Shown piece after piece: positions 1 to 64,000 of a DNA stretch of 64,000 bases; positions within the stretch are counted from its first letter, which is position 1; each line of letters opens with the position of its first letter. Below the pieces are notes generated by a model. The model worked only from the letters and a program-made list of their open reading frames with translations. It was not told the origin of the DNA and did not search any database. The position numbers and the translations under genes are program-made. The stretch is from Thiobacillus sp. SCUT-2 (lineage in GTDB: Bacteria > Pseudomonadota > Gammaproteobacteria > Burkholderiales > Thiobacillaceae), in NCBI RefSeq assembly GCF_035621355.1, contig NZ_CP141769.1, positions 1,798,001-1,862,000 on the forward strand, in the 5' to 3' direction.

Positions 1-1504
1 GATACAGGCCCTTGACGTTCAGGCTCTGGAAATCGTCGCCGCGCGTGATGCGCACCGGCGACGAGGTGCGCGTCTCAACGCCGGTGAGCACAGCGTCCTT
101 CATTGCGAAACCCTGGATCTGCTTGTCGAAGGCCGGCAGCGCCTCGCGGATCGCCTCGATCGCAAACGGCGGCAGTGCGGTCGCGAGGTCGGTCAGATGC
201 ACGCCCGGCTTGTAAGACGGTTCGACGCTGCCCAATTCCGTGGACGGCTTGCCTGCGAGGAAGTCGCCGACCAGCTGCCCCGGCGCCTGATAGTCGCCGC
301 CGCCGAGCACGAAGGCGCGCGCTTCGAGTTCGCGCTGCAGCCGGATGCCGGCGAGCGGATCGTCGCCGGGGAAATCCGCCGGCGTGATGCCGACGACGAT
401 GCCGGCGTTGGCGTTGCGCTCGTTGCGCGAATACTGGCTCATGCCGTTGGTCACGACTCGCCCCGGCTCCGAGGTCGCCGCCACGACGGTGCCGCCGGGA
501 CACATGCAGAAGCTGTAGACCGTGCGCCCGTTCTTGGCGTGATGCACCAGCTTGTAGTCGGCCGCACCGAGCAGCGGATTGCCGGCGTTCGGCCCCAGCC
601 GCGCGCGGTCGATCAGCGACTGCGGGTGCTCGATGCGGAAGCCGATCGAGAACGGCTTGGCCTCCAGGTGCACGCCGCGTGCATGCAGCATCTCGAAGGT
701 GTCGCGCGCGCTATGGCCGAGCGCGAGCACGACGTGGCGGCTCTTCAAGGTCTCGCCGCTGGCGAGCACGACCCCGGCGACCCGGCCGTCCTCGATCAGC
801 ACATCGGTCACGCGCTGCTCGAAGCGGATCTCGCCGCCCAGCTGCTCGATCTCGTGGCGCATGGCCTCGACCATGGACACGAGGCGGAAGGTGCCGATGT
901 GCGGCTTCGACACATACAGGATCTCTTCCGGTGCGCCCGCCTTGACGAACTCGGTCAGGACCTTGCGCCCGAGATGGCGCGGGTCCTTGATCTGGCTGTA
1001 GAGCTTGCCGTCGGAGAAGGTGCCCGCTCCACCCTCGCCGAACTGCACGTTGGACTCGGGGTTGACCACCTTCTTGCGCCACAGCCCCCAGGTGTCCTGG
1101 GTGCGCTCGCGCACCGCCTTGCCGCGCTCGAGCACGATGGGCTTGAATCCCATCTGGGCGAGGACAAGCGCGGCGAAGATGCCGCAGGGGCCGAAGCCGA
1201 CGACGAGCGGACGCTCATCGAGGCTGTCCGGCGCGTGGCCGACGAAGCGGTAGTCCATGTCCGGCGACGGCCTCACATGCGCATCGTTGCGGAATTTCTT
1301 CAGCAGCGCCGCCTCGTTCGCCACCTCGACGTCGACCGTGTACACGAGCAGCAGCGCGTGCTTCTTGCGTGCGTCATAGGCACGCTTGAAGATGCGGACG
1401 GCGAGCAGGGCGTCGTCGCGGACCCCGAGGCGCTGCAGGATCGCCGCACGCAAGGCCTCGGGCGGATGGTCGAGCGGCAGCTTGATTTCAGTCAGTCGCA
1501 GCAT
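1..1504 (-). CDS. FAD-dependent dehydrogenase (COG2509-like), 3' end beyond window
   Basis: The reading frame starts at the ATG at 1504 and stays open to the left edge, so about 501 residues are visible and the C-terminus is missing. Near residue 80 is a dinucleotide-binding motif (VVGFGPCGIFAAL), preceded by an N-terminal domain of about 75 residues, and a long FAD-binding body follows with SDGKLY and FGEGGAGTFSDG-type motifs. This matches the uncharacterised COG2509 flavoproteins, proposed NAD(P)/FAD-dependent dehydrogenases whose substrate is unknown. The start lies 17 bases inside the preceding gene, so the two are probably co-translated. GC content and codon use look like core chromosome rather than the island to the right. 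Confidence 0.85.
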   Translation of the reverse strand, partial: MLRLTEIKLPLDHPPEALRAAILQRLGVRDDALLAVRIFKRAYDARKKHALLLVYTVDVEVANEAALLKKFRNDAHVRPSPDMDYRFVGHAPDSLDERPLVVGFGPCGIFAALVLAQMGFKPIVLERGKAVRERTQDTWGLWRKKVVNPESNVQFGEGGAGTFSDGKLYSQIKDPRHLGRKVLTEFVKAGAPEEILYVSKPHIGTFRLVSMVEAMRHEIEQLGGEIRFEQRVTDVLIEDGRVAGVVLASGETLKSRHVVLALGHSARDTFEMLHARGVHLEAKPFSIGFRIEHPQSLIDRARLGPNAGNPLLGAADYKLVHHAKNGRTVYSFCMCPGGTVVAATSEPGRVVTNGMSQYSRNERNANAGIVVGITPADFPGDDPLAGIRLQRELEARAFVLGGGDYQAPGQLVGDFLAGKPSTELGSVEPSYKPGVHLTDLATALPPFAIEAIREALPAFDKQIQGFAMKDAVLTGVETRTSSPVRITRGDDFQSLNVKGLY

Positions 1505-2786
1505 GGTGTATCTTCAGGTAGTTCAGCGCCCCCTGTCCCGCGGCACGCCCGCTGGCGAAGCAGGCGGTGAGCAGGTAGCCGCCGGTCGGCGCCTCCCAGT
1601 CGAGCATCTCGCCGGCAACGAACACGCCGGGCAGCGCGCGCAGCATGAGGCTCGCATCCAGCGCCTCGAAGCGCACGCCGCCGGCGCTGCTGATCGCTTC
1701 TTCGATCGGCCGCGCGGCAACGAGCGTGAGCGGCAGCGATTTTATCGCGTGGGCGAGCTGTGCCGGATCATTCAGCGCCGCCTTCGAGAGGATTTCGTGC
1801 AGCAGCGCGACCTTCGCACCCTTCAGCCCGGTACGGCTCTGCAGGTGGCTCGCCAGCGAGCGCGAACCGCGCGGATGCGACACCTCCGCGACGACCCGCT
1901 CCAGCGTCCTGTCCGGCAGGAGGTCGAGTTCGAGCATGACCGCGCCCTGCGCCGCGATGGTGTCGCGCAGCGGGGCAGACAATGCATAGACCAGGCTGCC
2001 CTCGATGCCGGTATCCGACAGCATCAGCTCGCCCTTCCGCTCCTGCAGGCGCCCGGACGCATCGGTGAAGCGCAGCGCAACGGTCTTCAGCGGCTGGCCG
2101 GCAAAGCGGGTTCGCAAATGTTCGCTCCAGCCGCCCGCGACGTCGAAGCCGCAGTTGGACGGCACCAGCGGCGCGATGTCGACACCGCGCTCGGCGAGCA
2201 CCGGCACCCAGGCGGCATCGGAGCCCAGCTTCGGCCAGCTGGCGCCGCCGAGCGCGAGCACCACCGCATCGGCGTTCAGGGCCCGCTCGCCCGCGGGCGT
2301 GGCGAAGCACAGCGCACCCGCCGCATTCCATCCCAGCCAGCGATGGCGCACGTGAAAGCGCACGCCGGCTTCGCGCAGGCGGTGCAGCCAGCCGCGCAGC
2401 AGCGGCGCGGCTTTCATCCCGGTGGGGAACACACGGCCCGACGAGCCGACGCAGGTCTCGATGCCGAGACCGTGGATCCAGTCACGCAACGCGGCTGGAG
2501 GAAAAGCCTCGAGCAACGCGCGGAGGGCCGCGATGCGCCCGCCGTAGCGCGCGACGAAGGACTCAAGGGGTTCGGAGTGCGTGATGTTCATCCCGCCGAT
2601 GCCCGCCAGCAGGAACTTGCGGCCGACGGAGGGCATGGCGTCGTAGACATCGACCTCGGCGCCGCCCTGCGCGAGGACTTCGGCCGCCATCAGACCGGCG
2701 GGGCCGGCACCGATGACGGCGACGCGCTTCCCTACCCGATCATTCCCACTCAATTGTTTCAGAGGCCTTAAAACCCTCATGGGCAC
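1488..2786 (-). CDS. HI0933/PP_4765-type flavoprotein (NAD(P)/FAD-dependent oxidoreductase)
   Basis: This 432-residue protein carries the FAD motif VIGAGPAGLMAAEVL near residue 24, then GRKFLLAGIGGMNITH and a C-terminal GEMLDWEAPTGGYLL block. Those are marks of the HI0933-like (BaiN/PP_4765) flavoproteins, which are soluble enzymes of unclear substrate. Only residues from about 20 on match the family. The first 16 or so codons are read through a guaA-like attachment core (2740-2757) and into island DNA, and no ATG, GTG or TTG exists in frame between that core and the FAD motif. The original start codon was therefore probably replaced when an element inserted, and the ATG at 2786 (or a TTG inside the core) now serves. 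Confidence 0.8.
   Translation of the reverse strand: MPMRVLRPLKQLSGNDRVGKRVAVIGAGPAGLMAAEVLAQGGAEVDVYDAMPSVGRKFLLAGIGGMNITHSEPLESFVARYGGRIAALRALLEAFPPAALRDWIHGLGIETCVGSSGRVFPTGMKAAPLLRGWLHRLREAGVRFHVRHRWLGWNAAGALCFATPAGERALNADAVVLALGGASWPKLGSDAAWVPVLAERGVDIAPLVPSNCGFDVAGGWSEHLRTRFAGQPLKTVALRFTDASGRLQERKGELMLSDTGIEGSLVYALSAPLRDTIAAQGAVMLELDLLPDRTLERVVAEVSHPRGSRSLASHLQSRTGLKGAKVALLHEILSKAALNDPAQLAHAIKSLPLTLVAARPIEEAISSAGGVRFEALDASLMLRALPGVFVAGEMLDWEAPTGGYLLTACFASGRAAGQGALNYLKIHHAATD
2740..2757 (-). other. guaA 3'-end attachment core (attL/attR-like)
   Basis: Read on the minus strand, these 18 bases spell ACA ATT GAG TGG GAA TGA, which translates to TIEWE and a stop. That is the C-terminus of GMP synthetase (GuaA). 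The codons before it (SETIEWE, preceded by unrelated residues) do not continue into GuaA. The 3' end of guaA is a known integration target of tyrosine-recombinase islands, which leave a copy of the core at the far junction. The strand and position, directly ahead of a core-type gene, fit an island junction here. Confidence 0.65.
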
Positions 2787-2887
2787 TAGCTTTCGTTGCT
2801 CTTATCATCACACTTTACCGTCACTTATACCGTCAAAAAATAAACCCTTGCTGGCATGAGGGATGGTCATGTCCAACCAAGTCCGGC

Positions 2888-3553
2888 TTAGCCTCCCGCC
2901 ACGTTAGCCACTCCGAGCAACGTATGGTGCAAGCCAATCGGATCAGACGGCTTTACACGCGTATGTCGGCTGAACCAGGTGTTGGTGTCAACTATCACAG
3001 TCGACTCAAGGTGGTCCCCTGTTCGAGAGACTCGTGTCAGATATGCATTGATGCCTGCAGCTGCCTCTCTCGCCGTACCAGAGAGGACGTAGCCGACCAT
3101 GAATCCAACAGCATGGTTTTCACCATATTTTCCGCTGGCGAACCTGTCGATACCTTCGACGACGTACTCACGGCATAGATGCCTGTCTGAGCCCGCGATC
3201 CGCTTGCATTCAATAATCGCATGAGGATCATGCTCCTGGGTACGCAAGAAAACTTCGATCATCATTAACGGAATGTCGGTACGCCCGTCCGGCAACACCA
3301 CAGTGCTTTTTGATCGAGATTCGGTGCCGGGCAGCACAATAAGCTTCCATGAAGAGTTCTTCAGCGCATTGCGCATCCCGTCGCGCAGGCGTTCTGTCAT
3401 GAGCACCTCGCCAGCGTCGGTATTCACATCTACGGCTGTATCCGCTTGCTGCCAACCCGCATTGACCGTTAGCAGAATTGCGGCAACAACCTCGGGCGCC
3501 AACTCGATGAACTCTCTGCCGAGTGCAGGAGGAGTCTCATACGGAATCCTCAA
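2888..3553 (-). CDS. PD-(D/E)XK nuclease-like protein in an HTH/methyltransferase operon
   Basis: The product has 221 residues and no family is recognised with certainty. The middle reads GRTDIPLMMIEVF, then about 10 residues, then AIIECKRI. This spacing of an Asp, a beta strand and an E-x-K is what a PD-(D/E)XK nuclease core shows. The start codon is TTG at 3553, overlapping the stop of the methyltransferase gene (TTGA), so translation is coupled. As third gene after an HTH regulator and an adenine methyltransferase, it is the obvious candidate for the cutting subunit of a restriction-like system. The role is inferred; the nuclease signature is weak but seen. Confidence 0.55.
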   Translation of the reverse strand: MRIPYETPPALGREFIELAPEVVAAILLTVNAGWQQADTAVDVNTDAGEVLMTERLRDGMRNALKNSSWKLIVLPGTESRSKSTVVLPDGRTDIPLMMIEVFLRTQEHDPHAIIECKRIAGSDRHLCREYVVEGIDRFASGKYGENHAVGFMVGYVLSGTAREAAAGINAYLTRVSRTGDHLESTVIVDTNTWFSRHTRVKPSDPIGLHHTLLGVANVAGG

Positions 3554-6513
3554 ACGTCGCCCCCTAAGAAGCTCTCCGCGACGACCGTATCGGCATCCTC
3601 CAGAGCTGCAACGCGCATCCAGTGACGTCGAGCTGCCGGTTTGATAATCACCAGCTCATTGCGTCCGTGAACGCGTAGCTCTCGCTCGGCGCTGAGGGCG
3701 GTCGCAATCTTTACTTTCAAGCGCTGACCAATTCGCGTAAGCATGTCGTGTAATTCGCCTTGAGGGTTCACTAAACTTATAGTCGCCTCGCCTGGCCCGT
3801 CTTCCACGACAAAGCGCACGACGCGCAGGGCCGCCCCCCTCGGTAGATCCATCACTTCGGCGCGCATGTGCCGCTTATTGCGGGCCGAGAACCAACCATT
3901 CATTACAGACAGGAAAGTCTGGGCATACGCCACCATTTCGGATCTACTATCCGACGGGACTACGGAGGCCTCACGACCATCCTCCCACTGCCATCCAGCG
4001 CGCAGAAGCCCATCTAGAACGACAACGCGGTCAGCGTCACTAAGCTCGTAGAGATCGAAGACTGCCTCATCCACGGCGTTCCACTCTTGTGCGCCAATCT
4101 CCTGCTTTCGCAGCACCTTCTCCAAGTCCAGCAAGCGCCGTCCAGCCGGAGACTTTGCGGAGGCACGCAAATCAGGAACCGGCAGAAACCCGACATCGCG
4201 CATCAACAACTTTCGCTTATAGATACCGAATTCGGAGGCCGTCAAGCCGAAGAACCACGATGCGAGCGCGGAACTCAAGATTGCAGCGAGCAGATGCGCC
4301 GATTGCTTGTGGCTCGAAGGTAATGACGCAGCGAAGAAAGAATCCGTAAACACAACATCACGATTGGCGACCGCAACCAAAGCTCGCGGGTGCCCTACCA
4401 CCATCTCTTTGACGATCAACAAGGGGGCTCGGTACGTGTCACGTGAGCGTGGCCACTGAGCCGACGATTGGTCGTATATCGGCAAATTGTTGGGAATATG
4501 GAAGTGCTGCATGTCGTTGGTCTGCAGGAATTCCAGGCCCTTCATTTCGCTCGCGTCACGCGTCTGCTTCGCTGGCTTGCCTTGAGTCAATCCATCACTG
4601 AACTTAGTATCAAGCAACGCGAACTGGTCACTCAGACTTTGGTGTGTCGATGTCAATTCCGCCAGTAGCAAGAGATCACGGCGGCGGCCTACGGCAGCAG
4701 CCTTCAACTTGAGCGGCTGCCTCTCGATCTCCTCCAGGCTCAACTCGATGACATCGCTTGGGGCCACCTCGAACGAATGGGTTCTGGCACCGCTGGGCGT
4801 CCAGGGAATCTGAACGACCGTCACCTGATCTGCTCTCTGCTTCGGGCGGTGACGCGCAAAGAGCACCACAGCTGGCATCGTTGCGGTTGCGAAGAGCCAA
4901 CTGCACAAATTGGACAGGTTAACCAGTGTGACGGGGGCCAACGCGCGCATGAGGTGCAGAGCCGCCGCCATGCCTGTACCGCTGCGGCTAAAAAACGGTG
5001 TTGCGCTGAGAATGACGCCGAAGCGAGTCTGGTCATGCGCGAACTCTGTCGCCCGCAACACGAAGTCCAAACCTTCCCCCCGCGGCTGCGCAGGGACGCC
5101 CGCAGTTCTAGTCTTGCGCCGTACTTCAGTTCCTGCCTGACCTTTGAAGCTCCAAGGCGGATTGCCTACGATCAAATCGAATTGCTTTAAGCCGGTGGGC
5201 GTCGTTAATACGGCCTTTCCATCAGCATGACGTTCTACGCTCCGAGCGTCGCCAATAAGCAACGTCTTGCCAATCAGAGGCCGGAACTTCAGAGACTGCG
5301 GCGGCTGGGGATCGGGGTCCAGTTCAAGCGCAGCCAAGTACAAACTGAATGCTGCCACGCGAATGGCAGCTTCGCTGATGTCTACCCCATACACTTGTTC
5401 ATACAACGTTGAGCGGATTACTTCCCGAGTAGGTGGCTGTCCCTCGGTACGTAGATAGACCAAGCGCCGCAACGCCTCGACCAGGAAAACGCCAGATCCG
5501 CAAGTCAAATCTAGTACAGACTCCTGTCCCGACAGTCCATCCATTACCTCATCGAGGACCAAGGAAACGACGGACAGTCGCGTGTAGTGCACGCCGTTTC
5601 GTAACGCCTCGGTGCGTTGCCCGCCTATGCCTGGTTCGGCATGCGCGAACTGTTCGTAGATCGAGCTAATCAGTTCAACGGGAATCACATCGAACTGATA
5701 AGGAAAGAAATTGAGCTGGCCGCTTTGAGGATCAACCGCTTCCAGGAACTCAGCGACGCGCTTCAAATGATGGGTGGCCGGCGTCGTCTCCACCGACGAA
5801 GGGGGGAACATGTCGCCATTGAAGGTCTGAGCCAACCAGGCAAACAGCTGTGCTGTCGCAGACCTGTCCCGCAGGATCGCCGGTAAGACCGTATACCCAC
5901 ACGCCCTTTTCAGACGTGTGGCACTGACAATTTGCCGATCGATCAGGTACTGGGTAAAGATCACCCGCCCGATCAAGGCCTGAGCCGCACTTCGTGCCAA
6001 TTTTCCATCGACGAGATCGTGCTCAAGAGAAGCAAGGTCGGACAGAAGCCTCTGATCAACACTGGTCTTGCGATCGACGGTTGGCACCTGTGTCCAGAAT
6101 TGACCCGTCTCGATCGCCAATCGGCCGGCCAGCTCGTCCAACTGCTGAAGAGACTTCTCAATGTTTTCGAAGCGACGGATCAAGTGCCTCTGCGCATCGC
6201 CATCCTTCACAGGCGCGCCAAAACCGTTGTACAGGTCGATGCGTTGCGGAGAAATAACCCACAGCAACGGCGCGAACCCTTCATTCCACACTTCTCGCCG
6301 CCACTGGCTGACTAAATCCTCGGAAGGCACACTCTGCTCGAACTTGAAATAGATGGTCAGCGACGATGCGCTACGCCAGAGCGCGTCGGGAGTGAAGACG
6401 CGGCCACGCCGTGACGACTGCGCCTCGGCGCCAAGCCGAAGTCCGGCTGCGGGCTGACCGTCCGGTAAGTAGCCAGTTGCCGCGAGTACCTGTTCGAGCG
6501 TTGCACTGTTCAC
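3550..6513 (-). CDS. N6-adenine DNA methyltransferase, type IIG/BREX-like architecture
   Basis: This 987-residue protein starts with GTG at 6513, with an AGGAG ten bases upstream, overlapping the preceding stop (GTGA). Residues 1-300 form an uncharacterised N-terminal domain. Motif I (LDLTCGSGVFL) is near 335, the acidic motif II region (YGVDISEAA) near 370, and the catalytic NPPW near 452, which marks N6-adenine methylation. The final 400 residues would hold target recognition and a C-terminal domain. The enzyme would transfer a methyl group from SAM to adenine in DNA. No nuclease motif is seen in the N-terminus, unlike single-chain type IIG enzymes, and the next gene may supply it. Confidence 0.8.
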   Translation of the reverse strand: MNSATLEQVLAATGYLPDGQPAAGLRLGAEAQSSRRGRVFTPDALWRSASSLTIYFKFEQSVPSEDLVSQWRREVWNEGFAPLLWVISPQRIDLYNGFGAPVKDGDAQRHLIRRFENIEKSLQQLDELAGRLAIETGQFWTQVPTVDRKTSVDQRLLSDLASLEHDLVDGKLARSAAQALIGRVIFTQYLIDRQIVSATRLKRACGYTVLPAILRDRSATAQLFAWLAQTFNGDMFPPSSVETTPATHHLKRVAEFLEAVDPQSGQLNFFPYQFDVIPVELISSIYEQFAHAEPGIGGQRTEALRNGVHYTRLSVVSLVLDEVMDGLSGQESVLDLTCGSGVFLVEALRRLVYLRTEGQPPTREVIRSTLYEQVYGVDISEAAIRVAAFSLYLAALELDPDPQPPQSLKFRPLIGKTLLIGDARSVERHADGKAVLTTPTGLKQFDLIVGNPPWSFKGQAGTEVRRKTRTAGVPAQPRGEGLDFVLRATEFAHDQTRFGVILSATPFFSRSGTGMAAALHLMRALAPVTLVNLSNLCSWLFATATMPAVVLFARHRPKQRADQVTVVQIPWTPSGARTHSFEVAPSDVIELSLEEIERQPLKLKAAAVGRRRDLLLLAELTSTHQSLSDQFALLDTKFSDGLTQGKPAKQTRDASEMKGLEFLQTNDMQHFHIPNNLPIYDQSSAQWPRSRDTYRAPLLIVKEMVVGHPRALVAVANRDVVFTDSFFAASLPSSHKQSAHLLAAILSSALASWFFGLTASEFGIYKRKLLMRDVGFLPVPDLRASAKSPAGRRLLDLEKVLRKQEIGAQEWNAVDEAVFDLYELSDADRVVVLDGLLRAGWQWEDGREASVVPSDSRSEMVAYAQTFLSVMNGWFSARNKRHMRAEVMDLPRGAALRVVRFVVEDGPGEATISLVNPQGELHDMLTRIGQRLKVKIATALSAERELRVHGRNELVIIKPAARRHWMRVAALEDADTVVAESFLGGDV

Positions 6514-6983
6514 GCCCTGCTCCTGATGGCTTCAGGCGGAAAAGGTAATGCTACTTGGCTTGGTACCAGCATGACAGGCAGCATATGCTGCTGAAGTCGC
6601 GCGATCAGCGGGGTGAGCGGGATAGCAAAGGCCGGTTGAGCCCCGGCACCAACGCTCCAAGTCCCCAATTCATGAAAACTGGCCCCAGTCGCTGTAACGA
6701 GCACAACGCCACCATCCAGTACTTGGGCACTGGCGTCAGCCAGCAGCCTGAACAGCGCATCCACGCCGGAACTCACCGTGCCAATATGGACACCTAGCGA
6801 CCTCACCAGTTCGTTTGTGACGGCCAAACCCAGCAAGTCGGCAAAACTGAAGCGTGCCGCTTTCCCTGTCTTGGTTGCCAAGTACGGAACAGTCTTCCGC
6901 CAATGCCGCACCGTCTCTACAGACACGCCAGTAAGGGCGCGCATCTGATCCTGAGTGTACTGAATGGCTATGATTGTAGGCAT
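6510..6983 (-). CDS. MerR-like helix-turn-helix regulator, first gene of the methyltransferase operon
   Basis: Residues 5-70 give a helix-turn-helix of the MerR/phage-regulator kind (QMRALTGVSVETVRHWRKTV, then FADLLGLAVTNELV). The remaining 90 residues resemble the ligand or partner half of small MerR-like proteins. An upstream TTG at 6998 is in frame, but the ATG at 6983 is preferred. The perfect palindrome GTTGTCGACAAC sits five bases upstream of that ATG, suggesting the protein represses its own operon. Its end overlaps the methyltransferase start by four bases, and the three genes form one transcript. A role as controller of a restriction-modification system is inferred. Confidence 0.65.
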   Translation of the reverse strand: MPTIIAIQYTQDQMRALTGVSVETVRHWRKTVPYLATKTGKAARFSFADLLGLAVTNELVRSLGVHIGTVSSGVDALFRLLADASAQVLDGGVVLVTATGASFHELGTWSVGAGAQPAFAIPLTPLIARLQQHMLPVMLVPSQVALPFPPEAIRSRA

Positions 6984-6987
6984 TTCC

Positions 6988-6999
6988 GTTGTCGACAAC
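6988..6999. promoter_or_regulatory. Palindromic operator candidate
   Basis: GTTGTCGACAAC is a perfect 12-base palindrome directly upstream of the HTH gene start. A bound repressor here would cover the ribosome binding region and the transcription start area. Confidence 0.45.
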
Positions 7000-7309
7000 T
7001 AGAAAACCTGTGTATTCTTGCATATGAAGCAGTTACCCGCAACGAGAATCAAGGCGGCTGCCGTATCCGCCGCCTCTGCCTGCAATAGGCACGGCTAGGT
7101 TTGCAACGGTGGGCGACGGAGCTGCCACGTCCCCAAGTAAGACATGACATGATCGGATCGGGAACCCGTCACTCGCTTGCGCAGTTCCTAGAACTTCAGG
7201 AACCTTCCGTTTGGCGACCGACCACCACTGCCCGTATGGCAGTTCACCGTCTTCACCTCACGACCACTAGCTTTCACCAGGTACGTCCGCAAGTTGTTCT
7301 TCGCGCATG
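7000..7309. other. Non-coding spacer between two defence modules
   Basis: These 310 bases hold no credible gene. A GC hairpin (GGCGG ... CCGCC, about 7051-7070) could end a transcript. The minus strand must contain the promoter of the HTH-methyltransferase operon near 7000-7060 (AT-rich CTTCATATGCAAGAATACAC), but no consensus boxes stand out. Confidence 0.4.
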
Positions 7310-10300
7310 TTAGGCGCCAGACAGGTCGTCAGGCCCAAGATATGCGAGTTCGATCTTGCTCACATCTTGAGAAACTTGAGCGCGCACTAGACCCGCCCTT
7401 CCGGGATTAAGCGCGGCCTGCACTGTGCCCAGCGGCGTACCATCAGCCGAGAGCACGCTGGGCTGACCGGCCCAGTGATGGATATGGACGGGCGTGTCGG
7501 GCGGCGGCGGGACGCCAAACCATGTCACGGCTGCCCTGTACCGACGATCCGCCCAGGTTCGGCTGTCGCGCGGGTTGAAGCTTTGCGCGAACTCCGTCCA
7601 CATCGCCTTTGTCTCTGGGGTCGGCCAATCGGGCTGTGCGCTCCATGCGGCGACGGCTTCAGAACTGAGCCACTGCCGAAGCTCCTGGCCCGTCCGGAAG
7701 GTTGCACCGGTGTCGATGACGGCCTTGATAGCGCCGAGCCTTGAACTATACCCCGCCTGAATGAGGATGGACGCGGAGCGGTTTAACGTTCCGGTTTCCA
7801 CGGCAGGCACTGCCAAACCGAGCTCATAGACATCGAGTGGAAAATCATCGATGGTGTCGCCGTTGGCGGCCGCACGAACGCGAAGAGCCTCCATTGCCCA
7901 CGGCAGACGATAGACGAGTCCACCTTCAATGAACTGCAGTGTCTCCGACTCTAGACCGGCAGCGATGCCGAAGAGAGGCTGGCCGAGAAGCCAAGCGCGG
8001 ACGATGTCGCGCCAATTGGCCGGCATGGGATCAGGCGTGAAGGGATAGAAGGCGAAGACGCGTTCGGCGATAGCCGTAATCGTGGCGATCGCCTCCTCGG
8101 CATCGTCATTCAGGATGGCTCCATTGGCCTGAATCAGAAGAAGGTTGGCGTCCGCTGCGATGGCGTCCAGCGCCTGTCCGGTTTCCAACCCGACGCCAGC
8201 CAGGAAATAGCCTCGGCGGCTCGCGGCGGTCGATTGATTCCAGATAAGCCGACTGCGCGAAGCAAGGCCCGCCTTAAGAACCTGCTGTACCTGCTCGTTC
8301 TGCCTCAGAAGTCGGCGGTGCCAGAGAGATGATTGCAGGATATCGTCCAGCGCGGCCTCGATCCCATCGTCCGGAATATCATTTTCGCCGATGAGGCTGA
8401 GGACAGCCGTGTCGAGCGTTGCGACGTGCCGTTCCCAATTCGCAAGGGCGCGCTCACGGTCCTCGGGCTTCTCGTTCGCGACCTCAGGGAAGGTCCACTC
8501 TGTAGCGTTGTTCGCGACATACTCGATGAGCTGGTTCAGGTCTCCACCGATGTGAGCGTTCATCCGGGACAGCAGCGCCGCGACTAGCTGCACCAGCCCG
8601 CTCTCCATGTTGCGCGCACCGAGATCGTTTATGAGCGATTCCCAGTTTCTCCGCTTCTTTGCAATTTCGTCGAACATCGGGAAGAGTACGATGCCTTCCA
8701 CATCGACATAGGCCCGTCCGGCCCGTCCAATCACGTTCTTGAACTCGGATATCTCAATCCGTTCGCCGGCGCGATGGAGGGAATGCATAACCACGGCCGT
8801 AGCCGACAGGTTGAGACCTTGCGCTAGAGTCGGTGACGAAATGGTGACCTTGAGAACGTTGTCGCGCAGCAGGCTCTCGACCTCCTTGCGGTAGGCTGTT
8901 GGCAAGGCGCCATGGTGCAGCGCCACACCGAGGCGCAGGCATTTGAGGATGGCGCTATCCGGCCCGAGCCATTCCTCGCCAAGCGCAATCGCGGTGTTGA
9001 GCACAGCAGTATCTGCCTCCAGCAACGAGCGCAACGCGCCGCGCCCATGAAGATCGACGATCACTCCAGCAAACGGCTCGACGCTGCGCCGTTCCGGGCA
9101 GAAGATAAGGACTGTTTGCCCATCCTCGACAAGCCGCCAAGCCGTTGCCAGGCAGAGCTCGCGCTGATCGCACGGGAATAGCTTAGTTCGACGACGCTTG
9201 GGCGGCACCCAGGTCGGCGGCGCCGATCCGGTGAGGAACCGCTGGACCCAGGGCCGTTCTTCGCCAACGCGCAGATTCAGGCGCGCAGTAGGCGATGCCC
9301 AAACTACCTCGCCGAACCGCAGCCGCGTCGGACGCCAGTCGTGCTTTATCAGGCCGCCCGGATGGTCGCGGCGCAGCCATCCAGCGAAGTCATCGAGCTG
9401 GTCGCCGTCGGGGAGAATCGCCGATAGGCACACGATTCGCCGTTCATGCGCATCCGCACGACGAAGAAGCCTCTGGATTTGCACCTCGTAGCGGACCTCG
9501 CGCTCGTTGAGGCCGATCATGTGACCCTCGTCGAAGACGAGCAGGCCGACGTCATCGAGAAGGGATGGATCATTGCGAAGCGCAAAGTCGAGCTTCTCCG
9601 GCGTCGCGACAACGATATCGCGCTCGCGGATCGCGTCCTCATCGAAGCCGCTAACCCCGATGCTGCCGTAGAGTGCGGAGACCGTCTTCCCAAGCGGGCC
9701 GAAGGTCCGCTGCAGCGTCGTTTCGGTCTGGGCGGACAGCGCGCGCAGCGGCGTGACAAAGACCACTCGCTTTCCGCTGGCCAGACAGCGCAAGATGCAT
9801 AGTTCGGCGATACGTGTTTTGCCGGCACTGGTGGGCAGCGAGACAACCAGATCATCCGACCGGTCAACCGCGCGGATAGCCGCCTCGATCTGAGAAGGCC
9901 ACAGATCCACCTCGGCTTTAGAGCGCTGCTGCAACAGGGCGATGAAAAGCTCGCGAAGTCGAGGCCAGTCGGCCGCCTCGCCACCCACTGGTTGGAGCGG
10001 CACCCTTTCATGGAAAGTGCTCGACCAGAGGTCAGAAAGAAGGTGGATGGCGATGCGATACACCCACCATTGCGGAAGCATGTTCATCTCGCTACAGATG
10101 GAAAGCCCCGTACGGAGTCGCTCCAGCGCTTGGTCAAGCAGCGGTTGCTCGCCACGTTCGAGCGCGATCAGGAATAGAGCCATCGCCGACATAAAGGTGT
10201 CGACTAGCGCTGTATCCAAGCCTTCGAAGAGAAAATCGTTGCCATCCGTCAATTCAGCCGCCGCCTCGATTTGATTGAGGCTGGCTTGAATTCCCGCCGC

Positions 10301-10819
10301 GATTCGCGCGTCGCTGCCTTTGCCGGAGGCGCGGAAGTCAAGCACGCTGGCGCGAAGTTCGCGAAAGTTCCGCCGCATCAATAACGCAAGAACCCGTTCG
10401 GTTGGCGCGAAATTCTCATCGGCTTCGACGAGCGTCAGCAGCGAGAAAGCGCGAGCCGAGAGATGCGCGAGATGATAGCTCGCCGCTGCCATGATGAAGT
10501 GGAAGTCGCGATCCACCTCCTCGCGATTGCCTTTTGCGATCACCGCCTCAAGGGCGGCGGCGGCCTGCTCAAAGGCAGTTCGCGCCAGCGCGGCCTCCCC
10601 ACCGAGTTCACGCAGGCGAAGGCCCAACCCGAAAAGGGCGTACCCATAAGAATGCAGGTCAAAGCTGAGCTGCGGCGCAAAGGCCGGGGCATCTGGCGGG
10701 AGAACCCCGTCACGCCAGATGATCGCTCGCGCCTGACCGCGCGCTAGGAGGCGGCCGCGAAAACCAGCCGTTGCCGCTTCGGCGATGCCTACTGCGATTG
10801 CCTCAGGCGTTGTTGGCAT
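7310..10819 (-). CDS. hamB: HamB-like superfamily 2 helicase (Hachiman-type defence)
   Basis: This 1169-residue protein has an alpha-helical N-terminal region of about 300 residues. Helicase motifs follow: Q-like LWPSQIEAA (near 310), Walker A PTSAGKTR (near 330), DEGH (near 431), SAILP (motif III), and TLAQGLN with GRAGR (motif VI) near 660-720. DEGH and a GRAGR-type motif point to the Ski2-like branch. Its start lies 17 bases inside the preceding gene, which encodes a DUF1837/HamA-like nuclease. That two-gene layout is the Hachiman phage defence system, in which the helicase senses DNA and licenses the HamA nuclease. Other helicase-nuclease defence pairs remain possible because family assignment was made by eye. 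Confidence 0.7.
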   Translation of the reverse strand: MPTTPEAIAVGIAEAATAGFRGRLLARGQARAIIWRDGVLPPDAPAFAPQLSFDLHSYGYALFGLGLRLRELGGEAALARTAFEQAAAALEAVIAKGNREEVDRDFHFIMAAASYHLAHLSARAFSLLTLVEADENFAPTERVLALLMRRNFRELRASVLDFRASGKGSDARIAAGIQASLNQIEAAAELTDGNDFLFEGLDTALVDTFMSAMALFLIALERGEQPLLDQALERLRTGLSICSEMNMLPQWWVYRIAIHLLSDLWSSTFHERVPLQPVGGEAADWPRLRELFIALLQQRSKAEVDLWPSQIEAAIRAVDRSDDLVVSLPTSAGKTRIAELCILRCLASGKRVVFVTPLRALSAQTETTLQRTFGPLGKTVSALYGSIGVSGFDEDAIRERDIVVATPEKLDFALRNDPSLLDDVGLLVFDEGHMIGLNEREVRYEVQIQRLLRRADAHERRIVCLSAILPDGDQLDDFAGWLRRDHPGGLIKHDWRPTRLRFGEVVWASPTARLNLRVGEERPWVQRFLTGSAPPTWVPPKRRRTKLFPCDQRELCLATAWRLVEDGQTVLIFCPERRSVEPFAGVIVDLHGRGALRSLLEADTAVLNTAIALGEEWLGPDSAILKCLRLGVALHHGALPTAYRKEVESLLRDNVLKVTISSPTLAQGLNLSATAVVMHSLHRAGERIEISEFKNVIGRAGRAYVDVEGIVLFPMFDEIAKKRRNWESLINDLGARNMESGLVQLVAALLSRMNAHIGGDLNQLIEYVANNATEWTFPEVANEKPEDRERALANWERHVATLDTAVLSLIGENDIPDDGIEAALDDILQSSLWHRRLLRQNEQVQQVLKAGLASRSRLIWNQSTAASRRGYFLAGVGLETGQALDAIAADANLLLIQANGAILNDDAEEAIATITAIAERVFAFYPFTPDPMPANWRDIVRAWLLGQPLFGIAAGLESETLQFIEGGLVYRLPWAMEALRVRAAANGDTIDDFPLDVYELGLAVPAVETGTLNRSASILIQAGYSSRLGAIKAVIDTGATFRTGQELRQWLSSEAVAAWSAQPDWPTPETKAMWTEFAQSFNPRDSRTWADRRYRAAVTWFGVPPPPDTPVHIHHWAGQPSVLSADGTPLGTVQAALNPGRAGLVRAQVSQDVSKIELAYLGPDDLSGA

Positions 10820-11582
10820 CGGCGATTACTCGATCATAGACTGCGCCGATAAAGGCGGCGTGCCCCTCGACGCGCAGGCCGACCCCCCACTGATTGATTG
10901 GTCCAGGGTAGGCCTGAAGAGAAGCGGTTAGCATGGCGTCCGGCGCGTTGCCGGAAAAGGTGAAAAGCAGATGCCGGACATTTTGCAGCGGGATGCCGTG
11001 CTTCAGCAGCGCATCATCGATCGCGTCGGCGAGCGGTAGATTATTTAGTTCGAGAAGTCGGGCCGAAATGAAGGATAGCGCGTGCGCGGATGGCAGTCCG
11101 CCATCCTTGTCCAGGCCGGCCCGCGCCTCCGTGAGGACTTGGGCGGTGAGCGTGACGCGGCTCTTGGCTTCCGTCTTCAAGAAATGAAGGCGTTGGGTTT
11201 GGGCATCCAGAAGGATGCCTATCACGTCGTCGCCGCGCATCGCCATATTGCGATGGTCTTTCCAGCGCAGGCGCTTGATCGGGGCGCGATAGCCGCCGCT
11301 ATGCGCATCGATCCATTCCGTGGCGTAGATTTCGCCAAGGTCGCCGGAACGGATCGCCTTCGTTGTTGGGAGCATGCCCTGGATCAACGCTGCCGCAGCC
11401 GGCTTGCCGAGACGCGCGAGAGCGCGCGCCACCTGCTCTTCTGACGCATAGTGCCCTGGCACAATGGCCGCGGTCGCCTGGACCCCCGTTGAGAGGCTTG
11501 CCGCCTGTCCGGTCATCACTCTGCGGAAGTGGTTCCCGACCGCCTCGTCGACTGAAACGCACCAATCGTTGAACTGCACCAC
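10803..11582 (-). CDS. hamA: HamA-like DUF1837 nuclease (Hachiman-type defence)
   Basis: The product has 259 residues from a GTG start at 11582, with GGGAG seven bases upstream. The central block reads GDLGEIYATEWI (near 80), then GDDVIGI (near 116), then KTEAKSR (near 136). This is a D ... E-x-K nuclease core of the kind described for HamA/DUF1837, which degrades DNA when released by HamB. The rest is helical. The gene overlaps hamB by 17 bases, which fixes the stoichiometry through coupled translation. The identification rests on motif layout and gene order. Confidence 0.7.
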   Translation of the reverse strand: MVQFNDWCVSVDEAVGNHFRRVMTGQAASLSTGVQATAAIVPGHYASEEQVARALARLGKPAAAALIQGMLPTTKAIRSGDLGEIYATEWIDAHSGGYRAPIKRLRWKDHRNMAMRGDDVIGILLDAQTQRLHFLKTEAKSRVTLTAQVLTEARAGLDKDGGLPSAHALSFISARLLELNNLPLADAIDDALLKHGIPLQNVRHLLFTFSGNAPDAMLTASLQAYPGPINQWGVGLRVEGHAAFIGAVYDRVIADANNA

Positions 11583-11702
11583 GCTTTTTCTCCCGGTCAG
11601 CGAGAAAAGAGATCGCGGACACGAGCTACGGGCGAGCCGGTTTCAGGAGCTCGGCGATGCTTGTTAATGCCGACGAATATCTCTTTGATCATCACACAGT
11701 CC

Positions 11703-12599
11703 CTATCCGATCCGTCCGAGAAGTTGCTCGATCACGTCGCTTGCCTCGCGCTGCCGCAACGCCCTCGCCTCGCGCAGTTCGGGTTCGTCGCCTTCGCCAA
11801 GCTCAAACTTCGCGACCGACACAGGACCATCCTTGCGGTAGCCTTCGGTCTTGTCGTCCTGCGCAAAACGGTCGCGCAGGATTGACAGAGAAGCCTTGAC
11901 CACGTCGCCGTGCTTACCTGCCAGCTCCTTGCGGAAGGCCTCGGCGACGGCTTTCGCCCCCTCGGGTGCATGTTCAATGCAATAGATCAGGTCGTGCGCG
12001 TCCTTGCGCTCGAAGCGCTGGTCGAACGCGAACGACTTCAGGCAGGTGAAGCTGACCAGGTTGGCATGCTTGATCTGCTCCGTGGCGATGCCGTTGCCAC
12101 CGAGCAGTTCGGCTTGGATCTCGGTAACTTGGTGAAGGTCGAAGACGATGGACGAATGAGGAATGTTCAGTGCCGAGATCGTGCCTTCGGTCGGCAACGG
12201 CTGTACCCTGCCGCCGGCGATGTCCGGCGCATCCGCCAGCAGTTCCAGCACCATCAGCGCACCGTGTTCCGTGCGGGTCTGCCAACGCCAGGAGAGCTTT
12301 GTCCTGGCGCTGTTTTCGGCCCGCTCGAAGCCCATCTTCTTGAGGTTATCCTCAAGCGTGTGATACGCCTCGGTATCGGCCAGGATTTGCAGGTCAATCA
12401 CGATGTCGACATCGAGCGTGCCCGCATGTGCTGGCACCACCGGCGGCCTGGCCGCGACCAAGTACCTCGGAGTGAGACCGCCGACTAGGTAGACGGAGTC
12501 CTTCCAAGGCCCGAGCCCGCGCAGCAGCGTCACGAGAACGCGTTCGCAGTCGAGCGTGTACTGATCGCTGTAGCCATCGAGCGTCGCGGGTTTGGCCAT
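11703..12599 (-). CDS. AbiEii-like nucleotidyltransferase toxin
   Basis: The product has 298 residues from the ATG at 12599. The frame is open further upstream, but that stretch belongs to the preceding gene. The nucleotidyltransferase signature is clear: VYLVGGLTPRYL near residue 36, then LDVDIVID near 63 giving the paired aspartates. This is the AbiEii/type IV toxin fold, which in studied members transfers nucleotides to tRNA acceptor ends and stops growth. The start codon shares a base with the stop of the AbiEi-like gene (TAATG), a typical antitoxin-first toxin-antitoxin arrangement. Phage exclusion is inferred. Confidence 0.75.
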   Translation of the reverse strand: MAKPATLDGYSDQYTLDCERVLVTLLRGLGPWKDSVYLVGGLTPRYLVAARPPVVPAHAGTLDVDIVIDLQILADTEAYHTLEDNLKKMGFERAENSARTKLSWRWQTRTEHGALMVLELLADAPDIAGGRVQPLPTEGTISALNIPHSSIVFDLHQVTEIQAELLGGNGIATEQIKHANLVSFTCLKSFAFDQRFERKDAHDLIYCIEHAPEGAKAVAEAFRKELAGKHGDVVKASLSILRDRFAQDDKTEGYRKDGPVSVAKFELGEGDEPELREARALRQREASDVIEQLLGRIG

Positions 12600-13678
12600 T
12601 AGAAACCTAGCCTTTCTCGACGCAGGTGCTCCGCCATCTCTTTGGTCCGGCCCTCGCCGCGCAACAAATCGAGATAAACCTGAATGGGACTCGCCAGCCA
12701 AACACCGCCGACTTGCTGGCGGAACAACAGTTCTCCCGCCGATTTCGTCTCGATGACCGCGAGGTTCGCCCCTTCATTGACGACGCGTGCATCCAGTTCG
12801 GCCATCGCCGTGTCGGCCCCAGCGCCGGGTAATAACCGGGTCCGCACCTGTGAGATACCGGATAGAAAGGGGGCATAGCGCTGTGCGGCGGCTTCGTGGC
12901 TCACAGCGTAACTGACCTGATACGCATCGAAGACCTGGCCGAGCCGCTCGATCAGGGCATCGAACTTTAGGCCTGGCACGTAGTAGCGACGTAGTGCCGG
13001 TACGCGCTGCGTGGCAAGCTGCTTGGCCCAGGCGTCGAGCAATGCACCGGGTTCACGAAGATGGCGTTCCTTGCTCGGCCCCTGCCCACGCGATACCAGC
13101 CAGTCGAACCGCTCCAGCTCACCCAGCACATCGGAAGCGGTTGACGGCGCCACCTGTGCCTTCTCGGCCACCTCGGTGACACCGAACCATTCCTCGTGAT
13201 TGATCAAAAGCGCATGCAGCACTTGGGCGCGCCGCCCTGAAAACAACGACCGCACCGATTTTTCCAAGGTCTTCGGAGGTGGCTTGTCGATGAAGACGAA
13301 GGCGCCGGAGGCCGGTAAGAATAGGCTTCCGCCGCTGTCGTAATAGCCGATACGCTCGGCCCTGAGCAGTTCCTTCGCCCCAGGCGAAAGGGATTCGGCA
13401 ATGAGCAGGTACTGTGCGTCGGCATATTGGCCGTGGTGCAGCGACTTGAATTGCCACAACACCTGGCGCACATCTCGGGGGTAAACCGTCTTCTTTACTT
13501 CGACCAGCAAGACGATCGACTTGCCGGCGACGTGCAGATCGATCTTGGCGTCGAGTCGGTCGGCGGCCTGCACAGCGGGTTCCAGTGAATCCAACTCGGC
13601 ATGCGCGTCCGGCAGCTCCCGGAGTGATTCCAGGAACTGCTCGATCATGGCTTGTTCGGCAGCGTGCGATTCGATCAT
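12599..13678 (-). CDS. AbiEi-like antitoxin with N-terminal nuclease-fold domain and HTH
   Basis: Residues 30-110 include DAKIDLHV and VLLVEVKKTVYPRDVRQVLWQF, which look like a PD-(D/E)XK-type fold (D ... E-x-K). Residues about 160-195 form a winged helix-turn-helix (FGVTEVAEKAQVAPSTASDVLGEL), and the C-terminal third ends in a region typical of AbiEi-family antitoxins. It would bind the repeats upstream of its own start and repress the pair, and neutralise the downstream toxin. At 359 residues it is longer than a minimal AbiEi (about 200). The nuclease-like domain is a known variant of the family but its activity is untested. Confidence 0.7.
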   Translation of the reverse strand: MIESHAAEQAMIEQFLESLRELPDAHAELDSLEPAVQAADRLDAKIDLHVAGKSIVLLVEVKKTVYPRDVRQVLWQFKSLHHGQYADAQYLLIAESLSPGAKELLRAERIGYYDSGGSLFLPASGAFVFIDKPPPKTLEKSVRSLFSGRRAQVLHALLINHEEWFGVTEVAEKAQVAPSTASDVLGELERFDWLVSRGQGPSKERHLREPGALLDAWAKQLATQRVPALRRYYVPGLKFDALIERLGQVFDAYQVSYAVSHEAAAQRYAPFLSGISQVRTRLLPGAGADTAMAELDARVVNEGANLAVIETKSAGELLFRQQVGGVWLASPIQVYLDLLRGEGRTKEMAEHLRRERLGF

Positions 13679-13699
13679 GGCCAGCCATTATTCCCTGTA

Positions 13700-13761
13700 C
13701 AGCGAATAATGCAACAATACCGAATATTCGACAAGAAAGCAATATTCGCTGACCAGCGAAT
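13700..13761. promoter_or_regulatory. Repeated operator of the AbiEi/AbiEii-like operon
   Basis: Four related sites occur in 62 bases: CAGCGAATA at 13700, CGAATATTCG (self-complementary) at 13721, AATATTCGCTG at 13741 and CAGCGAAT at 13754. The first and third are inverted copies of one another. They lie 20-85 bases upstream of the antitoxin gene, where autorepressing AbiEi antitoxins bind. Confidence 0.6.
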
Positions 13762-13841
13762 TTGCCATGCGAGTACCGCTCTCGGGTTTCACAAAATCAA
13801 GTCGTTCTTGCCGTCGGTCTCCCGCTCATGGCCTTTGCGCA

Positions 13842-14252
13842 TCAGGCGCGTGCTGCGAAAACCAGAAGACTAAACACGCTCCCCAAGAACGCCCATTGTC
13901 GCAACTGAGGACTTTCGATCGGCAACCCGTGCGCATAATGAGCGAAGTGCTCACAGTTGAAACCGGCCCACGAATATTTCTGCCCTCGCTTCAACCGGGC
14001 ACGGTGCATGACGATGGCCGGCGGAAGCGACCCTGGATAGCCATCGATCCTCACTTGGCGTCCTTGCGCAAATGCGTGGAACGCCTGTTCCACAAAGCCC
14101 TGCTCTTGGGCCGAAAATGCTAGAACACCTCTCTCGCCCTCGATATGGTGATCACTGAGTAACCCCACATGGTCGTACCAACCATGGCGTACACGAATGA
14201 CCGTACCGGCAGGAAGTCCCCAGATGTCTTGCTGATTATTGGTGTGGATCAT
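13842..14252 (-). CDS. LRAT/NlpC-P60-like hydrolase with C-terminal membrane segment
   Basis: The product has 136 residues; the start at 14252 has a GAGG seven bases upstream. H28 sits in YDHVGLL and C100 in the block FNCEHFAHYA. This His plus NCEHF pattern is the active site of LRAT-domain (lecithin:retinol acyltransferase-like, NlpC/P60 clan) proteins, which form acyl- or peptidyl-thioester intermediates on the cysteine. A hydrophobic C-terminus (residues 120-135) may tether it to the membrane. It is divergent from an HTH gene that also ends in a membrane segment, so the two probably form a regulated pair. The substrate is unknown. Confidence 0.65.
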   Translation of the reverse strand: MIHTNNQQDIWGLPAGTVIRVRHGWYDHVGLLSDHHIEGERGVLAFSAQEQGFVEQAFHAFAQGRQVRIDGYPGSLPPAIVMHRARLKRGQKYSWAGFNCEHFAHYAHGLPIESPQLRQWAFLGSVFSLLVFAARA

Positions 14253-14291
14253 GATATCCTCTCGTTAAACATATTTGCATTAAACGCATAC

Positions 14292-14657
14292 ATGCGCAAG
14301 GAGTCAATCCCCCATCCACGGCCGGTTGTTACCTACCCCTCCCTGGTGGGTAAGATACTCGCGCAGCAGCGCGAGATTCGTGGCATCAAGCAAGGCGCCA
14401 TCGCGGAGGCGCTTGGCCTATCACAATCGGCCTATTCGAGGCTGGAGTCCGGCGAATCAGTACTCAATCTGTCGCAGTTGCGTAACATCAGCACACAACT
14501 ACACCTTCAACCTGCGCAAGTTCTGAGCTTGGCAGATCAATACGAAACACAATTGAGCTTGCAAGGAGTTGCCGTCATCGCCGAGAAGCCCGACAACCCT
14601 GCGGCCGTCGCCATAGGCTTGGGCCTGCTCGCAGCCCTTCTATTGGGCAGCAGATAG
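14292..14657 (+). CDS. XRE-type HTH protein with C-terminal membrane anchor
   Basis: The start at 14292 gives 121 residues; an in-frame start at 14169 would overlap the divergent gene and is unlikely. Residues 18-75 form an XRE helix-turn-helix (LVGKILAQQREIRGIKQGAI, then LSQSAYSRLESGE). The last 18 residues (AAVAIGLGLLAALLLGSR) are a membrane segment, which is rare for an XRE repressor. The 39-base gap to the divergent gene has two TTAAAC/ATTAAAC copies that could be its operator. A membrane-held regulator paired with an LRAT-like enzyme suggests sensing at the envelope, an inference. Confidence 0.65.
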   Translation: MRKESIPHPRPVVTYPSLVGKILAQQREIRGIKQGAIAEALGLSQSAYSRLESGESVLNLSQLRNISTQLHLQPAQVLSLADQYETQLSLQGVAVIAEKPDNPAAVAIGLGLLAALLLGSR

Positions 14658-14686
14658 CGAGATGCGAGCGAGAAGGCAGTTCGACT

Positions 14687-15982
14687 ATGGATGAAGCGGT
14701 CGTCGTCTTTTCCCGAAAAGGTCTCTTTCAAACACGCATCACCGCGCGCGAGGTCCGTAGCCGCGAGCACGCCCGTAAACTATGGCCCTTGGTCGCGCCT
14801 GGTGCCATCCATCAGATGGTGACCTGGGTAAGCCCCTCCTTCGAAAACGACAAGCTACGTAGGCGCTCCCACTTCCGCCAACTACCCGCAGAGAAGACCT
14901 ACGACATCAAGACGCAGTTCGAAGAAGAAGAAACCAGCCGGCAGCACGCCGTACATGAGAGTCCCGAACACCGGCGCGCGAAGGAGTTGATCGCCGCCGA
15001 GTTGGCGCGCCGGCTTGCGGCTGGTCTTGCGATGCCGTGGGCGTTCAAGGACGCCGAGGCATCGGACTATCCCTTAGAGGGCAATCTGCTGCTCGGCGCC
15101 GATCAGGTCGTTACCGAACACACACTGAATACACCCTTCGGTAGTCGGTTTCGTCTCGACATCGCGGTACTCGGGCCGCCGATCCAGACCGAGCCCATGG
15201 TGCTCGGTGGTGTTGAAATCGAACTAGGACACGCCTTCGACGGGCGAAAAGCCCTGATCGGCAAATCACTGGGCTTTGCACTCATTTCCATCGACATTAC
15301 CGAGATGACGGTGGACGACATCAATGCGCAGTGGGCCGAACAGGCATTGACCGCTACAACGCGCAGCCACGAGCAGGGCCGCCGACAAACTTACATCTAC
15401 CTCCACGATCTTCTATATCCGCTTTACGCCCAGTTGCCGACGTTTCTAGACAGGGAACAACGGCACCAGTACCTGATGTTTGCAGACGATGCCACCTTGC
15501 GCAAGCTGATGAACTGGATGAAGCTACTAGCGAAGACACTGGACTACCCAAGCGGCTCGGTAGCCGTCGCCATCGTCAACGGCAAGAGCGAACAGTCGCG
15601 CAAGATGCTGGAGCATGCGGGCCAGGTGGTCGGCCCCGATTGGGAACAGTTCAACAACCATCAATGCCTGCGTCTGACCGTCCCGCGCCCTAAGAGCCCC
15701 GCAGACCTGCAGGCCCATCGCTTTCACATGACGATGGCACGGCTACTGTTGTCGCACGCCGATGCGCTTGTGGGTTACAAATACCGCAATGGCGTGGACA
15801 ACGACCATCCCGAGGACGATGTCTGGGTCGCGCATCGCTGGATTGCCGACCAGAAAATTCATACGCAGCACCGCGTATTACCCAAACGCCTGGCCGAACC
15901 GATCAATCGATTGATGAAGGTAGTTTCCGACCTGCAGCGCAGCCATGACAGCGGCGGTACTTCTATTGCGGAGATTGGTTAA
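14687..15982 (+). CDS. Unknown protein with nuclease-like centre, first gene of a two-gene module
   Basis: The product has 431 residues and the family is not recognised. Residues 85-180 contain SPEHRRAKELIAAELARRL, then FRLDIAVLG, then GGVEIELGH with a lysine a few residues later. The order H..K, R-x-DIAV, VEIE recalls CoiA-like and other PD-(D/E)XK nucleases. The C-terminal half has no motif that can be named. The next gene starts three bases after its stop, so both are co-transcribed and probably work together. The setting between other defence modules suggests a defence role, but nothing in the sequence proves it. Confidence 0.5.
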   Translation: MDEAVVVFSRKGLFQTRITAREVRSREHARKLWPLVAPGAIHQMVTWVSPSFENDKLRRRSHFRQLPAEKTYDIKTQFEEEETSRQHAVHESPEHRRAKELIAAELARRLAAGLAMPWAFKDAEASDYPLEGNLLLGADQVVTEHTLNTPFGSRFRLDIAVLGPPIQTEPMVLGGVEIELGHAFDGRKALIGKSLGFALISIDITEMTVDDINAQWAEQALTATTRSHEQGRRQTYIYLHDLLYPLYAQLPTFLDREQRHQYLMFADDATLRKLMNWMKLLAKTLDYPSGSVAVAIVNGKSEQSRKMLEHAGQVVGPDWEQFNNHQCLRLTVPRPKSPADLQAHRFHMTMARLLLSHADALVGYKYRNGVDNDHPEDDVWVAHRWIADQKIHTQHRVLPKRLAEPINRLMKVVSDLQRSHDSGGTSIAEIG

Positions 15983-15985
15983 CCG

Positions 15986-17329
15986 ATGCCTAGCTCTCAA
16001 GACCGAACATGGCTCGACGCGCTACGGCAGCACGTGCAGACAAAGCCTTGCGTGATTCTTCGCCTGGACGAGAACGACAGCGGTCAGCTCCATGCCTCGC
16101 GGCGTGGACTGAACGAGTTCACGCTGGCGCGCGCACATGAACTGTGTGCCGACATCAAGACGCCCACGATCTGCCTGATTTTTGGGAAACTCTCCGAATG
16201 GGCCACCCCTGAAAAGATCGAACACTTTGCCTACATCGGTCTTGTCAGTTCACGCAGTCCGGTCACCACGCTGGAGACGCGCATCAAGATCAAGCGTGCG
16301 GTCAGCATGGCGCCCGATACGGAGCAAGCCGTGTCAGCGCTGCTCAATGGCACAACCCATGCGACACAACTGCAAAAGAAATTGCGGTCTTCAGCGGATG
16401 TACTCGTGCTATCGCCAAAGCTGAGCGGCGCTCTAATTGATGCGCTCGTGGCAATTTCGGCGAACCAAGGGCCGATTCGCGCGGTGGCCGAATCCCTCAC
16501 AGCACCCAAGCGCTACGCTAATTTCGCTGCCGTGCAAGAGGATGCTGTGCAGACCGCACTCAAAGCGTTCGGCTTGGCAGCCAGCGACCGTGCCAGTCGT
16601 ATTGATTTGGTCGAATCGCAATCCACGGCGCTGGCGCGCGTACCTCTGATGGAAGACTCAGTGATCGAACATGATGCACGCGCTGTCCCTGGCTATACGC
16701 TCTCGGTGAGCCATATCACCGGGCGCGCCTTGTTTGAGAAAGGTGCCGACAAACTTGAAGTATTCACCGCCAACCGACGTGACCTGGAGCATGTCTTCGG
16801 CGTGGATCTCATCTACCTCAACCTCACGAAGAAAAACATCGTGATGGTGCAGTACAAGATGCTGGAGCCGAATGGACGCTTGGGCGAACCCACCGACTGG
16901 CTCTACCGTCCCGACTCGAAGATGGCCGATGAGGTGCGGCGCATGCACGCCTTCGCCGCCACACACGCGGCGGGACCACTCGAATACCGTTTGAATCCCG
17001 CCGTGTTTTACCTGAAGTTCGTGCGGCGCAATGGCAGTTTGGCCAACGGCAGCATCATCACGCCAATTGATCACTATGAACGCCTGTTGCAGGACCCATC
17101 CTGCAAAGGACCGCACGGGGCATTTCGGATCAGCTACAACACACTCGGTGGCCGCTACATCCGTCAGGGCGCGTTTCTCGATCTCATTCAATCGGGTTAT
17201 ATAGGCGCGTACGCCGACACAACCGCAGCGCTCGTCACTTTGGTCGAGGCTGTTCTGAGTGGCGATCGAGCAGTAGTCGCGGCCGTTCAATCATCACGGC
17301 ATGGCCCCGACGAAGCGATTGCCCATTAG
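15986..17329 (+). CDS. Unknown protein with Q-x-K nuclease-like motif, second gene of a two-gene module
   Basis: The product has 447 residues and the family is not recognised. Near residues 270-290 it reads VFGVDLIYLN followed by IVMVQYKM, an Asp then Q-x-K pattern like that of Mrr-type PD-(D/E)XK enzymes in which Gln replaces the acid. The first 200 residues are a separate domain (DALRQHVQT, FTLARAHEL, GLVSSRSPVTTLETR). It follows the previous gene by three bases. Two proteins with different nuclease-like cores in tandem could be a two-subunit restriction or abortive infection complex; this is inference only. Confidence 0.5.
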   Translation: MPSSQDRTWLDALRQHVQTKPCVILRLDENDSGQLHASRRGLNEFTLARAHELCADIKTPTICLIFGKLSEWATPEKIEHFAYIGLVSSRSPVTTLETRIKIKRAVSMAPDTEQAVSALLNGTTHATQLQKKLRSSADVLVLSPKLSGALIDALVAISANQGPIRAVAESLTAPKRYANFAAVQEDAVQTALKAFGLAASDRASRIDLVESQSTALARVPLMEDSVIEHDARAVPGYTLSVSHITGRALFEKGADKLEVFTANRRDLEHVFGVDLIYLNLTKKNIVMVQYKMLEPNGRLGEPTDWLYRPDSKMADEVRRMHAFAATHAAGPLEYRLNPAVFYLKFVRRNGSLANGSIITPIDHYERLLQDPSCKGPHGAFRISYNTLGGRYIRQGAFLDLIQSGYIGAYADTTAALVTLVEAVLSGDRAVVAAVQSSRHGPDEAIAH

Positions 17330-17378
17330 GGAAGCGTACAGGCAAACGCTCAACATACTCGGCTGCGCCGCACGAAAA

Positions 17379-17627
17379 TCAGCGAGCCTTGTTCGACTGA
17401 CTCAGAACTGACGCAGCCAGTTCCTTCGTTTCGTCTGCATAGTGCTTACTGGCAAGCACTTTTGCAGCCAGGTCTTCCATCTCCGCCCCGGTCTGTTTGC
17501 TACCGTTGCGCTGCGCAAGCGCCGACGCTGCGAGGCTCTTGGCTGTCTGGGAGGCGCGCTCATTTTGCAAGGTCTCCGCCGCCAGCGTAGCGATGCGAGA
17601 AGACGTTTGCTTTGTGTTTTTCGACAT
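17379..17627 (-). CDS. Small alanine-rich helical protein
   Basis: The product has 82 residues, with AGGAG six bases upstream of the ATG at 17627. It is almost entirely predicted helix, with three loosely repeated segments of the form LAA-x-x-L ... S-x-x-A-K (LAAETLQN, LAASALAQ, LAASVLSQ). No catalytic motif or membrane segment is seen. It lies downstream of, and on the same strand as, the ImmA/IrrE-type gene (20-base gap), so it may be the last gene of that operon. Function unknown. Confidence 0.55.
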   Translation of the reverse strand: MSKNTKQTSSRIATLAAETLQNERASQTAKSLAASALAQRNGSKQTGAEMEDLAAKVLASKHYADETKELAASVLSQSNKAR

Positions 17628-17646
17628 GTCGATCTCCTGTGGTGAA

Positions 17647-18858
17647 TCAAGCTTTGGGAGGGGACCGGAACGGCAGCACCGTACTACTATCCATCGCCGG
17701 TCGATCCCCGGAACTCACTGGCGCACTGCGCATGCGTGCAAGCTGAACTACCTTGCCCTTGCCTTGGAAATAACCTTCCGGTAGCCCGGCCAGTGACTCG
17801 ATGTCATGTGCAGCCAACCCGATATGCCTGGGAATTGCATCCATCGGCATGACGTTCTCATCGACCAACAAATCGATGGTACGGTGCAGCAGACGCGGCC
17901 GCTCTGGTGACCTATCACCATCGCCTGGCTCGGATTTGGCACCCCAGCGCGCGGAGCGCCGCTTGAACAGTGACTGAGCACCCTCTTCGTCCAAAATCTT
18001 CAATGCACGAAGTCGCATTACGATCGCACCGACAGAAACACCCCAGCGGCGCTTCAACAGCAACAAATCATCCAGCGTGACAGGCATGCGTACTTCGGTG
18101 GCAAACGTTTCAGCCGGCAGGAGAAACGCGCCCGCGAATCGGTGCGCTTGCTGTTCCAACTGCTTGTGGCGATCACGCTCAGTCGGTCGCGGAATGTGTC
18201 GATGAAGAACCAAATGACCAAGTTCATGGGCCAGATCGAAACGGCTGCGATACCCGTTATCCTTATCAGCGGAGAGCAACACAAAAGGACGATCAAGCAC
18301 CTCACTCCACGCCGACAAACCTTCGATTTGCGCGATGCCAGTCTCTTCACGGATCAGAACGACACCGGCGCCCTCAACCGCAAGTGCAAGATCCTGAACA
18401 GCCGATCGACCAAGCCGCCATAGATCGCGGCACTCACTAGCTGCAAGTTCGATTTCCTCTGACGTAATCTCTTCCGGATCAGAAAACAGTCGGCTGGGCA
18501 AATTCAGAACCGGATAGTCGACGAACTCTGACAGAGCTACAGCAATGTCTTGTCCCCATTCCAATCGGGCCTCAAGCATCGCGCGGGCAGCAACATGCGC
18601 AGATGCGTTGCTGCGAAACAATGGCAATGAGACCTTTGGTGTCGGCGGGCGGGTAAACCATTCCGGTGTGACATTGACGACGCTTGCAAGACGCTCCAAT
18701 GCGTCGCGCTCAGGCGCTTGGGTACCTGCACGCCACTTGCTAACTGTTGCTGGCGAAACTCCTACAAGCGACGCCAGTTGCACTTGGCTCAGGCGGCGCG
18801 CGGCCAGTATCTGGCTGAGACGACCCCTCTGGAAGCCTTGAATGCCGCCACGGCTCAT
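17647..18858 (-). CDS. XRE regulator fused to ImmA/IrrE zinc protease
   Basis: The start at 18858 (ATGA overlap with the upstream gene) gives 403 residues. Residues 8-65 are an XRE helix-turn-helix (LSQVQLASLVGVSPATVSKW). Near 214 is the zinc-protease motif AHELGHLVLH, followed by EQQAHRFAGAFLLP, the classic ImmA/IrrE signature. Such proteins bind DNA and cleave a partner repressor after a damage or infection signal. In mobile elements they control excision or toxin-antitoxin modules. The partner here is presumably the gene immediately upstream. Confidence 0.8.
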   Translation of the reverse strand: MSRGGIQGFQRGRLSQILAARRLSQVQLASLVGVSPATVSKWRAGTQAPERDALERLASVVNVTPEWFTRPPTPKVSLPLFRSNASAHVAARAMLEARLEWGQDIAVALSEFVDYPVLNLPSRLFSDPEEITSEEIELAASECRDLWRLGRSAVQDLALAVEGAGVVLIREETGIAQIEGLSAWSEVLDRPFVLLSADKDNGYRSRFDLAHELGHLVLHRHIPRPTERDRHKQLEQQAHRFAGAFLLPAETFATEVRMPVTLDDLLLLKRRWGVSVGAIVMRLRALKILDEEGAQSLFKRRSARWGAKSEPGDGDRSPERPRLLHRTIDLLVDENVMPMDAIPRHIGLAAHDIESLAGLPEGYFQGKGKVVQLARMRSAPVSSGDRPAMDSSTVLPFRSPPKA

Positions 18859-19505
18859 GGCGAAGTTCCACCCGTACCTTGCTTCCCGATATTTTTCTTC
18901 AACTTCGGCGTTGCGAGGTCGTCCTGAATCGCGGGCTTCTGTTCGTAGCGTTGCACAAAGACATCGATCTGTTCGCGAAATAGCCAACCGCGCATGTATC
19001 GATCAGGCACAGCGACCTGGATGGAAACCGGCGACTCAGGCCGATATTGCAGCGACCCTGGGAAGCAAGCCACAAAGAATGCCACCGCCTCAGATGGCGG
19101 TGTGTAAGCTTCAAATAATTCCGGCTGGACCAAAGGCTCGATTGCCTTGTTTGCCAGCGACAGTTGTTTACGGGTATGGCTCCGCCGCCCGTTAATCCAG
19201 AATCCTTCAGGGATATTGAATCTGGCTAACGTAAAGATGCCAGTCCGTCCTGTCACAATGCCATTGCCCCGAATCGCACTCGGCGAAGCATCTCCAACGA
19301 TAAGCGCTCGCTGGAAGGACTCATTCATGTGGAAATGCCGCATTTGACCGACAACGTGCGGTAGATGGCCATCATCCATCCCCTTGGCAGAGGCATAGGC
19401 ACGCTGCGCGCCCGCGGACAAGGCCTCATCAATTCCCATTATCAAGCTGCGTGGGATGTTTCGTACCAGCAAGTCAGGAATCGAATCTTTAGGGGTGATA
19501 GTCAT
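18855..19505 (-). CDS. Unknown partner of the ImmA/IrrE-type regulator
   Basis: The ATG at 19505 gives 216 residues; a TTG at 19550 would add 15 more and no convincing ribosome site decides between them. No family is recognised. The protein is mixed alpha/beta, with PEGFWINGRRSHTRKQLSL in the middle and a lysine-rich C-terminus. It overlaps the XRE/ImmA-IrrE gene by four bases, so equal expression is expected. It could be the cleaved substrate, a toxin or an adaptor for that protease. Confidence 0.5.
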   Translation of the reverse strand: MTITPKDSIPDLLVRNIPRSLIMGIDEALSAGAQRAYASAKGMDDGHLPHVVGQMRHFHMNESFQRALIVGDASPSAIRGNGIVTGRTGIFTLARFNIPEGFWINGRRSHTRKQLSLANKAIEPLVQPELFEAYTPPSEAVAFFVACFPGSLQYRPESPVSIQVAVPDRYMRGWLFREQIDVFVQRYEQKPAIQDDLATPKLKKNIGKQGTGGTSP

Positions 19506-19881
19506 ATGAACGGCCCGAGGCTGATTTCGCTTAAGAGGAATATACACCAATTAAATTTCGTTTAAAAGTGGTAAACGGCTGCTCCGTTTCGATGCCTGTT
19601 CAATACACCGGCTACTGGACTGAAAAAACCTATATCACTTCTCTACGTCTCGGCGTACCGCCGTCGGGCTCGCGGGCTTGCTGCACCCCACGCTTCGTGC
19701 CGAATCGTGGCCATTCGGCTTTGATCCCTGACGCCTCCGGCCCTTGAGGGCCTGCGCGCTGCGCTTGCCAACGGCAAAGGGGGCGGTGTGTGGTGGCGGT
19801 CTTGCTGTTCCCTTCAACGTACCACGTCGTTCTCGCCCTCAAGGGCTGCGCGTCCGCCCTGTGGTTGGCCGCTGGCGTCAC

Positions 19882-20178
19882 CGTCCGGCCCAGGCCGACG
19901 AGGTGCTGCAGGCGGCACTGCGGGTGCTGACCGCTCAGATGCGCGGCAGCGAGGCGCTAAGTTCACCGCAGATGGTGCGCGACTTCCTGCGGATCAAGCT
20001 TGGGACGCTGGAGCACGAGGTGTTCGCGGTCATCCATCTGGATGCGCAGAACCGCGTCATCGACTACGTCGAGATGTTCCGCGGCACGGTGAGCCAGACA
20101 TCGCTGTATCCGCGCGAAGTGGTCAAGGAGTCGCTAGCGCGCAACTCGGCGGCGCTGATCCTGGTGCACAACCATCCC
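19882..20178 (+). pseudogene. radC: radC fragment, broken at its NHP motif
   Basis: The frame encodes the JAB/MPN domain of RadC from PAQADEVLQAALRVLT through HEVFAVIHLD, YVEMFRGTVSQTS and LVHNHP. Immediately after NHP, where Ser-Gly and the rest of the metal-binding motif should follow, the sequence becomes unrelated (TRPFSITLDHAPSY and stop). The N-terminus is also not RadC-like. Island-borne radC copies next to ICE modules are common. The sharp break, followed by an integrase gene, suggests that the ICE inserted here and that the rest of radC lies beyond the window. Confidence 0.75.
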
Positions 20179-20272
20179 ACTCGACCCTTTTCTATCACAC
20201 TCGATCACGCTCCTTCCTATTGAATCACTTGGATTTTATGACTTGTCGTAGGGCCGGACGCTATGGCATATT

Positions 20273-20346
20273 GGGGTCGGTTTTGAGGGGGATCAGTCGC
20301 CCTTGTGACCCCAGTCGCCGACCCCTACTACCCGTCTGGCGACCCC
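20273..20346. promoter_or_regulatory. Inverted and direct GACCCC repeats before the integrase
   Basis: GGGGTCGG at 20273 is inverted to CCGACCCC at 20318, and GACCCC recurs at 20307, 20320 and 20341. The cluster ends about 25 bases before the integrase start. Such repeats in this position could be arm-type binding sites for the integrase or excisionase, or a regulatory hairpin. Confidence 0.4.
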
Positions 20347-20371
20347 ACCTGAGAGCCGATGGGAGAGCCCA

Positions 20372-21670
20372 GTGCCAAGCCTTACTGATGGAGAGATACG
20401 CCGAGCCTTGAAGCAGGTGGAACAGACCGGCAAACAGCTCAGCCTAGTCGATGGCGAGGGTCATGGCACCGGCCGTCTGGTCCTGGTCATGAAGCCGATG
20501 CCCACACGGGTCACCGCGGACTGGATGGCGCAGCAGTGGCGCGATCAGAAGCGCCTCAAGAAGAAGCTGGGCTCGTATCCGTCGATGTCACTCAGCAAGG
20601 CGCGCGAAATTTTCACCCGCGACTTCGCAGACATGATCCAGAAAGGTCGCAGCATCAAAATCGCCGGCGATACGCGTCCCGGCACCGTAGCCGATCTCTT
20701 CGAAGCCTATGTTGCTCACCTGAAGGCTTCAGAAAAATCGTCGTGGAAGGAAGCGGAAAAGGGCCTCAACAAAATTGCCGACACGCTTGGCCGCAACCGC
20801 CCGGCACGGGACATCGAGCCCGACGAGGTCACGGATATCATTCGGCCGATCTATGAACGCGGCAAGCGCTCGATGGCCGATCACGTCCGCAGCTACATCC
20901 GATCCGCCTATAGCTGGGGCTTGAAGTCCGAGCACGACTACCGCACCGCGTCGCAACGGCGCTTCCGCCTAGTCTACAACCCGGCGGCCGGCATTCCCAC
21001 TGAGCCCAAGAAGGTCGGAACCCGCTGGCTGGACGAAGAGGAGTTCTTGCGCCTCTATCGCTGGCTCGAATGCCCCGACGCGCCGGTCCACCCGCCCTAC
21101 ACCCGGGCCGTCCGCATCCTCATGCTGACCGGACAGCGGGTCGAGGAGATCGCGCGCCTCCATATCGACCAGTGGGACGCGAAGGAGCGGATCGTCGACT
21201 GGTCAAAAACCAAGAACGGTAAGCCCCACGCCATTCCCGTCCCCGACATCGCGGCCGAATTGATCGAGTCGATCAAGCCCAACGCCCATGGCTGGTTTTT
21301 CCCTTCCGCGACCGATCCGACCAAGCCGGTCAGCCACGGCACGCTTTACTCATTCATGTGGCGTCAGCGCGAACGCGAAGTAATCCCCGTCGTGACAAAT
21401 CGCGATCTTCGCAGGACCTGGAAGACGCTCGCCGGCCAAGCCGGCCTTTCGAAGGAAATTCGCGACCGCATACAGAATCACACGCTGCAGGACGTCAGCT
21501 CGAAGAGCTACGATCGCTGGAGCTACATGCCGGAGAAGCGGGCCGCCATGAAAAAGTGGAATGCGTTCGTGCAAGCGATGCTGAGCAAGAAGCGTTCCAA
21601 GCTGACGAAAAAGAAGCATGCGCCCAACGTCTATGATGCCGCAGCCGAAACCACGCAGCAAGCTGCCTGA
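20372..21670 (+). CDS. int: Tyrosine integrase of the ICE
   Basis: The product has 432 residues from a GTG start with GGGAGAG eight bases upstream. An N-terminal arm-binding domain (PSLTDGEIRRALKQ) and a core-binding helical region lead to the catalytic domain. R256 is in TGQRVEEIARL, R347 in RDLRRT, H370 in QNHTLQ, and the nucleophile is Y380 in SYDRW. The residue that is normally His in H-x-x-R is Arg344 here. The enzyme would insert and excise the ICE. The YhcG-like gene follows after two bases. Confidence 0.9.
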   Translation: MPSLTDGEIRRALKQVEQTGKQLSLVDGEGHGTGRLVLVMKPMPTRVTADWMAQQWRDQKRLKKKLGSYPSMSLSKAREIFTRDFADMIQKGRSIKIAGDTRPGTVADLFEAYVAHLKASEKSSWKEAEKGLNKIADTLGRNRPARDIEPDEVTDIIRPIYERGKRSMADHVRSYIRSAYSWGLKSEHDYRTASQRRFRLVYNPAAGIPTEPKKVGTRWLDEEEFLRLYRWLECPDAPVHPPYTRAVRILMLTGQRVEEIARLHIDQWDAKERIVDWSKTKNGKPHAIPVPDIAAELIESIKPNAHGWFFPSATDPTKPVSHGTLYSFMWRQREREVIPVVTNRDLRRTWKTLAGQAGLSKEIRDRIQNHTLQDVSSKSYDRWSYMPEKRAAMKKWNAFVQAMLSKKRSKLTKKKHAPNVYDAAAETTQQAA

Positions 21671-21672
21671 CA

Positions 21673-23037
21673 GTGGAAAGCAAGCGTTCCAGACCGGCGC
21701 CGTCGAAAAAGGGCAAAACCCGCTCACTGGAGGCCCCGCTCGTCACGACCTCAGCGAGCGTACAGGGGTATGCGGAACTCGTGACCGAATTGAAGCAGCG
21801 CATCACCGAAGCGCGGCTTCGTGCAGCGCTTTCGGTCAATCGCGAGCTTGTGCTTCTCTATTGGGGGATCGGCCGAGACATTCTCTCCCGTCAGGCGAAC
21901 GAGGGCTGGGGCACGAAGGTTATCGACCGGCTCGCGGTCGACCTCGGGCGAGCCTTCCCAGAGATGACGGGTTTATCCGCCCGAAATCTCAAATATATGC
22001 GAGCGTTCGCAGAGGCCTGGCCCGACCTCGAATTTGTGCAACAGGTTGTTGCACTATTGCCTTGGGGTCACAATGTTCGCCTGCTCGATGCCGTAAAGGC
22101 GGCGCCAGAGCGTGCTTGGTACGCGCGCCAAGCGATCGAAAACGGTTGGAGTCGCAACGTCCTTATCCATCAGATCGAAAGCGGCCTGTTCACCCGCCAG
22201 GGCAATGCCCTCACGAATTTCACCCGCACACTTCCCGCAGCACAATCCGAGCTTGCTCAGCAGATTCTCAAAGACCCCTACAGCTTCGACTTCCTGTCGT
22301 TGGGGCCGGAAATGCTGGAGCGCGATCTCGAGCAGGGATTGATCGAGCATCTACGCGCACTGATCCTCGAGCTTGGCAAGGGATTCGCGTTCGTTGGCAG
22401 CCAATATCATCTCGAGGTCGCCGACCAGGACTATTACCTCGACCTCCTTTTTTATCATCTGCGACTGCGCTGTTTCGTGGTGATCGAACTCAAGATCGAG
22501 GACTTCAAGCCTGAATTCGCCGGGAAGATGAATTTCTATCTGTCGGCCGTCGATGACCAGCTACGGCATAAGGACGATCAGCCGACCATCGGGATCATCC
22601 TTTGCAAAGGCCGCAACGAAGTAGTGGTCGAATATTCACTTCGCGACACCACCAAACCAATGGGTATCGCCCAATACAAAGTCTCAACCTCACTCCCCTC
22701 TCGACTCCAGCGGGATCTTCCAACGATCGAGGAGCTTGGACGGGAATTTCCGCTGATGTCCGTGGTCAAGCTGCGCATCGAGATCGAACGCGCGCTTCGA
22801 CACTTCGCTGCGGCCAAGGGCTTCGCGCCAACCCGTCCAATCGGAATCGGCCCGATGTTGCAGGATCTCCAACGGCGCGGTCTCGCACCGCCAAGCACTG
22901 GCGCGTTCGTAGAGGCGCTGCGCGTCATGAACGAAGCGTCTCACGGCGTCGACGTTGACTCAGATGCGGCCGAACATGCCGTCTCCATCGGCACAGCGTT
23001 TCTCGCGGAGCTCACCGACCACAACCGCGATGCGTGA
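21673..23037 (+). CDS. DUF1016/YhcG-type PD-(D/E)XK nuclease with extra C-terminal domain
   Basis: The product has 454 residues from a GTG start two bases after the integrase stop. Residues 30-190 are the helical DUF1016 N-domain (ELVLLYWGIGRDIL, GLSARNLKYMRAFA). Residues 225-350 are the nuclease (YYLDLLFYHLRLRCFVVIELK, giving D and E-x-K). Unlike ordinary YhcG (about 350 residues), it carries about 90 more residues (VKLRIEIERALRHFAA, VMNEASHGVDVD) resembling a DUF4145/HEPN-like helical domain. The substrate is unknown; the family is suspected to act on DNA in element stability or defence. Confidence 0.8.
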   Translation: MESKRSRPAPSKKGKTRSLEAPLVTTSASVQGYAELVTELKQRITEARLRAALSVNRELVLLYWGIGRDILSRQANEGWGTKVIDRLAVDLGRAFPEMTGLSARNLKYMRAFAEAWPDLEFVQQVVALLPWGHNVRLLDAVKAAPERAWYARQAIENGWSRNVLIHQIESGLFTRQGNALTNFTRTLPAAQSELAQQILKDPYSFDFLSLGPEMLERDLEQGLIEHLRALILELGKGFAFVGSQYHLEVADQDYYLDLLFYHLRLRCFVVIELKIEDFKPEFAGKMNFYLSAVDDQLRHKDDQPTIGIILCKGRNEVVVEYSLRDTTKPMGIAQYKVSTSLPSRLQRDLPTIEELGREFPLMSVVKLRIEIERALRHFAAAKGFAPTRPIGIGPMLQDLQRRGLAPPSTGAFVEALRVMNEASHGVDVDSDAAEHAVSIGTAFLAELTDHNRDA

Positions 23038-23269
23038 ATGGAGATTGCTCGCCGATCTCAGTCCATGCTCCTGTTGAATGTCTCTTGGCCGATCAAGGGC
23101 AGATCCACGGCATCATGAAATTCCGCGGTTTCGGAATCATTGACGTTTTTCGGCCAACATAATGCCATCTCGCGATGGCGCTCTTATTGATGTTTTTGGC
23201 CCCCCGAGGATGTTGTCACTTGGCACCTTACGCTAAACTCCACCACTGTACGAAGGCGGAGGTGCGAAG

Positions 23270-23476
23270 ATGACCGAAATCACACTTTCAGCCACGCCGA
23301 AGGGCAATGGCTATCAGGCGACAGTAAACTTCCCAGGTGGCGTTTCCATAAGCTCGGCGGAAACGTATCCGACGATTGCTGAAACCATGACCGCCGCCGC
23401 CCTAAAGCTGCTCGACGTGCCAGAGCGGCTGAAGGCCCTGGATCAACCCGAAAGGGCGCCAACAGCAAGCGTCTAA
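23270..23476 (+). CDS. Small conserved-looking protein
   Basis: The product has 68 residues, with GGAGG eight bases before the ATG, which argues that it is translated. Its first half alternates like a small beta sheet (ITLSATPKGNGYQATVNFPG) and the second half is helical (TIAETMTAAALKLLDV). Function unknown. The 230 bases before it contain a hairpin (ATTCCG cggttt CGGAAT, near 23115) but no other gene. Confidence 0.55.
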   Translation: MTEITLSATPKGNGYQATVNFPGGVSISSAETYPTIAETMTAAALKLLDVPERLKALDQPERAPTASV

Positions 23477-23633
23477 CCAGCCTGTTAGACGGCAAAGGCT
23501 TCCCGCAGATAATCGTTCTTCATGGTCATGGGGGAATGCCTTCCCCCTGGCCGGCGCCAACGTCGCCGGCACACCCCCTTCTGCGGGGAGATCCCCGCAA
23601 CGCCCCCGTAGAGTGAGAGTGCGGACCGGGTTT

Positions 23634-23683
23634 TCCGTGACGGGTTGAGGACTGGAGGAGAGGCCTCCGGCGCCCGTCGCGGA
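23634..23683 (+). promoter_or_regulatory. Type I nested stem-loop leader, copy 1 (before ardC)
   Basis: The outer stem TCCGTGACGGG (23634) pairs with CCCGTCGCGGA (23673). The inner stem CTGGAGG (23652) pairs with CCTCCGG (23664) around AGAGG. It ends eight bases before the ardC start. Three further GC hairpins lie between 23530 and 23605. Three more copies of this architecture occur in the ICE. Confidence 0.6.
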
Positions 23684-23691
23684 GAACCGCG

Positions 23692-24648
23692 ATGTCCAGA
23701 CACACTGCTCATGCGCGCGCCGGCGCGGACCGGGCGAACCTCTATGACGAGATCACCAACAAGATCATTACGGAGCTGGAGGCTGGGCGCGTGCCTTGGG
23801 TCCAGCCTTGGGGGACCGCGGCGGCGAAGGCGCCACTCGCCTTGCCGCACAACGCCTCGACCCGCCGGCAGTACTCTGGGATCAACGTGCTGATCCTCTG
23901 GGGGTCGGTGATCGAGCACGGCTTCTCGGCTCAGAGCTGGCTGACCTTCCGCCAAGCGCTTTCGCTTGGCGGCAATGTGCGCAAAGGCGAGCACGGCACC
24001 ACCGTCGTCTTTGCCGATCGCTTTGTGCCCGATGATGAGAAAAAGCGGGCGCGAGAGGTGGGTGAAGAAGCTCAGGCGATCCCGTTCTTGAAGCGCTTCA
24101 CCGTCTTCAACCTCGCGCAATGCGAAGGCCTTCCCGAGGATCTCGCCGCCGTCGCACCGCCACCCGAGCCCGGGCTGATCGAACCCACCGTCGAAGCGCT
24201 GATCAAAGCGACGGCGATCAACTTCCGCATCGGCGGTAGTCGCGCCTTTTACGCGCCCGACGCGGACTACGTGCAGGTCCCGCCGCCGCAAGCCTATTTC
24301 GAGGCGATCAATTGGCATCGAACGGCTCTGCACGAACTCGGTCATGCGAGCGGCCATGTTTCGCGGCTCAACCGCGATCTTTCCGGTTCGTTCGGCTCGA
24401 AGAAGTACGCCTTCGAGGAATTGATCGCTGAGATGAACGCGGCGTTCTGCTGCGCCTCGCTCGGCATCGTACCGACCGTGCGCCATGCCGACTACATCGG
24501 CTCATGGCTCGAGGTGCTGCGCGAAGACAATCGCGCGATTGTTCGTGCCGCGTCGCAGGCGAGCAAGGCCGCCGATTATCTGCTCGGCTTCCTGCCGGAG
24601 CATCAGAAGGCAGCCTCGGAACACTCCAGCGACCGGAGGGCGGCATGA
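23692..24648 (+). CDS. ardC: ArdC-like antirestriction protein with zinc-protease domain
   Basis: The product has 318 residues. The N-terminal ArdC domain (DEITNKIITELEAGRVPWVQ, then QYSGINVLIL) binds single-stranded DNA in studied members. The C-terminal domain carries HELGHASGH near residue 207 with a downstream glutamate in FEELIAEMNAA, a zincin metallopeptidase. ArdC protects incoming conjugative DNA against host restriction. It is preceded by a structured leader and its stop overlaps the next start (ATGA), so it heads a three-gene coupled operon. Confidence 0.9.
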   Translation: MSRHTAHARAGADRANLYDEITNKIITELEAGRVPWVQPWGTAAAKAPLALPHNASTRRQYSGINVLILWGSVIEHGFSAQSWLTFRQALSLGGNVRKGEHGTTVVFADRFVPDDEKKRAREVGEEAQAIPFLKRFTVFNLAQCEGLPEDLAAVAPPPEPGLIEPTVEALIKATAINFRIGGSRAFYAPDADYVQVPPPQAYFEAINWHRTALHELGHASGHVSRLNRDLSGSFGSKKYAFEELIAEMNAAFCCASLGIVPTVRHADYIGSWLEVLREDNRAIVRAASQASKAADYLLGFLPEHQKAASEHSSDRRAA

Positions 24649-25016
24649 TCCTCCTGACCCCGGACTTGCGCGAGCGTCTGCTCACCAACGGCCACCGCAG
24701 CGGCCTCGACCATGTGCCTGTCGTAAAGTTCTTCAATCCTTTGGGCATCGGCACCTGGCTCGCCACTGAGCTCGATCCTGACGGCGACACGCTGTTCGGT
24801 CTCGCCGATCTTGGCGACCCCGAACTGGGATCGTTCAGCCTCGCGGAGATGACGTCGCTGCGCTTGCCGTTCGGCATGGGCATCGAACGTGACATTCTGT
24901 TCGACGGCCTGTTCCCGCTCTCGGTCTATGCCGAGGCGGCGCGACAGGCGGGCAGCATCGTGTGCAGCGAGCGTCTGTTGCGCGCGGCCGCGGCGGCGTT
25001 GCGGGGAGAGCGATGA
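24645..25016 (+). CDS. DUF2958 family protein
   Basis: The product has 123 residues. The signature runs VVKFFNPLGIGTWLATELDPDGD, then FGLADLGDPELGSFSLAEM, then IERDILF, as in DUF2958. The family is nearly always found beside ArdC and ParB-like genes on conjugative elements; its biochemical role is unknown. The ATG overlaps the ardC stop, and its own stop overlaps the next start, so all three are coupled. Confidence 0.8.
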   Translation: MILLTPDLRERLLTNGHRSGLDHVPVVKFFNPLGIGTWLATELDPDGDTLFGLADLGDPELGSFSLAEMTSLRLPFGMGIERDILFDGLFPLSVYAEAARQAGSIVCSERLLRAAAAALRGER

Positions 25017-25795
25017 TGCGCTTCCGCCGCTGGCCACGGCCGACCCCGTTCGAGGACACCACGCGCAAGCGTGCTGCCCTCTCTCGCAAGCAGCGCCTCG
25101 AACGAGAGGCGCTGCCCCTCTTCTCCGATCAAATCGCCGTCGAGCAGCCGGCCGTCGATGCGGTCATGCACGAACGCGCCATCGATTGGATGGACGCGCA
25201 GCGCGCGCGCCGCAGAGACCGCGCGGCCCGCTGGCGTGACGTGCGCTGGCGTCTATTCGCGCTGGATGGCGCATTGCGAGCGAAAGTCCGTCGTCTTTGG
25301 CGGAACTGTCCCTATCCGGCGGACCCATCATATTTCGCCGATCTCTTGCACCAGATCGAACGCGGCCGCATCGATCCGGAGCGGCCGCCCTGGGTCTTTC
25401 ACCAAGAAATATCCGCACGGACCACGCCGAACCCAAGGCACTTCGACGAAGCGTTTCGCAAAATCGGTGCGCGCAAGGTCGGGGGCGGACCGAAGACCAC
25501 GGCCGCCGACGAACTGCTGTTCTGCGGCAATCTCGGCTCGGGGATGCTGTTTCTGCGCTCACGGGTTCGGCTCATCGACCCGAACGAGAGCTTCTACACC
25601 TGCTCCAATCACCGCCTGCGTGACTCTCACGTCGGGCGCGCGGGTCACTGGGTCGATATCGAAGTGCGCGGCGAATGCTCCGATGACGATCCCGCTCTGA
25701 TCGAGCGCCTGGCGCGCGACGCCGATGCGCGGCCCGTCGTCGTCCGCCACGTCGCGGTGCTCGCGCGACGCGGCGGCGAGAACCCGCGGGCCTGA
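25013..25795 (+). CDS. ICE-associated protein of unknown function
   Basis: The product has 260 residues, starting in an ATGA overlap with the DUF2958 gene. The first 90 residues are strongly basic and helical (RRWPRPTPF, RKQRLEREALPLF). The rest is mixed and ends in HVGRAGHWVDIEVRGE and RHVAVLARR. No known domain is recognised, but its fixed place in the ardC operon suggests a role in entry or establishment of transferred DNA. Confidence 0.6.
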   Translation: MMRFRRWPRPTPFEDTTRKRAALSRKQRLEREALPLFSDQIAVEQPAVDAVMHERAIDWMDAQRARRRDRAARWRDVRWRLFALDGALRAKVRRLWRNCPYPADPSYFADLLHQIERGRIDPERPPWVFHQEISARTTPNPRHFDEAFRKIGARKVGGGPKTTAADELLFCGNLGSGMLFLRSRVRLIDPNESFYTCSNHRLRDSHVGRAGHWVDIEVRGECSDDDPALIERLARDADARPVVVRHVAVLARRGGENPRA

Positions 25796-25920
25796 CAGAC
25801 CGATCGTCATCGCCCCGATCCGCGCGGTGGAAGGCCGTCACGCAAAGCCTGATCCCCGTAAAGGCGTAGTCCCAGGTGTGCGGTTCTGCGGTCGCCTAGA
25901 GGAAGAGGGCTGCGCCGGTC

Positions 25921-25970
25921 TTCGTGACGGGTTGAAAGCCGAGAGAGAGTCTCCCGGCGCCCGTCGCGGA
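25921..25970 (+). promoter_or_regulatory. Type I nested stem-loop leader, copy 2 (before parB-like gene)
   Basis: TTCGTGACGGG (25921) pairs with CCCGTCGCGGA (25960). GCCGAGAG (25938) pairs with CTCCCGGC (25951) with one mismatch, around an AGAGT loop. The outer stem is nearly identical to copy 1, while the inner stem differs in sequence but still pairs. Confidence 0.6.
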
Positions 25971-25980
25971 GTATATCCCG

Positions 25981-28116
25981 ATGGCCAGTGCCGTTCAGAA
26001 GATCACCCTCAGCGCCTCGCGCGACATTCCCCTCAACAAGCTCATCCTCTCCCAGTCGAACGTCCGGCGCGTGAAGGCCGGTGTCTCGATCGAGGACCTC
26101 GCAGCCGACATCGCCCGCCGCGGCTGCCTGCTCCAGAGCCTCAATGTCCGGCCCGTGCTCGACACCGATGGCGCCGAGACCGGCATGTTCGAGGTGCCCG
26201 CCGGCGGCCGCCGCTTCCAGGCCCTGCAGCTTCTCGTCAAGCAGAAGCGCTTGACCAAGACTGCCCCGATCCCTTGCGTCGTCCGCGATCCCTCAACCGA
26301 GATTCTCGCCGAGGACGATTCGCTCGCTGAGAACGTCCAGCGCGTGCCGCTGCATCCGCTCGACCAGTTCCGGGCTTTCCAGACCCTGCGCGAGAAGGGT
26401 TTGTCGGATGAAGACATCGCCGCCGCCTATTTCGTCGGCGTGAACGTCGTCAAGCAGCGGCTCCGCCTCGCCGCGGTCTCCGGGAAGCTGCTCGACGTCT
26501 ATGCCGAGGATGGCATCTCGCTCGAACAGCTCATGGCGTTCACCGTGACGACCGATCACACGCGCCAGGAGCAGGTCTGGGACGCGCTTCAGCGTTCCTA
26601 TAGCCAGGAGCCGTATCAGATTCGCCGCATGCTGACGGAGAAGACGGTCCGCGCCTCCGACAAGCGCGTGCTGTTCGTCGGCATCGACGCCTACGAGAGC
26701 GCCGGAGGCATCGTGATGCGCGATCTCTTTCAGCAGGACGACGGCGGCTGGCTGGAGGATGTCGGCCTTCTCGAAACCCTGGTCACCCAGAAGCTGAAGG
26801 CCGATGCGGAGACCATCGCGGCCGAGGGCTGGAAGTGGATCGCTGTGGGAAGCGAATTTCCCTATGGCCATGACCACGGCTTGCGCCAGCTCGACGGCGT
26901 GCCGGCCGATCTCACCGACGAGGAGCGGGCCACGCGCGAGGCGCTGCGCACCGAGTACGACCAGCTCGAGGCGCAATATCAGGATGCCGACGAGTTGCCC
27001 GACGAGGTGGACCAGCGGCTCGGCGAAATCGAAACCGCGCTCGAGGCGTTCGAGACCCAGCCGCAGATCTTCGATCCGGCCGACATCGCCCGTGCCGGCG
27101 TTTTCGTGAGCATCGACCACGACGGTCAGCTCTTGGTCGATCGCGGCTATGTCCGTCCCGAGGACGAGGCGCCGGTCATCGAACCCGACCAGGAAGGCGA
27201 CGCGTCCTCCGTCGAGCAAGCTGGGACTGACACCGCCACGCCGTCAGTTCAACGCGCCATCATCACCATCGGCGGCCAATCCGAGCCGGAGGATGACGAC
27301 GATGATGTTGTGAAGCCATTGCCGGATCGGCTGGTCAGCGAGCTGACTGCCTACCGCACACTGGCGCTGCGGGATGCCGTGGCGAACAACCCGCATGTCG
27401 CGATGACGGCGCTGCTGCACAAGCTCTGCCTCGACACCTTCCAGCACACGGCAGCGGGCAATTGCCTCGAAGCATCGGTGCGGCAGGTGTATTTCTCGAT
27501 CCAGTCTGCCGACCTCAAGGACAGCCCGTCCGCCAAAGCGGTCGCGGAACGGCACGACGCCTGGAAGGCCGACATGCCGAAGGACGAGGCTGCGCTGTGG
27601 GATTGGCTCGCCGCACTCGACGACGCCAGCCGGGGCGCATTGCTGGCGCACTGCGTCTCCTTCGGCGTCAACGCCCTCTATGAAAAGGGCGACCGCTACG
27701 GCGGCCCCGGCGTCTCCGTTCACGGCGTCCAGCGCCGTCTCGTCCAGGCCGACCGGCTCGCGCGCGCCGTCGGGCTCGACATGGTCGATGCGGGCTGGCG
27801 GCCGACGGTCGACAACTATCTCGGCCGGGTCACCAAGCCTCGCATCCTGGAAGCGGTGCGGGAGGCGAAGGGCGAGCAATCGGCGCAGCTCATCGATCAT
27901 CTGAAGAAGGCGGACATGGCGAAGGAGGCCGAACGGCTGCTCGACGGCACCGGCTGGCTGCCCGAGCCGCTCCGGGGTTCCGAGGCGATGGGCACCGACG
28001 CGACTGATGCCGACGCAGACGGCGACGAGGAAGCATTGCCCGCCTTTCTCGCCGACGACGAGGACGGCGCCAGCGAGGACGAGGCCGACGAGCCGGCCGT
28101 GATCGCTGCCGAGTAA
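25981..28116 (+). CDS. Large ParB/RepB-like nuclease-domain protein
   Basis: The product has 711 residues, much longer than chromosomal ParB (about 300). Residues 10-110 are the ParB N-domain (IPLNKLILSQSNVRR, then EVPAGGRRFQAL, then ENVQRVPLHPLDQ). Residues 120-170 contain the helix-turn-helix (KGLSDEDIAAAYFVGVNVVKQRL). A long charged middle and an acidic tail (EDEADEPAVIAAE) follow. These ICE ParB-like proteins are thought to bind DNA and help maintenance; a CTP-dependent sliding-clamp activity is possible but not shown. Its transcript has a structured leader. Confidence 0.8.
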   Translation: MASAVQKITLSASRDIPLNKLILSQSNVRRVKAGVSIEDLAADIARRGCLLQSLNVRPVLDTDGAETGMFEVPAGGRRFQALQLLVKQKRLTKTAPIPCVVRDPSTEILAEDDSLAENVQRVPLHPLDQFRAFQTLREKGLSDEDIAAAYFVGVNVVKQRLRLAAVSGKLLDVYAEDGISLEQLMAFTVTTDHTRQEQVWDALQRSYSQEPYQIRRMLTEKTVRASDKRVLFVGIDAYESAGGIVMRDLFQQDDGGWLEDVGLLETLVTQKLKADAETIAAEGWKWIAVGSEFPYGHDHGLRQLDGVPADLTDEERATREALRTEYDQLEAQYQDADELPDEVDQRLGEIETALEAFETQPQIFDPADIARAGVFVSIDHDGQLLVDRGYVRPEDEAPVIEPDQEGDASSVEQAGTDTATPSVQRAIITIGGQSEPEDDDDDVVKPLPDRLVSELTAYRTLALRDAVANNPHVAMTALLHKLCLDTFQHTAAGNCLEASVRQVYFSIQSADLKDSPSAKAVAERHDAWKADMPKDEAALWDWLAALDDASRGALLAHCVSFGVNALYEKGDRYGGPGVSVHGVQRRLVQADRLARAVGLDMVDAGWRPTVDNYLGRVTKPRILEAVREAKGEQSAQLIDHLKKADMAKEAERLLDGTGWLPEPLRGSEAMGTDATDADADGDEEALPAFLADDEDGASEDEADEPAVIAAE

Positions 28117-28172
28117 CGACCACGAGCGGGGCGGCACGAGCCGTCCCGCTCATCTCCCTGTCCACCTCACTC

Positions 28173-28194
28173 CGCCCGGCCATCGCGCCGGGCG
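28173..28194 (+). repeat. Hairpin-plus-RBS unit 1
   Basis: GCCCGGC (28174) and GCCGGGC (28187) form a hairpin with loop CATCGC. TTTCAGGAGG follows within ten bases, ahead of the DUF6878 gene. Related units occur at 29384, 29854 and 31668. Confidence 0.6.
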
Positions 28195-28215
28195 CTTCCG
28201 TTTCAGGAGGATTCC

Positions 28216-28695
28216 ATGACCAGCACGTCCGACATCACGCCCGAACCCAATCCGCCACTCTCGGACTGGGAGCTGAAATCTCAGACCCACGCCAAGCTCG
28301 AAACCGAGGTGTTCAAACAGAACAAGGCGGCACTCCTTAATGCACTGGCCTTGGCTGGCATCACCGCTGTCATCGTCAGCTTTGACGGCTACGGCGATTC
28401 CGGCCAGATCGAGAATGTCGAGGTCCGGATCGGTGACGATGAGGCTCGTATGCCCGCCGGCACGATCGAAGTCGGCGAGGCCCTATGGGGCGAGGTCGAA
28501 TTGAAGCGCTCTGCGGTCAACATCAGCGCCGCCGTCGAGAGCCTCGCCTATGACGTTCTCGAACAGACCCATTCGGGCTGGGAGGACAATGACGGTGCTT
28601 ATGGCGACATCGTCTTCGACGTAGCCGAGCGGACGATCACGCTCGATTACAACGAGCGCTACACCGCATCCGAAAACTACACCCACACATTCTGA
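28216..28695 (+). CDS. DUF6878 family protein
   Basis: The product has 159 residues after a perfect AGGAGG. Typical features are NKAALLNALALAGITAVIVSFDGYGDSGQI and a C-terminal ITLDYNERY block, as in DUF6878 proteins of conjugative elements. It is acidic and probably soluble. It opens a run of about eleven small genes of unknown role that accompany this ICE backbone. Confidence 0.65.
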   Translation: MTSTSDITPEPNPPLSDWELKSQTHAKLETEVFKQNKAALLNALALAGITAVIVSFDGYGDSGQIENVEVRIGDDEARMPAGTIEVGEALWGEVELKRSAVNISAAVESLAYDVLEQTHSGWEDNDGAYGDIVFDVAERTITLDYNERYTASENYTHTF

Positions 28696-28705
28696 GGAGG
28701 CTGCA

Positions 28706-29119
28706 ATGGGACATTGCTATCACCATGCCCTCTCTTCGGTGAAGAAGTGGGGCGGTGCCGCGGAGGACTACCTGCCGCTGCACCAATGGTTCGACGAGTC
28801 GAAGGCGATCACCGCCGACTTCCGGCATCGGGCGCTGCGGCATCATGCCGAGGGCATCTTCATGCTGGAACGCTTCTTCGGCCCCGTGATCACCATCTCT
28901 ACCGGCCGCCAGGTGCCGGTGCGCCTGATCGGCGAACAGCACGTCATCGAAGATCTCGGCTTCATCCCGAGTTTCGCCGATTGGGTCCGCTGCATCCGCC
29001 CGCAACCTTGGATGGGCCGCGCGCAACCGATCCACAAGCTGGTCGATCCGTTCGCGGTGACATCCGACGATCACGAACCCGCCACTGCGCCTTCGGTGCG
29101 GCGCACCGCTCAAGCGTGA
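28706..29119 (+). CDS. DUF6915 family protein
   Basis: The product has 137 residues, with GAGGAGG before the ATG. The N-terminus GHCYHHALSSVKKWGG is histidine-rich, and it is followed by HQWFDESKAITADFRHRALRHHAEG and FGPVITIS, the pattern of DUF6915. The conserved histidines could bind metal. Ten bases separate it from the preceding gene. Confidence 0.65.
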   Translation: MGHCYHHALSSVKKWGGAAEDYLPLHQWFDESKAITADFRHRALRHHAEGIFMLERFFGPVITISTGRQVPVRLIGEQHVIEDLGFIPSFADWVRCIRPQPWMGRAQPIHKLVDPFAVTSDDHEPATAPSVRRTAQA

Positions 29120-29129
29120 GGAGGACGTC

Positions 29130-29357
29130 ATGAAGATTCAAGCCATCCTCGAATTCGACCTTGAGGACGAAGACGGCCACACCATTGCGGATCGCCGCGA
29201 ATATGTCTGGGCCGCCGAAGCGACCGACGACGCCATTCGCTCGCGCCTCATGGGTGCGGGCTTCCTCGACGCCGACACCCTGATCGGAACCTACACGCTC
29301 AACGTCCGTGTCGTCGACGGCGAGATCGACGATCCCGAGCCGTCTGAACGGTCCTAG
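29130..29357 (+). CDS. Small ICE protein
   Basis: The product has 75 residues, with GAGGAGG upstream. It is very acidic (DLEDEDGHTIADRREYVWAAEA), the kind of composition seen in DNA mimics and in small interaction proteins. No known family is recognised. Ten bases follow the previous stop. Confidence 0.55.
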   Translation: MKIQAILEFDLEDEDGHTIADRREYVWAAEATDDAIRSRLMGAGFLDADTLIGTYTLNVRVVDGEIDDPEPSERS

Positions 29358-29383
29358 CCCCAACCACTCTCAATCCGCTCGCA

Positions 29384-29406
29384 AAAGCCCGGTCACGCCG
29401 GGCTTT
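29384..29406 (+). repeat. Hairpin-plus-RBS unit 2
   Basis: AAAGCCCGG (29384) pairs with CCGGGCTTT (29398), loop TCACG. AAGGAGG starts 11 bases later. The stem with trailing T residues also looks like an intrinsic terminator. Confidence 0.6.
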
Positions 29407-29427
29407 CTGCATTTCAAGGAGGTCATC

Positions 29428-29826
29428 ATGGCCACATTCACCATCGAAACCACCTACCGGCTGCCGGTCTTCCGGCAGCGCAGCTACGAAGCTGACACCC
29501 TCGCAGCCGCCTGTCGTCTCGCCATCGAAGACGACGACTGGTCGGATCAGAAGGAAGATTACGAATCCTCCGGCGAGACCTATGTCACCGGCGTATGGCC
29601 TGGTGACACACAGCCCTACAGCGTGCCGCCGCTGGCGATCCCCGCACAGTTCGGCGAGAGCCTCCAACGCAAGTCCGAGCACTTCGAGGTTCTGCTTGGG
29701 CTCCTCAAAGTCTTCGCCCACGCGCCCGAAGGTGGCCCGGCCGACGCTCAGTATTGGCGTGAGCGTGCTGACGCGGCGATCGCAAAAGCCGAAGCCATCC
29801 TCGCAGACGCGAGAGACCCTGACTGA
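29428..29826 (+). CDS. ICE-associated protein of unknown function
   Basis: The start at 29428 follows AAGGAGG. The product has 132 residues: a beta-rich N-terminus (MATFTIETTYRLPVFRQRSY) with an acidic stretch (IEDDDWSDQKEDYESS), then a helical C-terminus. It is conserved in position in similar elements, but no function is known. Confidence 0.55.
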   Translation: MATFTIETTYRLPVFRQRSYEADTLAAACRLAIEDDDWSDQKEDYESSGETYVTGVWPGDTQPYSVPPLAIPAQFGESLQRKSEHFEVLLGLLKVFAHAPEGGPADAQYWRERADAAIAKAEAILADARDPD

Positions 29827-29853
29827 CTGCACCCTCCAAATCCCTTCCACCCG

Positions 29854-29871
29854 CCCGGCCCTCGCGCCGGG
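29854..29871 (+). repeat. Hairpin-plus-RBS unit 3
   Basis: CCCGGC (29854) pairs with GCCGGG (29866). The tail TTTGTTGTTTCTGGAG leads into the next gene. It is the least perfect of the four units. Confidence 0.5.
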
Positions 29872-29894
29872 TTTGTTGTTTCTGGAGACACCCC

Positions 29895-30449
29895 ATGGCC
29901 GACTACTTCGAACAAACCGTGATCCAGCAGACCATTCCCGATGCGGACATGACGCCGCTCGAACGGCTGCTTTTGTTGCGCATCTTCGGCTGCGAGCGCG
30001 ATCACGATGGCTGGTACTTCTTCGCCGAGGAAAGCCCCTCGACCATGATCTTTGCGACGCGCGCCGAGCTTGAAGCGGCGCTCGGTGCTGCACCAGACCC
30101 CGACAGCACCGCGCATCGTCATGTCGTCGAGCAGCTCGCCGAGCTTGACCCCCACGACACAGAGGTCGAGCTCGACCTGAGCGGCACGTCCTGGGAATTC
30201 TTCTTTCAGGACATCGTCAAGCGCTCGAAGACACTGCGCTATCTCAGCGTCGTCGCGGCCTTCACCTGCAGCAAGATGCGCCCGGATGGTTTCGGCGGCA
30301 TGGCGATCCTCATCACGCCGGACACGATCATCGGCAAATCGACCAACGATCTCATCGAGGACTTTCTCGCCGAAGCTGGCCTCGATGACTCGGATGAGGC
30401 TGGCCCGAAGCGATCCCATCCAACGCCGCCGCCCGACCAGGGAGAGTGA
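29895..30449 (+). CDS. ICE-associated protein of unknown function
   Basis: The product has 184 residues, preceded by TGGAG. It is acidic with an N-terminal DMTPLERLLLLRIFGCERD and a central HDTEVELDLSGTSWEFFFQDI block. A proline-rich tail ends it. No domain is recognised. Confidence 0.55.
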   Translation: MADYFEQTVIQQTIPDADMTPLERLLLLRIFGCERDHDGWYFFAEESPSTMIFATRAELEAALGAAPDPDSTAHRHVVEQLAELDPHDTEVELDLSGTSWEFFFQDIVKRSKTLRYLSVVAAFTCSKMRPDGFGGMAILITPDTIIGKSTNDLIEDFLAEAGLDDSDEAGPKRSHPTPPPDQGE

Positions 30450-30463
30450 GAGGCAGGCCGAGA

Positions 30464-30514
30464 CGCGGGTGAGCCCAGAGGTCGGAGGAGAGCGCGGCCC
30501 TGGGCTTGCCCGCG
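30464..30514 (+). promoter_or_regulatory. Type I nested stem-loop leader, copy 3
   Basis: CGCGGG (30464) pairs with CCCGCG (30509), and AGCCCAG (30472) pairs with CTGGGCT (30500). The loop contains GGAGGAGAG. It ends 22 bases before the next start. Confidence 0.5.
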
Positions 30515-30536
30515 ATCCGCTCCCGGAGTCCCGACC

Positions 30537-30908
30537 ATGTCCAAGACCATAGCCGCCTTCGATTTCCGGCGCCGTGTCTGCTACGACGCACCGGCGAAGC
30601 GCGCGTTTCACAGCCACGCCTGCCGCCAGCTCAAGCGGGTTGCCGCCGCCCTCGGTCTGTCGCCCGGCGCTTACGATCTGCGCTCCAACCAGGGCGGCAT
30701 CGCTGTTTCCGGCGAAGTCACACTGCACGCCGACCGCCTCTATGTGCAGGCCTGCCAGCCGGCCGCCGGCCACGACACCGGCGTCCTCTTCCGTACCTGC
30801 CAGGGACGGAAGGACTACCACGGCGGTCCCAACAACTTCGCCTCCCTCGACCTTCTCAATCGTCCGCAGGACCTCGCGGCCCGGATTCGGGAGGTATGCC
30901 GTGTTTGA
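30537..30908 (+). CDS. ICE-associated protein of unknown function
   Basis: The product has 123 residues. The basic N-terminal half (FDFRRRVCYDAPAKRAFHSH, then CRQLKRVAAALGL) is followed by a compact beta region (GGIAVSGEVTLHADRLYVQA). Behind a structured leader, it heads a coupled group: the next gene begins eight bases before its stop. Function unknown. Confidence 0.55.
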   Translation: MSKTIAAFDFRRRVCYDAPAKRAFHSHACRQLKRVAAALGLSPGAYDLRSNQGGIAVSGEVTLHADRLYVQACQPAAGHDTGVLFRTCQGRKDYHGGPNNFASLDLLNRPQDLAARIREVCRV

Positions 30909-31374
30909 TCGTCTCAAAGCAGCATGCCCGCGTGTCGCCGACCGCATCGCCCATCGGTGGTTTCGCGCCCGCTATCACTTGGCGCGTCTCTCGCGCGCCT
31001 GGGCGTATTTCCGCGATCGTCTCGACGCAGACGAGGCTCAGCGGATCATGCTCGATTGCGAGTATCCGGCCGGCTGGCATCCGCTTCTCGTGCTGACCGT
31101 CGAGGACGCGCTCGAACAGGCGCGCGAGATCTTCGCCGATCACCCGGACCTGCCGCGTCTCATCAACGACGGCTGCGCGCGCGTCGCCAGCAAATGGGAG
31201 TCCTACAACGACGAGCTCTATGAGGCTCGGCGCTGGGCGACCGACCTTGCTGCTGACTACGCCGTCGCAGAAGGCGTCATCCTCACACGCCTCGAAGCCG
31301 TCGGCGATCACGCGGCGTCCGACACCGAGGGCGACGATCACACAGCGGTTTCGAAGGAGGGAGGCGCGCCATGA
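30901..31374 (+). CDS. ICE-associated protein of unknown function
   Basis: The product has 157 residues from a GTG start at 30901 that overlaps the previous gene. It is rich in Arg and aromatic residues at the start (RIAHRWFRARYHLARLSRAW) and helical throughout, with an acidic C-terminus. No family is recognised. Its stop overlaps the next start (ATGA). Confidence 0.5.
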   Translation: MFDRLKAACPRVADRIAHRWFRARYHLARLSRAWAYFRDRLDADEAQRIMLDCEYPAGWHPLLVLTVEDALEQAREIFADHPDLPRLINDGCARVASKWESYNDELYEARRWATDLAADYAVAEGVILTRLEAVGDHAASDTEGDDHTAVSKEGGAP

Positions 31375-31643
31375 CCGAGTACATCGTCAAGATCGGCTTC
31401 TGGCTGCGCGCCTATGACGGCCTCACCGTCGACGCCGAATCGGATGCCGACGCCATCGACAAGGCCAAGGCCGCCGCAAAGCGCGCGATGGAGTCGGGCG
31501 CCCATCCTGAACACATCGACATCGAGGAACGGCGAGAAGGCGTGATTGCTTTCATCGACCGCGTTGCCCCGGATGGCCGCCATCCCGTGATCGAGGACGT
31601 CGAATTCGACGACGACCGCATTCACGACGGCCCAACCGGCTGA
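31371..31643 (+). CDS. Small ICE protein
   Basis: The product has 90 residues, ATGA-coupled to the gene before it. TEYIVKIGFWLRAYDGLTV and the acidic C-terminus (EDVEFDDDRIHDG) suggest a small ferredoxin-like fold similar to other one-domain proteins of this cluster. Function unknown. Confidence 0.5.
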   Translation: MTEYIVKIGFWLRAYDGLTVDAESDADAIDKAKAAAKRAMESGAHPEHIDIEERREGVIAFIDRVAPDGRHPVIEDVEFDDDRIHDGPTG

Positions 31644-31667
31644 TCTCCCAATCACCGCAATTCCAGA

Positions 31668-31691
31668 AAGCCCGGCCTTCGCGCCGGGCTT
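31668..31691 (+). repeat. Hairpin-plus-RBS unit 4
   Basis: AAGCCCGGC (31668) pairs with GCCGGGCTT (31683) around CTTCGC. TTTCAGGAGG follows as in unit 1. Confidence 0.6.
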
Positions 31692-31711
31692 CGTCGTTTC
31701 AGGAGGCCATC

Positions 31712-32137
31712 ATGGCTGATTTCTTCACGCACTTCTCATGCGTGCTCGATGTCGACACACCCGACAACGCGGCGCGCGCCCTCGACCTCTACAATACGCT
31801 GATGGAGGAGAACGCGCAGGAAGACCCACCTGCGGACGCCTTTCTTCTTTCCATACAGCCCGAGCATGGTGGAAGCCGGCTCTGGATCCATGATGACGTC
31901 ACCGGCGATCCGCAAACGGTCATCACGTTTGTCCTTCGGTGTGCGGAAGCCTTCGACCTTAAGGGCCGCTGGGGCTTCCAATGGGCCAACACATGCTCGC
32001 GGCCGCGCATCGACGCCTTCGGTGGCGGCGCCCATGTTCTCGATCTCGCAACCCGTAAGACGATCGCTTGGACCGACACAAGCGGCTGGCTCGCCCGGAC
32101 CTTGTCATCCGGCCGGGGAAAGCGAGGCCCGCGATGA
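31712..32137 (+). CDS. ICE-associated protein of unknown function
   Basis: The product has 141 residues after TCAGGAGG. It is mixed alpha/beta, with FSCVLDVDTPDNAARALDLY at the start and RWGFQWANTCSRPR in the middle. It resembles small conserved proteins of Trb-type ICEs, with no assigned role. It ends in an ATGA overlap with the next gene. Confidence 0.55.
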   Translation: MADFFTHFSCVLDVDTPDNAARALDLYNTLMEENAQEDPPADAFLLSIQPEHGGSRLWIHDDVTGDPQTVITFVLRCAEAFDLKGRWGFQWANTCSRPRIDAFGGGAHVLDLATRKTIAWTDTSGWLARTLSSGRGKRGPR

Positions 32138-32376
32138 GCATTCCCGATCACGCGCGCGCCAACTTTCAGACGCTGCTCCGTGCCGCAGCCGACGGTAACC
32201 TCGCTCTTATGGAATGCGCCGATGCTGCGACCGGCGAGACCCGCTACGTCATCTGCGCTGTCGGGCGCGACAGCACGGATTTCCTGTTCGCACCCTTCGG
32301 CCACCTGGCCGACGGCAATCCCTACGACGCCTATGTACCGCCGGCTCCAACCCTGCCGGACGAGCAAGCCTCCTGA
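32134..32376 (+). CDS. DUF6117-like protein
   Basis: The product has 80 residues. SIPDHARANFQTLLRAAADG, then YVICAVGRD and FGHLADGNPYDAY follow the pattern remembered for DUF6117. It is a short soluble protein, coupled to the preceding gene. Function unknown. Confidence 0.6.
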   Translation: MSIPDHARANFQTLLRAAADGNLALMECADAATGETRYVICAVGRDSTDFLFAPFGHLADGNPYDAYVPPAPTLPDEQAS

Positions 32377-32521
32377 CGCCCTCGCGCCGTGACTTGTCTG
32401 GACGCGGCAGCCCTCCGGTCAACGGGCAAGCCGTTCCCGCATCGTGCGCGATGCGTGACCGCCGGGCTTTGACCGCATCCGGTCGCCAGTCCGCCGCAAC
32501 GGGATCAGGAGGCGATCGGTC

Positions 32522-32830
32522 ATGTGCAGGGTTCTCAACAAGCATCACGCCGGCGTGCCGGCGGGCGCCGTCTATATCGGGCGCGGTTCGAAGTGGGGCA
32601 ATCCGTTCCGGATCGGCCCGGACGGCGACCGCGCCGCTGTCATCGCGAAGTACGAGCGCTGGCTCGCCGATCAGCATCATCTCTTGCGCGCACTCGACGA
32701 GCTTCGCGGTTGCGACTTGGTCTGCTTCTGCACACCGCGGCCGTGCCACGGCGATCTGTTGCTGCGGCTCGCGAACGCGACGCGCGAGGCGCGGATCGCG
32801 TGGTGGCGCGGCGTGAAGGCAGCCGCGTGA
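32522..32830 (+). CDS. DUF4326 family protein
   Basis: The product has 102 residues after AGGAGG. VYIGRGSKWGNPF, an internal YERWLADQHHLL helix, and LVCFCTPRPCHGDLLL are the DUF4326 hallmarks, including cysteines that may bind metal. Such proteins occur in phages and conjugative elements; their function is unknown. The 145 bases before it have no gene. Confidence 0.8.
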   Translation: MCRVLNKHHAGVPAGAVYIGRGSKWGNPFRIGPDGDRAAVIAKYERWLADQHHLLRALDELRGCDLVCFCTPRPCHGDLLLRLANATREARIAWWRGVKAAA

Positions 32831-32849
32831 CGAGAGGGAGAGGCGGGCC

Positions 32850-32907
32850 GGGACGGGTTTGAGCCGGTGCGGTCCAGAGAGAGCGCCGGCCGGCTCGCCC
32901 GTGTCCC
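32850..32907 (+). promoter_or_regulatory. Type I nested stem-loop leader, copy 4
   Basis: GGGACGGG (32850) pairs with CCCG-TG-TCCC (32898) with a small bulge, and GAGCCGG (32861) pairs with CCGGCTC (32890). The loop contains AGAGAGAG. It ends about 20 bases before the giant methyltransferase-helicase gene. Confidence 0.5.
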
Positions 32908-32928
32908 GCTCTCCCGAGGTCCCTTCTC

Positions 32929-35900
32929 ATGTCGCATCCTTCTGCCGCTGCGGCCGCACCAGCAGCCGAACCGATCCCGTGCGCCCGCACGGATGCTCCC
33001 GTGCCACGCCTTGCCGAGGCCGCGCGGCTTCTTCTCCCCCATCTCGAGCAGGGACACCGCGTCGACGCCGCCGTCCTGCGCGCCGCGATGGAGCAGGCCT
33101 TCGGCGCTTCCGACACGTCCGGCGCGTGGGACTGGAAGACCGCCTATGACGCCTGCGAGGCGGCGACGGTCCTGTTTCTCCGCAAATACGGCAAGCCGCT
33201 TTTCCGCAAGGCCGGCTCCATGGCTGCGACGCTGCCTCAGCTCGCGAAGGTCGCGAGCCTTCTTCCCACCCATACACGGCGGTCCGAGGAGAGCCAGGCG
33301 CTTCAGCAATTCTCGACGCCGATCCCGCTCGGCCTCGCCGCGCTATGCGCCTCTGCCATAGCGCCCGGCGACCGCGTGCTGGAGCCGTCAGCCGGCACCG
33401 GCCTCCTGGCCATTCTCGCGGAGACCGCCGGCGGCGCGCTCGTCCTTAACGAGCTGGCCGAGACCCAGGCCGATCTGCTCGCCCACCTCTTTCCCGATCT
33501 TTACGTGACGCGCTTCGACGCGGCGCAGATCGACGATCACCTCGATCGCGCGATCACGCCGACCGTGGTGTTGATGAACCCACCGTTCTCGGCGATGGCG
33601 AACGTGAGCGGCAGGATGGCCGATGCCGCCTATCGCCATGTCGCTTCGGCGCTGGCGCGTCTCGCCGACGGCGGCAGGCTTGTCGCGATCACCGGCGCGA
33701 ACTTCGGCCCCGAGACGCCATCCTGGCGCGATGCCTTCGCCCGCCTGCAGGAGCGCGGCACCGTCGTCTTCACCGCGGCGATCGACGGATCGGTCTATGC
33801 CAAGCACGGCACGACCGTCGAGACGCGCGTTACCGTGATCGATAAGGCGCCCGCGTCCGATCCGGCGCAGTTTCCCGCGTCCGCCGGGATCGCGCCGGAC
33901 GTCGCCACGCTGGTCGGCTGGATCGCCGAACATGTCCCGCCGCGTCGCCCAGTCGCCGGACTGCTCGCTGCGCCGGGCGCCGGCAATGTCGCCACGCCTC
34001 GAACCGTTCGCGGCTATCTCGCGCGCGCTGCCTCGCGGCAGCAGGCAACAGCGATTGCCGAGCCCGAGGGCGTCGAGTTGTCTTATGAGACCGTCGAATG
34101 GACACCGCCCGAGGGCGTCCGTCTCACGGACGCGCTTTATGAAGAATACGGATTGCAGTCGATCCGTATTCCTGGCTCTCTGGGGCATCCGACCAAGCTC
34201 GTGCAGTCGGCGGCGATGGCGTCGGTCGCGCCGCCCAAGCCCTCCTATCGTCCGCATCTCCCCACAGCTATTGTCAGCGACGGCCTGCTGTCCGACGCGC
34301 AGCTTGAAAGCATCATCTATGCCGGCGAAGCGCATACGGACTTTCTGGCGGGCGCATGGAGTGTCGATGAGACCTTCGATCTCGTCACCGCCGCGCGCGA
34401 CGACGCTGAGAGCGCCGTACGCTTCCGTCGCGGCTGGTTTCTCGGCGACGGCACCGGCGCGGGCAAGGGCCGCCAGGTCGCCGGCATCCTGCTCGACAAC
34501 TGGCTGAAGGGCCGCCGTCGCGCCTTGTGGATCAGCAAGTCCGACAAGCTGATCGAGGACGCGCAGCGCGACTGGTCGGCCCTCGGCATGGAGCGACTGC
34601 TGGTTACGCCGCTCTCGCGCTTCCGCCAAGGCACGCCGATCCGCCTCGCGGAAGGCATCCTATTTACGACCTATGCCACGCTGCGCACCGATGAGCGCGG
34701 CGAGAAGCTTTCGCGCGTCCGGCAGATCGTCGAATGGTTGGGCTCCGACTTCGATGGAGTGATCATTTTCGACGAGAGCCATGCGATGCAGAACGCCGTC
34801 GGTGGCAAGGGCGAGCGTGGCGACCAGGCGCCGTCGCAACAGGGACGCGCAGGCTTGCGTCTTCAGCACGCCCTGCCGAACGCCCGCATCGTCTATGTCT
34901 CGGCGACGGGCGCCACGACCGTCCACAACCTCGCTTACGCCCAGCGCCTCGGGCTGTGCGGCGGCGAGGACTTTCCGTTCGCCACGCGCGCCGAATTCGT
35001 CGAGGCGATCGAGGATGGCGGCGTCGCGGCGATGGAAGTGCTGGCGCGCGACCTCAAGGCGCTCGGCCTCTATGCAGCGCGTTCGCTGTCCTACGAGGGT
35101 GTCGAGTACGAACTGGTCGAACACCGGCTCACGCCCGAACAGATCCGCATCTACGACGCCTATGCGGGCGCGTTCTCGATCATCCATAACAATCTCGACG
35201 CCGCAATGCAGGCGGCCAACATCACCGGCGAGACGGGCACGCTGAACGCCCAGGCCAAGGCCGCCGCGCGCTCGGCCTTCGAGAGCGCCAAGCAGCGCTT
35301 CTTCGGCCATCTGCTCACGTCGATGAAGACGCCGTCGCTCATCGGCGCGATCGAGCGCGATCTCGACGCCGGCCACGCCGCCGTCATCCAGATCGTCTCG
35401 ACGGGCGAAGCCTTGATGGAGCGCCGGCTCGCGGAAATCCCAACCGAGGACTGGGGCGACGTCCAGGTCGATATCACGCCGCGCGAGTACGTGCTCGATT
35501 ACCTCGCCCATTCCTTTCCGGTGCAGCTCTACGAGCCGTTCACCGACTCGGAAGGCAATCTCTCGTCGCGGCCGGTCTATCGCGACGGCCAGCCGGTCGA
35601 GAGCCGCGAAGCCGTCGCGCGTCGTGACCGCCTGATCGAGAAGCTCGCCTCGCTTCCGCCCGTGCCCGGCGCGCTCGACCAGATCGTCCAGCGCTTCGGC
35701 ACCGACATCGTCGCCGAAGTCACCGGCCGATCGCGCCGCGTGATCCGCAAGGGCGACCGCCTGATGGTCGAGAACCGTGCGGCGTCGGCAAACCTAGCCG
35801 AGACCGCCGCTTTCATGGATGACACCAAGCGCATCCTCGTCTTCAGCGACGCCGGCGGCACCGGACGGAGCTATCACGCCGAGCTGTCGGCGCGGAATCG

Positions 35901-37266
35901 CAGGCTGCGTGTTCATTATCTCCTTGAGCCCGGATGGAAGGCGGACGCCGCCATCCAGGGCCTGGGCCGCACGAACCGCACCAACCAGGCGCAGCCGCCG
36001 CTGTTCCGGCCGATTGCGACCGACGTGAAGGCGGAGAAGCGCTTTCTCTCCACCATCGCGCGCCGCCTCGACACGCTGGGCGCCATCACGCGCGGCCAGC
36101 GCCAAACCGGCGGCCAGGGGTTATTCAGACCCGAGGATAATCTCGAAAGCCACTACGGCCGCGATGCACTCCGCCAGCTCTACATGTTGCTGGTGCGCGG
36201 CAAGGTCGAAGGCTGCTCGCTTCAGACCTTCGAGGCGTCGACCGGACTGAAGCTGATGGATGCCAACGGTATCAAGGACGAGCTGCCGCCGATCACGACC
36301 TTCCTCAACAGAATGCTGGCGCTGACTATCGACTTGCAGAACGTGCTCTTCACCGCGTTCGAGCAATTGCTCACCGCCCGCATCGAGGGCGCGATCGCAT
36401 CCGGCACTTACGACGCCGGACTGGAGACGTTGCGCGCCGAGAGCTTCGTCGTCGCCGACCGAAGCGTCATCTATAGCCATCCGGCCACGGGCGCGGAGAC
36501 CCGGCTGCTCACCATCACCGAACGCCGCCGCAACCAGCCCGTGACGCTGGACGAGGCGCTCGATCGTCTCTCCGATCCGCGCGCGGCCCTGCTCGTCAAT
36601 GAGCGGTCGGGCAGAGCCGCCGTTCAAGTCCCGGCGCCGAGCCTCATGCTCGACGACGGCGAGATCGAACGCCGCGTCCGTCTGGTCCGGCCGATGGAAC
36701 ATCACAGTCTTCCGCTGAAGGTGATGGCGGAAAGCCATTGGGCCGAAGCCGATCGTAAGAGCTTCGCCTCGGCCTGGCAGACCGAACTCGGCGAAGTGCC
36801 CGAATTCACCGACAGCACCATCCATGTCGTTGCGGGCTTGCTCCTGCCGATCTGGAAGCGGCTGCCGAACGAGTCGACGCGCGTCTATCGGCTTCAGACC
36901 GATGCCGGCGAGCGCATCATCGGCCGCAAGGTCTCGCCCGCCTGGGTCGCGACCGCCCTCGCAGCCGGCGCTCCGACATTGACGCCTGACACCGCCTTCG
37001 CCGCCCTCATGGACGGCCGGACCGTCCTCGATCTCGCCGAAGGCCTCCAGCTCCGTCGCGTGCGGGTCATGGGCGCCAACCGCATTGAACTGTCGGGCTT
37101 CAACGACACGATGCGCGACCGGCTGAAAGCCTACGGCCTCTTCCACGAGATCATCTCCTGGAAACTGCGCATGTTCGTTCCGACCGACGCGAGCGGGATC
37201 GCGATACTGGCGAAGGTGCTCGACCGCTATCCGGTCGAGCGCGTCGGCGAGCGCGAGGCCGCGTGA
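32929..37266 (+). CDS. Methyltransferase fused to strawberry-notch-like helicase
   Basis: The product has 1445 residues. Near 150 is a SAM-binding motif (LEPSAGTGLLAILAE) and near 210 the catalytic NPPF, giving an adenine-methyltransferase domain. From about 500 a helicase follows: GDGTGAGKGRQ (Walker A), IIFDESHAM (DESH box), YVSATGATT (motif III) and, near 1010, GLGRTNRTNQAQPP. The helicase belongs to the strawberry-notch group. Homologues on conjugative elements probably modify and remodel incoming DNA, guarding it from restriction; this is inference. It is coupled to the following toprim gene (TGATG). Confidence 0.85.
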   Translation: MSHPSAAAAAPAAEPIPCARTDAPVPRLAEAARLLLPHLEQGHRVDAAVLRAAMEQAFGASDTSGAWDWKTAYDACEAATVLFLRKYGKPLFRKAGSMAATLPQLAKVASLLPTHTRRSEESQALQQFSTPIPLGLAALCASAIAPGDRVLEPSAGTGLLAILAETAGGALVLNELAETQADLLAHLFPDLYVTRFDAAQIDDHLDRAITPTVVLMNPPFSAMANVSGRMADAAYRHVASALARLADGGRLVAITGANFGPETPSWRDAFARLQERGTVVFTAAIDGSVYAKHGTTVETRVTVIDKAPASDPAQFPASAGIAPDVATLVGWIAEHVPPRRPVAGLLAAPGAGNVATPRTVRGYLARAASRQQATAIAEPEGVELSYETVEWTPPEGVRLTDALYEEYGLQSIRIPGSLGHPTKLVQSAAMASVAPPKPSYRPHLPTAIVSDGLLSDAQLESIIYAGEAHTDFLAGAWSVDETFDLVTAARDDAESAVRFRRGWFLGDGTGAGKGRQVAGILLDNWLKGRRRALWISKSDKLIEDAQRDWSALGMERLLVTPLSRFRQGTPIRLAEGILFTTYATLRTDERGEKLSRVRQIVEWLGSDFDGVIIFDESHAMQNAVGGKGERGDQAPSQQGRAGLRLQHALPNARIVYVSATGATTVHNLAYAQRLGLCGGEDFPFATRAEFVEAIEDGGVAAMEVLARDLKALGLYAARSLSYEGVEYELVEHRLTPEQIRIYDAYAGAFSIIHNNLDAAMQAANITGETGTLNAQAKAAARSAFESAKQRFFGHLLTSMKTPSLIGAIERDLDAGHAAVIQIVSTGEALMERRLAEIPTEDWGDVQVDITPREYVLDYLAHSFPVQLYEPFTDSEGNLSSRPVYRDGQPVESREAVARRDRLIEKLASLPPVPGALDQIVQRFGTDIVAEVTGRSRRVIRKGDRLMVENRAASANLAETAAFMDDTKRILVFSDAGGTGRSYHAELSARNRRLRVHYLLEPGWKADAAIQGLGRTNRTNQAQPPLFRPIATDVKAEKRFLSTIARRLDTLGAITRGQRQTGGQGLFRPEDNLESHYGRDALRQLYMLLVRGKVEGCSLQTFEASTGLKLMDANGIKDELPPITTFLNRMLALTIDLQNVLFTAFEQLLTARIEGAIASGTYDAGLETLRAESFVVADRSVIYSHPATGAETRLLTITERRRNQPVTLDEALDRLSDPRAALLVNERSGRAAVQVPAPSLMLDDGEIERRVRLVRPMEHHSLPLKVMAESHWAEADRKSFASAWQTELGEVPEFTDSTIHVVAGLLLPIWKRLPNESTRVYRLQTDAGERIIGRKVSPAWVATALAAGAPTLTPDTAFAALMDGRTVLDLAEGLQLRRVRVMGANRIELSGFNDTMRDRLKAYGLFHEIISWKLRMFVPTDASGIAILAKVLDRYPVERVGEREAA

Positions 37267-38330
37267 TGCCGCGCGATGCTTCCGACCTGGCACACCGTCT
37301 CGCGCGCGACGCCGAGACGGTATGCCGTCACTATCTCTCCAACGGCCGTCGTGAAGGCCGCTACTGGCTCGTCGGCGATGCCCGCAACACGCCGGGCCGG
37401 TCGATGTACGTGCGCTTGAAGGAGTCGCCGAAAGGGCCGGCCGGCAAGTGGACCGACGCCGCGACCGGCGAGCATGGCGATCTGCTCGATGTCATCCGCG
37501 AAAGCTGCGGCCTCATCGACTTCCATGACGTCGCCGACGAAGCACGCCGCTTCCTGAGCCTGCCTCATCCCGAGCCGTCGTCCGATCGTCCGCGCGCCCG
37601 GACACCCAATGCACCGACCGGCTCGCCGGAGGCGGCACGGCGATTGTTCGCCATGTCGCAGCCGCCAATGCGCACTCTCGTCGAGACGTATCTCCGTAAT
37701 CGCGGCATTACGCCTTTGCACGAAGACGGCGCATTGCGATTCCATCCGCGCTGCTATTACCGGCCTGACGAGGATTCGCCGACCGAGACTTGGCCCGCGA
37801 TGATCGCCCGTGTCACCGATCTCGATGGGCGCATCACCGGCGCGCACCGCACCTGGCTCGACCCCGATGGCTTCCATCCTGTCCGTCTCGGCAAGGCGCC
37901 GATCGACACGCCGCGACGGGCGATGGGCGACCTTCTCGGCAACGCCGTGCGTTTCGGTGTGGCCAATGATGTGCTCGCGGCCGGCGAAGGCATCGAGACC
38001 ATGCTGTCGTTGCGCTGCGTGCTGCCAACCCTGCCGATGGCCGCCGCTCTCTCGGCCAATCACCTCGCCGCTCTCTTGCTCCCGGCGACTCTGCGCCGGC
38101 TCTATATTGCGCGCGACAACGATGCGGCCGGCGACGGGGCGGCGATTGCTCTGACCGAGCGCGCCCAATCGGCCGGTATCGAGGCGATCACCTGGTCGCC
38201 CCGGCGTGGCGACTTCAACGAGGATCTCCGCGGCTTCGGCCTCGACGCACTTCAGGCAGCCTTGCGGGTCGAACTCATCCCACAGGACGTCGCCCGCTTC
38301 CTGCTGATGGCGACGGCCGAGACGGGGTGA
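37266..38330 (+). CDS. Toprim-domain protein (primase-like)
   Basis: The ATG at 37266 overlaps the helicase stop; 354 residues. An N-terminal domain has basic and aromatic motifs (YLSNGRREGRYWLVGDARN, GKWTDAATGEHGDLLDV) like DUF7146 primase N-regions. The toprim fold follows: AAGEGIETMLSL near residue 240, then YIARDNDAAGDGAA near 285, providing the acidic metal site. It may prime replication of the transferred strand or of the circular ICE. No zinc finger of DnaG type is present. Confidence 0.75.
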   Translation: MPRDASDLAHRLARDAETVCRHYLSNGRREGRYWLVGDARNTPGRSMYVRLKESPKGPAGKWTDAATGEHGDLLDVIRESCGLIDFHDVADEARRFLSLPHPEPSSDRPRARTPNAPTGSPEAARRLFAMSQPPMRTLVETYLRNRGITPLHEDGALRFHPRCYYRPDEDSPTETWPAMIARVTDLDGRITGAHRTWLDPDGFHPVRLGKAPIDTPRRAMGDLLGNAVRFGVANDVLAAGEGIETMLSLRCVLPTLPMAAALSANHLAALLLPATLRRLYIARDNDAAGDGAAIALTERAQSAGIEAITWSPRRGDFNEDLRGFGLDALQAALRVELIPQDVARFLLMATAETG

Positions 38331-38455
38331 AGCACGGCGGTTCGAGCGTCGTCACTGTCGGTCGAGGCGAGGCCCCAAGAGCCGGATAGAGTCCGCGCCC
38401 TGGCCTTCTAGAGGGCGATCGGACCAGAAGCGCCCCGGTCCGGCAACCTCGTGGC
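38331..38455. other. Spacer before the DUF2493 gene
   Basis: Together with the leader at 38456-38542 and the bases to 38642, this makes a 312-base region without a gene. It is GC-rich and otherwise featureless here; an upstream in-frame ATG at 38451 is not used because the leader structure covers it. Confidence 0.4.
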
Positions 38456-38542
38456 CCGGCTATTTTCCGTCGGCGGCAGAGCCGCCTTTACATCGCGAGA
38501 CAAAATAGCCGGCCCCCTTCGGTCCTCCGCTGCGCTTCGGCC
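38456..38542 (+). promoter_or_regulatory. Type II compound leader, copy 1 (before DUF2493 gene)
   Basis: CCGGCTATTTT (38456) pairs with AAAATAGCCGG (38502). Inside, GGCGGC and GCCGCC (38472, 38481) form a short hairpin, followed by TCGCGAG. A block TCCTCCGCTGCGCTTCGGCC (38523) follows. A second copy lies upstream of DUF736. Confidence 0.55.
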
Positions 38543-38642
38543 GCGGCGCAAGAGCGCCGCGGTGCAGGCCCGTTCCGCTCCCGGTCCAGTGATCGCCACG
38601 AAGGCCGCGATGGGCGCGGCCGATCCGGCAAAGGACCTCACT

Positions 38643-39581
38643 ATGACGACCGACCACGACGACACCGAATTCGAACCGCCGCACAACTCATCCCCGACCG
38701 ATCATGTCCTCAACGAGCTTCAGCTCTATGGCTACCGTCCCTTTCAGGACGAACCCGACCCAAGGCCGCTTCCCGAAGGCAATGCCGTGGCCGGAGCCGT
38801 CGCCGACATCATCGACGCCCTCGTCTCGACCCTGAGCGACACGCGCCTCGAACCGGACCTCGAGGATTTGCTCTGGTCCACCGTCAATCTCTTTCACCGC
38901 GCCGTCGACCGCATTGAGCGCGAGCTTGACGACAATGAGCAGGCGCAGCGGCGCAGTCAGCGCGAACAGAACGGCTCGGAGGTGAAATCCGTCGAACTCG
39001 AACGGCTGACGGCAGAGGGCATCACGCTGACCGAGCGCCGCAACAGCATGGAGCTCTTTCGCGACCAGGCCGCCGAACATTTCGAGGTTCACACTGGCTC
39101 ACCCTGGCGTCCCCGCTCGGGATCGCTGGTCAACCACCGCGCGCTCACGGCCGCGATGATCGACAGCCGCGACTTCCTGGCTGCGAAGCGACGGGCCGAA
39201 ACCGAGGTGATGCTGCCACCTGGGCCGAAGATCGCCCTCACCGGCGGACTCGACTTCAATGACCATCGCCTGATCTGGGATCGGCTCGACAAGGTCCACG
39301 CCAAGCATCCCGACATGGTGCTGCTGCACGGTGGCTCACCGAAAGGCGCCGAACTCATCGCCGCCAAATGGGCGAGCAACCGCAAGGTGCCGCAGATCGC
39401 CTTCAAGCCCGATTGGACGAAGCACGCCAAGGCCGCACCATTCAAGCGCAACGACGCGCTACTGGCGGTGCTGCCGATCGGCGTCCTCCACTTCCCGGGC
39501 ACCGGCATCCAGGACAACCTCGCCGACAAGGCGAAGAAGCTCGGCATCCCGGTCTGGAAGCATGGCGAGGGCGGCGCGTGA
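38643..39581 (+). CDS. DUF2493 family protein (SLOG-like)
   Basis: The start at 38643 gives 312 residues. The C-terminal third has KIALTGGLDFNDHRLIWDRL, then HPDMVLLHGGSPKGAELIA, the Rossmann-like DUF2493/SLOG signature with a likely nucleotide-binding glycine loop. The N-terminal 200 residues are helical and charged. SLOG domains can bind nucleotide signals in defence proteins. The role on the ICE is unknown. Confidence 0.75.
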   Translation: MTTDHDDTEFEPPHNSSPTDHVLNELQLYGYRPFQDEPDPRPLPEGNAVAGAVADIIDALVSTLSDTRLEPDLEDLLWSTVNLFHRAVDRIERELDDNEQAQRRSQREQNGSEVKSVELERLTAEGITLTERRNSMELFRDQAAEHFEVHTGSPWRPRSGSLVNHRALTAAMIDSRDFLAAKRRAETEVMLPPGPKIALTGGLDFNDHRLIWDRLDKVHAKHPDMVLLHGGSPKGAELIAAKWASNRKVPQIAFKPDWTKHAKAAPFKRNDALLAVLPIGVLHFPGTGIQDNLADKAKKLGIPVWKHGEGGA

Positions 39582-39605
39582 GCGCCGCCTTCGCTAAATT
39601 TCGAT

Positions 39606-40304
39606 TTAGGCTCCAAGCCATCTGAACGACTTGGTTAGAAACGCTTGGTCGATGGCGCCCGGTCTCTCGCCATGTGCCACAATCAGGTTTCGGCACTTCC
39701 AGCCCAGCACCTTGTCGCGCGCCCGACGCGCAGGCGCGCGGTTGATAAATGACCATCGCCATTCCCGCGGCGCGCAGGCCTGTTCTTGAGTCAGGCCATC
39801 CAGACGCGCCAGGAAACTGTACCAACCCCAATGCTTTCGGAGGAACGCGTCGCTGAATGTTTGGATCAGGTCGGCGACGATTACCGTGGCCGACGGACGA
39901 TGAAGAAACACGATCTCGTCCATAGCGAAGGAGCCACGAAACCATGCCTGATCGATGTCGGGGAGCCACTCGGACGGCGGATCATCCTGCAGCGCTCCAT
40001 AGAACTCGAGGTCGGGGCGCTTCTTGATCGTCGATCGTGGTCCCCATAGTTGCGCGCCAGGAAAGGCTGCTTTCCACTCCTTCAGATAGAGGTGGTGGAG
40101 CTTGTTCGGGCTTACGAGGTGACGAACCGGACCAAGCTGACTCACCTCAGCGCGCAAGACCGCAGTCAGCTTGACCGGGGACCAAACCCACAGGTCGCCG
40201 TTTTCGAGCCGGATGATCGCCGAACGTGTCGGATAGGGAACGCCAAAAAAGCGCACGTTCTGCCCCTCTGCAACCCATAGGGCGTCGTGCGTCCGTTCAA
40301 GCAT
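39606..40304 (-). CDS. DUF4336 family protein
   Basis: The product has 232 residues on the opposite strand to its neighbours. It shows the DUF4336 layout: RSAIIRLENGDLWVWSPVKL, then HLVSPNKLHHLYLKEW, then VFLHRPSATVIVADLIQTF. The family is related to metallo-beta-lactamases but lacks the full HxHxDH site. It overlaps by eight bases a short remnant upstream and is probably cargo rather than ICE backbone. Confidence 0.75.
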   Translation of the reverse strand: MLERTHDALWVAEGQNVRFFGVPYPTRSAIIRLENGDLWVWSPVKLTAVLRAEVSQLGPVRHLVSPNKLHHLYLKEWKAAFPGAQLWGPRSTIKKRPDLEFYGALQDDPPSEWLPDIDQAWFRGSFAMDEIVFLHRPSATVIVADLIQTFSDAFLRKHWGWYSFLARLDGLTQEQACAPREWRWSFINRAPARRARDKVLGWKCRNLIVAHGERPGAIDQAFLTKSFRWLGA

Positions 40305-40404
40305 TTCCCCACCCTCGGTCCGAGCAAATGAGTTCCACCGAGACGAAAATCGCGCCGAAATCGGTGTGGATGCCGCGCTGGTCTAGCCGTTGCTGATCGT
40401 GCAT
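40297..40404 (-). pseudogene. 35-residue remnant, possibly the start of an IS110-type transposase
   Basis: A short frame reads IHTDFGAIFVSVEL, then departs into unrelated residues and stops. That opening resembles the N-terminus of an IS110-like transposase group of alpha-proteobacteria (FGAIFVSLELS). No other part of such a transposase is nearby. The frame overlaps the DUF4336 start, so a leader-peptide role is an alternative. Confidence 0.3.
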
Positions 40405-40647
40405 CAAGCACCTCCTGCGCCAGGGGGTACGACGGCCTTATTCTGCCGACAGCCGAGTGAAGCGCTACCCGCCCCATAGGATCTCCCATGACCGGAGGGG
40501 GTCGCTGGAAGGTTCCCGGATAATGAGGGGCGGCTGCCGGCGGGGTTGGCTCTCCCATTTTGGCCCGTCTTCCGCTATACTTCGAGCCGCGCCGTGGTGG
40601 TGGTGGAAGGCGCGACCGTCACATCTTTTGTCACGGAGGTTACCACC
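40405..40647. other. Spacer between DUF4336 and the membrane-protein gene
   Basis: No gene is seen. It contains the divergent promoters that must serve the flanking genes. A GGAGG ends it, 8 bases before the next start. Confidence 0.4.
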
Positions 40648-41130
40648 ATGCTCGTCATCGGACTCATTCTTAGTATCTTCGGGATCGGCCTGTTCTGCTG
40701 GCTGATTTTCGCGCTCGCCGTTTATGCGCTGCCTTTCTTCGTCGGGCTCACCGCCGGCATGGCTGCGTTTCATGACGGCGCAGGCGTCCTCGGCGCGCTT
40801 CTCATCGGAGTTGTCGTCGGCGCTTTGACGCTCGGCATCGGCCAGATCGCCTTCGCACTTGTGAAGCCGATCCCTCTGCGCGCCGCCATCGCCGCAGCCT
40901 TCGCCATTCCCGCTGCGATCGCCGGCTACCACGCCGTCCTCGGGCTCTCCCAGATCGGCGTTCCGTCGCTGTTTTGGCGGGAGACCTTCGCATGGATTGG
41001 CGCCATCGTCATCGGCTGCACGGCCTGGGCGCGCATGACGGTCTTGGCCGAACCCCTTCCGCTGCGGCCGGGCGCGGCGAGTGCGGATGAATCGCAGCCG
41101 GCTCTTACGGCCGCAACACGCGAAGGCTGA
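40648..41130 (+). CDS. Four-helix membrane protein
   Basis: The start at 40648 with GGAGG upstream gives 160 residues; the longer upstream frame is ignored. There are four or five hydrophobic helices (LVIGLILSIFGIGLFCW, FFVGLTAGMAAF, LLIGVVVGALTLGIG, AIAAAFAIPAAIAGY) and a polar C-terminus. No catalytic motif is seen. It is a conserved type of small membrane protein on such ICEs, with no assigned role. Confidence 0.65.
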   Translation: MLVIGLILSIFGIGLFCWLIFALAVYALPFFVGLTAGMAAFHDGAGVLGALLIGVVVGALTLGIGQIAFALVKPIPLRAAIAAAFAIPAAIAGYHAVLGLSQIGVPSLFWRETFAWIGAIVIGCTAWARMTVLAEPLPLRPGAASADESQPALTAATREG

Positions 41131-41507
41131 ATCACACCGCCGCCCTCGTCCTCAAACGACGCTGCTCACGATCCGGCGTCATAGGGGTGTCGATATTGCG
41201 AGCGAGAACGAACGTCACGGCCCATCAGCGTGTAACGATCCGCACCGCCGATCTCCCTGCGCCACCTAGAGGCGACTGAACACGCTCAGTCGCGGCAATT
41301 CCGCAGCAAGCGATCCCGCCTTTTTCTACGCTATGGCTTCTTTCTCTACGCCTGAACTCGCCGACATCTTGTGCGGCACAACCGACATCCGCCACGACTT
41401 CTCCCGAGGATGCTGTTCAGAGCACGGACGCACCTGGCCTCTTGATGGCCTGATCTGGCCGAAGACCGGCTGCGCCTCGATCGCCTGAGCCGCAACGCCG
41501 TCGGCTC
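41131..41507. other. Gene-free stretch before the DUF736 leader
   Basis: No frame here has both a ribosome site and a protein-like sequence. There is a TTTTTC tract near 41323 and several short inverted repeats. A degraded gene is possible, but nothing can be named. Confidence 0.4.
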
Positions 41508-41588
41508 GACTTTCTTCCCCTGGGCTAAAGCCCATTCCTCGCGAGGCAAGAAAGTCTCACCGCCGTCATCCTCCGCTGCGCTCCGGCC
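41508..41588 (+). promoter_or_regulatory. Type II compound leader, copy 2 (before DUF736 gene)
   Basis: GACTTTCTT (41508) pairs with AAGAAAGTC (41548). Inside, TGGGCT and AGCCCA (41521, 41529) form the short hairpin, followed by TCGCGAG. The block TCCTCCGCTGCGCTCCGGCC (41569) differs by one base from copy 1. Confidence 0.55.
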
Positions 41589-41680
41589 CGCGAGCGGGTG
41601 CGTCGTCGATCGTCCCCGGCCTGTCGATCGCCATCGAGGCCGCGGTGGTCGCGGGCTCGAAAACAGCAAGGAGAAGTGAC

Positions 41681-42001
41681 ATGGCTAACATCGGTTCTTT
41701 CAAGAAGGTCGGCAGCGACTTCCAGGGCGAGATCGTCACCCTGAGCGTGCAGACCAAGGGCGTCCGCATTGTCGCCGAGAACAACCGCTCCAACGAGAAC
41801 GCCCCCAGCCACCGCGTCTATGTGGGGCGGGCGGAAATCGGGGCGGCGTGGTCGAAGCGCTCCGAAGAGGGCCGCGACTATCTCTCGCTCAAGCTCGACG
41901 ACCCTTCCTTCAACGCCCCGATCTACGCGAACCTGTTCGACGACGAGGACGGCGAAGGCTACACCCTCATCTGGTCGCGGCCGCGCAAGAACGGCGACTG
42001 A
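41681..42001 (+). CDS. DUF736 family protein
   Basis: The start at 41681 with AAGGAG upstream gives 106 residues. The sequence IGSFKKVGSDFQGEIVTLSV, then SHRVYVGRAEIGAAW and YLSLKLDDPSFNAPIYANL is diagnostic of DUF736, a small beta protein nearly universal on alpha-proteobacterial Trb-type elements. Its role is unknown. The leader structure and the hairpin after the stop make it a self-contained transcription unit. Confidence 0.9.
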   Translation: MANIGSFKKVGSDFQGEIVTLSVQTKGVRIVAENNRSNENAPSHRVYVGRAEIGAAWSKRSEEGRDYLSLKLDDPSFNAPIYANLFDDEDGEGYTLIWSRPRKNGD

Positions 42002-42015
42002 GACCTCCGCAGCAA

Positions 42016-42045
42016 CCCCGCCCGGCCGCGCCGGGCGGGGCTTTC
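42016..42045 (+). terminator. Terminator-like hairpin after DUF736
   Basis: CCCCGCCCGG (42016) pairs perfectly with CCGGGCGGGG (42031) over a five-base loop, followed by CTTTC. The tail is weak in T, so efficiency is uncertain. Confidence 0.55.
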
Positions 42046-42263
42046 GCGTATCGAGCCAAACTGCCGAAGCGCGGGTGTACCAACGCCACGAGTTCGACCG
42101 GATCCGAAGAAGACCTCAAGGCGCTGTCATCGGTAAAGGCATAAGCCTTAGTGCCGCCCGCGTGAATCAATCCGCAAAATTCGCGATCACGTCTATGTTA
42201 ATGAGGCCAACGCAGCATAGCTCAAACATTCGACAAGTGCGCGAGCCGCCTTGAGTAGGACAC

Positions 42264-43550
42264 TCACCTCATATCCGATGGATTTTCTGCTATTTCATTT
42301 GTCATCGCAGGCGACGATTCGACCAGTCGCCTACGAGCCAGGATCAATACGACAAGGGCGAGGATGGCTAAACCTGCACCAACAAAGAAGGTTCTACTCG
42401 GGCCATGCATGTCCCAAAACACCCCGGCGATCACACTGGCGCAGAGCTGAGCCAGTCCGGAGATAAGATTGAACATACCAAATGCAGTCCCCCTGCGATC
42501 GGGGGGCGCCGTATCGGCGACCAACGCCGCGAATAGACCTTGGGTGAAACCCATGTGGAGCCCCCACAGGAATACGCCGATTACGAGTTCGGCCACACTT
42601 GAGGTTCGAGCCAACACAAGGTCGGCGACGATTATCATGCAGAGGCCCAAGCCGAGCACTGTCGAGCGGGGCAGTCGGTCGGAGAGCGCTCCGACGGGAT
42701 AGGCCGAGAGGGCATAAGCGACATTCATCACGACCAACACGGCCGGCACCAAGGTCAATGGCAGACCAATGGACCGGGCGCGCAGCACTAGAAAAGCCTC
42801 GCTGAACCGTGCGAGGGAGAAGATCGCGCCTATGGCAATCACCGACCAGCATGCGGCACCGAGGGTGCCGAGATTGCTGAAGCCACCGGACCGGGCTCGT
42901 CTCTTGCTTGGCTGTGGCTCATGTACCGCAACCAGGATCAGTGCGACAGCCCCAAGCGCCGGCACGACGGCGACCCAAAAGACCACCGTGAAGTGGTTGT
43001 TAGTTAGCCACATCAATCCGATTGCGACGAGCGGGCCCAGAACAGCCCCCACAGTATCGAGCGATTGTCTGAGACCGAAGCTTGCGCCGCGAAGGTGCGA
43101 GGCGCTGAGATCCGCTACCAGCGCATCGCGCGGAGCGCCGCGGATGCCCTTGCCCAGGCGGTCGACGAAGCGTGCGACCATGAGCCAGCCGACGGCGGAG
43201 GCAAGCGGGAAAATCGGCTTCGCGCAAGCCGATAGGCAATAGCCGAGCACCGCAAGAGCCTTGCGCCTGCCAAGCCTGTCGCTGAGCGCGCCAGAGAAGA
43301 TCCTTGTGATTTGACCGGTCGCCTCGGCGATGCCCTCGATGACGCCGACGGTAAGTGCTGACGTGCCGAGTACCGCCACGAGATACATGGGCAGGAGCGC
43401 GTGTATTATTTCGGACGAAAAATCCATGAACATCGAGACGAAGCCGAGCGCCCACACTCCGGCGGGAATGGCACGCCAGCCGCTCGTACGGTCGATGGGG
43501 CGGATTGCCACCGCCTCCACTCCTGGAACTGTGTCACTGATTCTCGCCAT
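42264..43550 (-). CDS. MFS transporter
   Basis: The start at 43550 gives 428 residues; it overlaps the preceding gene by 17 bases. Twelve hydrophobic helices and MFS marks are present: GALSDRLGRRKALAVLGY in the first cytoplasmic loop and GFTQGLFAALVADTAPPDRRG in the second half. It would be a proton-driven efflux pump of the inner membrane. The association with a ChrB-like gene hints at metal-oxyanion stress, though the substrate cannot be read from sequence. It interrupts the ICE backbone and is cargo. Confidence 0.8.
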   Translation of the reverse strand: MARISDTVPGVEAVAIRPIDRTSGWRAIPAGVWALGFVSMFMDFSSEIIHALLPMYLVAVLGTSALTVGVIEGIAEATGQITRIFSGALSDRLGRRKALAVLGYCLSACAKPIFPLASAVGWLMVARFVDRLGKGIRGAPRDALVADLSASHLRGASFGLRQSLDTVGAVLGPLVAIGLMWLTNNHFTVVFWVAVVPALGAVALILVAVHEPQPSKRRARSGGFSNLGTLGAACWSVIAIGAIFSLARFSEAFLVLRARSIGLPLTLVPAVLVVMNVAYALSAYPVGALSDRLPRSTVLGLGLCMIIVADLVLARTSSVAELVIGVFLWGLHMGFTQGLFAALVADTAPPDRRGTAFGMFNLISGLAQLCASVIAGVFWDMHGPSRTFFVGAGLAILALVVLILARRRLVESSPAMTNEIAENPSDMR

Positions 43551-43914
43551 GAGCCTCGAAAACCTGCTGCGCATAAATGTCGAGAATCCCCTCGCAGGCT
43601 TTCAGACGCGCAGCAGCCTCCTCGGCCTGCGTCCCACCGTAGAAGTTAAACTTGCGGATCTTGTCGAGCCAACTCTGAAGCCTCTTGAGATCAGTGCCGT
43701 CTTTCTCACATTCGGCACAAGTGAACTTGTTGATGGGCCATCTTTTGGCAATCTCGGCCTCGAAATCCGCGCACCGGCCGATAATCTCCCGGTATTGCAC
43801 CTCTCGATCCCTCTTGTATCGGGCGAAGACCTTGTTTTCCTGAGCTCGATCGAGCGCAATTGCCTCCAAGATCACTGCCCGCCACCCGGTGACGTCGTTT
43901 CCAGGCAGGGGCAC
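43534..43914 (-). CDS. ChrB N-domain-like protein, apparently truncated at the N-terminus
   Basis: The 126 residues begin with a GTG and match the second half of the ChrB N-terminal domain: EAIALDRAQENKVFARYKRD, then YREIIGRC, then FTCAECEKDGTDLKRLQSWL. ChrB proteins regulate or assist chromate resistance. The usual first 60 residues (WLL..LPREPS type) are missing, and the DNA upstream does not encode them in any frame. It is coupled to the MFS gene by overlap. It may be a decaying gene or a short stand-alone version. Confidence 0.55.
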   Translation of the reverse strand: MPLPGNDVTGWRAVILEAIALDRAQENKVFARYKRDREVQYREIIGRCADFEAEIAKRWPINKFTCAECEKDGTDLKRLQSWLDKIRKFNFYGGTQAEEAAARLKACEGILDIYAQQVFEAHGENQ

Positions 43915-44007
43915 CTCCGAGACCCGAATCAGCCCAGGCGACTCTTCGGTCCGCCGACCCTGACAGATGCAGATTCTGAGCCATCAGACGCGTTGCGCCA
44001 ACGTAAA

Positions 44008-44024
44008 ACGACTATTATAGTCGT
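44008..44024. promoter_or_regulatory. Palindromic operator candidate
   Basis: ACGACTATTATAGTCGT is a palindrome around one central base. It lies about 40 bases upstream of the small XRE gene and on the other side faces the ChrB-like gene, so it could control both divergent units. Its centre TATTATAG resembles a -10 box. Confidence 0.45.
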
Positions 44025-44065
44025 ATTTCTGGTGCGCGTAGGTCGTCTGTCGGAGGTGATCATGA

Positions 44066-44344
44066 ATGATCACCGGCCGACAAGTTCGGGCCGCGCGAGC
44101 CTTGCTGAATTGGAAGCAGGAGATGCTCGCCGAGAAAGCCCTGGTGGCGCTGACCGCCCTGAAGCGCTTGGAGTCCGAAAGGCAGCTCCAGGTTCATGAG
44201 GGTACGCGCGACCAAGTTCGCCGTGTTCTGGAAGCCGCCGGGATCCTGTTTGTGGAATCTGACCGCGGCCGTGGCGTCATGCTCCTCCATGAGGCTGAGC
44301 CGGCAACGCGACCAGCGAGAAGACCGGCAACCTTGAAGCGATGA
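44066..44344 (+). CDS. Small XRE-like regulator
   Basis: The product has 92 residues; GGAGG is at the right distance from either of two ATGs (44062 is out of frame). ITGRQVRAARALLNWKQEML, then TALKRLE, then VRRVLEAAGILFVE is the compact HTH seen in ICE and plasmid control regions. It probably represses its own promoter at the palindrome just upstream, and perhaps the divergent cargo. Confidence 0.75.
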   Translation: MITGRQVRAARALLNWKQEMLAEKALVALTALKRLESERQLQVHEGTRDQVRRVLEAAGILFVESDRGRGVMLLHEAEPATRPARRPATLKR

Positions 44345-44392
44345 GGCCAGTTTGTGTTAAGGTTTAGGAAACCGTATCGCTGAGGAGCTTTG

Positions 44393-44671
44393 ATGGAGTC
44401 GCTACCCTTCGAGCCACAGGTGGAGGATATCGCCCCAACCGCCGCCATCCTCACCGGCTACGATGAGCGACATGCAATCACCTATCTCCGCCTGCTCGAC
44501 GCTGAAGCTGATGGCGCGGATTGGAGAGAGGTTGCGAAAATCGTCCTGCATATCGATCCGATGCAGGAACATGATCGCGCCCGGCGCGCTTGGGAAAGCC
44601 ACCTCGCCCGCGCTCGGTGGATGACTGAGAGAGGCTACCACCACCTTCTCCGGGGAGGCGCACCCCACTGA
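44393..44671 (+). CDS. DUF2285-like small protein
   Basis: The ATG at 44393 has GAGGAG eight bases upstream; 92 residues. TYLRLLDAEADGADWREVAK, then RARRAWESHLARARWMTERGY and HLL follow the same pattern as the C-terminal part of DUF2285 proteins such as the next gene. Probably a DNA-binding regulator of transfer or replication genes. Confidence 0.6.
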   Translation: MESLPFEPQVEDIAPTAAILTGYDERHAITYLRLLDAEADGADWREVAKIVLHIDPMQEHDRARRAWESHLARARWMTERGYHHLLRGGAPH

Positions 44672-44789
44672 GTTCCGTGCAGGTTTGGCAACATGTGATG
44701 CGAATCCTGGGCGTATCGGAACACTACCAGAGCGTGCATCCTCCGATCGGGGCCGTGGATACGGCTTCTGGTGAGAGGAGACCTTTCCC

Positions 44790-45561
44790 ATGGCTCGCGC
44801 CGATTGGCGGTCGGCGAGCGCGTATGAGGACCTGCGGCCGCTCGACGCGCCTGCCTTCGCCTATGAATTTCTACTGCGGAACCCCGACTTTCTGAGCGAC
44901 CACGCGCGCCTGGCTCAGAGCAGCCGAAAGAGAACACTCGATGCCGCCGACGCCGAGGCGTTCGCCCGGCGCTGGGGGGTGCGATTTCAAGCGAGATTTA
45001 GATCCCGCGCGACACGACGCCGTTCTCTGGACAGCCCAGACGCTCCCGAGCGTGGTGACCCTAACCAAAGCCCCGGACGGCCTCGTCGATCCTAAATTTG
45101 GCCTCGACTCACCCAGCCTCCAATCCATTCTCGCTGTTGAAGATGAAGATCAAGTCGTCGAGCTCCGTGGCGCGCGCCTGCGGCTTCATCGCGAAGATAA
45201 GGAAGGCGGCTCCGTCGCCGTCCTCCTGCCGCTCGACCAACTATTCGACATACGAGTCGCTGCCGCGCTCCGCCTGTGGCGTGGCCTCACCGGACGGACA
45301 CCGGGCCCCAACCTCGGCATCCTCACACCCGAGCGGCGCGGGCGGCTCATCCTCGCGCTGCGCGCGCTGGATGGCCGGCTTGAGCGCGCGACGTACCCGG
45401 AGATTGCCGCCGTTTTGTTCGACGTCGAATCCATCTCCAAGCGCGACTGGATCTCGCATGAGCTGCGGGATCAGACCGGCCGGATCGTCCGGCTCGGATT
45501 CAAGATGATGAGAGGCGGCTACAGGCAGCTTCTCGTCTATCCCTATCGACGCCGCATCTGA
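44790..45561 (+). pseudogene. DUF6499-DUF2285 regulator split by a frameshift in a G6 run
   Basis: The first frame (from 44790) encodes DUF6499: RADWRSASAYEDLRPLDAP, then FAYEFLLRNPDF, then AEAFARRWG. The second frame (to 45561) encodes DUF2285: DAVLWTAQTLPSVV, then RLILALRALDGRL, then MRGGYRQLLVYPYRR. They join correctly only if one G is removed from the GGGGGG at 44974-44979. As written, the first frame runs on to 45095 with a nonsense tail. Either the gene is broken, the base count is a sequencing error, or the slip is functional. The intact product would be a transfer/replication regulator of about 256 residues. Confidence 0.75.
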
Positions 45562-45693
45562 CGTCCGCCGCCGCTCGGGTGCGCTTTCACCAGCCGGTGA
45601 CATCGCACTATTTGGGCCCGCGCCCCTCCGCCACCGTGGCCGCCAATAGCCGCCGTCCTCCGACGGCAGCCCTGACGATCACGGAGGTATCCG

Positions 45694-45978
45694 ATGTCCA
45701 CCACTCTCGCGGGCTTCCCGCAACGCTATCTACGCACGCCCGAAGCCGCGCGCTTCGTCGGCCTCTCCATCCGCACACTCGAAAAGCATCGCATCTACGG
45801 CACCGGCCCCCGCTATTCGAAGCTCGGCGGGCGCGTCGTCTACCGCGTCGAAGACCTGCAGGAATGGGTCGACGCGGCCGCGAAGGCGTCGACGTCCGAT
45901 CCGGGTAAAGCCGTCGTCCTGCCGGCCCGCCGCCACTCGGCCGCGGAACTTGAGCAAGCCCGTCACCCACGCCGCTGA
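45694..45978 (+). CDS. AlpA/excisionase-like HTH protein
   Basis: The product has 94 residues after ACGGAGG. YLRTPEAARFVGLSIRTLEK, then GPRYSKLGGRVVYRVEDLQE is the classic winged helix of AlpA/Xis-type proteins. On ICEs of this type it precedes repA and may control repA-parA or act in excision. It stops eight bases before the repA start. Confidence 0.85.
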   Translation: MSTTLAGFPQRYLRTPEAARFVGLSIRTLEKHRIYGTGPRYSKLGGRVVYRVEDLQEWVDAAAKASTSDPGKAVVLPARRHSAAELEQARHPRR

Positions 45979-45985
45979 CAGCCCG

Positions 45986-47041
45986 ATGTCGTCGCGCCAC
46001 CGCACACGATCTGAACGCGAGCAGCTCGAACTGTTTCGAGCGCTGCCCGGCGACCTCGCACCGCGCGACGCGCAAGACCTCATGGCTTATCCGTTCTTCT
46101 CCCTCGCCAAGACGCACCGCATCACGCCGATTGACTACAGGACAGGCGAGATCGCTATCCGCGTGGAAGCCGTGCCGGAACATGGCATGGCGACCATCTG
46201 GGACGGCGACATCCTGATCTGGGCCGCCTCCCAAATTGTCCAGGCCCGCGACACCGGACTGCGCACATCGCGTCTGATGGCCGCCACGCCTTACGAGATT
46301 CTGACCTTCATCGGCCGCGGCGACAGCGCGCGCGACTACCATCGCCTCAAGGCGGCGCTCGACCGCCTGCAATCCACCACCGTCGCCACCACGCTGCGGC
46401 AAACGAACGAACGCCGCGCGCACCGCTTCTCCTGGATCAACGAATGGACCGAACGCGCCGACGCGCATGGGCGCGCCGACGGCATCGATCTCATCGTCCC
46501 AGACTGGTTCTACAAAGCCGTTCTCGACGACGCGCTCGTGCTCACCATCGACCGCGAATATTTCAAGCTCACGGGCGGTCTTGAGCGCTGGCTTTATCGC
46601 ATCGTGCGCAAGCACGCTGGCAGACAGCGTGCAGGCTGGCGGTTCGATTTTCGTCACCTCTACGACAAGTCGGCAAGCCTTTCGCCGTTCAAGCGCTTTG
46701 CATTCGAGTTGCGCGACATTGCGCGTCGTCAGCCGCTTCCCGGCTACCGACTCGACGTCGAGCACGATCGTAGCGGACACGAACTTCTCGCCTTTGCTCC
46801 TGCTCGGTCGTCCACAGGGGGCTGTGGACAAGCTGTGGAATCCCTCGTGCCATCGGGAACCGCCGCTCCCGTGCCATCAGGAACCGCGGTCCCGTGCCAT
46901 CAGGAACCGGAAACCGCGTTTTCTCCGGAAGAGTCCGTCGCTTACGGAACGCCTAACTTAGATTCTAACAGAAAAGAATCTAACGATTCTGCTGTTTGCG
47001 ATCCGTCTGCGCGGTGCAAAACCGAAGGCGGCGCGTCATGA
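45986..47041 (+). CDS. repA: Replication initiator RepA (RPA family)
   Basis: The start chosen at 45986 gives 351 residues; a TTG at 45950 is less likely. EREQLELFRALPGDLAPRDA, then MAYPFFSLAKTHR, then RLMAATPYEILTFIGRG and GGLERWLYRIVRKHAGRQ are standard for the RPA initiator family. The C-terminal 70 residues are low-complexity and lie over iteron-like DNA repeats. It would start replication of the excised circle. It is coupled to parA (ATGA). Confidence 0.85.
   Translation: MSSRHRTRSEREQLELFRALPGDLAPRDAQDLMAYPFFSLAKTHRITPIDYRTGEIAIRVEAVPEHGMATIWDGDILIWAASQIVQARDTGLRTSRLMAATPYEILTFIGRGDSARDYHRLKAALDRLQSTTVATTLRQTNERRAHRFSWINEWTERADAHGRADGIDLIVPDWFYKAVLDDALVLTIDREYFKLTGGLERWLYRIVRKHAGRQRAGWRFDFRHLYDKSASLSPFKRFAFELRDIARRQPLPGYRLDVEHDRSGHELLAFAPARSSTGGCGQAVESLVPSGTAAPVPSGTAVPCHQEPETAFSPEESVAYGTPNLDSNRKESNDSAVCDPSARCKTEGGAS
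46811..46909. repeat. Iteron-like repeats with a DnaA-box-like site (putative oriV)
   Basis: GTGCCATCGGGAACCG (46847) recurs as GTGCCATCAGGAACCG at 46871 and 46894, 24 and 23 bases apart. Just upstream TCCACA ... TGTGGA (46811-46828) is an inverted repeat, and TGTGGACAA (46823) differs by one base from a DnaA box. Confidence 0.55.
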
Positions 47042-47676
47042 TCGTCGCGCTCCTCAACCAGAAGGGCGACGTCGGCAAGACCACGCTCGCCCTGCATCTC
47101 GCCGGTCACTGGGCCCGTCAAGGAAAGCGTGTGACCGTGATCGACGCCGATCCCCAAGGGACAGCGCTCGACTGGTCCGAGCAGCGTGCGCGATGCCGCT
47201 TCGAGCGCCTATTCGGCGTCATCGGCCTCGCTCGCGATACGCTCCACCGGGAAGCACCCGAGCTCGCCCGCGATGCTGACCACGTCGTCGTCGACGCGCC
47301 GCCGCGCATCGCGGCCTTGCTGCGCTCGGCGTTGCTCGCGGCGGACATCGTTCTCGTGCCAGTGCAGCCGTCACCTCTCGATGGCTGGAGTTCCGCGGAA
47401 ATGCTTGCCCTCATCGCCGAGGCGCGCATCTTTCGTCCCGCGCTTGTCGCGCGGTTCGTGCTGAACCGTTGTCCCGCGCGCACGATCATCGTCCGCGACA
47501 CGGCGCAGAGCCTGGTGGATCACGATCCGCCGGCTCTCACCGCCCGCATCAGCCAACGCGTGATCTTTGCCAACGCCGCGCGCACCGGGCAGCTCGTCTT
47601 CGAGCAAAGGAGCTGCGGCGCCTCGGCAGGCGAAGTCGCGGCGTTCGCCGCCGAAACCGAAAGGCTCGCGCCATGA
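47038..47676 (+). CDS. parA: ParA-type partition ATPase
   Basis: The product has 212 residues. The deviant Walker A reads NQKGDVGKTTLALHLAG (the usual form is KGGVGKTT, so one glycine is Asp). Walker A' and B are VIDADPQGTALDW and HVVVDAPP. It is small and lacks an HTH, like type Ib plasmid ParA. Coupled at both ends by ATGA, it would partition or stabilise the ICE circle with the small RHH protein that follows. Confidence 0.85.
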   Translation: MIVALLNQKGDVGKTTLALHLAGHWARQGKRVTVIDADPQGTALDWSEQRARCRFERLFGVIGLARDTLHREAPELARDADHVVVDAPPRIAALLRSALLAADIVLVPVQPSPLDGWSSAEMLALIAEARIFRPALVARFVLNRCPARTIIVRDTAQSLVDHDPPALTARISQRVIFANAARTGQLVFEQRSCGASAGEVAAFAAETERLAP

Positions 47677-47927
47677 CGGCGCGGCGCTCGAATGGCGGTT
47701 TCGCATCCAGACCGCGCGACGAGCACGCTTGGATCAAGACGCGCGATCCCGGCATCGGCGCACCGCCGGCGAGCGATCTCTACACCGCGCGTCTCACCGT
47801 GGACATCACGCCCGCCCTTCGCGGCCGCATCAAGATCGCGGCCTTCCAGCGCGGCGAAACCGTCGCCGACATGCTGCGCGCGCTGCTCGCGCGCGAATTC
47901 CCCGACATCGATGGAGGCAAGTCATGA
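47673..47927 (+). CDS. Small ribbon-helix-helix-like partner of ParA
   Basis: The product has 84 residues. The C-terminal half (YTARLTVDITPALRGRIKIA, then GETVADMLRALLAREF) fits a ribbon-helix-helix fold, with a disordered N-terminus. In type Ib partition systems such a protein binds the centromere and partners ParA, which is the likely role here. It overlaps parA and DUF2840 by four bases each. Confidence 0.7.
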   Translation: MTARRSNGGFASRPRDEHAWIKTRDPGIGAPPASDLYTARLTVDITPALRGRIKIAAFQRGETVADMLRALLAREFPDIDGGKS

Positions 47928-48433
47928 GATTTGAACCCGACCTTGCGCGCGCACCAAGACCGCACGCCGCGCCATTGCTCACCCGCGTCGAGTTGACGTG
48001 GCTCGAGGGCCGCATCGAACACTGGATCCGCTTCGGCCGCGACTGCGGCGAGACGATCCTCGATCGCAGGCGTCGCGTCCTCTCGTTCGCGCCGGGAAAC
48101 GTGTTTGCGTTCGTGCGCTGGGCATCCAACGACTTCGGCACGATCATCTCGCGCATCGATATCGTTCAATCGGTCACGCATGGCGTCGCCTACCAGACGC
48201 TTCCCTTCGTCCGCCCGGGTGGCGACATCCTGCTGCGCATCAGCGGCTGGCCGAAAGTCGAGCGTGTCCTGAAGGCGATCGACTCGGTCGAGGCGCTTGG
48301 CATCGAGGCCGCCGATGCCGCACCGGATCACTGGCGGCACATCCATAATCGCCTCTCTGCCGGATACGAGCCGCGCTCCTACAGCCGCGATCAGCACCGT
48401 GCCTGGCTTCTGCGGCGCGGGCTCGCGTCATGA
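47924..48433 (+). CDS. DUF2840 family protein
   Basis: The product has 169 residues. LTRVELTWLEGRIEHWIRFG, then VFAFVRWASNDFGTIISRID and a C-terminal SYSRDQHRAWLLRR are the DUF2840 marks. The family is restricted to conjugative elements, placed between parA and traF; its role is unknown. Coupled at both ends. Confidence 0.85.
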   Translation: MRFEPDLARAPRPHAAPLLTRVELTWLEGRIEHWIRFGRDCGETILDRRRRVLSFAPGNVFAFVRWASNDFGTIISRIDIVQSVTHGVAYQTLPFVRPGGDILLRISGWPKVERVLKAIDSVEALGIEAADAAPDHWRHIHNRLSAGYEPRSYSRDQHRAWLLRRGLAS

Positions 48434-48942
48434 CGCGGTTCGGCTGGACCATCGCAACCTATGTTGCAGCCCTTGGCGCGACCGCATCGGTGTTCTTGCA
48501 CCCGCTTCCGCGACTCATCTGGAACGCCAGTGCGAGCGTGCCGATCGGCCTCTATGCCATCCATCCCGCGCGCACGCTCGACCTCACGGAGCTTGTCGTC
48601 GTCCACCCTCCGAACGACCTTGCGCGATTCCTCTCCGAGCGGCGCTACCTGCCCGAGGGCGTGCCGATGCTGAAGCGCGTGCTCGCGCTTCCTGGTCAGA
48701 CGGTCTGTCGGGATCAACGCACGATCACCGTCGATGGCGTTGCGATGGGACAGGCGCTCGAACGCGATACCCACGGTCGACCGCTGCCCGCCTGGCACGG
48801 ATGTCAACGCATCCCCGAAGGCCAGGTCTTCCTGATGAACTGGCAATCCGAAGACTCCCTCGACGGCCGCTATTTCGGGCTGCTCTCCCGCACCACGATC
48901 GTCGGCCGCGCCGATCCCCTCTGGACGCGAGAGGGCGATTGA
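48430..48942 (+). CDS. traF: TraF-type S26 signal peptidase
   Basis: The product has 170 residues with an N-terminal membrane helix. Ser in NASASVPIGLY (near 37) and Lys in PMLKRVLALPG (near 80) are the Ser/Lys pair of S26 peptidases. The C-terminal DSLDGRYFGLL completes the family. In IncP-like systems TraF matures and cyclises the TrbC pilin, and a TrbC is encoded 6.4 kb downstream. The gene overlaps DUF2840 by four bases. Confidence 0.9.
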   Translation: MTRFGWTIATYVAALGATASVFLHPLPRLIWNASASVPIGLYAIHPARTLDLTELVVVHPPNDLARFLSERRYLPEGVPMLKRVLALPGQTVCRDQRTITVDGVAMGQALERDTHGRPLPAWHGCQRIPEGQVFLMNWQSEDSLDGRYFGLLSRTTIVGRADPLWTREGD

Positions 48943-48943
48943 C

Positions 48944-49771
48944 ATGCCGCGTCGCTGCTTGCCCCTTGTCGTCTTGGCGCGGCGGGCCCACCGCGCCCCT
49001 TCCTCCTTACCGGCACGCCATCGCTCAGAACCGTCCTTCGCCCGAATTCTGAGCGTCACGTTCATCGCCGTCTGTCTGTCGGCGGAGATGTTCGCAGCTT
49101 GGACACCCGCCTGCGCCCAGTCCGCGCCAGGACGCCCCATCACGCGCATCGCCGTGACATCCCGCTTCGAGGCGTTCGTGGCCGAGGCCTCGCATCGTTT
49201 CGGCATTCCGGCGGCGTGGATACGCGCCGTCATGCACGCAGAGAGCTTCGGCGAGGTGCGCGCGATCTCACCCAAAGGTGCGATGGGCCTGATGCAGATC
49301 ATGCCCGAGACATGGGCTGCACTGCGTCGGCGCTACGCTCTCGGCGTCGATCCATACGATGCGCACGACAACATCATGGCGGGTGCGGCCTACCTGCGAG
49401 AGCTGCACGACCGCTATGGAATTCCCGGCTTCCTCGCGGCCTACAACGCCGGTCCCGCACGCTGGGAAGATCACCTGGCCACCGGACGTCCGCTGCCGGC
49501 CGAGACGCGCGCCTACCTTACGAGGCTCGCGCCAATCGTTGGTGGCAGCGCGATCGACGACACGGCATTGCTCGCATCCATCGTGCGTTCCTGGACACAA
49601 GCATCGTTATTTCCCGAACAGCGGTCCGACGCGCCCAGCGACAAAACGACGGCAGCCCAACCGCGCGGATCGACGAGGGCTGGCATCAGCCCAGCGCAGG
49701 ATTGGACGGGGCTTGCTCCGCAGTCTGACGGCCTCTTCGTCGCCCTGTCGTCTGCAGGACGATCGCAATGA
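48944..49771 (+). CDS. Lytic transglycosylase for conjugation
   Basis: The product has 275 residues: a basic N-terminus, a signal-anchor (FIAVCLSAEMFAAW) and an SLT domain with the catalytic Glu in MHAESFGEVRA, then SPKGAMGLMQIMPETW and AYLRELHDRYG, YNAGPARW. The enzyme opens peptidoglycan for the type IV secretion channel (VirB1 role). A proline-poor tail of 70 residues has no motif. Its stop overlaps the next start (ATGA). Confidence 0.9.
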   Translation: MPRRCLPLVVLARRAHRAPSSLPARHRSEPSFARILSVTFIAVCLSAEMFAAWTPACAQSAPGRPITRIAVTSRFEAFVAEASHRFGIPAAWIRAVMHAESFGEVRAISPKGAMGLMQIMPETWAALRRRYALGVDPYDAHDNIMAGAAYLRELHDRYGIPGFLAAYNAGPARWEDHLATGRPLPAETRAYLTRLAPIVGGSAIDDTALLASIVRSWTQASLFPEQRSDAPSDKTTAAQPRGSTRAGISPAQDWTGLAPQSDGLFVALSSAGRSQ

Positions 49772-50022
49772 GCGATCGTCGTTGGACCAGGGTGAAGGAC
49801 CGTTCGATCGAAGGATTGCGAGGAGCGGAGCATCGGCGCAGGCAACCCACCAACGGACGGCAAGGGAAAAGGCCGGCCTTCGGCGCGGCTTATGTGGTTG
49901 GTTGGATTGAACAATTTGCCCATATCCTCGAAGCATCCTGCTGGCGCTTCCATCGATTTGTCCAACGAAATCAATCCTCGAAGCGCCGTCGCGCCGCCGA
50001 ATCCTTGGATTTCGGCCGATGA
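49768..50022 (+). CDS. Small basic protein between transglycosylase and relaxase
   Basis: The product has 84 residues and is very basic (RRWTRVKDRSIEGLRGAEHRR, SKRRRAAESLD). ATGA overlaps at both ends, with the transglycosylase and with the relaxase, support its being a gene. It may be an accessory relaxosome protein. The candidate nic site lies within its 3' half, so its codons are constrained twice. It could also be a spurious frame over oriT. Confidence 0.4.
   Translation: MSDRRWTRVKDRSIEGLRGAEHRRRQPTNGRQGKRPAFGAAYVVGWIEQFAHILEASCWRFHRFVQRNQSSKRRRAAESLDFGR
49921..49950 (+). other. Candidate oriT nic region
   Basis: AAGCATCCTGCTGG contains ATCCTG followed by C, the core found at IncP/MOBP nic sites (YATCCTG|Y). 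A near repeat TCCTCGAAGC occurs at 49925 and 49975. It is about 80 bases upstream of the relaxase start, the usual place. The nick would be between 49940 and 49941. Confidence 0.4.
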
Positions 50023-51770
50023 CGACGCGCGACGACGACCTCCGCGTCCGGCCCGGGCGCATCCAGCATGGCAACCGCGGCGGCAAACGTCCGCAGACCT
50101 TCGTCGGCGAGGTAATGCGGGCCGCGAAGAAGGCGGGGCATGTCGGCAACAGCTTTCGTTCCAGCCAGGGCCGGAGCCGCTCCCGGTTTGGCCGCGGCCG
50201 CCGCGCCGCGGTTTCGATCCGGCTACGCTCGAATGCCCGCCGAGTCGTGACGAAGGCGCGCGTCGTGCGCCACCAGGGCACGCGGTTTCGCTCGGCGCCT
50301 CTGCCCAAGCACATCGCCTATCTGAAGCGCGACGGTGTCACGAGAGATGGGCTGCCCGCGCGGATGTTCGATGCGACCGGCGACGAAGCCGACGAAGGCG
50401 CCTTCGCGGAACGCTGCAAGGATGACCGGCACCATTTCCGCTTCATCGTCTCACCCGAAGACGCGGCCGACATCGGCGACCTCAAGACATTCACGCGCGA
50501 GCTCGTCGCCGACATGGAAAGGGACCTTGGCACCCGGCTCGACTGGGTCGCGGTCGATCATTGGAACACTGACAATCCACACGTCCATCTGCTGATCCGT
50601 GGCCGGGCCGATGACGGCGAGGACCTCGTCATCAGCCGCGAATACATCAGCCGGGGCATCCGCGACCGCGCCGCCGAGCGGATCACGCTCGAGTTCGGCC
50701 CGCGCACCGAACAACAAATTCAGACCGCGCTGGAGCGCGAGGTGAACGCTGAGCGCTGGACCAGCCTCGATCGGGCGCTGCGCGACATCTCCGACGAGAG
50801 TGGAGGCGTCGCCGATCTTCGGCCGGGCCCAAACGCCGAGGATCCGGAGTTGCGTCGCTTGTTGCTCGGCCGGGCGGCCAAGCTTGAACGCCTGGGGCTT
50901 GCCGATCGGGTCGGACCTGGGTGCTGGATCTTGAAGCCCGGCCTCGACGGGACGCTGCGCCAGCTCGGCGTTCGCGGCGACATCATCAAGACAATGCACC
51001 AGGCGATGAGCCGGGATGGGGCGGAGCCTGACGTGAGCCGGTTCGCGCTGCATGGCGAGGAGCCCGCCGACCCGGTGCTGGGCAAGCTCGTCCAGCGGGG
51101 CTTGGACGACGAGCTCAAAGGCACCGCCTATGTCGTCGTCGCCGGCGTCGATGGCCGCACGCATCACCTGCGGTTCGGCGATCTGGAATTCACCGGCGAT
51201 GCGGCGCCCGGCGCCATCGTCGAGGCGCGCGCTTATGACGATCCCAACGGTCGGCGGCGCTTGTCGCTCGCCACCCGCTCGGACCTCTCGATTTCTGAAC
51301 AGGTCACCGCCTCAGGGGCGACATGGCTTGATCGGCAGCTTCTCGCGAAAGACCCTCCGCTCAGTGGCGGCGGTTTCGGCGCTGAGGTACGCGCGGCGAT
51401 GGAGGCCCGCGTCGACCACTTGGTCGAAGAAGGTCTCGCACGACGGCAGGGCCAGCGCATCGTGTTCGCCCGCGATCTCCTCGCCACGCTGCAGCGACGC
51501 GAGCTTGAAGAGGCCGCAGCCAAGCTTTCCGCGGACACCCACCTCGCGTATCAGCCCGCTGCTGAAGGCGAACGCGTTGCCGGTGTCTATCGCGAGCGGG
51601 TCACGCTCGCCTCCGGGCGGTTCGCCATGATCGATGACGGGTTGGGCTTCCAGCTTGTGCCGTGGCGCCCGGCGCTGGAGAAGGACCTCGGGCGCGAGGT
51701 CCGCGGCGTCATGGCGCCTGGCGGACGAGTCGATTGGGACCTGGGCCGGAAGCGGGGGCTGGGCCTGTGA
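50019..51770 (+). CDS. Relaxase (DUF3363/RlxS-like)
   Basis: The product has 583 residues. The N-terminal 80 residues are Arg-rich. HIAYLKRDGV, HHFRFIVSPED and the metal-binding HWNTDNPHVHLLIRG (H188, H190) form a VirD2-like HUH/MOBP-type nuclease core. The C-terminal half is DUF3363 (TAYVVVAGVDGRTHHLRF). It would nick oriT, bind the 5' end and pilot the strand through TraG. The catalytic tyrosine cannot be identified with confidence by eye. Coupled to neighbours by overlaps. Confidence 0.85.
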   Translation: MTTRDDDLRVRPGRIQHGNRGGKRPQTFVGEVMRAAKKAGHVGNSFRSSQGRSRSRFGRGRRAAVSIRLRSNARRVVTKARVVRHQGTRFRSAPLPKHIAYLKRDGVTRDGLPARMFDATGDEADEGAFAERCKDDRHHFRFIVSPEDAADIGDLKTFTRELVADMERDLGTRLDWVAVDHWNTDNPHVHLLIRGRADDGEDLVISREYISRGIRDRAAERITLEFGPRTEQQIQTALEREVNAERWTSLDRALRDISDESGGVADLRPGPNAEDPELRRLLLGRAAKLERLGLADRVGPGCWILKPGLDGTLRQLGVRGDIIKTMHQAMSRDGAEPDVSRFALHGEEPADPVLGKLVQRGLDDELKGTAYVVVAGVDGRTHHLRFGDLEFTGDAAPGAIVEARAYDDPNGRRRLSLATRSDLSISEQVTASGATWLDRQLLAKDPPLSGGGFGAEVRAAMEARVDHLVEEGLARRQGQRIVFARDLLATLQRRELEEAAAKLSADTHLAYQPAAEGERVAGVYRERVTLASGRFAMIDDGLGFQLVPWRPALEKDLGREVRGVMAPGGRVDWDLGRKRGLGL

Positions 51771-51883
51771 AGGCGTGCGCGCGGTTCATCCGATTTCTGG
51801 CCCAGCGTGTCCGGCCGTTTGATCCCGCACAGTTCATGCTTGCCTCAAACACGCGTCGCCGCGCTGGTGTGGCGTCACCATGA
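51767..51883 (+). CDS. 38-residue coupled small protein between relaxase and traG
   Basis: A GTG at 51767 overlaps the relaxase stop and its own stop overlaps the traG start (ATGA). The peptide is basic (CARFIRFLAQRVRPF). The exact four-base overlaps on both sides resemble every other junction of this operon. It may mainly keep ribosomes moving into traG; it may also be chance. Confidence 0.35.
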   Translation: MKACARFIRFLAQRVRPFDPAQFMLASNTRRRAGVASP

Positions 51884-53862
51884 ACCCGACCAAGATTCTC
51901 TGGCTCCAAATCCTCGTGGTCTGCTCGACCGTGCTCGGCTTCGTCTGGGCGGCGACCGAATGGACAGCCTGGCAACTCGCCTTCCAGCCGCAACTTGGCA
52001 GCCCCTGGTTCTCGCTCTTCGGATGGCCGGTCTACTTCCCGCCAGCTTTCTTTTGGTGGTGGTTCGCGTTCGACGCCTACGCGCACGAGATTTTTGTGAC
52101 CGGCGGGTTCATCGCCGGCGCCGGTGGAATCGCCGCATTCATTGTCGCCGTCGCCATGTCCGTGTGGCGGGCGCGAGAGGTGAAAAGAGCTACGACCTAC
52201 GGCTCTGCCCGCTGGGCAAACGAACGGGAGATCCGCAAAGCCGGGCTCCTTCACCCCGACGGCGTATTGCTGGGTCGATGGCACGCCGCCTATCTGCGCC
52301 ATCATGGGCCCGAGCATGTGCTGTGCTTCGCCCCGACCAGGAGCGGCAAGGGCGTGGGTCTCGTCGTTCCAACCTTGCTGACGTGGCCGGGCTCGGCGAT
52401 CGTGCATGACATCAAAGGCGAGAACTGGATGCTCACCGCCGGTTGGCGCGCGCGGTTCGGCCGCGTGGTCCTCTTCGACCCGACCAACGTCCAGAGCAGC
52501 GCCTACAATCCGTTGCTCGAGGTTCGCCGGGGCGAGTGGGAGGTCAGGGACGTCCAGAATATCGCGGATGTGCTGGTCGACCCGGAGGGCGCGCTCGAGA
52601 AACGCAACCACTGGGAAAAGACCAGCCACTCGCTGCTCGTGGGAACCATCCTGCATGTTCTCTACGCCGAGAAGGACAAGACCCTCGCCGGCGTCGCCAA
52701 CTTCCTCTCTGATCCCAAGCGCCCGATCGAGAAGACCCTTCGGGCGATGATGACAACGCCGCATCTGGGGCCGAAGGGAGTTCATCCCGTGGTCGCCAGC
52801 GCGGCACGCGAGCTGCTCAACAAGAGCGAGAACGAGCGCAGCGGCGTGTTGTCGACGGCGATGTCGTTCCTCGGCCTGTATCGAGATCCCGTCGTCGCCG
52901 CCGTCACGCGGCGCTGCGACTGGCGCATCCGGGATCTCGTCGAGGCCGATCACCCCGTCACGCTCTACCTGGTCGTGCCGCCCTCCGACATCAGCCGCAC
53001 CAAGCCGCTTGTGCGTTTGATCCTGAATCAGATCGGGCGGCGCCTGACCGAAGAGCTGGAGAACAAGCGCCGGCGGCACCGCCTCTTGCTGATGCTGGAC
53101 GAGTTCCCCGCGCTTGGCCGCCTCGACTTCTTCGAGTCGGCGCTCGCCTTCATGGCGGGCTACGGGCTCAAAAGCTTCCTGATCGCCCAGAGCCTGAACC
53201 AGATCGAGAAGGCCTACGGCCAGAATAATTCCATCCTCGACAACTGCCACGTCAGGGTTTCGTTCGCCACGAACGATGAACGCACCGCCAAGCGCGTGTC
53301 CGATGCCCTTGGCATGGCGACGGAAATTCGGGCGATGAAGAACTATGCGGGCAGCCGGCTCAGCCCGTGGCTCGGACACCTGATGATCTCCCGGCAGGAG
53401 ACGGCCCGACCGCTCCTGACACCTGGCGAGATCATGCAGCTCCCGCCCGACGACGAGATCGTCATGATTTCCGGGAGCGCGCCGGTCCGGGCGAAGAAGG
53501 TTCGCTACTACGAAGATTCCGAGCTGGCTGGGCGTATCCTTCCACCGCCTCCCTTCTCGACCCAGGGAACACGGCCAGCGCCCGGCGTCCCGGCAACCAC
53601 GCCGGACGACGCTTGGGCTGGCGCCGTAGCGGCGCCTTCGCCGTCCTCCGACACGGAAGACCCGGACAATGCGGGCATACGCAGGGAGCCTGAACTCCCC
53701 GAACATGAAGAGATCGTGCCCGAGCCGAGAAAGCCGGTTCAAGAATTCGAGCCGATCGAGGATGAGCCGGACGATGACGCACAACGCCAGCGCCTCATGC
53801 AACGCAACTTCGGCAACGCGCGGCAAATCTCGCTCGACACGGATGATGACATGCGGATGTAG
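51880..53862 (+). CDS. traG: Coupling protein TraG (VirD4-type)
   Basis: The product has 660 residues. Three N-terminal hydrophobic helices (ILWLQILVVCSTVLGFVW, FFWWWFAFDAY, GGIAAFIVAVAMSV) anchor it. Walker A APTRSGKGVG is near 150 and Walker B LLLMLDEFPALG near 405, then GLKSFLIAQSLNQI. A proline-acidic tail of 120 residues follows. TraG brings the relaxase-DNA complex to the Trb channel at the inner membrane. It lies three bases before the CopG gene. Confidence 0.95.
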   Translation: MNPTKILWLQILVVCSTVLGFVWAATEWTAWQLAFQPQLGSPWFSLFGWPVYFPPAFFWWWFAFDAYAHEIFVTGGFIAGAGGIAAFIVAVAMSVWRAREVKRATTYGSARWANEREIRKAGLLHPDGVLLGRWHAAYLRHHGPEHVLCFAPTRSGKGVGLVVPTLLTWPGSAIVHDIKGENWMLTAGWRARFGRVVLFDPTNVQSSAYNPLLEVRRGEWEVRDVQNIADVLVDPEGALEKRNHWEKTSHSLLVGTILHVLYAEKDKTLAGVANFLSDPKRPIEKTLRAMMTTPHLGPKGVHPVVASAARELLNKSENERSGVLSTAMSFLGLYRDPVVAAVTRRCDWRIRDLVEADHPVTLYLVVPPSDISRTKPLVRLILNQIGRRLTEELENKRRRHRLLLMLDEFPALGRLDFFESALAFMAGYGLKSFLIAQSLNQIEKAYGQNNSILDNCHVRVSFATNDERTAKRVSDALGMATEIRAMKNYAGSRLSPWLGHLMISRQETARPLLTPGEIMQLPPDDEIVMISGSAPVRAKKVRYYEDSELAGRILPPPPFSTQGTRPAPGVPATTPDDAWAGAVAAPSPSSDTEDPDNAGIRREPELPEHEEIVPEPRKPVQEFEPIEDEPDDDAQRQRLMQRNFGNARQISLDTDDDMRM

Positions 53863-53864
53863 CC

Positions 53865-54302
53865 GTGCGCACCAAGCACACTTTTCGTCTACCGCCCGAT
53901 CTGGCTTCAAAGCTCGCGGACTACGCCGCACGCAAGCGCGTCCCGCAGGCCTTGATCGTTGAAGCGGCGCTCGCCTCCTACCTCTCGCCCGATGCCGCCG
54001 ACCGCCTTGAGGCCGCGCTCGCGCGACGCCTCGACCGGATGACGCGCGACATGGAGCGTATCGAGCGGCATGTCACGATCTCGAACGAAGCCTTGGCGGT
54101 GTTCGTCCGTTTCTGGCTGATCAGCACACCGCCGCTTCCCGACACGGCGCTCGCCGCTGCGCAGACAAAGGGCCGGGAACGCTATGAGGGCTACATCGAG
54201 GCACTCGGTCGCCGACTCTCGCGCGGCCGCAAGCTCGCGGACGAAGTGATTCGCGACATGCCGCCACAATCCGAAGAGCCAGAAGATAACAGGTCAGAAT
54301 AG
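53865..54302 (+). CDS. CopG/RHH-type conjugal regulator
   Basis: The product has 145 residues from a GTG three bases after traG. HTFRLPPDLASKLADYAARKRVPQALIVEAAL is a ribbon-helix-helix. A coiled region (ARRLDRMTRDMERIERHV) follows. This gene is always found between traG and trbB and probably regulates trb genes or forms part of the relaxosome. The 140 bases after it have no gene. Confidence 0.8.
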   Translation: MRTKHTFRLPPDLASKLADYAARKRVPQALIVEAALASYLSPDAADRLEAALARRLDRMTRDMERIERHVTISNEALAVFVRFWLISTPPLPDTALAAAQTKGRERYEGYIEALGRRLSRGRKLADEVIRDMPPQSEEPEDNRSE

Positions 54303-54441
54303 CGAGCGTCCTTCTCGCTTGTCTTTCTATCCCAGAGCCCTCTCGCACATTCATCGTTGTTGCGGAGTCCCAGTTCCGGCTCTTTCTACTCAACCCCGCT
54401 GACATCTGCGCCTCCACGTGAGGCCAACTTGCGGGGTTCTT

Positions 54442-55407
54442 GTGACGACGATCTCCCTCCGGTCTGAAGTCTTCGCCCGCGGCGCGCGTATGCTGCGCAC
54501 GGCGCTCGGCCCGGCGATCGCCGGCTATCTGGAAGATCCGAGCGTCGTCGAGGTGATGCTCAATCCCGACGGGCGGCTCTGGATCGATCGCCTGTCGGGC
54601 GGCCTCGAGGACACCGGCCATCGCGTCACGCCAGCGGACGCCGAACGCATCGTGCGCCTGGTGGCGCACCATGTCGGCGTCGAGGTCCACGCCGGTAGCC
54701 CACGCGTCTCGGCGGAATTGCCGGAAAGCGGGGAGCGCTTCGAGGGTCTGGTGCCGCCCGTGGTGGCCGCGCCGTGCTTCGCCATCCGGCGGCCGGCCGT
54801 CGCCGTCTTCACCCTCGGCGACTACGTCCAGGCCGGGATCATGTCGGCGAGCCAAGCCGAGTTGCTTCGCGTGGCGGTCCGCGAGCGGAAGAATGTCCTG
54901 GTCGCCGGCGGAACCAGCACCGGCAAGACGACGCTGGTCAACGCGATCCTCGCGGAAGTCGCCAAGACCGGCGACCGCATCGTGCTGATCGAAGATACGC
55001 GCGAGCTGCAATGCGCCGCGCCGAACCTCGTCGCGCTGCGCACGAAAGATGGCGCAGCCTCGCTCTCGGATCTGGTCCGCTCATCGCTCCGCCTGCGGCC
55101 CGATCGCATCCCGATCGGCGAGGTCCGCGGCGCCGAAGCGTTGGACTTGCTCAAGGCTTGGGGCACCGGACATCCCGGGGGCGTGGGCACGCTGCACGCG
55201 GGGTCCGCCATCGGCGCGCTGCGCCGGCTCGAACAGCTCATCCAGGAAGCCGTCGTCACCGTCCCGCGCGCGCTGATCGCCGAAACGATCGACCTCATCG
55301 CGGTCCTCGCCGGCCGCGGCTCCGCGCGCCGGCTCGCCGAGCTCGCGGTGGTGAAGGGCCTCTCGCCCACCGGCGACTACGTCCTCACCCCCGCAGGAGA
55401 ACCGTGA
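54442..55407 (+). CDS. trbB: TrbB ATPase (VirB11-like)
   Basis: The start is the GTG at 54442 (321 residues); an earlier GTG at 54418 has no ribosome site. [20 protein letters not shown], then a Walker [12 protein letters not shown] near 155, Walker [12 protein letters not shown], and [11 protein letters not shown] identify the hexameric VirB11 ATPase that powers pilus assembly and substrate transfer at the inner membrane. It overlaps trbC by one base. Confidence 0.9.
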
Positions 55408-55730
55408 TGCTCATCAAGCATGCCCGCCGTGCGTTCGCCACGGCATCCGCCTTCGTCTTCGTCGCCCTCGCGACCGCGCCAGCCTACGCCGCGGGCTCGA
55501 ACATGCCGTGGGAGCAGCCGCTCAACCAGATCCTGGAGAGCATCCAGGGGCCGGTGGCGAAGGTCGTGTCAGTGATCATCATCATCGTCACCGGCCTGAC
55601 GCTCGCCTTCGGCGAGACGAGCGGCGGCTTCCGGCGGCTCATCCAGATCGTGTTCGGTCTGAGCATCGCCTTCGCGGCGTCGAGCTTCTTCCTGACCTTC
55701 TTTCAGTTCGGCGGCGGAGTCACCGTGTGA
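55407..55730 (+). CDS. trbC: TrbC pilin (VirB2-like)
   Basis: The product has 107 residues. A signal peptide ends near AYAAGS; two hydrophobic segments follow (VVSVIIIIVTGLTLAF and IVFGLSIAFAASSFFL). This is the prepilin processed by signal peptidase and TraF into the pilus subunit. TGATG overlap with trbB and trbD. Confidence 0.9.
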   Translation: MLIKHARRAFATASAFVFVALATAPAYAAGSNMPWEQPLNQILESIQGPVAKVVSVIIIIVTGLTLAFGETSGGFRRLIQIVFGLSIAFAASSFFLTFFQFGGGVTV

Positions 55731-55999
55731 TGGAGCAGGATGACGCCATCACCGGCTTCTACGCGCCGGTTCACCGTTCGCTGACCGAGCCAATCCTGCT
55801 GGGCGGCGCCCCGCGTGCCGTCGCGATCGTCAACGGCACGCTCGCCGCGGCGATCGGGCTCGGCCTTCGTCTTTGGATCGTTGGCGGCCTGATCTGGCTC
55901 ATCGGCCATATCGCAGCCGTCTGGGCCGCGAAACGCGACGCCGCCTTCGTCGACGTCGTGCGCCGGCACCTGCGCTACCCGCAGCATCTGGTCTCGTGA
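55730..55999 (+). CDS. trbD: TrbD (VirB3-like)
   Basis: The product has 89 residues. GFYAPVHRSLTEPILLGGAPR is the VirB3 signature, followed by two membrane helices and HLRYPQHL at the end. It is an inner-membrane component that works with the TrbE ATPase. It starts at the trbC stop and is ten bases from trbE. Confidence 0.9.
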   Translation: MEQDDAITGFYAPVHRSLTEPILLGGAPRAVAIVNGTLAAAIGLGLRLWIVGGLIWLIGHIAAVWAAKRDAAFVDVVRRHLRYPQHLVS

Positions 56000-56009
56000 G
56001 GTTCGGGCA

Positions 56010-58442
56010 ATGATGAACCTCGCTGAATATCGCCGCCGTAGCCAGAGCCTCGCCGACTTCCTGCCCTGGGCAGCATTAGTCGCCAAGGGCGTCATCCTCA
56101 ACAAAGACGGCTCGTTTCAGCGCACCGCGCGCTTTCGCGGCCCCGACCTCGATTCCTCGACGCCGGCCGAGCTGGTCGCGATCACCTCGCGTCTCAACAA
56201 CGCGCTGCGCCGTCTCGGCTCCGGCTGGGCCGTCTTCATCGAAGCCCAGCGCGTGCCCGCGCACAACTATCCGCTCAGCCAGTTTCCTGATCCGGTCTCC
56301 GATCTGGTCGATGCCGAGCGTCGCGCCCAGTTCGAGGAAGAGGGCGCGCATTTTGAAAGCGGCTATTTCCTCACGTTGCTCTGGCTGCCGCCTGCCGACG
56401 ACGCCGCCCGCGCGGAAGCCTGGCTCTATGAGAACCGGGCGCATGGCGGCGCCGACTGGCGCGCCGCTCTGGAAGGCTTCGTCGACCGCACCGACCGCGT
56501 CTTGGCGCTCCTCGAAGGTTTCATGCCCGAGGCGGATTGGCTCGATGATCGCGAGACGCTGACCTACTTGCACTCCTGCATCTCGACCCGGCGCCAGCAC
56601 GTCCGCGTGCCCGAGACACCGATGTATCTCGACGCCATCCTCGTCGATGAGGATCTGACAGGCGGACTCGAGCCGCGCCTTGGCCGCGCCCATCTGCGCA
56701 CCCTCACCATCATGGGATTCCCGTCGCAGACCTGGCCAGGTCTGCTCGACGACCTCAATCGCCTGGCATTCTCCTATCGCTGGGCGACGCGCGCCATCTG
56801 CCTCGACAAGACCGACGCCGCGAAGCTGCTCGGAAAAATTCGCCGCCAATGGTTCGCCAAGCGCAAGAGCATCATGGCGATCTTGAAGGAGGTGATGACC
56901 AACGAGGCGTCGGTGTTGATGGACTCCGACGCCGCCAACAAGGCGCTCGATGCCGACGCCGCCCTGCAGGAACTCGGCACCGACCTTGTCGGCGAGGCCT
57001 ACGTCACCGCCACAATCACCGTCTGGAACGACGATCCGCGTATCGCCGAAGAGCGGCTGCGTCTGGTCGAGAAGGCGATCCAGGGACGCGACTTCACCTG
57101 CATGCGCGAAAGCGTCAACGCCATCGAGGCCTGGCTCGGGTCATTGCCAGGCCATGTCTACGCCAATGTCCGGCAGCCTCCGGTCTCGACGCGCAATCTC
57201 GCGCACATGATGCCGTTCTCGGCGGTCTGGGCAGGACCGGAGCGGGATGAGCATTTCCAGGCGCCGCCACTGTTCTTCGCCAAGACGGAGGGCTCCACAC
57301 CTTTCCGCCTTAGCCTCCACGTCGGCGATGTCGGCCACACCTTGATCGTTGGGCCCACTGGCGCCGGCAAGAGCGTGTTGCTCGCACTCATGGCTCTGCA
57401 ATTCCGGCGATACGCCGGCGCGCAGGTCTTCGCGTTCGACTTCGGCGGCAGCATCCGGGCCGCCGCGCTGGCGATGGGCGGGGATTGGCATGATCTCGGC
57501 GGGGCCCTCTCAGACAGCGCCGCCGAGCCCGTCGCGCTCCAGCCTCTGGCGCGTGTCGATGATCCCGGCGAACGCGCCTGGGCCGCGGAATGGGTGGCGG
57601 CGTTGCTCGCCCGCGAGTCCGTCACCGTCACCCCAGAACTGAAGGAACATCTATGGTCGGCTCTGACCTCCCTTGCGTCCGCGCCAGTTCAGGAGCGGAC
57701 GATCACCGGCCTTTCGGTGCTCCTGCAATCGAATGCGCTGAAGCAGGCGATCCAGCCCTACACGGTCGCCGGACCCTGGGGGCGGCTGCTCGACGCCGAG
57801 ATCGAGCGGCTCGGCGAGGCGGAGGTCCAAGCCTTCGAGACGGAGGGCCTGATTGGCGCTGGCGCCGCTCCCGCGGTCCTCTCCTATCTATTTCATCGCA
57901 TCGAGGACCGCTTCGACGGCCGCCCCACCTTGCTCATTGTCGACGAGGGTTGGCTCGCCCTCGACGATCCCGGCTTCGCCGGGCAATTGAGAGAGTGGCT
58001 GAAGACGCTTCGCAAGAAGAATGCGAGCGTCATCTTCGCTACCCAGTCGCTTGCCGACATCGACGGCAGCGCGATCGCACCGGCGATCATCGAGAGCTGC
58101 CCGACCCGCATCCTGCTTCCGAACGAGCGCGCGCTCGAACCCCAGATCGCGACCATCTATCAGCGCTTTGGCCTCAATGATCGCCAGATCGAGATCCTGA
58201 GCCGAGCGACGCCGAAGCGGGAATATTACTGCCAGTCGCGTCGCGGCAATCGCCTGTTCGAGCTCGGATTGTCCGAGGTCGCGCTCGCCTTCACCGCCGC
58301 TTCCGCGAAATCCGACCAGACCGCCATCGAAGAGCTTCTCGCCGAGCATGGTCGCGACGGCTTCGCCGTCGCGTGGCTGCGCCGAAAGGAGCTCGATTGG
58401 GCGGCCGACATGCTGACCCGCAGCCAGGAGACCACGTCATGA
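56010..58442 (+). CDS. trbE: TrbE ATPase (VirB4-like)
   Basis: The product has 810 residues; two adjacent ATGs make the start uncertain by one codon. The N-terminal domain is typical (NLAEYRRRSQSLADFLPWAA). Walker A IVGPTGAGKSVLLAL is near 448, Walker B LLIVDEGWLAL near 645, and SVIFATQSLADI follows. VirB4-type ATPase that energises pilin extraction and channel assembly. ATGA overlap with trbJ. Confidence 0.95.
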   Translation: MMNLAEYRRRSQSLADFLPWAALVAKGVILNKDGSFQRTARFRGPDLDSSTPAELVAITSRLNNALRRLGSGWAVFIEAQRVPAHNYPLSQFPDPVSDLVDAERRAQFEEEGAHFESGYFLTLLWLPPADDAARAEAWLYENRAHGGADWRAALEGFVDRTDRVLALLEGFMPEADWLDDRETLTYLHSCISTRRQHVRVPETPMYLDAILVDEDLTGGLEPRLGRAHLRTLTIMGFPSQTWPGLLDDLNRLAFSYRWATRAICLDKTDAAKLLGKIRRQWFAKRKSIMAILKEVMTNEASVLMDSDAANKALDADAALQELGTDLVGEAYVTATITVWNDDPRIAEERLRLVEKAIQGRDFTCMRESVNAIEAWLGSLPGHVYANVRQPPVSTRNLAHMMPFSAVWAGPERDEHFQAPPLFFAKTEGSTPFRLSLHVGDVGHTLIVGPTGAGKSVLLALMALQFRRYAGAQVFAFDFGGSIRAAALAMGGDWHDLGGALSDSAAEPVALQPLARVDDPGERAWAAEWVAALLARESVTVTPELKEHLWSALTSLASAPVQERTITGLSVLLQSNALKQAIQPYTVAGPWGRLLDAEIERLGEAEVQAFETEGLIGAGAAPAVLSYLFHRIEDRFDGRPTLLIVDEGWLALDDPGFAGQLREWLKTLRKKNASVIFATQSLADIDGSAIAPAIIESCPTRILLPNERALEPQIATIYQRFGLNDRQIEILSRATPKREYYCQSRRGNRLFELGLSEVALAFTAASAKSDQTAIEELLAEHGRDGFAVAWLRRKELDWAADMLTRSQETTS

Positions 58443-59185
58443 TCCGTCACCGTTTGCGCACCTTGCTCATCGCCGGCGCCGCTGTTCTCACCATTGCGAC
58501 TGTCGCCGGCGGCCCGGCACGCGCGCAGTGGATCGTGTTCGATCCAACCAACTACGCACAGAACATCCTGACCGCGGCGCGGGAGCTTCAGCAGGTCAAC
58601 AATGAAATCCAGATGCTGGAGAACCAGGCGACGTCGCTGATCAATCAGGCACGCAATCTCGCCAGCCTGCCGTATTCATCGCTCGCTCAGCTTCAGCAGC
58701 AGATCACCCAGACGCAACAGCTTCTCGCGCAGGCGCAGCGCATCGCCTACAGCGTCTCGACCATCGATCAGGCGTTCACGCAAACCTATCCCCAGGCCTA
58801 CGCGACCGGAACATCCTCCCAGCACCTTCTGTCCGATGCCCAAACCCGGTGGCAGAACGCGCTCGCCGGATTCCAGGACACGATGCGCGTACAGGCCGGG
58901 GTCGTCACCAACCTCAACACCACGCGCACCCAGATCAACGCCCTGGTGTCATCCAGCCAGTCGGCGACAGGCGCGCTGCAGGCGGCGCAGTCGGGCAACC
59001 AGCTCGTGGCGCTCCAGACCACCCAGCTTGCCGACCTGACCGCTCTGATGGCCTCGATCGCACGCGCGCAAAGTCTCGAGGCGGCACGGACACTTGAAAC
59101 GCAGGCCCAGGCCCAAGCACAGACCGACAACTTCCTGAATTACGGGCCCGGCTATCAGGCCGGCTCGGCGCAGATGTTCCACTGA
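58439..59185 (+). CDS. trbJ: TrbJ (VirB5-like)
   Basis: The product has 248 residues. A signal peptide ends at PARAQW. The mature protein is Gln- and Ala-rich, with long helices (NIQM-type ENQATSLINQARNLASL, LQQQITQTQQLLAQAQR). This is the TrbJ/VirB5 pilus-tip or adhesin component in the periplasm. TrbJ is not well conserved in sequence, but place and composition fit. Confidence 0.85.
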   Translation: MIRHRLRTLLIAGAAVLTIATVAGGPARAQWIVFDPTNYAQNILTAARELQQVNNEIQMLENQATSLINQARNLASLPYSSLAQLQQQITQTQQLLAQAQRIAYSVSTIDQAFTQTYPQAYATGTSSQHLLSDAQTRWQNALAGFQDTMRVQAGVVTNLNTTRTQINALVSSSQSATGALQAAQSGNQLVALQTTQLADLTALMASIARAQSLEAARTLETQAQAQAQTDNFLNYGPGYQAGSAQMFH

Positions 59186-59493
59186 TGCGCCGCCGCCCTC
59201 TCAATCTACCGGCGATCACGCGCGCGGCCGGCTTTGTGTTTGTGGCCGTCGTGATCGTTGTCGCCGCCCTGCATTTCCGCACGCCGACATCACACCGCCT
59301 CGATCCGCGCGCCGAGGCCGGACCGAGCACCGATCTGCTCGCAGAAGAACTCAAGCGGTGCCAGCTCATCGCCGACCAGGCGAAAGACGATCCCGCGTGC
59401 GAAACGGCCTGGGCTGAAAACCGCCGACGCTTCTTTACTTACGCGCCCGCGTCCGCCCCGACGCCCGCGGCTCCGAAGAACGCAGGCAGGTAG
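59185..59493 (+). CDS. trbK: TrbK-like entry-exclusion protein
   Basis: The product has 102 residues. An N-terminal hydrophobic helix (FVFVAVVIVVAAL) is followed by LAEELKRCQLIADQAKDDPAC and WAENRRRFF, the alternative TrbK pattern. Such proteins stop a cell that already has the element from receiving it again, although only the family name supports this here. The TGATG overlap with trbJ and the place before trbL agree. Confidence 0.8.
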   Translation: MRRRPLNLPAITRAAGFVFVAVVIVVAALHFRTPTSHRLDPRAEAGPSTDLLAEELKRCQLIADQAKDDPACETAWAENRRRFFTYAPASAPTPAAPKNAGR

Positions 59494-59498
59494 GCATC

Positions 59499-60764
59499 AT
59501 GGGCGGCACGGGTGTCATCGACAATTTCCTGGGGACGTTCACCCAGTACATCGATTCCGGCTTCGGGCTGGTTCAAGGCGATGTGCGCTGGCTTGCCAGC
59601 GTCCTCATCGCTATCGACATCACGCTTGCAGGGCTGTTTTGGGCAATGGCGCCGGACGAGGACGTGCTCGCGCGCCTGATCAGAAAGACACTCTACATCG
59701 GGCTCTTCGCCTTCATCATCGGCAACTACAACAACCTCGCGCAGATCATCTACAACAGCTTTGCGGGCCTCGGCATCAAGGCCGGCGGCGGCACCATGAC
59801 CGCCGCGCAGCTTTTGCAGCCAGGCAAGATCGCCGAGGTCGGCATCGACGCCGGCAAGCCGATCCTCACGGCCATCTCCGGCATGATGGGCTTCACCAGC
59901 GTCTTCGCCAACCTGGTGCAGATCATCATCCTGCTGGTCGCGTGGCTGATCGTCGTCATCAGCTTCTTCGTGATGGCGATCCAGCTTTTCGTGAGCTTGA
60001 TCGAGTTCAAGCTGACGACCCTGGCGGGCTTCGTTCTCGTCCCCTTCGGACTGTTCGGCCGGACGGCCTTCCTCGCCGAACGCGTGCTCGGCAATGTCGT
60101 GTCGAGCGGAATCAAGATTCTCGTGCTCGCCGTTATCATCGGCATCGGCTCGACCATCTTCAGTCAGTTCACCAGCGGCTTCAACAACCCCCCGACGATC
60201 TCCGACGCGCTCACCCTCATCCTTGCGGCGTTGTCGCTGCTTGGCCTCACCATCTTTGGTCCCGGTATCGCGAACGGTTTGATCGCCGGCGGGCCGCAGC
60301 TTGGCGCCGGTGCGGCCGTCGGCACTGGACTCGCCGCAGCGGGCATTGGCGCCGCCGGAATCGCTGCGACAGCGGGCGGCGTCGCCGCCGCTGGAGGCGC
60401 CATCGCCGGCACGGCGCGCGCCGGGGCCGCCGTCGCTGGCGGCGCCAGCGCGGCCTATCGTGCGGGTGGCGCAATGGGCGTCGCGCAGGCTGCCGGATCT
60501 GTCGCCATGAGCCCGCTTCGGCGCGCGGCAGCCAGCCTGCAGGAAAGCTTCGCTTCCGGCGAACGCGCCGTGATGCGCGGCGGTGCTCGTCCTGCGTCGT
60601 CCGGCGGCGGCACATCCGGCGGCTCCGACAGCGCGCCTGCCTGGGCGCAGCGCATGAAGCGAAGTCAGACCATCAATCGCGGCGTCAGCGCCGCCGACCA
60701 CGCAATCCGCTCCGGCGACCGGCCGAGCGGTGGGCACCAGGTCGACCTATCAGACGGGGAGTAG
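59499..60764 (+). CDS. trbL: TrbL (VirB6-like)
   Basis: The product has 421 residues. Six or so inner-membrane helices lie between residues 20 and 270. After that a glycine/alanine-rich, low-complexity part (GIGAAGIAATAGGVAAAGGA) and a polar tail follow. TrbL/VirB6 lines the inner-membrane channel through which the DNA passes. The GC-rich repeats here also open long false frames on other strands. Confidence 0.9.
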   Translation: MGGTGVIDNFLGTFTQYIDSGFGLVQGDVRWLASVLIAIDITLAGLFWAMAPDEDVLARLIRKTLYIGLFAFIIGNYNNLAQIIYNSFAGLGIKAGGGTMTAAQLLQPGKIAEVGIDAGKPILTAISGMMGFTSVFANLVQIIILLVAWLIVVISFFVMAIQLFVSLIEFKLTTLAGFVLVPFGLFGRTAFLAERVLGNVVSSGIKILVLAVIIGIGSTIFSQFTSGFNNPPTISDALTLILAALSLLGLTIFGPGIANGLIAGGPQLGAGAAVGTGLAAAGIGAAGIAATAGGVAAAGGAIAGTARAGAAVAGGASAAYRAGGAMGVAQAAGSVAMSPLRRAAASLQESFASGERAVMRGGARPASSGGGTSGGSDSAPAWAQRMKRSQTINRGVSAADHAIRSGDRPSGGHQVDLSDGE

Positions 60765-60767
60765 TTC

Positions 60768-61448
60768 ATGTTCCGACGATCGACCGTGCGCTATGGCAAG
60801 ACGCCGGAAGCCGAAACCCCGTATCAACGGGCGGGCCAGGTCTGGGATGAGCGGATCGGCTCCGCGCGTGTGCAGGCGAAGAATTGGCGTCTCGCCTTCT
60901 TCGGAGCACTCGTTCTCAGCGGCGGGCTTGCTGGCGGCCTTGTGTGGCAATCCGCGCGCGGCACCATCACGCCTTGGGTCGTGCAGGTCGACAAGCTCGG
61001 CCAGACCCAGGCTGTCGCGCCGGCCACAGCGGACTATCAGCCAACCGATCCTCAGATCGCGTGGCATCTGGCGCGCTTCATCCAGGAAGTGCGCAGCATC
61101 CCCGCTGATCCGATCGTGCTGCGTCAGAATTGGCTCGATGCCTACAACTACGTCACCGACAAGGGCGCGCTGGCGCTCAACGACTACGCGCGGACCAACG
61201 ATCCTTTTTCCAAGGTCGGCAAGAACCAGGTCTCCGTCGACGTCGCCAGTGTCATCCGCGCCTCCGATGACAGCTTCCGTGTGGAATGGGTCGAGCGCCA
61301 CTACGTCGATGATGCGCTCGCGTCGACCGAACGCTGGAGCGCCATCCTTACCATCGTCCTGCAGACGCCGACCGACGCCGATCGGCTCAAGAAGAATCCG
61401 CTCGGCGTGTACGTCCATGCCCTCAATTGGTCAAAGGAGCTCGGCTGA
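60768..61448 (+). CDS. trbF: TrbF (VirB8-like)
   Basis: The product has 226 residues. A short cytoplasmic tail, one membrane helix (FFGALVLSGGLAGGLVW), and a periplasmic domain (WVVQVDKLGQTQAV, FIQEVRSIPADP, YVDDALASTERWSAILTI) are standard VirB8. It nucleates channel assembly at the inner membrane. Three bases follow trbL and the end overlaps trbG by one. Confidence 0.9.
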   Translation: MFRRSTVRYGKTPEAETPYQRAGQVWDERIGSARVQAKNWRLAFFGALVLSGGLAGGLVWQSARGTITPWVVQVDKLGQTQAVAPATADYQPTDPQIAWHLARFIQEVRSIPADPIVLRQNWLDAYNYVTDKGALALNDYARTNDPFSKVGKNQVSVDVASVIRASDDSFRVEWVERHYVDDALASTERWSAILTIVLQTPTDADRLKKNPLGVYVHALNWSKELG

Positions 61449-62437
61449 TGCGCCCGATCGCCCTCTCAACGGTGTTGCTGACATCCCTGTCCCTCGGCGC
61501 TTGCGCCACGACCTGGAAGCCTCCGGAAATCAGCTACGACAACACGCCGAAACCCGCCGTGCTGCAGGCTGAGCCCCCACAGCCGGTCAAGATCGTCGAA
61601 CTGCCAAAGCTGTTGCCCCTGCCGGGCCAACTCAAGCCGCTTCCCGGCAACAAGAAGTCACCACTGGAGCCCGTCGATCCACACGCGCGCGTCGACCAAG
61701 CCAACGGCGCAGCGCGTGTCCAGCCAACGCGCGCCGGCTATCTCAACGCCATCCAGGTCTATCCCTTCTCGGACGGCGCGCTGTATCAAGTCTATGCCGC
61801 GCCAGGCGAAATTACCGACATCGCGCTGGAGCCGGGCGAGCAGTTGACCGGATCGGGGCCAGTCGCCGCGGGAGACACCGTGCGGTGGATCATCGGCGAC
61901 ACGGAAAGCGGCGCGGGACCGGCGAAGCGTGTCCATATCCTCGTAAAGCCCACCCGCCCAGATCTCATCACCAATCTCATCATCAACACCGATCGCCGCA
62001 CCTACCATCTCGAGCTGCACTCCGATGACAAGACGTACATGGCGTCGGTTTCCTGGGCCTATGCGCAGGACCAGCTCATCGCGCTCCGCCAGCAGAATGC
62101 CGCCGCCGAAGCGGCGGCGCCTGTCGCCACCGGCGTCGACATCAACGCGCTCAATTTCCGTTACCGCATCGAGGGCGACAATCCGCCGTGGCGTCCGCTT
62201 CGCGCCTTTGACGACGGCAGACAGGTCTTCATCGAATTCCCGACCGGCATCTCCCAGGGTGAGCTCCCGCCGCTATGGGTCATCGGCGCGGAAGGCGATG
62301 GCCAACTCGTGAACTACCGGGTCCGCGGCAATCACATGATCGTCGATCGTCTGTTCGCCGCGGCTGAACTCAAGCTCGGCGGCAAGCATCAGGAGATCGT
62401 TCGTATCGTCCGCACCGACGGAAGGCCGCGGCCGTGA
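61448..62437 (+). CDS. trbG: TrbG lipoprotein (VirB9-like)
   Basis: The start at 61448 gives 329 residues. A signal with lipobox LGAC (Cys near 19) makes it a lipoprotein. The VirB9 body has VYPFSDGALYQVYAAPGEIT, then LVKPTRPDLITNLIINTDRR and YHLEL. It forms the outer-membrane core complex with TrbI. It overlaps trbI by four bases (GTGA). Confidence 0.9.
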   Translation: MRPIALSTVLLTSLSLGACATTWKPPEISYDNTPKPAVLQAEPPQPVKIVELPKLLPLPGQLKPLPGNKKSPLEPVDPHARVDQANGAARVQPTRAGYLNAIQVYPFSDGALYQVYAAPGEITDIALEPGEQLTGSGPVAAGDTVRWIIGDTESGAGPAKRVHILVKPTRPDLITNLIINTDRRTYHLELHSDDKTYMASVSWAYAQDQLIALRQQNAAAEAAAPVATGVDINALNFRYRIEGDNPPWRPLRAFDDGRQVFIEFPTGISQGELPPLWVIGAEGDGQLVNYRVRGNHMIVDRLFAAAELKLGGKHQEIVRIVRTDGRPRP

Positions 62438-63606
62438 CAGACGAAGCCCGAAACGAGGAGCGGCCAGCCGAGGCCGAGCGTCCGCCCGAAGAGATGCGGC
62501 TGCGCGCCGGGCGGCCGCCCGTGACGCGCCTGTCCCGCAAGGTCCTGCTCGGCGTGGGCGCGGCCGCCGCCATCGGCGTCGGTGGGGCCCTCCTTTTTGC
62601 CCTGAAACCTCAACACCACACTTCAGGGACCGAACTCTTCAACACGAACAACCGCAACACACCCGACGGGCTGGCGAACCTTCCCCGCGACTACACGGGA
62701 CTCCCGAAGCCCGTGCCGCAGCTGGGGCCGCCGCTGCCCGGCGATCTCGGCAAACCCATCCTCAACGCCGGCGCGCCCGCACCTGGAATGCCGATGCCCG
62801 GTCCGAGTCCCGAAGAGCAACGACTTGCTCAAGAGATGGAAGCAGCGCGGACCAGCCATCTGTTCGCCACGACAAATGTCGCGGCAGGCTCGGTGACGCC
62901 TTCACCGACCGCCGGACAACCGACGCCGACGTCAGCGAACGCGTCATCCGACCTCACGTCGCAGGATCACAAGCTCGCCTTCCTCAACGGCAACATCGAT
63001 CGCCGTACCACCAGTCCCGACCGTGTCCAGCCGCTGGCGAGCCCTTACGTGCTGCAGGCCGGCGCCGTGATCCCGGCGTCCTTGATCACCGGCTTGCGCT
63101 CCGATCTGCCGGGCCAAGTGACCGCCCAAGTGACCGAGGATGTCTACGACAGTCCGACTGGCAAGATCCTGCTGATCCCGCAAGGCTCACGCCTCGTTGG
63201 CCAGTACGATGCTCAGATCGCGTTCGGCCAGTCGCGTGCCTTGCTCGTCTGGAACCGGCTCATCATGCCGAACGGCCGATCGATCGTGCTGGAGCGCCAA
63301 CCTGGCGCTGACACCGAAGGCTACGCTGGCCTTGAGGACGAGGTCGATAACCATTGGGGCATGCTGTTCAAGGCCGCTCTTCTTTCGACTGTCCTGAGCG
63401 TTGGAACGGAGGTCGGCATGAGCGGCAACAATAATGGCTCGCTTGCCGAAGCAATCCAACAGGGGATGTCGCAAAGCATTAACCAGACTGGACAGCAAGT
63501 GGTTAGCCGCTCGCTCAACATTCAGCCGACGATCACGATCCGGCCTGGTTTCCCGGTTCGTGTGATGGTTACCCACGATCTAGTCCTCGAACCGTACGGA
63601 GCATGA
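62434..63606 (+). CDS. trbI: TrbI (VirB10-like)
   Basis: The product has 390 residues from GTG. One N-terminal membrane helix (VLLGVGAAAAIGVGGALLF, near 37-55), then a proline-rich stretch, then the VirB10 domain (PYVLQAGAVIPASLITGLRS, GSRLVGQYDAQIAFGQSRA, IRPGFPVRVMVTHDL). VirB10 spans both membranes as energy sensor of the core complex. It is the last trb gene. Confidence 0.95.
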   Translation: MTDEARNEERPAEAERPPEEMRLRAGRPPVTRLSRKVLLGVGAAAAIGVGGALLFALKPQHHTSGTELFNTNNRNTPDGLANLPRDYTGLPKPVPQLGPPLPGDLGKPILNAGAPAPGMPMPGPSPEEQRLAQEMEAARTSHLFATTNVAAGSVTPSPTAGQPTPTSANASSDLTSQDHKLAFLNGNIDRRTTSPDRVQPLASPYVLQAGAVIPASLITGLRSDLPGQVTAQVTEDVYDSPTGKILLIPQGSRLVGQYDAQIAFGQSRALLVWNRLIMPNGRSIVLERQPGADTEGYAGLEDEVDNHWGMLFKAALLSTVLSVGTEVGMSGNNNGSLAEAIQQGMSQSINQTGQQVVSRSLNIQPTITIRPGFPVRVMVTHDLVLEPYGA

Positions 63607-63615
63607 AGAAACAAC

Positions 63616-63849
63616 ATGGCAAAGCTCAAGCTCGCTGCAATCGAAGAGATCAAGCCAGTCAAACTCACAGTCGAGTTGCCCGCGTCAGTGCACCGCGATC
63701 TCCTTGCCTACGGAGCAGTGCTTGTGCGTGAAACCGATCATGCTGCAATCGAACCCGAGAAGCTCGTAGCTCCGATGTTGGCGCGATTCATGGCAACGGA
63801 CCGGGTTTTCGCGAAATTACGAAGAAGCTTGTCGCAGAAGGTGCCGTGA
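63616..63849 (+). CDS. DUF2274 family protein
   Basis: The product has 77 residues. KPVKLTVELPASVHRDLLAYGAVL, then IEPEKLVAPMLARFMATDRVFAK is the DUF2274 pattern, a ribbon-helix-helix-like protein that always follows trbI on these elements. Probably a regulator of the trb operon. Nine bases after trbI. Confidence 0.85.
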   Translation: MAKLKLAAIEEIKPVKLTVELPASVHRDLLAYGAVLVRETDHAAIEPEKLVAPMLARFMATDRVFAKLRRSLSQKVP

Positions 63850-64000
63850 GCGCGATTCATCGCGCATAAAGGAGAGGAAGCGGCCGAGGACAGCGTCTTC
63901 CGCATCTGGAATCCAGGCGAGTTCAACCTGAAGCCAGGCATCTTCCTCATCGATTGGCCGGTAAACGACTCCCGGAAATACGACTTCAGACTGGCTCACC
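63817..64000 (-). CDS. LysR-type regulator, C-terminal end only
   Basis: The minus-strand frame is open at the right edge and ends at 63817. The visible 60 residues (PGVVYRPIDEEDAWLQVELAWI, then AVLGRFLSFM) match the C-terminal end of a LysR effector domain. It overlaps the DUF2274 3' end by 33 bases, tail to tail. The DNA-binding domain is beyond the window. Confidence 0.55.
   Translation of the reverse strand, partial: VSQSEVVFPGVVYRPIDEEDAWLQVELAWIPDAEDAVLGRFLSFMRDESRSRHLLRQASS

What the first reader, a model, noticed from the sequence alone, without database searches (positions are those of the whole stretch)
23634..32907. Family of nested stem-loop leaders upstream of four ICE genes (type I)
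Copies at 23634, 25921, 30464 and 32850 share an outer stem, an inner stem and a GAGAG-type purine loop, and end 8-22 bases before a start. Copies 1 and 2 have nearly the same outer stem (GTGACGGG/CCCGTCGCGG) while inner stems differ yet still pair, which is covariation. They precede ardC, the ParB-like gene, a small gene and the methyltransferase-helicase gene, all of which may need to be expressed at entry. This may be an undescribed cis-regulatory RNA, or a single-strand promoter that works in the entering strand.
Basis: partly seen in the sequence, partly recalled or inferred. Interest (0 to 1): 0.7.

Follow-up and report, generated by a model that had tools for sequence, protein, structure and literature searches.

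The report
RNA leader on conjugation establishment genes
A conserved hairpin RNA of about 90 bases sits directly in front of several unrelated genes that mobile DNA elements of alphaproteobacteria probably need when they enter a new cell; it matched no catalogued RNA family and points to an undescribed RNA control for those genes.

Summary
Each is a unit of about 90 nt (AGAGNNAGAG box, outer stem, TTGAG-type bulge, inner stem, GAGAG loop) ending at the Shine-Dalgarno (SD) sequence and start codon. It precedes the helicase gene in 80 of 80 fetched loci, the ParB-like gene in 71 of 71 and ardC in 47 of 48. Relatives precede a 398-aa protein, ArdB, RadC, AlpA, DUF6878 and others. Covariation supports both stems, though tests on single ortholog sets were weak. 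G·U far outnumbers A·C, and only the mRNA-sense strand has a conserved fold. The two Frpo copies of plasmid F lean the other way. No Rfam family matched. Type I matches occur in 36 of 387 sampled alphaproteobacterial genomes, three of them doubtful. The likely role is post-transcriptional control of an establishment regulon; its trans-acting factor and its direction are not shown. Ten literature searches found no description.

The parts
23610..23691 (+). Leader 1, type I, before ardC: AGAG box 23610-23619; outer stem GTGACGGG 23637-23644 with CCCGTCGCGG 23673-23682; inner stem 23652-23658 with 23664-23670; loop AGAGG 23659-23663; SD GGAG overlaps the 3' end of the outer stem
23692..24648 (+). 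ardC (ArdcN + MPTase-PolyVal), anti-restriction
25898..25980 (+). Leader 2, type I, before the ParB-like gene: AGAG box 25898-25907; outer stem 25924-25931 with 25960-25969; inner stem about 25938-25946 with 25950-25958; GAG loop 25947-25949
25981..28116 (+). ParB-like protein, 711 aa; homologue of the leading-region ParB-like protein of plasmid F
30442..30536 (+). Leader 3, type II, before a 123-aa gene; the stop codon of the preceding ORF (29895-30449) lies inside its AGAG box
30537..30908 (+). 123-aa gene, no Pfam or NCBIfam match
32832..32928 (+). Leader 4, type II, before the helicase; starts 1 nt after the stop codon of a DUF4326 gene (32522-32830)
32929..37266 (+). Strawberry-notch-type helicase, 1445 aa (AAA_34 + Helicase_C_4); annotated as methyltransferase/helicase in relatives
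50019..51770 (+). Relaxase candidate (DUF3363; Relaxase domain below its cut-off); the leader genes point towards it. Context, not part of the leader

Best explanation
[quoted passage not shown] Shown by comparison: a nested stem-loop conserved on the mRNA-sense strand, with covariation; purine boxes conserved in sequence (AGAGNNAGAG, TTGAG-type bulge, GAGAG loop); a fixed place at the SD and start codon; modular use in front of many different genes. Inferred: it acts on the mRNA, on translation initiation or stability, and the purine boxes are read by a trans-acting factor that sets the whole regulon together. In type I the outer stem reaches into the SD, so a ground state closed to ribosomes is likely there. 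The likeliest use is to keep these genes low in a settled host and let them be made on entry (zygotic induction); that last step is a guess.
For: 80 of 80 helicase loci, 71 of 71 ParB starts and 47 of 48 ardC starts carry the leader. Double changes in 13 of 16 and 13 of 17 pairs, 0 of 500 shuffles each; in 156 type I leaders with a tree-based null the three strongest of 3828 column pairs lie in the structure. G·T against A·C 477:36, 181:7, 259:7, 108:3, 206:20. The chosen start codon is the model's last codon in 81 of 91 hits. In 47 of 202 cases an ORF of 80 aa or more ends no more than 40 nt before the leader, and no promoter at a fixed distance was seen by eye. Genes are anti-restriction or F-leading-region types. 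SD accessibility in type I 0.11 and 0.21 with the whole leader, 0.37 and 0.50 with 45 nt only.
Against: SD masking is not common to the family: in helicase leaders the whole leader raises computed SD accessibility (0.51 against 0.26), and genes of the window without a leader have equally low values (0.03-0.40; two of those ten control positions were not start codons). Single-ortholog covariation tests were weak: ParB none, helicase none, ardC one pair. A free alignment of mixed type II leaders gave no fold. No reader of the boxes was found. No transcript data. L123 has an ardC homologue (39%) without the leader.
Confidence: 0.62

Rival explanations
1. Single-strand DNA promoter of Frpo type, formed in the entering strand, that lets the host RNA polymerase transcribe these genes before second-strand synthesis.
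For: Right kind of genes; the genes point towards the relaxase gene as leading-region genes point towards oriT (oriT itself not located); hairpin before each gene.
Against: The fold is conserved on the non-template strand; with DNA parameters the + strand is the more stable in 72 of 72, 48 of 48 and 72 of 81 leaders, while the two F Frpo copies favour the template strand (-98.7 against -90.9; -102.6 against -92.2). Hit places directly after upstream genes and at the SD do not suit a promoter. No promoter-like site in the leaders by a sigma-70 scan.
Confidence: 0.05
2. RNase III or other processing site: the long hairpin is cut to separate and stabilise the mRNAs of an operon, as in the early region of phage T7 (recalled).
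For: Long paired stems; leaders at gene borders, often right after an upstream ORF.
Against: Conserved unpaired boxes and a fixed distance to the SD are not needed for it.
Confidence: 0.13
3. RNA antiterminator of put type: the nascent hairpin modifies RNA polymerase so that it reads through terminators of the cluster.
For: Hairpins followed by T-rich stretches lie between small genes of the cluster (28173, 29853); long genes follow.
Against: Terminator-like sites are not in excess in 20-39 kb (15 against 12.3 in shuffles); the constant place at the SD is unexplained.
Confidence: 0.1
4. Target of an antisense small RNA with CUCUC loops that pairs with the purine boxes.
For: The boxes are all of one short purine sequence.
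Against: CTCTYNCTCTC sites in the window are at chance (10 against 11.4) and the two exact ones are the leaders read backwards; an sRNA elsewhere in the genome was not looked for.
Confidence: 0.08

Closest known systems
Frpo / ssi single-strand promoters of F and ColIb-P9 (passages of PMC9849209 and PMC11541004)
   Same: Stem-loop before leading-region genes, anti-restriction and ParB-like genes among them; several copies per element
   Different: Frpo is DNA, folds on the transferred template strand and rebuilds -35/-10 boxes; the leader folds on the sense strand and abuts the SD
STAXI motif, RF01728 (passages of PMC2864571)
   Same: Repeated structured motif near DNA-handling and antirestriction genes; RNA or single-stranded DNA was debated there too
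   Different: STAXI is a tandem pseudoknot of Enterobacteriales; no Rfam match to the leaders
radC RNA motif, RF01754 (table row in PMC2864571; its gene context is recalled)
   Same: Candidate cis-regulatory RNA of Proteobacteria on genes of the same flavour; one leader here precedes a radC gene (L231)
   Different: RF01754 has no match above its cut-off in 12 searched genomes, 11 of them with leaders outside the window
Translational leaders that hide the SD (riboswitches, RNA thermometers; recalled)
   Same: In type I the outer stem reaches into the SD
   Different: Helicase leaders leave the SD open; no ligand or switch shown

Membership tests
Frpo-type single-strand promoter | Secondary structure on the transferred (template) strand | tested here: not met
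   Frpo yardstick
Frpo-type single-strand promoter | -35 and -10 boxes rebuilt in the stem | tested here: not met
   one sigma-70-like site in 20-39 kb, at 23486-23513, outside the leaders; other promoter types not covered
Frpo-type single-strand promoter | Lies in the leading region, genes pointing to oriT | tested here: inconclusive
   gene types and direction towards the relaxase fit; oriT not located
STAXI (RF01728) | Covariance-model match | tested here: not met
   no Rfam match in the window or in 19 leader loci at E 1
radC RNA (RF01754) | Covariance-model match | tested here: not met
   0 of 12 genomes over the cut-off; five weak matches, two of the leader-bearing controls likewise only below cut-off
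Structured cis-regulatory RNA | Covariation beyond shuffles and beyond phylogeny | tested here: met
   weak in single ortholog sets
Structured cis-regulatory RNA | Conserved place upstream of coding sequences, sense orientation | tested here: met
Structured cis-regulatory RNA | Transcribed with the gene and changes its expression | not testable with these tools
   no transcript or reporter data
SD-hiding translational leader | SD paired in the leader fold | tested here: inconclusive
   yes in type I, no in helicase leaders; genes without leader score as low
put-type RNA antiterminator | Suppresses downstream terminators | not testable with these tools
   -
RNase III processing site | Cleavage in the stem | not testable with these tools
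   -

The most novel reading that the evidence does not exclude
An RNA counterpart of the Frpo strategy: one modular RNA switch, read through its purine boxes by a common factor, that holds a whole establishment regulon (anti-restriction, ParB-like, helicase) silent in the settled host and releases it at translation soon after entry into a new cell, across ICEs and plasmids of alphaproteobacteria.
Probability: 0.33. Interest if true: 0.86.

Novelty: new variant of a known kind. Interest (0 to 1): 0.72.

Why it matters
How conjugative elements outside the F and IncI plasmids time their first gene products in a new host is largely open (my judgement). This leader marks such genes by itself: type I matches are in 36 of 387 sampled alphaproteobacterial genomes, and it flags several proteins of unknown function as establishment-gene candidates. 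It is small and modular, and it is present on the plasmids pCHQ1 of Sphingobium indicum UT26 and pMLb of Mesorhizobium japonicum, so the idea can be tested directly.

Tried and rejected
Single-strand promoter: disfavoured by the strand test. Rfam family: none. Decoy or standby site pairing with the 16S tail: the boxes do no better than shuffled boxes (-9.3 against -10.2, -7.3 against -8.3, -10.0 against -9.9; 16S tails from recall). Common SD masking: fails for helicase leaders. Concerted evolution of the leaders within an element: none in 48 elements (ardC-helicase pairs were even less alike than shuffled ones). Antisense sites in the window: at chance. Conserved promoter at a fixed distance: none seen by eye in 23 ardC and 20 ParB upstream stretches. 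I first took the 398-aa protein for DUF932 from recall; Pfam, NCBIfam and comparison with the F protein of that name do not support it.

Rows dropped. ParB: L057, L068 (start at the edge of the locus). ardC: L096 (edge), L053 (tblastn hit starts at residue 17 and no start codon was found there; R2 finds a leader at 2192-2281 before a 30-aa frame); L123 is counted as a miss and was left out of the ardC alignments. Only hits with E 1e-8 or better and a query start within residue 40 were considered; 197 leaders, 189 distinct, 156 under 93% identity; three weak hits (L232, L233, L227 1378) left out beforehand; 126, 117 distinct, 101; a free MAFFT alignment gave no consensus fold on either strand; I then used A3, fitted to model R1, from 68 of the loci at hand (81 matches, 77 distinct), which leans towards the structure.
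Full report
OBSERVATION. The four hairpins are present and fold better than shuffled sequence. The region lies in an integrative conjugative element: integrase at 20372-21670; relaxase candidate, coupling protein and a TrbE-like protein at 50-58 kb. The DNA upstream of the helicase shows the same block of about 97 nt in all 80. Model R1, built from 33 of them plus the window copy, scores all 80 at 77 bits or more. The type I model R2, built from 31 ParB and 24 ardC leaders of these loci plus the two of the window, gives 136 matches of 63 bits or more in the 80 loci, all on the strand of the helicase gene. They end at the start codon of 71 of 71 ParB genes and 47 of 48 ardC genes; 18 more lie elsewhere, 14 of which were checked to precede a 398-aa frame. 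The strict box AGAGNNAGAG is in 67 of 76, 63 of 67 and 41 of 45 distinct helicase, ParB and ardC leaders; a GAGAG-type loop motif in 74, 64 and 42 of them. Nine loci with distant ParB homologues from the window's own order and class have no leader; two of the nine hold only fragments of the gene.

ANATOMY. Common plan: AGAGNNAGAG box; spacer; outer stem (type I GTGACGGG with CCCGTCGC); an unpaired TTGAG-like stretch on the 5' side only; inner stem of variable sequence; GAGAG purine loop; 3' arms; SD; start codon. In type II the 3' end adds CTCTCC, which can pair with the box or with the loop (one search shows the second option as the best fold of the opposite strand); which is preferred is not settled. 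ardC leaders add a hairpin, CGCGGAGANCCGCR, over the SD in 41 of 48 (0 of 72 ParB, 0 of 81 helicase).

STRUCTURE TESTS. Type I, 57 leaders: 97.9% of cells paired, 13 of 16 pairs with double changes, shuffled mean 4.5, 0 of 500 shuffles; sliding the partner by 1-3 columns drops pairing to 37-47%. Type I, 156 leaders, null alignments evolved on the tree (my own script in the manner of R-scape, not R-scape itself): the three strongest of 3828 column pairs all belong to the structure; E within the structure 0.0001, 0.0027, 0.023; over all pairs 0.02, 0.65, 5.5. Type II, 77 distinct leaders in an alignment fitted to the model: 13 of 17 pairs with double changes, shuffled mean 6.0, 0 of 500. Against this: on single ortholog sets the all-pairs test found one significant pair (ardC) and none for ParB or helicase, and a free alignment of mixed type II leaders gave no fold.

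STRAND TEST. If a hairpin works on one strand, G·U pairs are tolerated there, while their complements on the other strand are A·C mismatches. G·T against A·C cells on the + strand: 181:7 (A2), 259:7 (ParB), 108:3 (ardC), 206:20 (helicase), 477:36 (156 type I). These counts use pairs chosen by RNAalifold, which itself prefers G·U to A·C; folding the opposite strand is the fairer control. RNAalifold: -24.6 on + against -2.2 on - for A2; ardC -28.1 against -17.3; helicase -16.2 against -5.4; -23.5 against 0.0 for the 156. With DNA parameters the + strand is the more stable in 72 of 72, 48 of 48 and 72 of 81 single leaders. Yardstick: the repeat before ssb of plasmid F and its second copy, taken to be Frpo from their place and mutual likeness, favour the template strand (-98.7 against -90.9; -102.6 against -92.2); that is two sequences only. 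The leaders therefore fold as sense-strand RNA (or, less likely, as sense-strand DNA).

WHICH GENES. Model hits lie at the start codons of ArdC, ParB-like, helicase, the 123-aa gene and the 398-aa protein without Pfam or NCBIfam match; of ArdB (Antirestrict), RadC, AlpA and DUF6878 proteins; and of unnamed proteins of 90, 128, 150, 172 and 333 aa. In 81 of 91 listed hits the chosen start is the last codon of the model; six of the 91 have only a frame under 40 aa and two have none. In pMLb the annotated ardC, parB-like and helicase genes each have a leader; in pCHQ1 the zincin, ParB-like, 333-aa and helicase genes. The ParB-like protein is homologous to the ParB-like protein of the F leading region (29%, E 1e-48) and an ArdB found behind a leader to the F antirestriction protein (31%, E 2e-14). 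This makes the leader set look like a leading-region (establishment) regulon. ArdC of R388 is needed in the recipient (start of the abstract of PMC7213743, listing).

DISTRIBUTION. R2 at E 0.01 or better: 36 of 387 genomes of the class of G338 (a Bradyrhizobium by record title); the three weakest (E 5e-5 to 0.008) have no gene behind them that my script could find. R1 at E 0.001: 18 of 374. The window's own class: 3 of 274 including its own genome; of the other two, one is weak (25.7 bits) and one (61 bits) has no long frame behind it. In 16 leader-bearing genomes the best score outside the clear matches was 21.7 bits; in the window's own genome 15.7 bits. In plasmids the helicase leader with the gene start finds 221 records by blastn, not all shown to hold the leader.

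MECHANISM. The leader touches the SD; it starts within 40 nt of the end of an upstream ORF in 47 of 202 cases (6 of 48 ardC, 23 of 72 ParB, 1 of 1 small gene, 17 of 81 helicase; ORFs of at least 80 aa, not all proven genes); no conserved promoter was seen upstream. I conclude that it acts on the mRNA. In type I it lowers computed SD accessibility to 0.11 and 0.21; in helicase leaders it does not, and genes without a leader are as low. A reader of the purine boxes is inferred from their conservation without a pairing partner in type I; it was not found. Zygotic release is a guess from the nature of the genes.

LITERATURE. Ten searches of the open PMC library (listings and starts of abstracts) found no description. 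Closest are STAXI and radC RNA in PMC2864571 (passages) and Frpo (passages of PMC11541004 and PMC9849209). Most subscription papers and all preprints are outside that library.

Noticed in passing
window 25981-28116; L271 9539-11497: The ICE's ParB-like protein is homologous nearly end to end (29%, E 1e-48) to the ParB-like protein between ssb and psiB in the leading region of plasmid F: an establishment gene family shared by very different elements.
   Followed up: partly
ardC leaders; window 23679-23694: Between type I leader and ardC lies a second small hairpin, CGCGGAGANCCGCR, over the SD, in 41 of 48 ardC leaders and in none of the ParB or helicase leaders; it competes with the outer stem.
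   Followed up: partly
L088 4222-5415 and 13 other loci: A 398-aa protein family without Pfam or NCBIfam match takes the place of ardC before the ParB-like gene in many elements and carries the same leader: candidate establishment or anti-restriction gene.
   Followed up: partly
window 28173, 29853 and other borders of 28.1-31.7 kb: GC-rich hairpins with T-rich tails between small genes of the cluster; the scan finds no excess of terminator-like sites over shuffles (15 against 12.3).
   Followed up: no
window genome G000: The host's own class nearly lacks the leader (3 of 274 genomes including itself), while the element's relatives are chiefly alphaproteobacterial: the element seems to sit outside its usual host range. 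Host not identified.
   Followed up: no
window 3550-10819, minus strand: N6-methylase protein (987 aa) and DEAD helicase (1169 aa) side by side, possibly a defence system beside the integrase end of the element.
   Followed up: no
L254 1501-1596: Very divergent helicase leader whose inner stem TCAGGCC/GGCCTGA still pairs though both arms differ from the consensus.
   Followed up: partly
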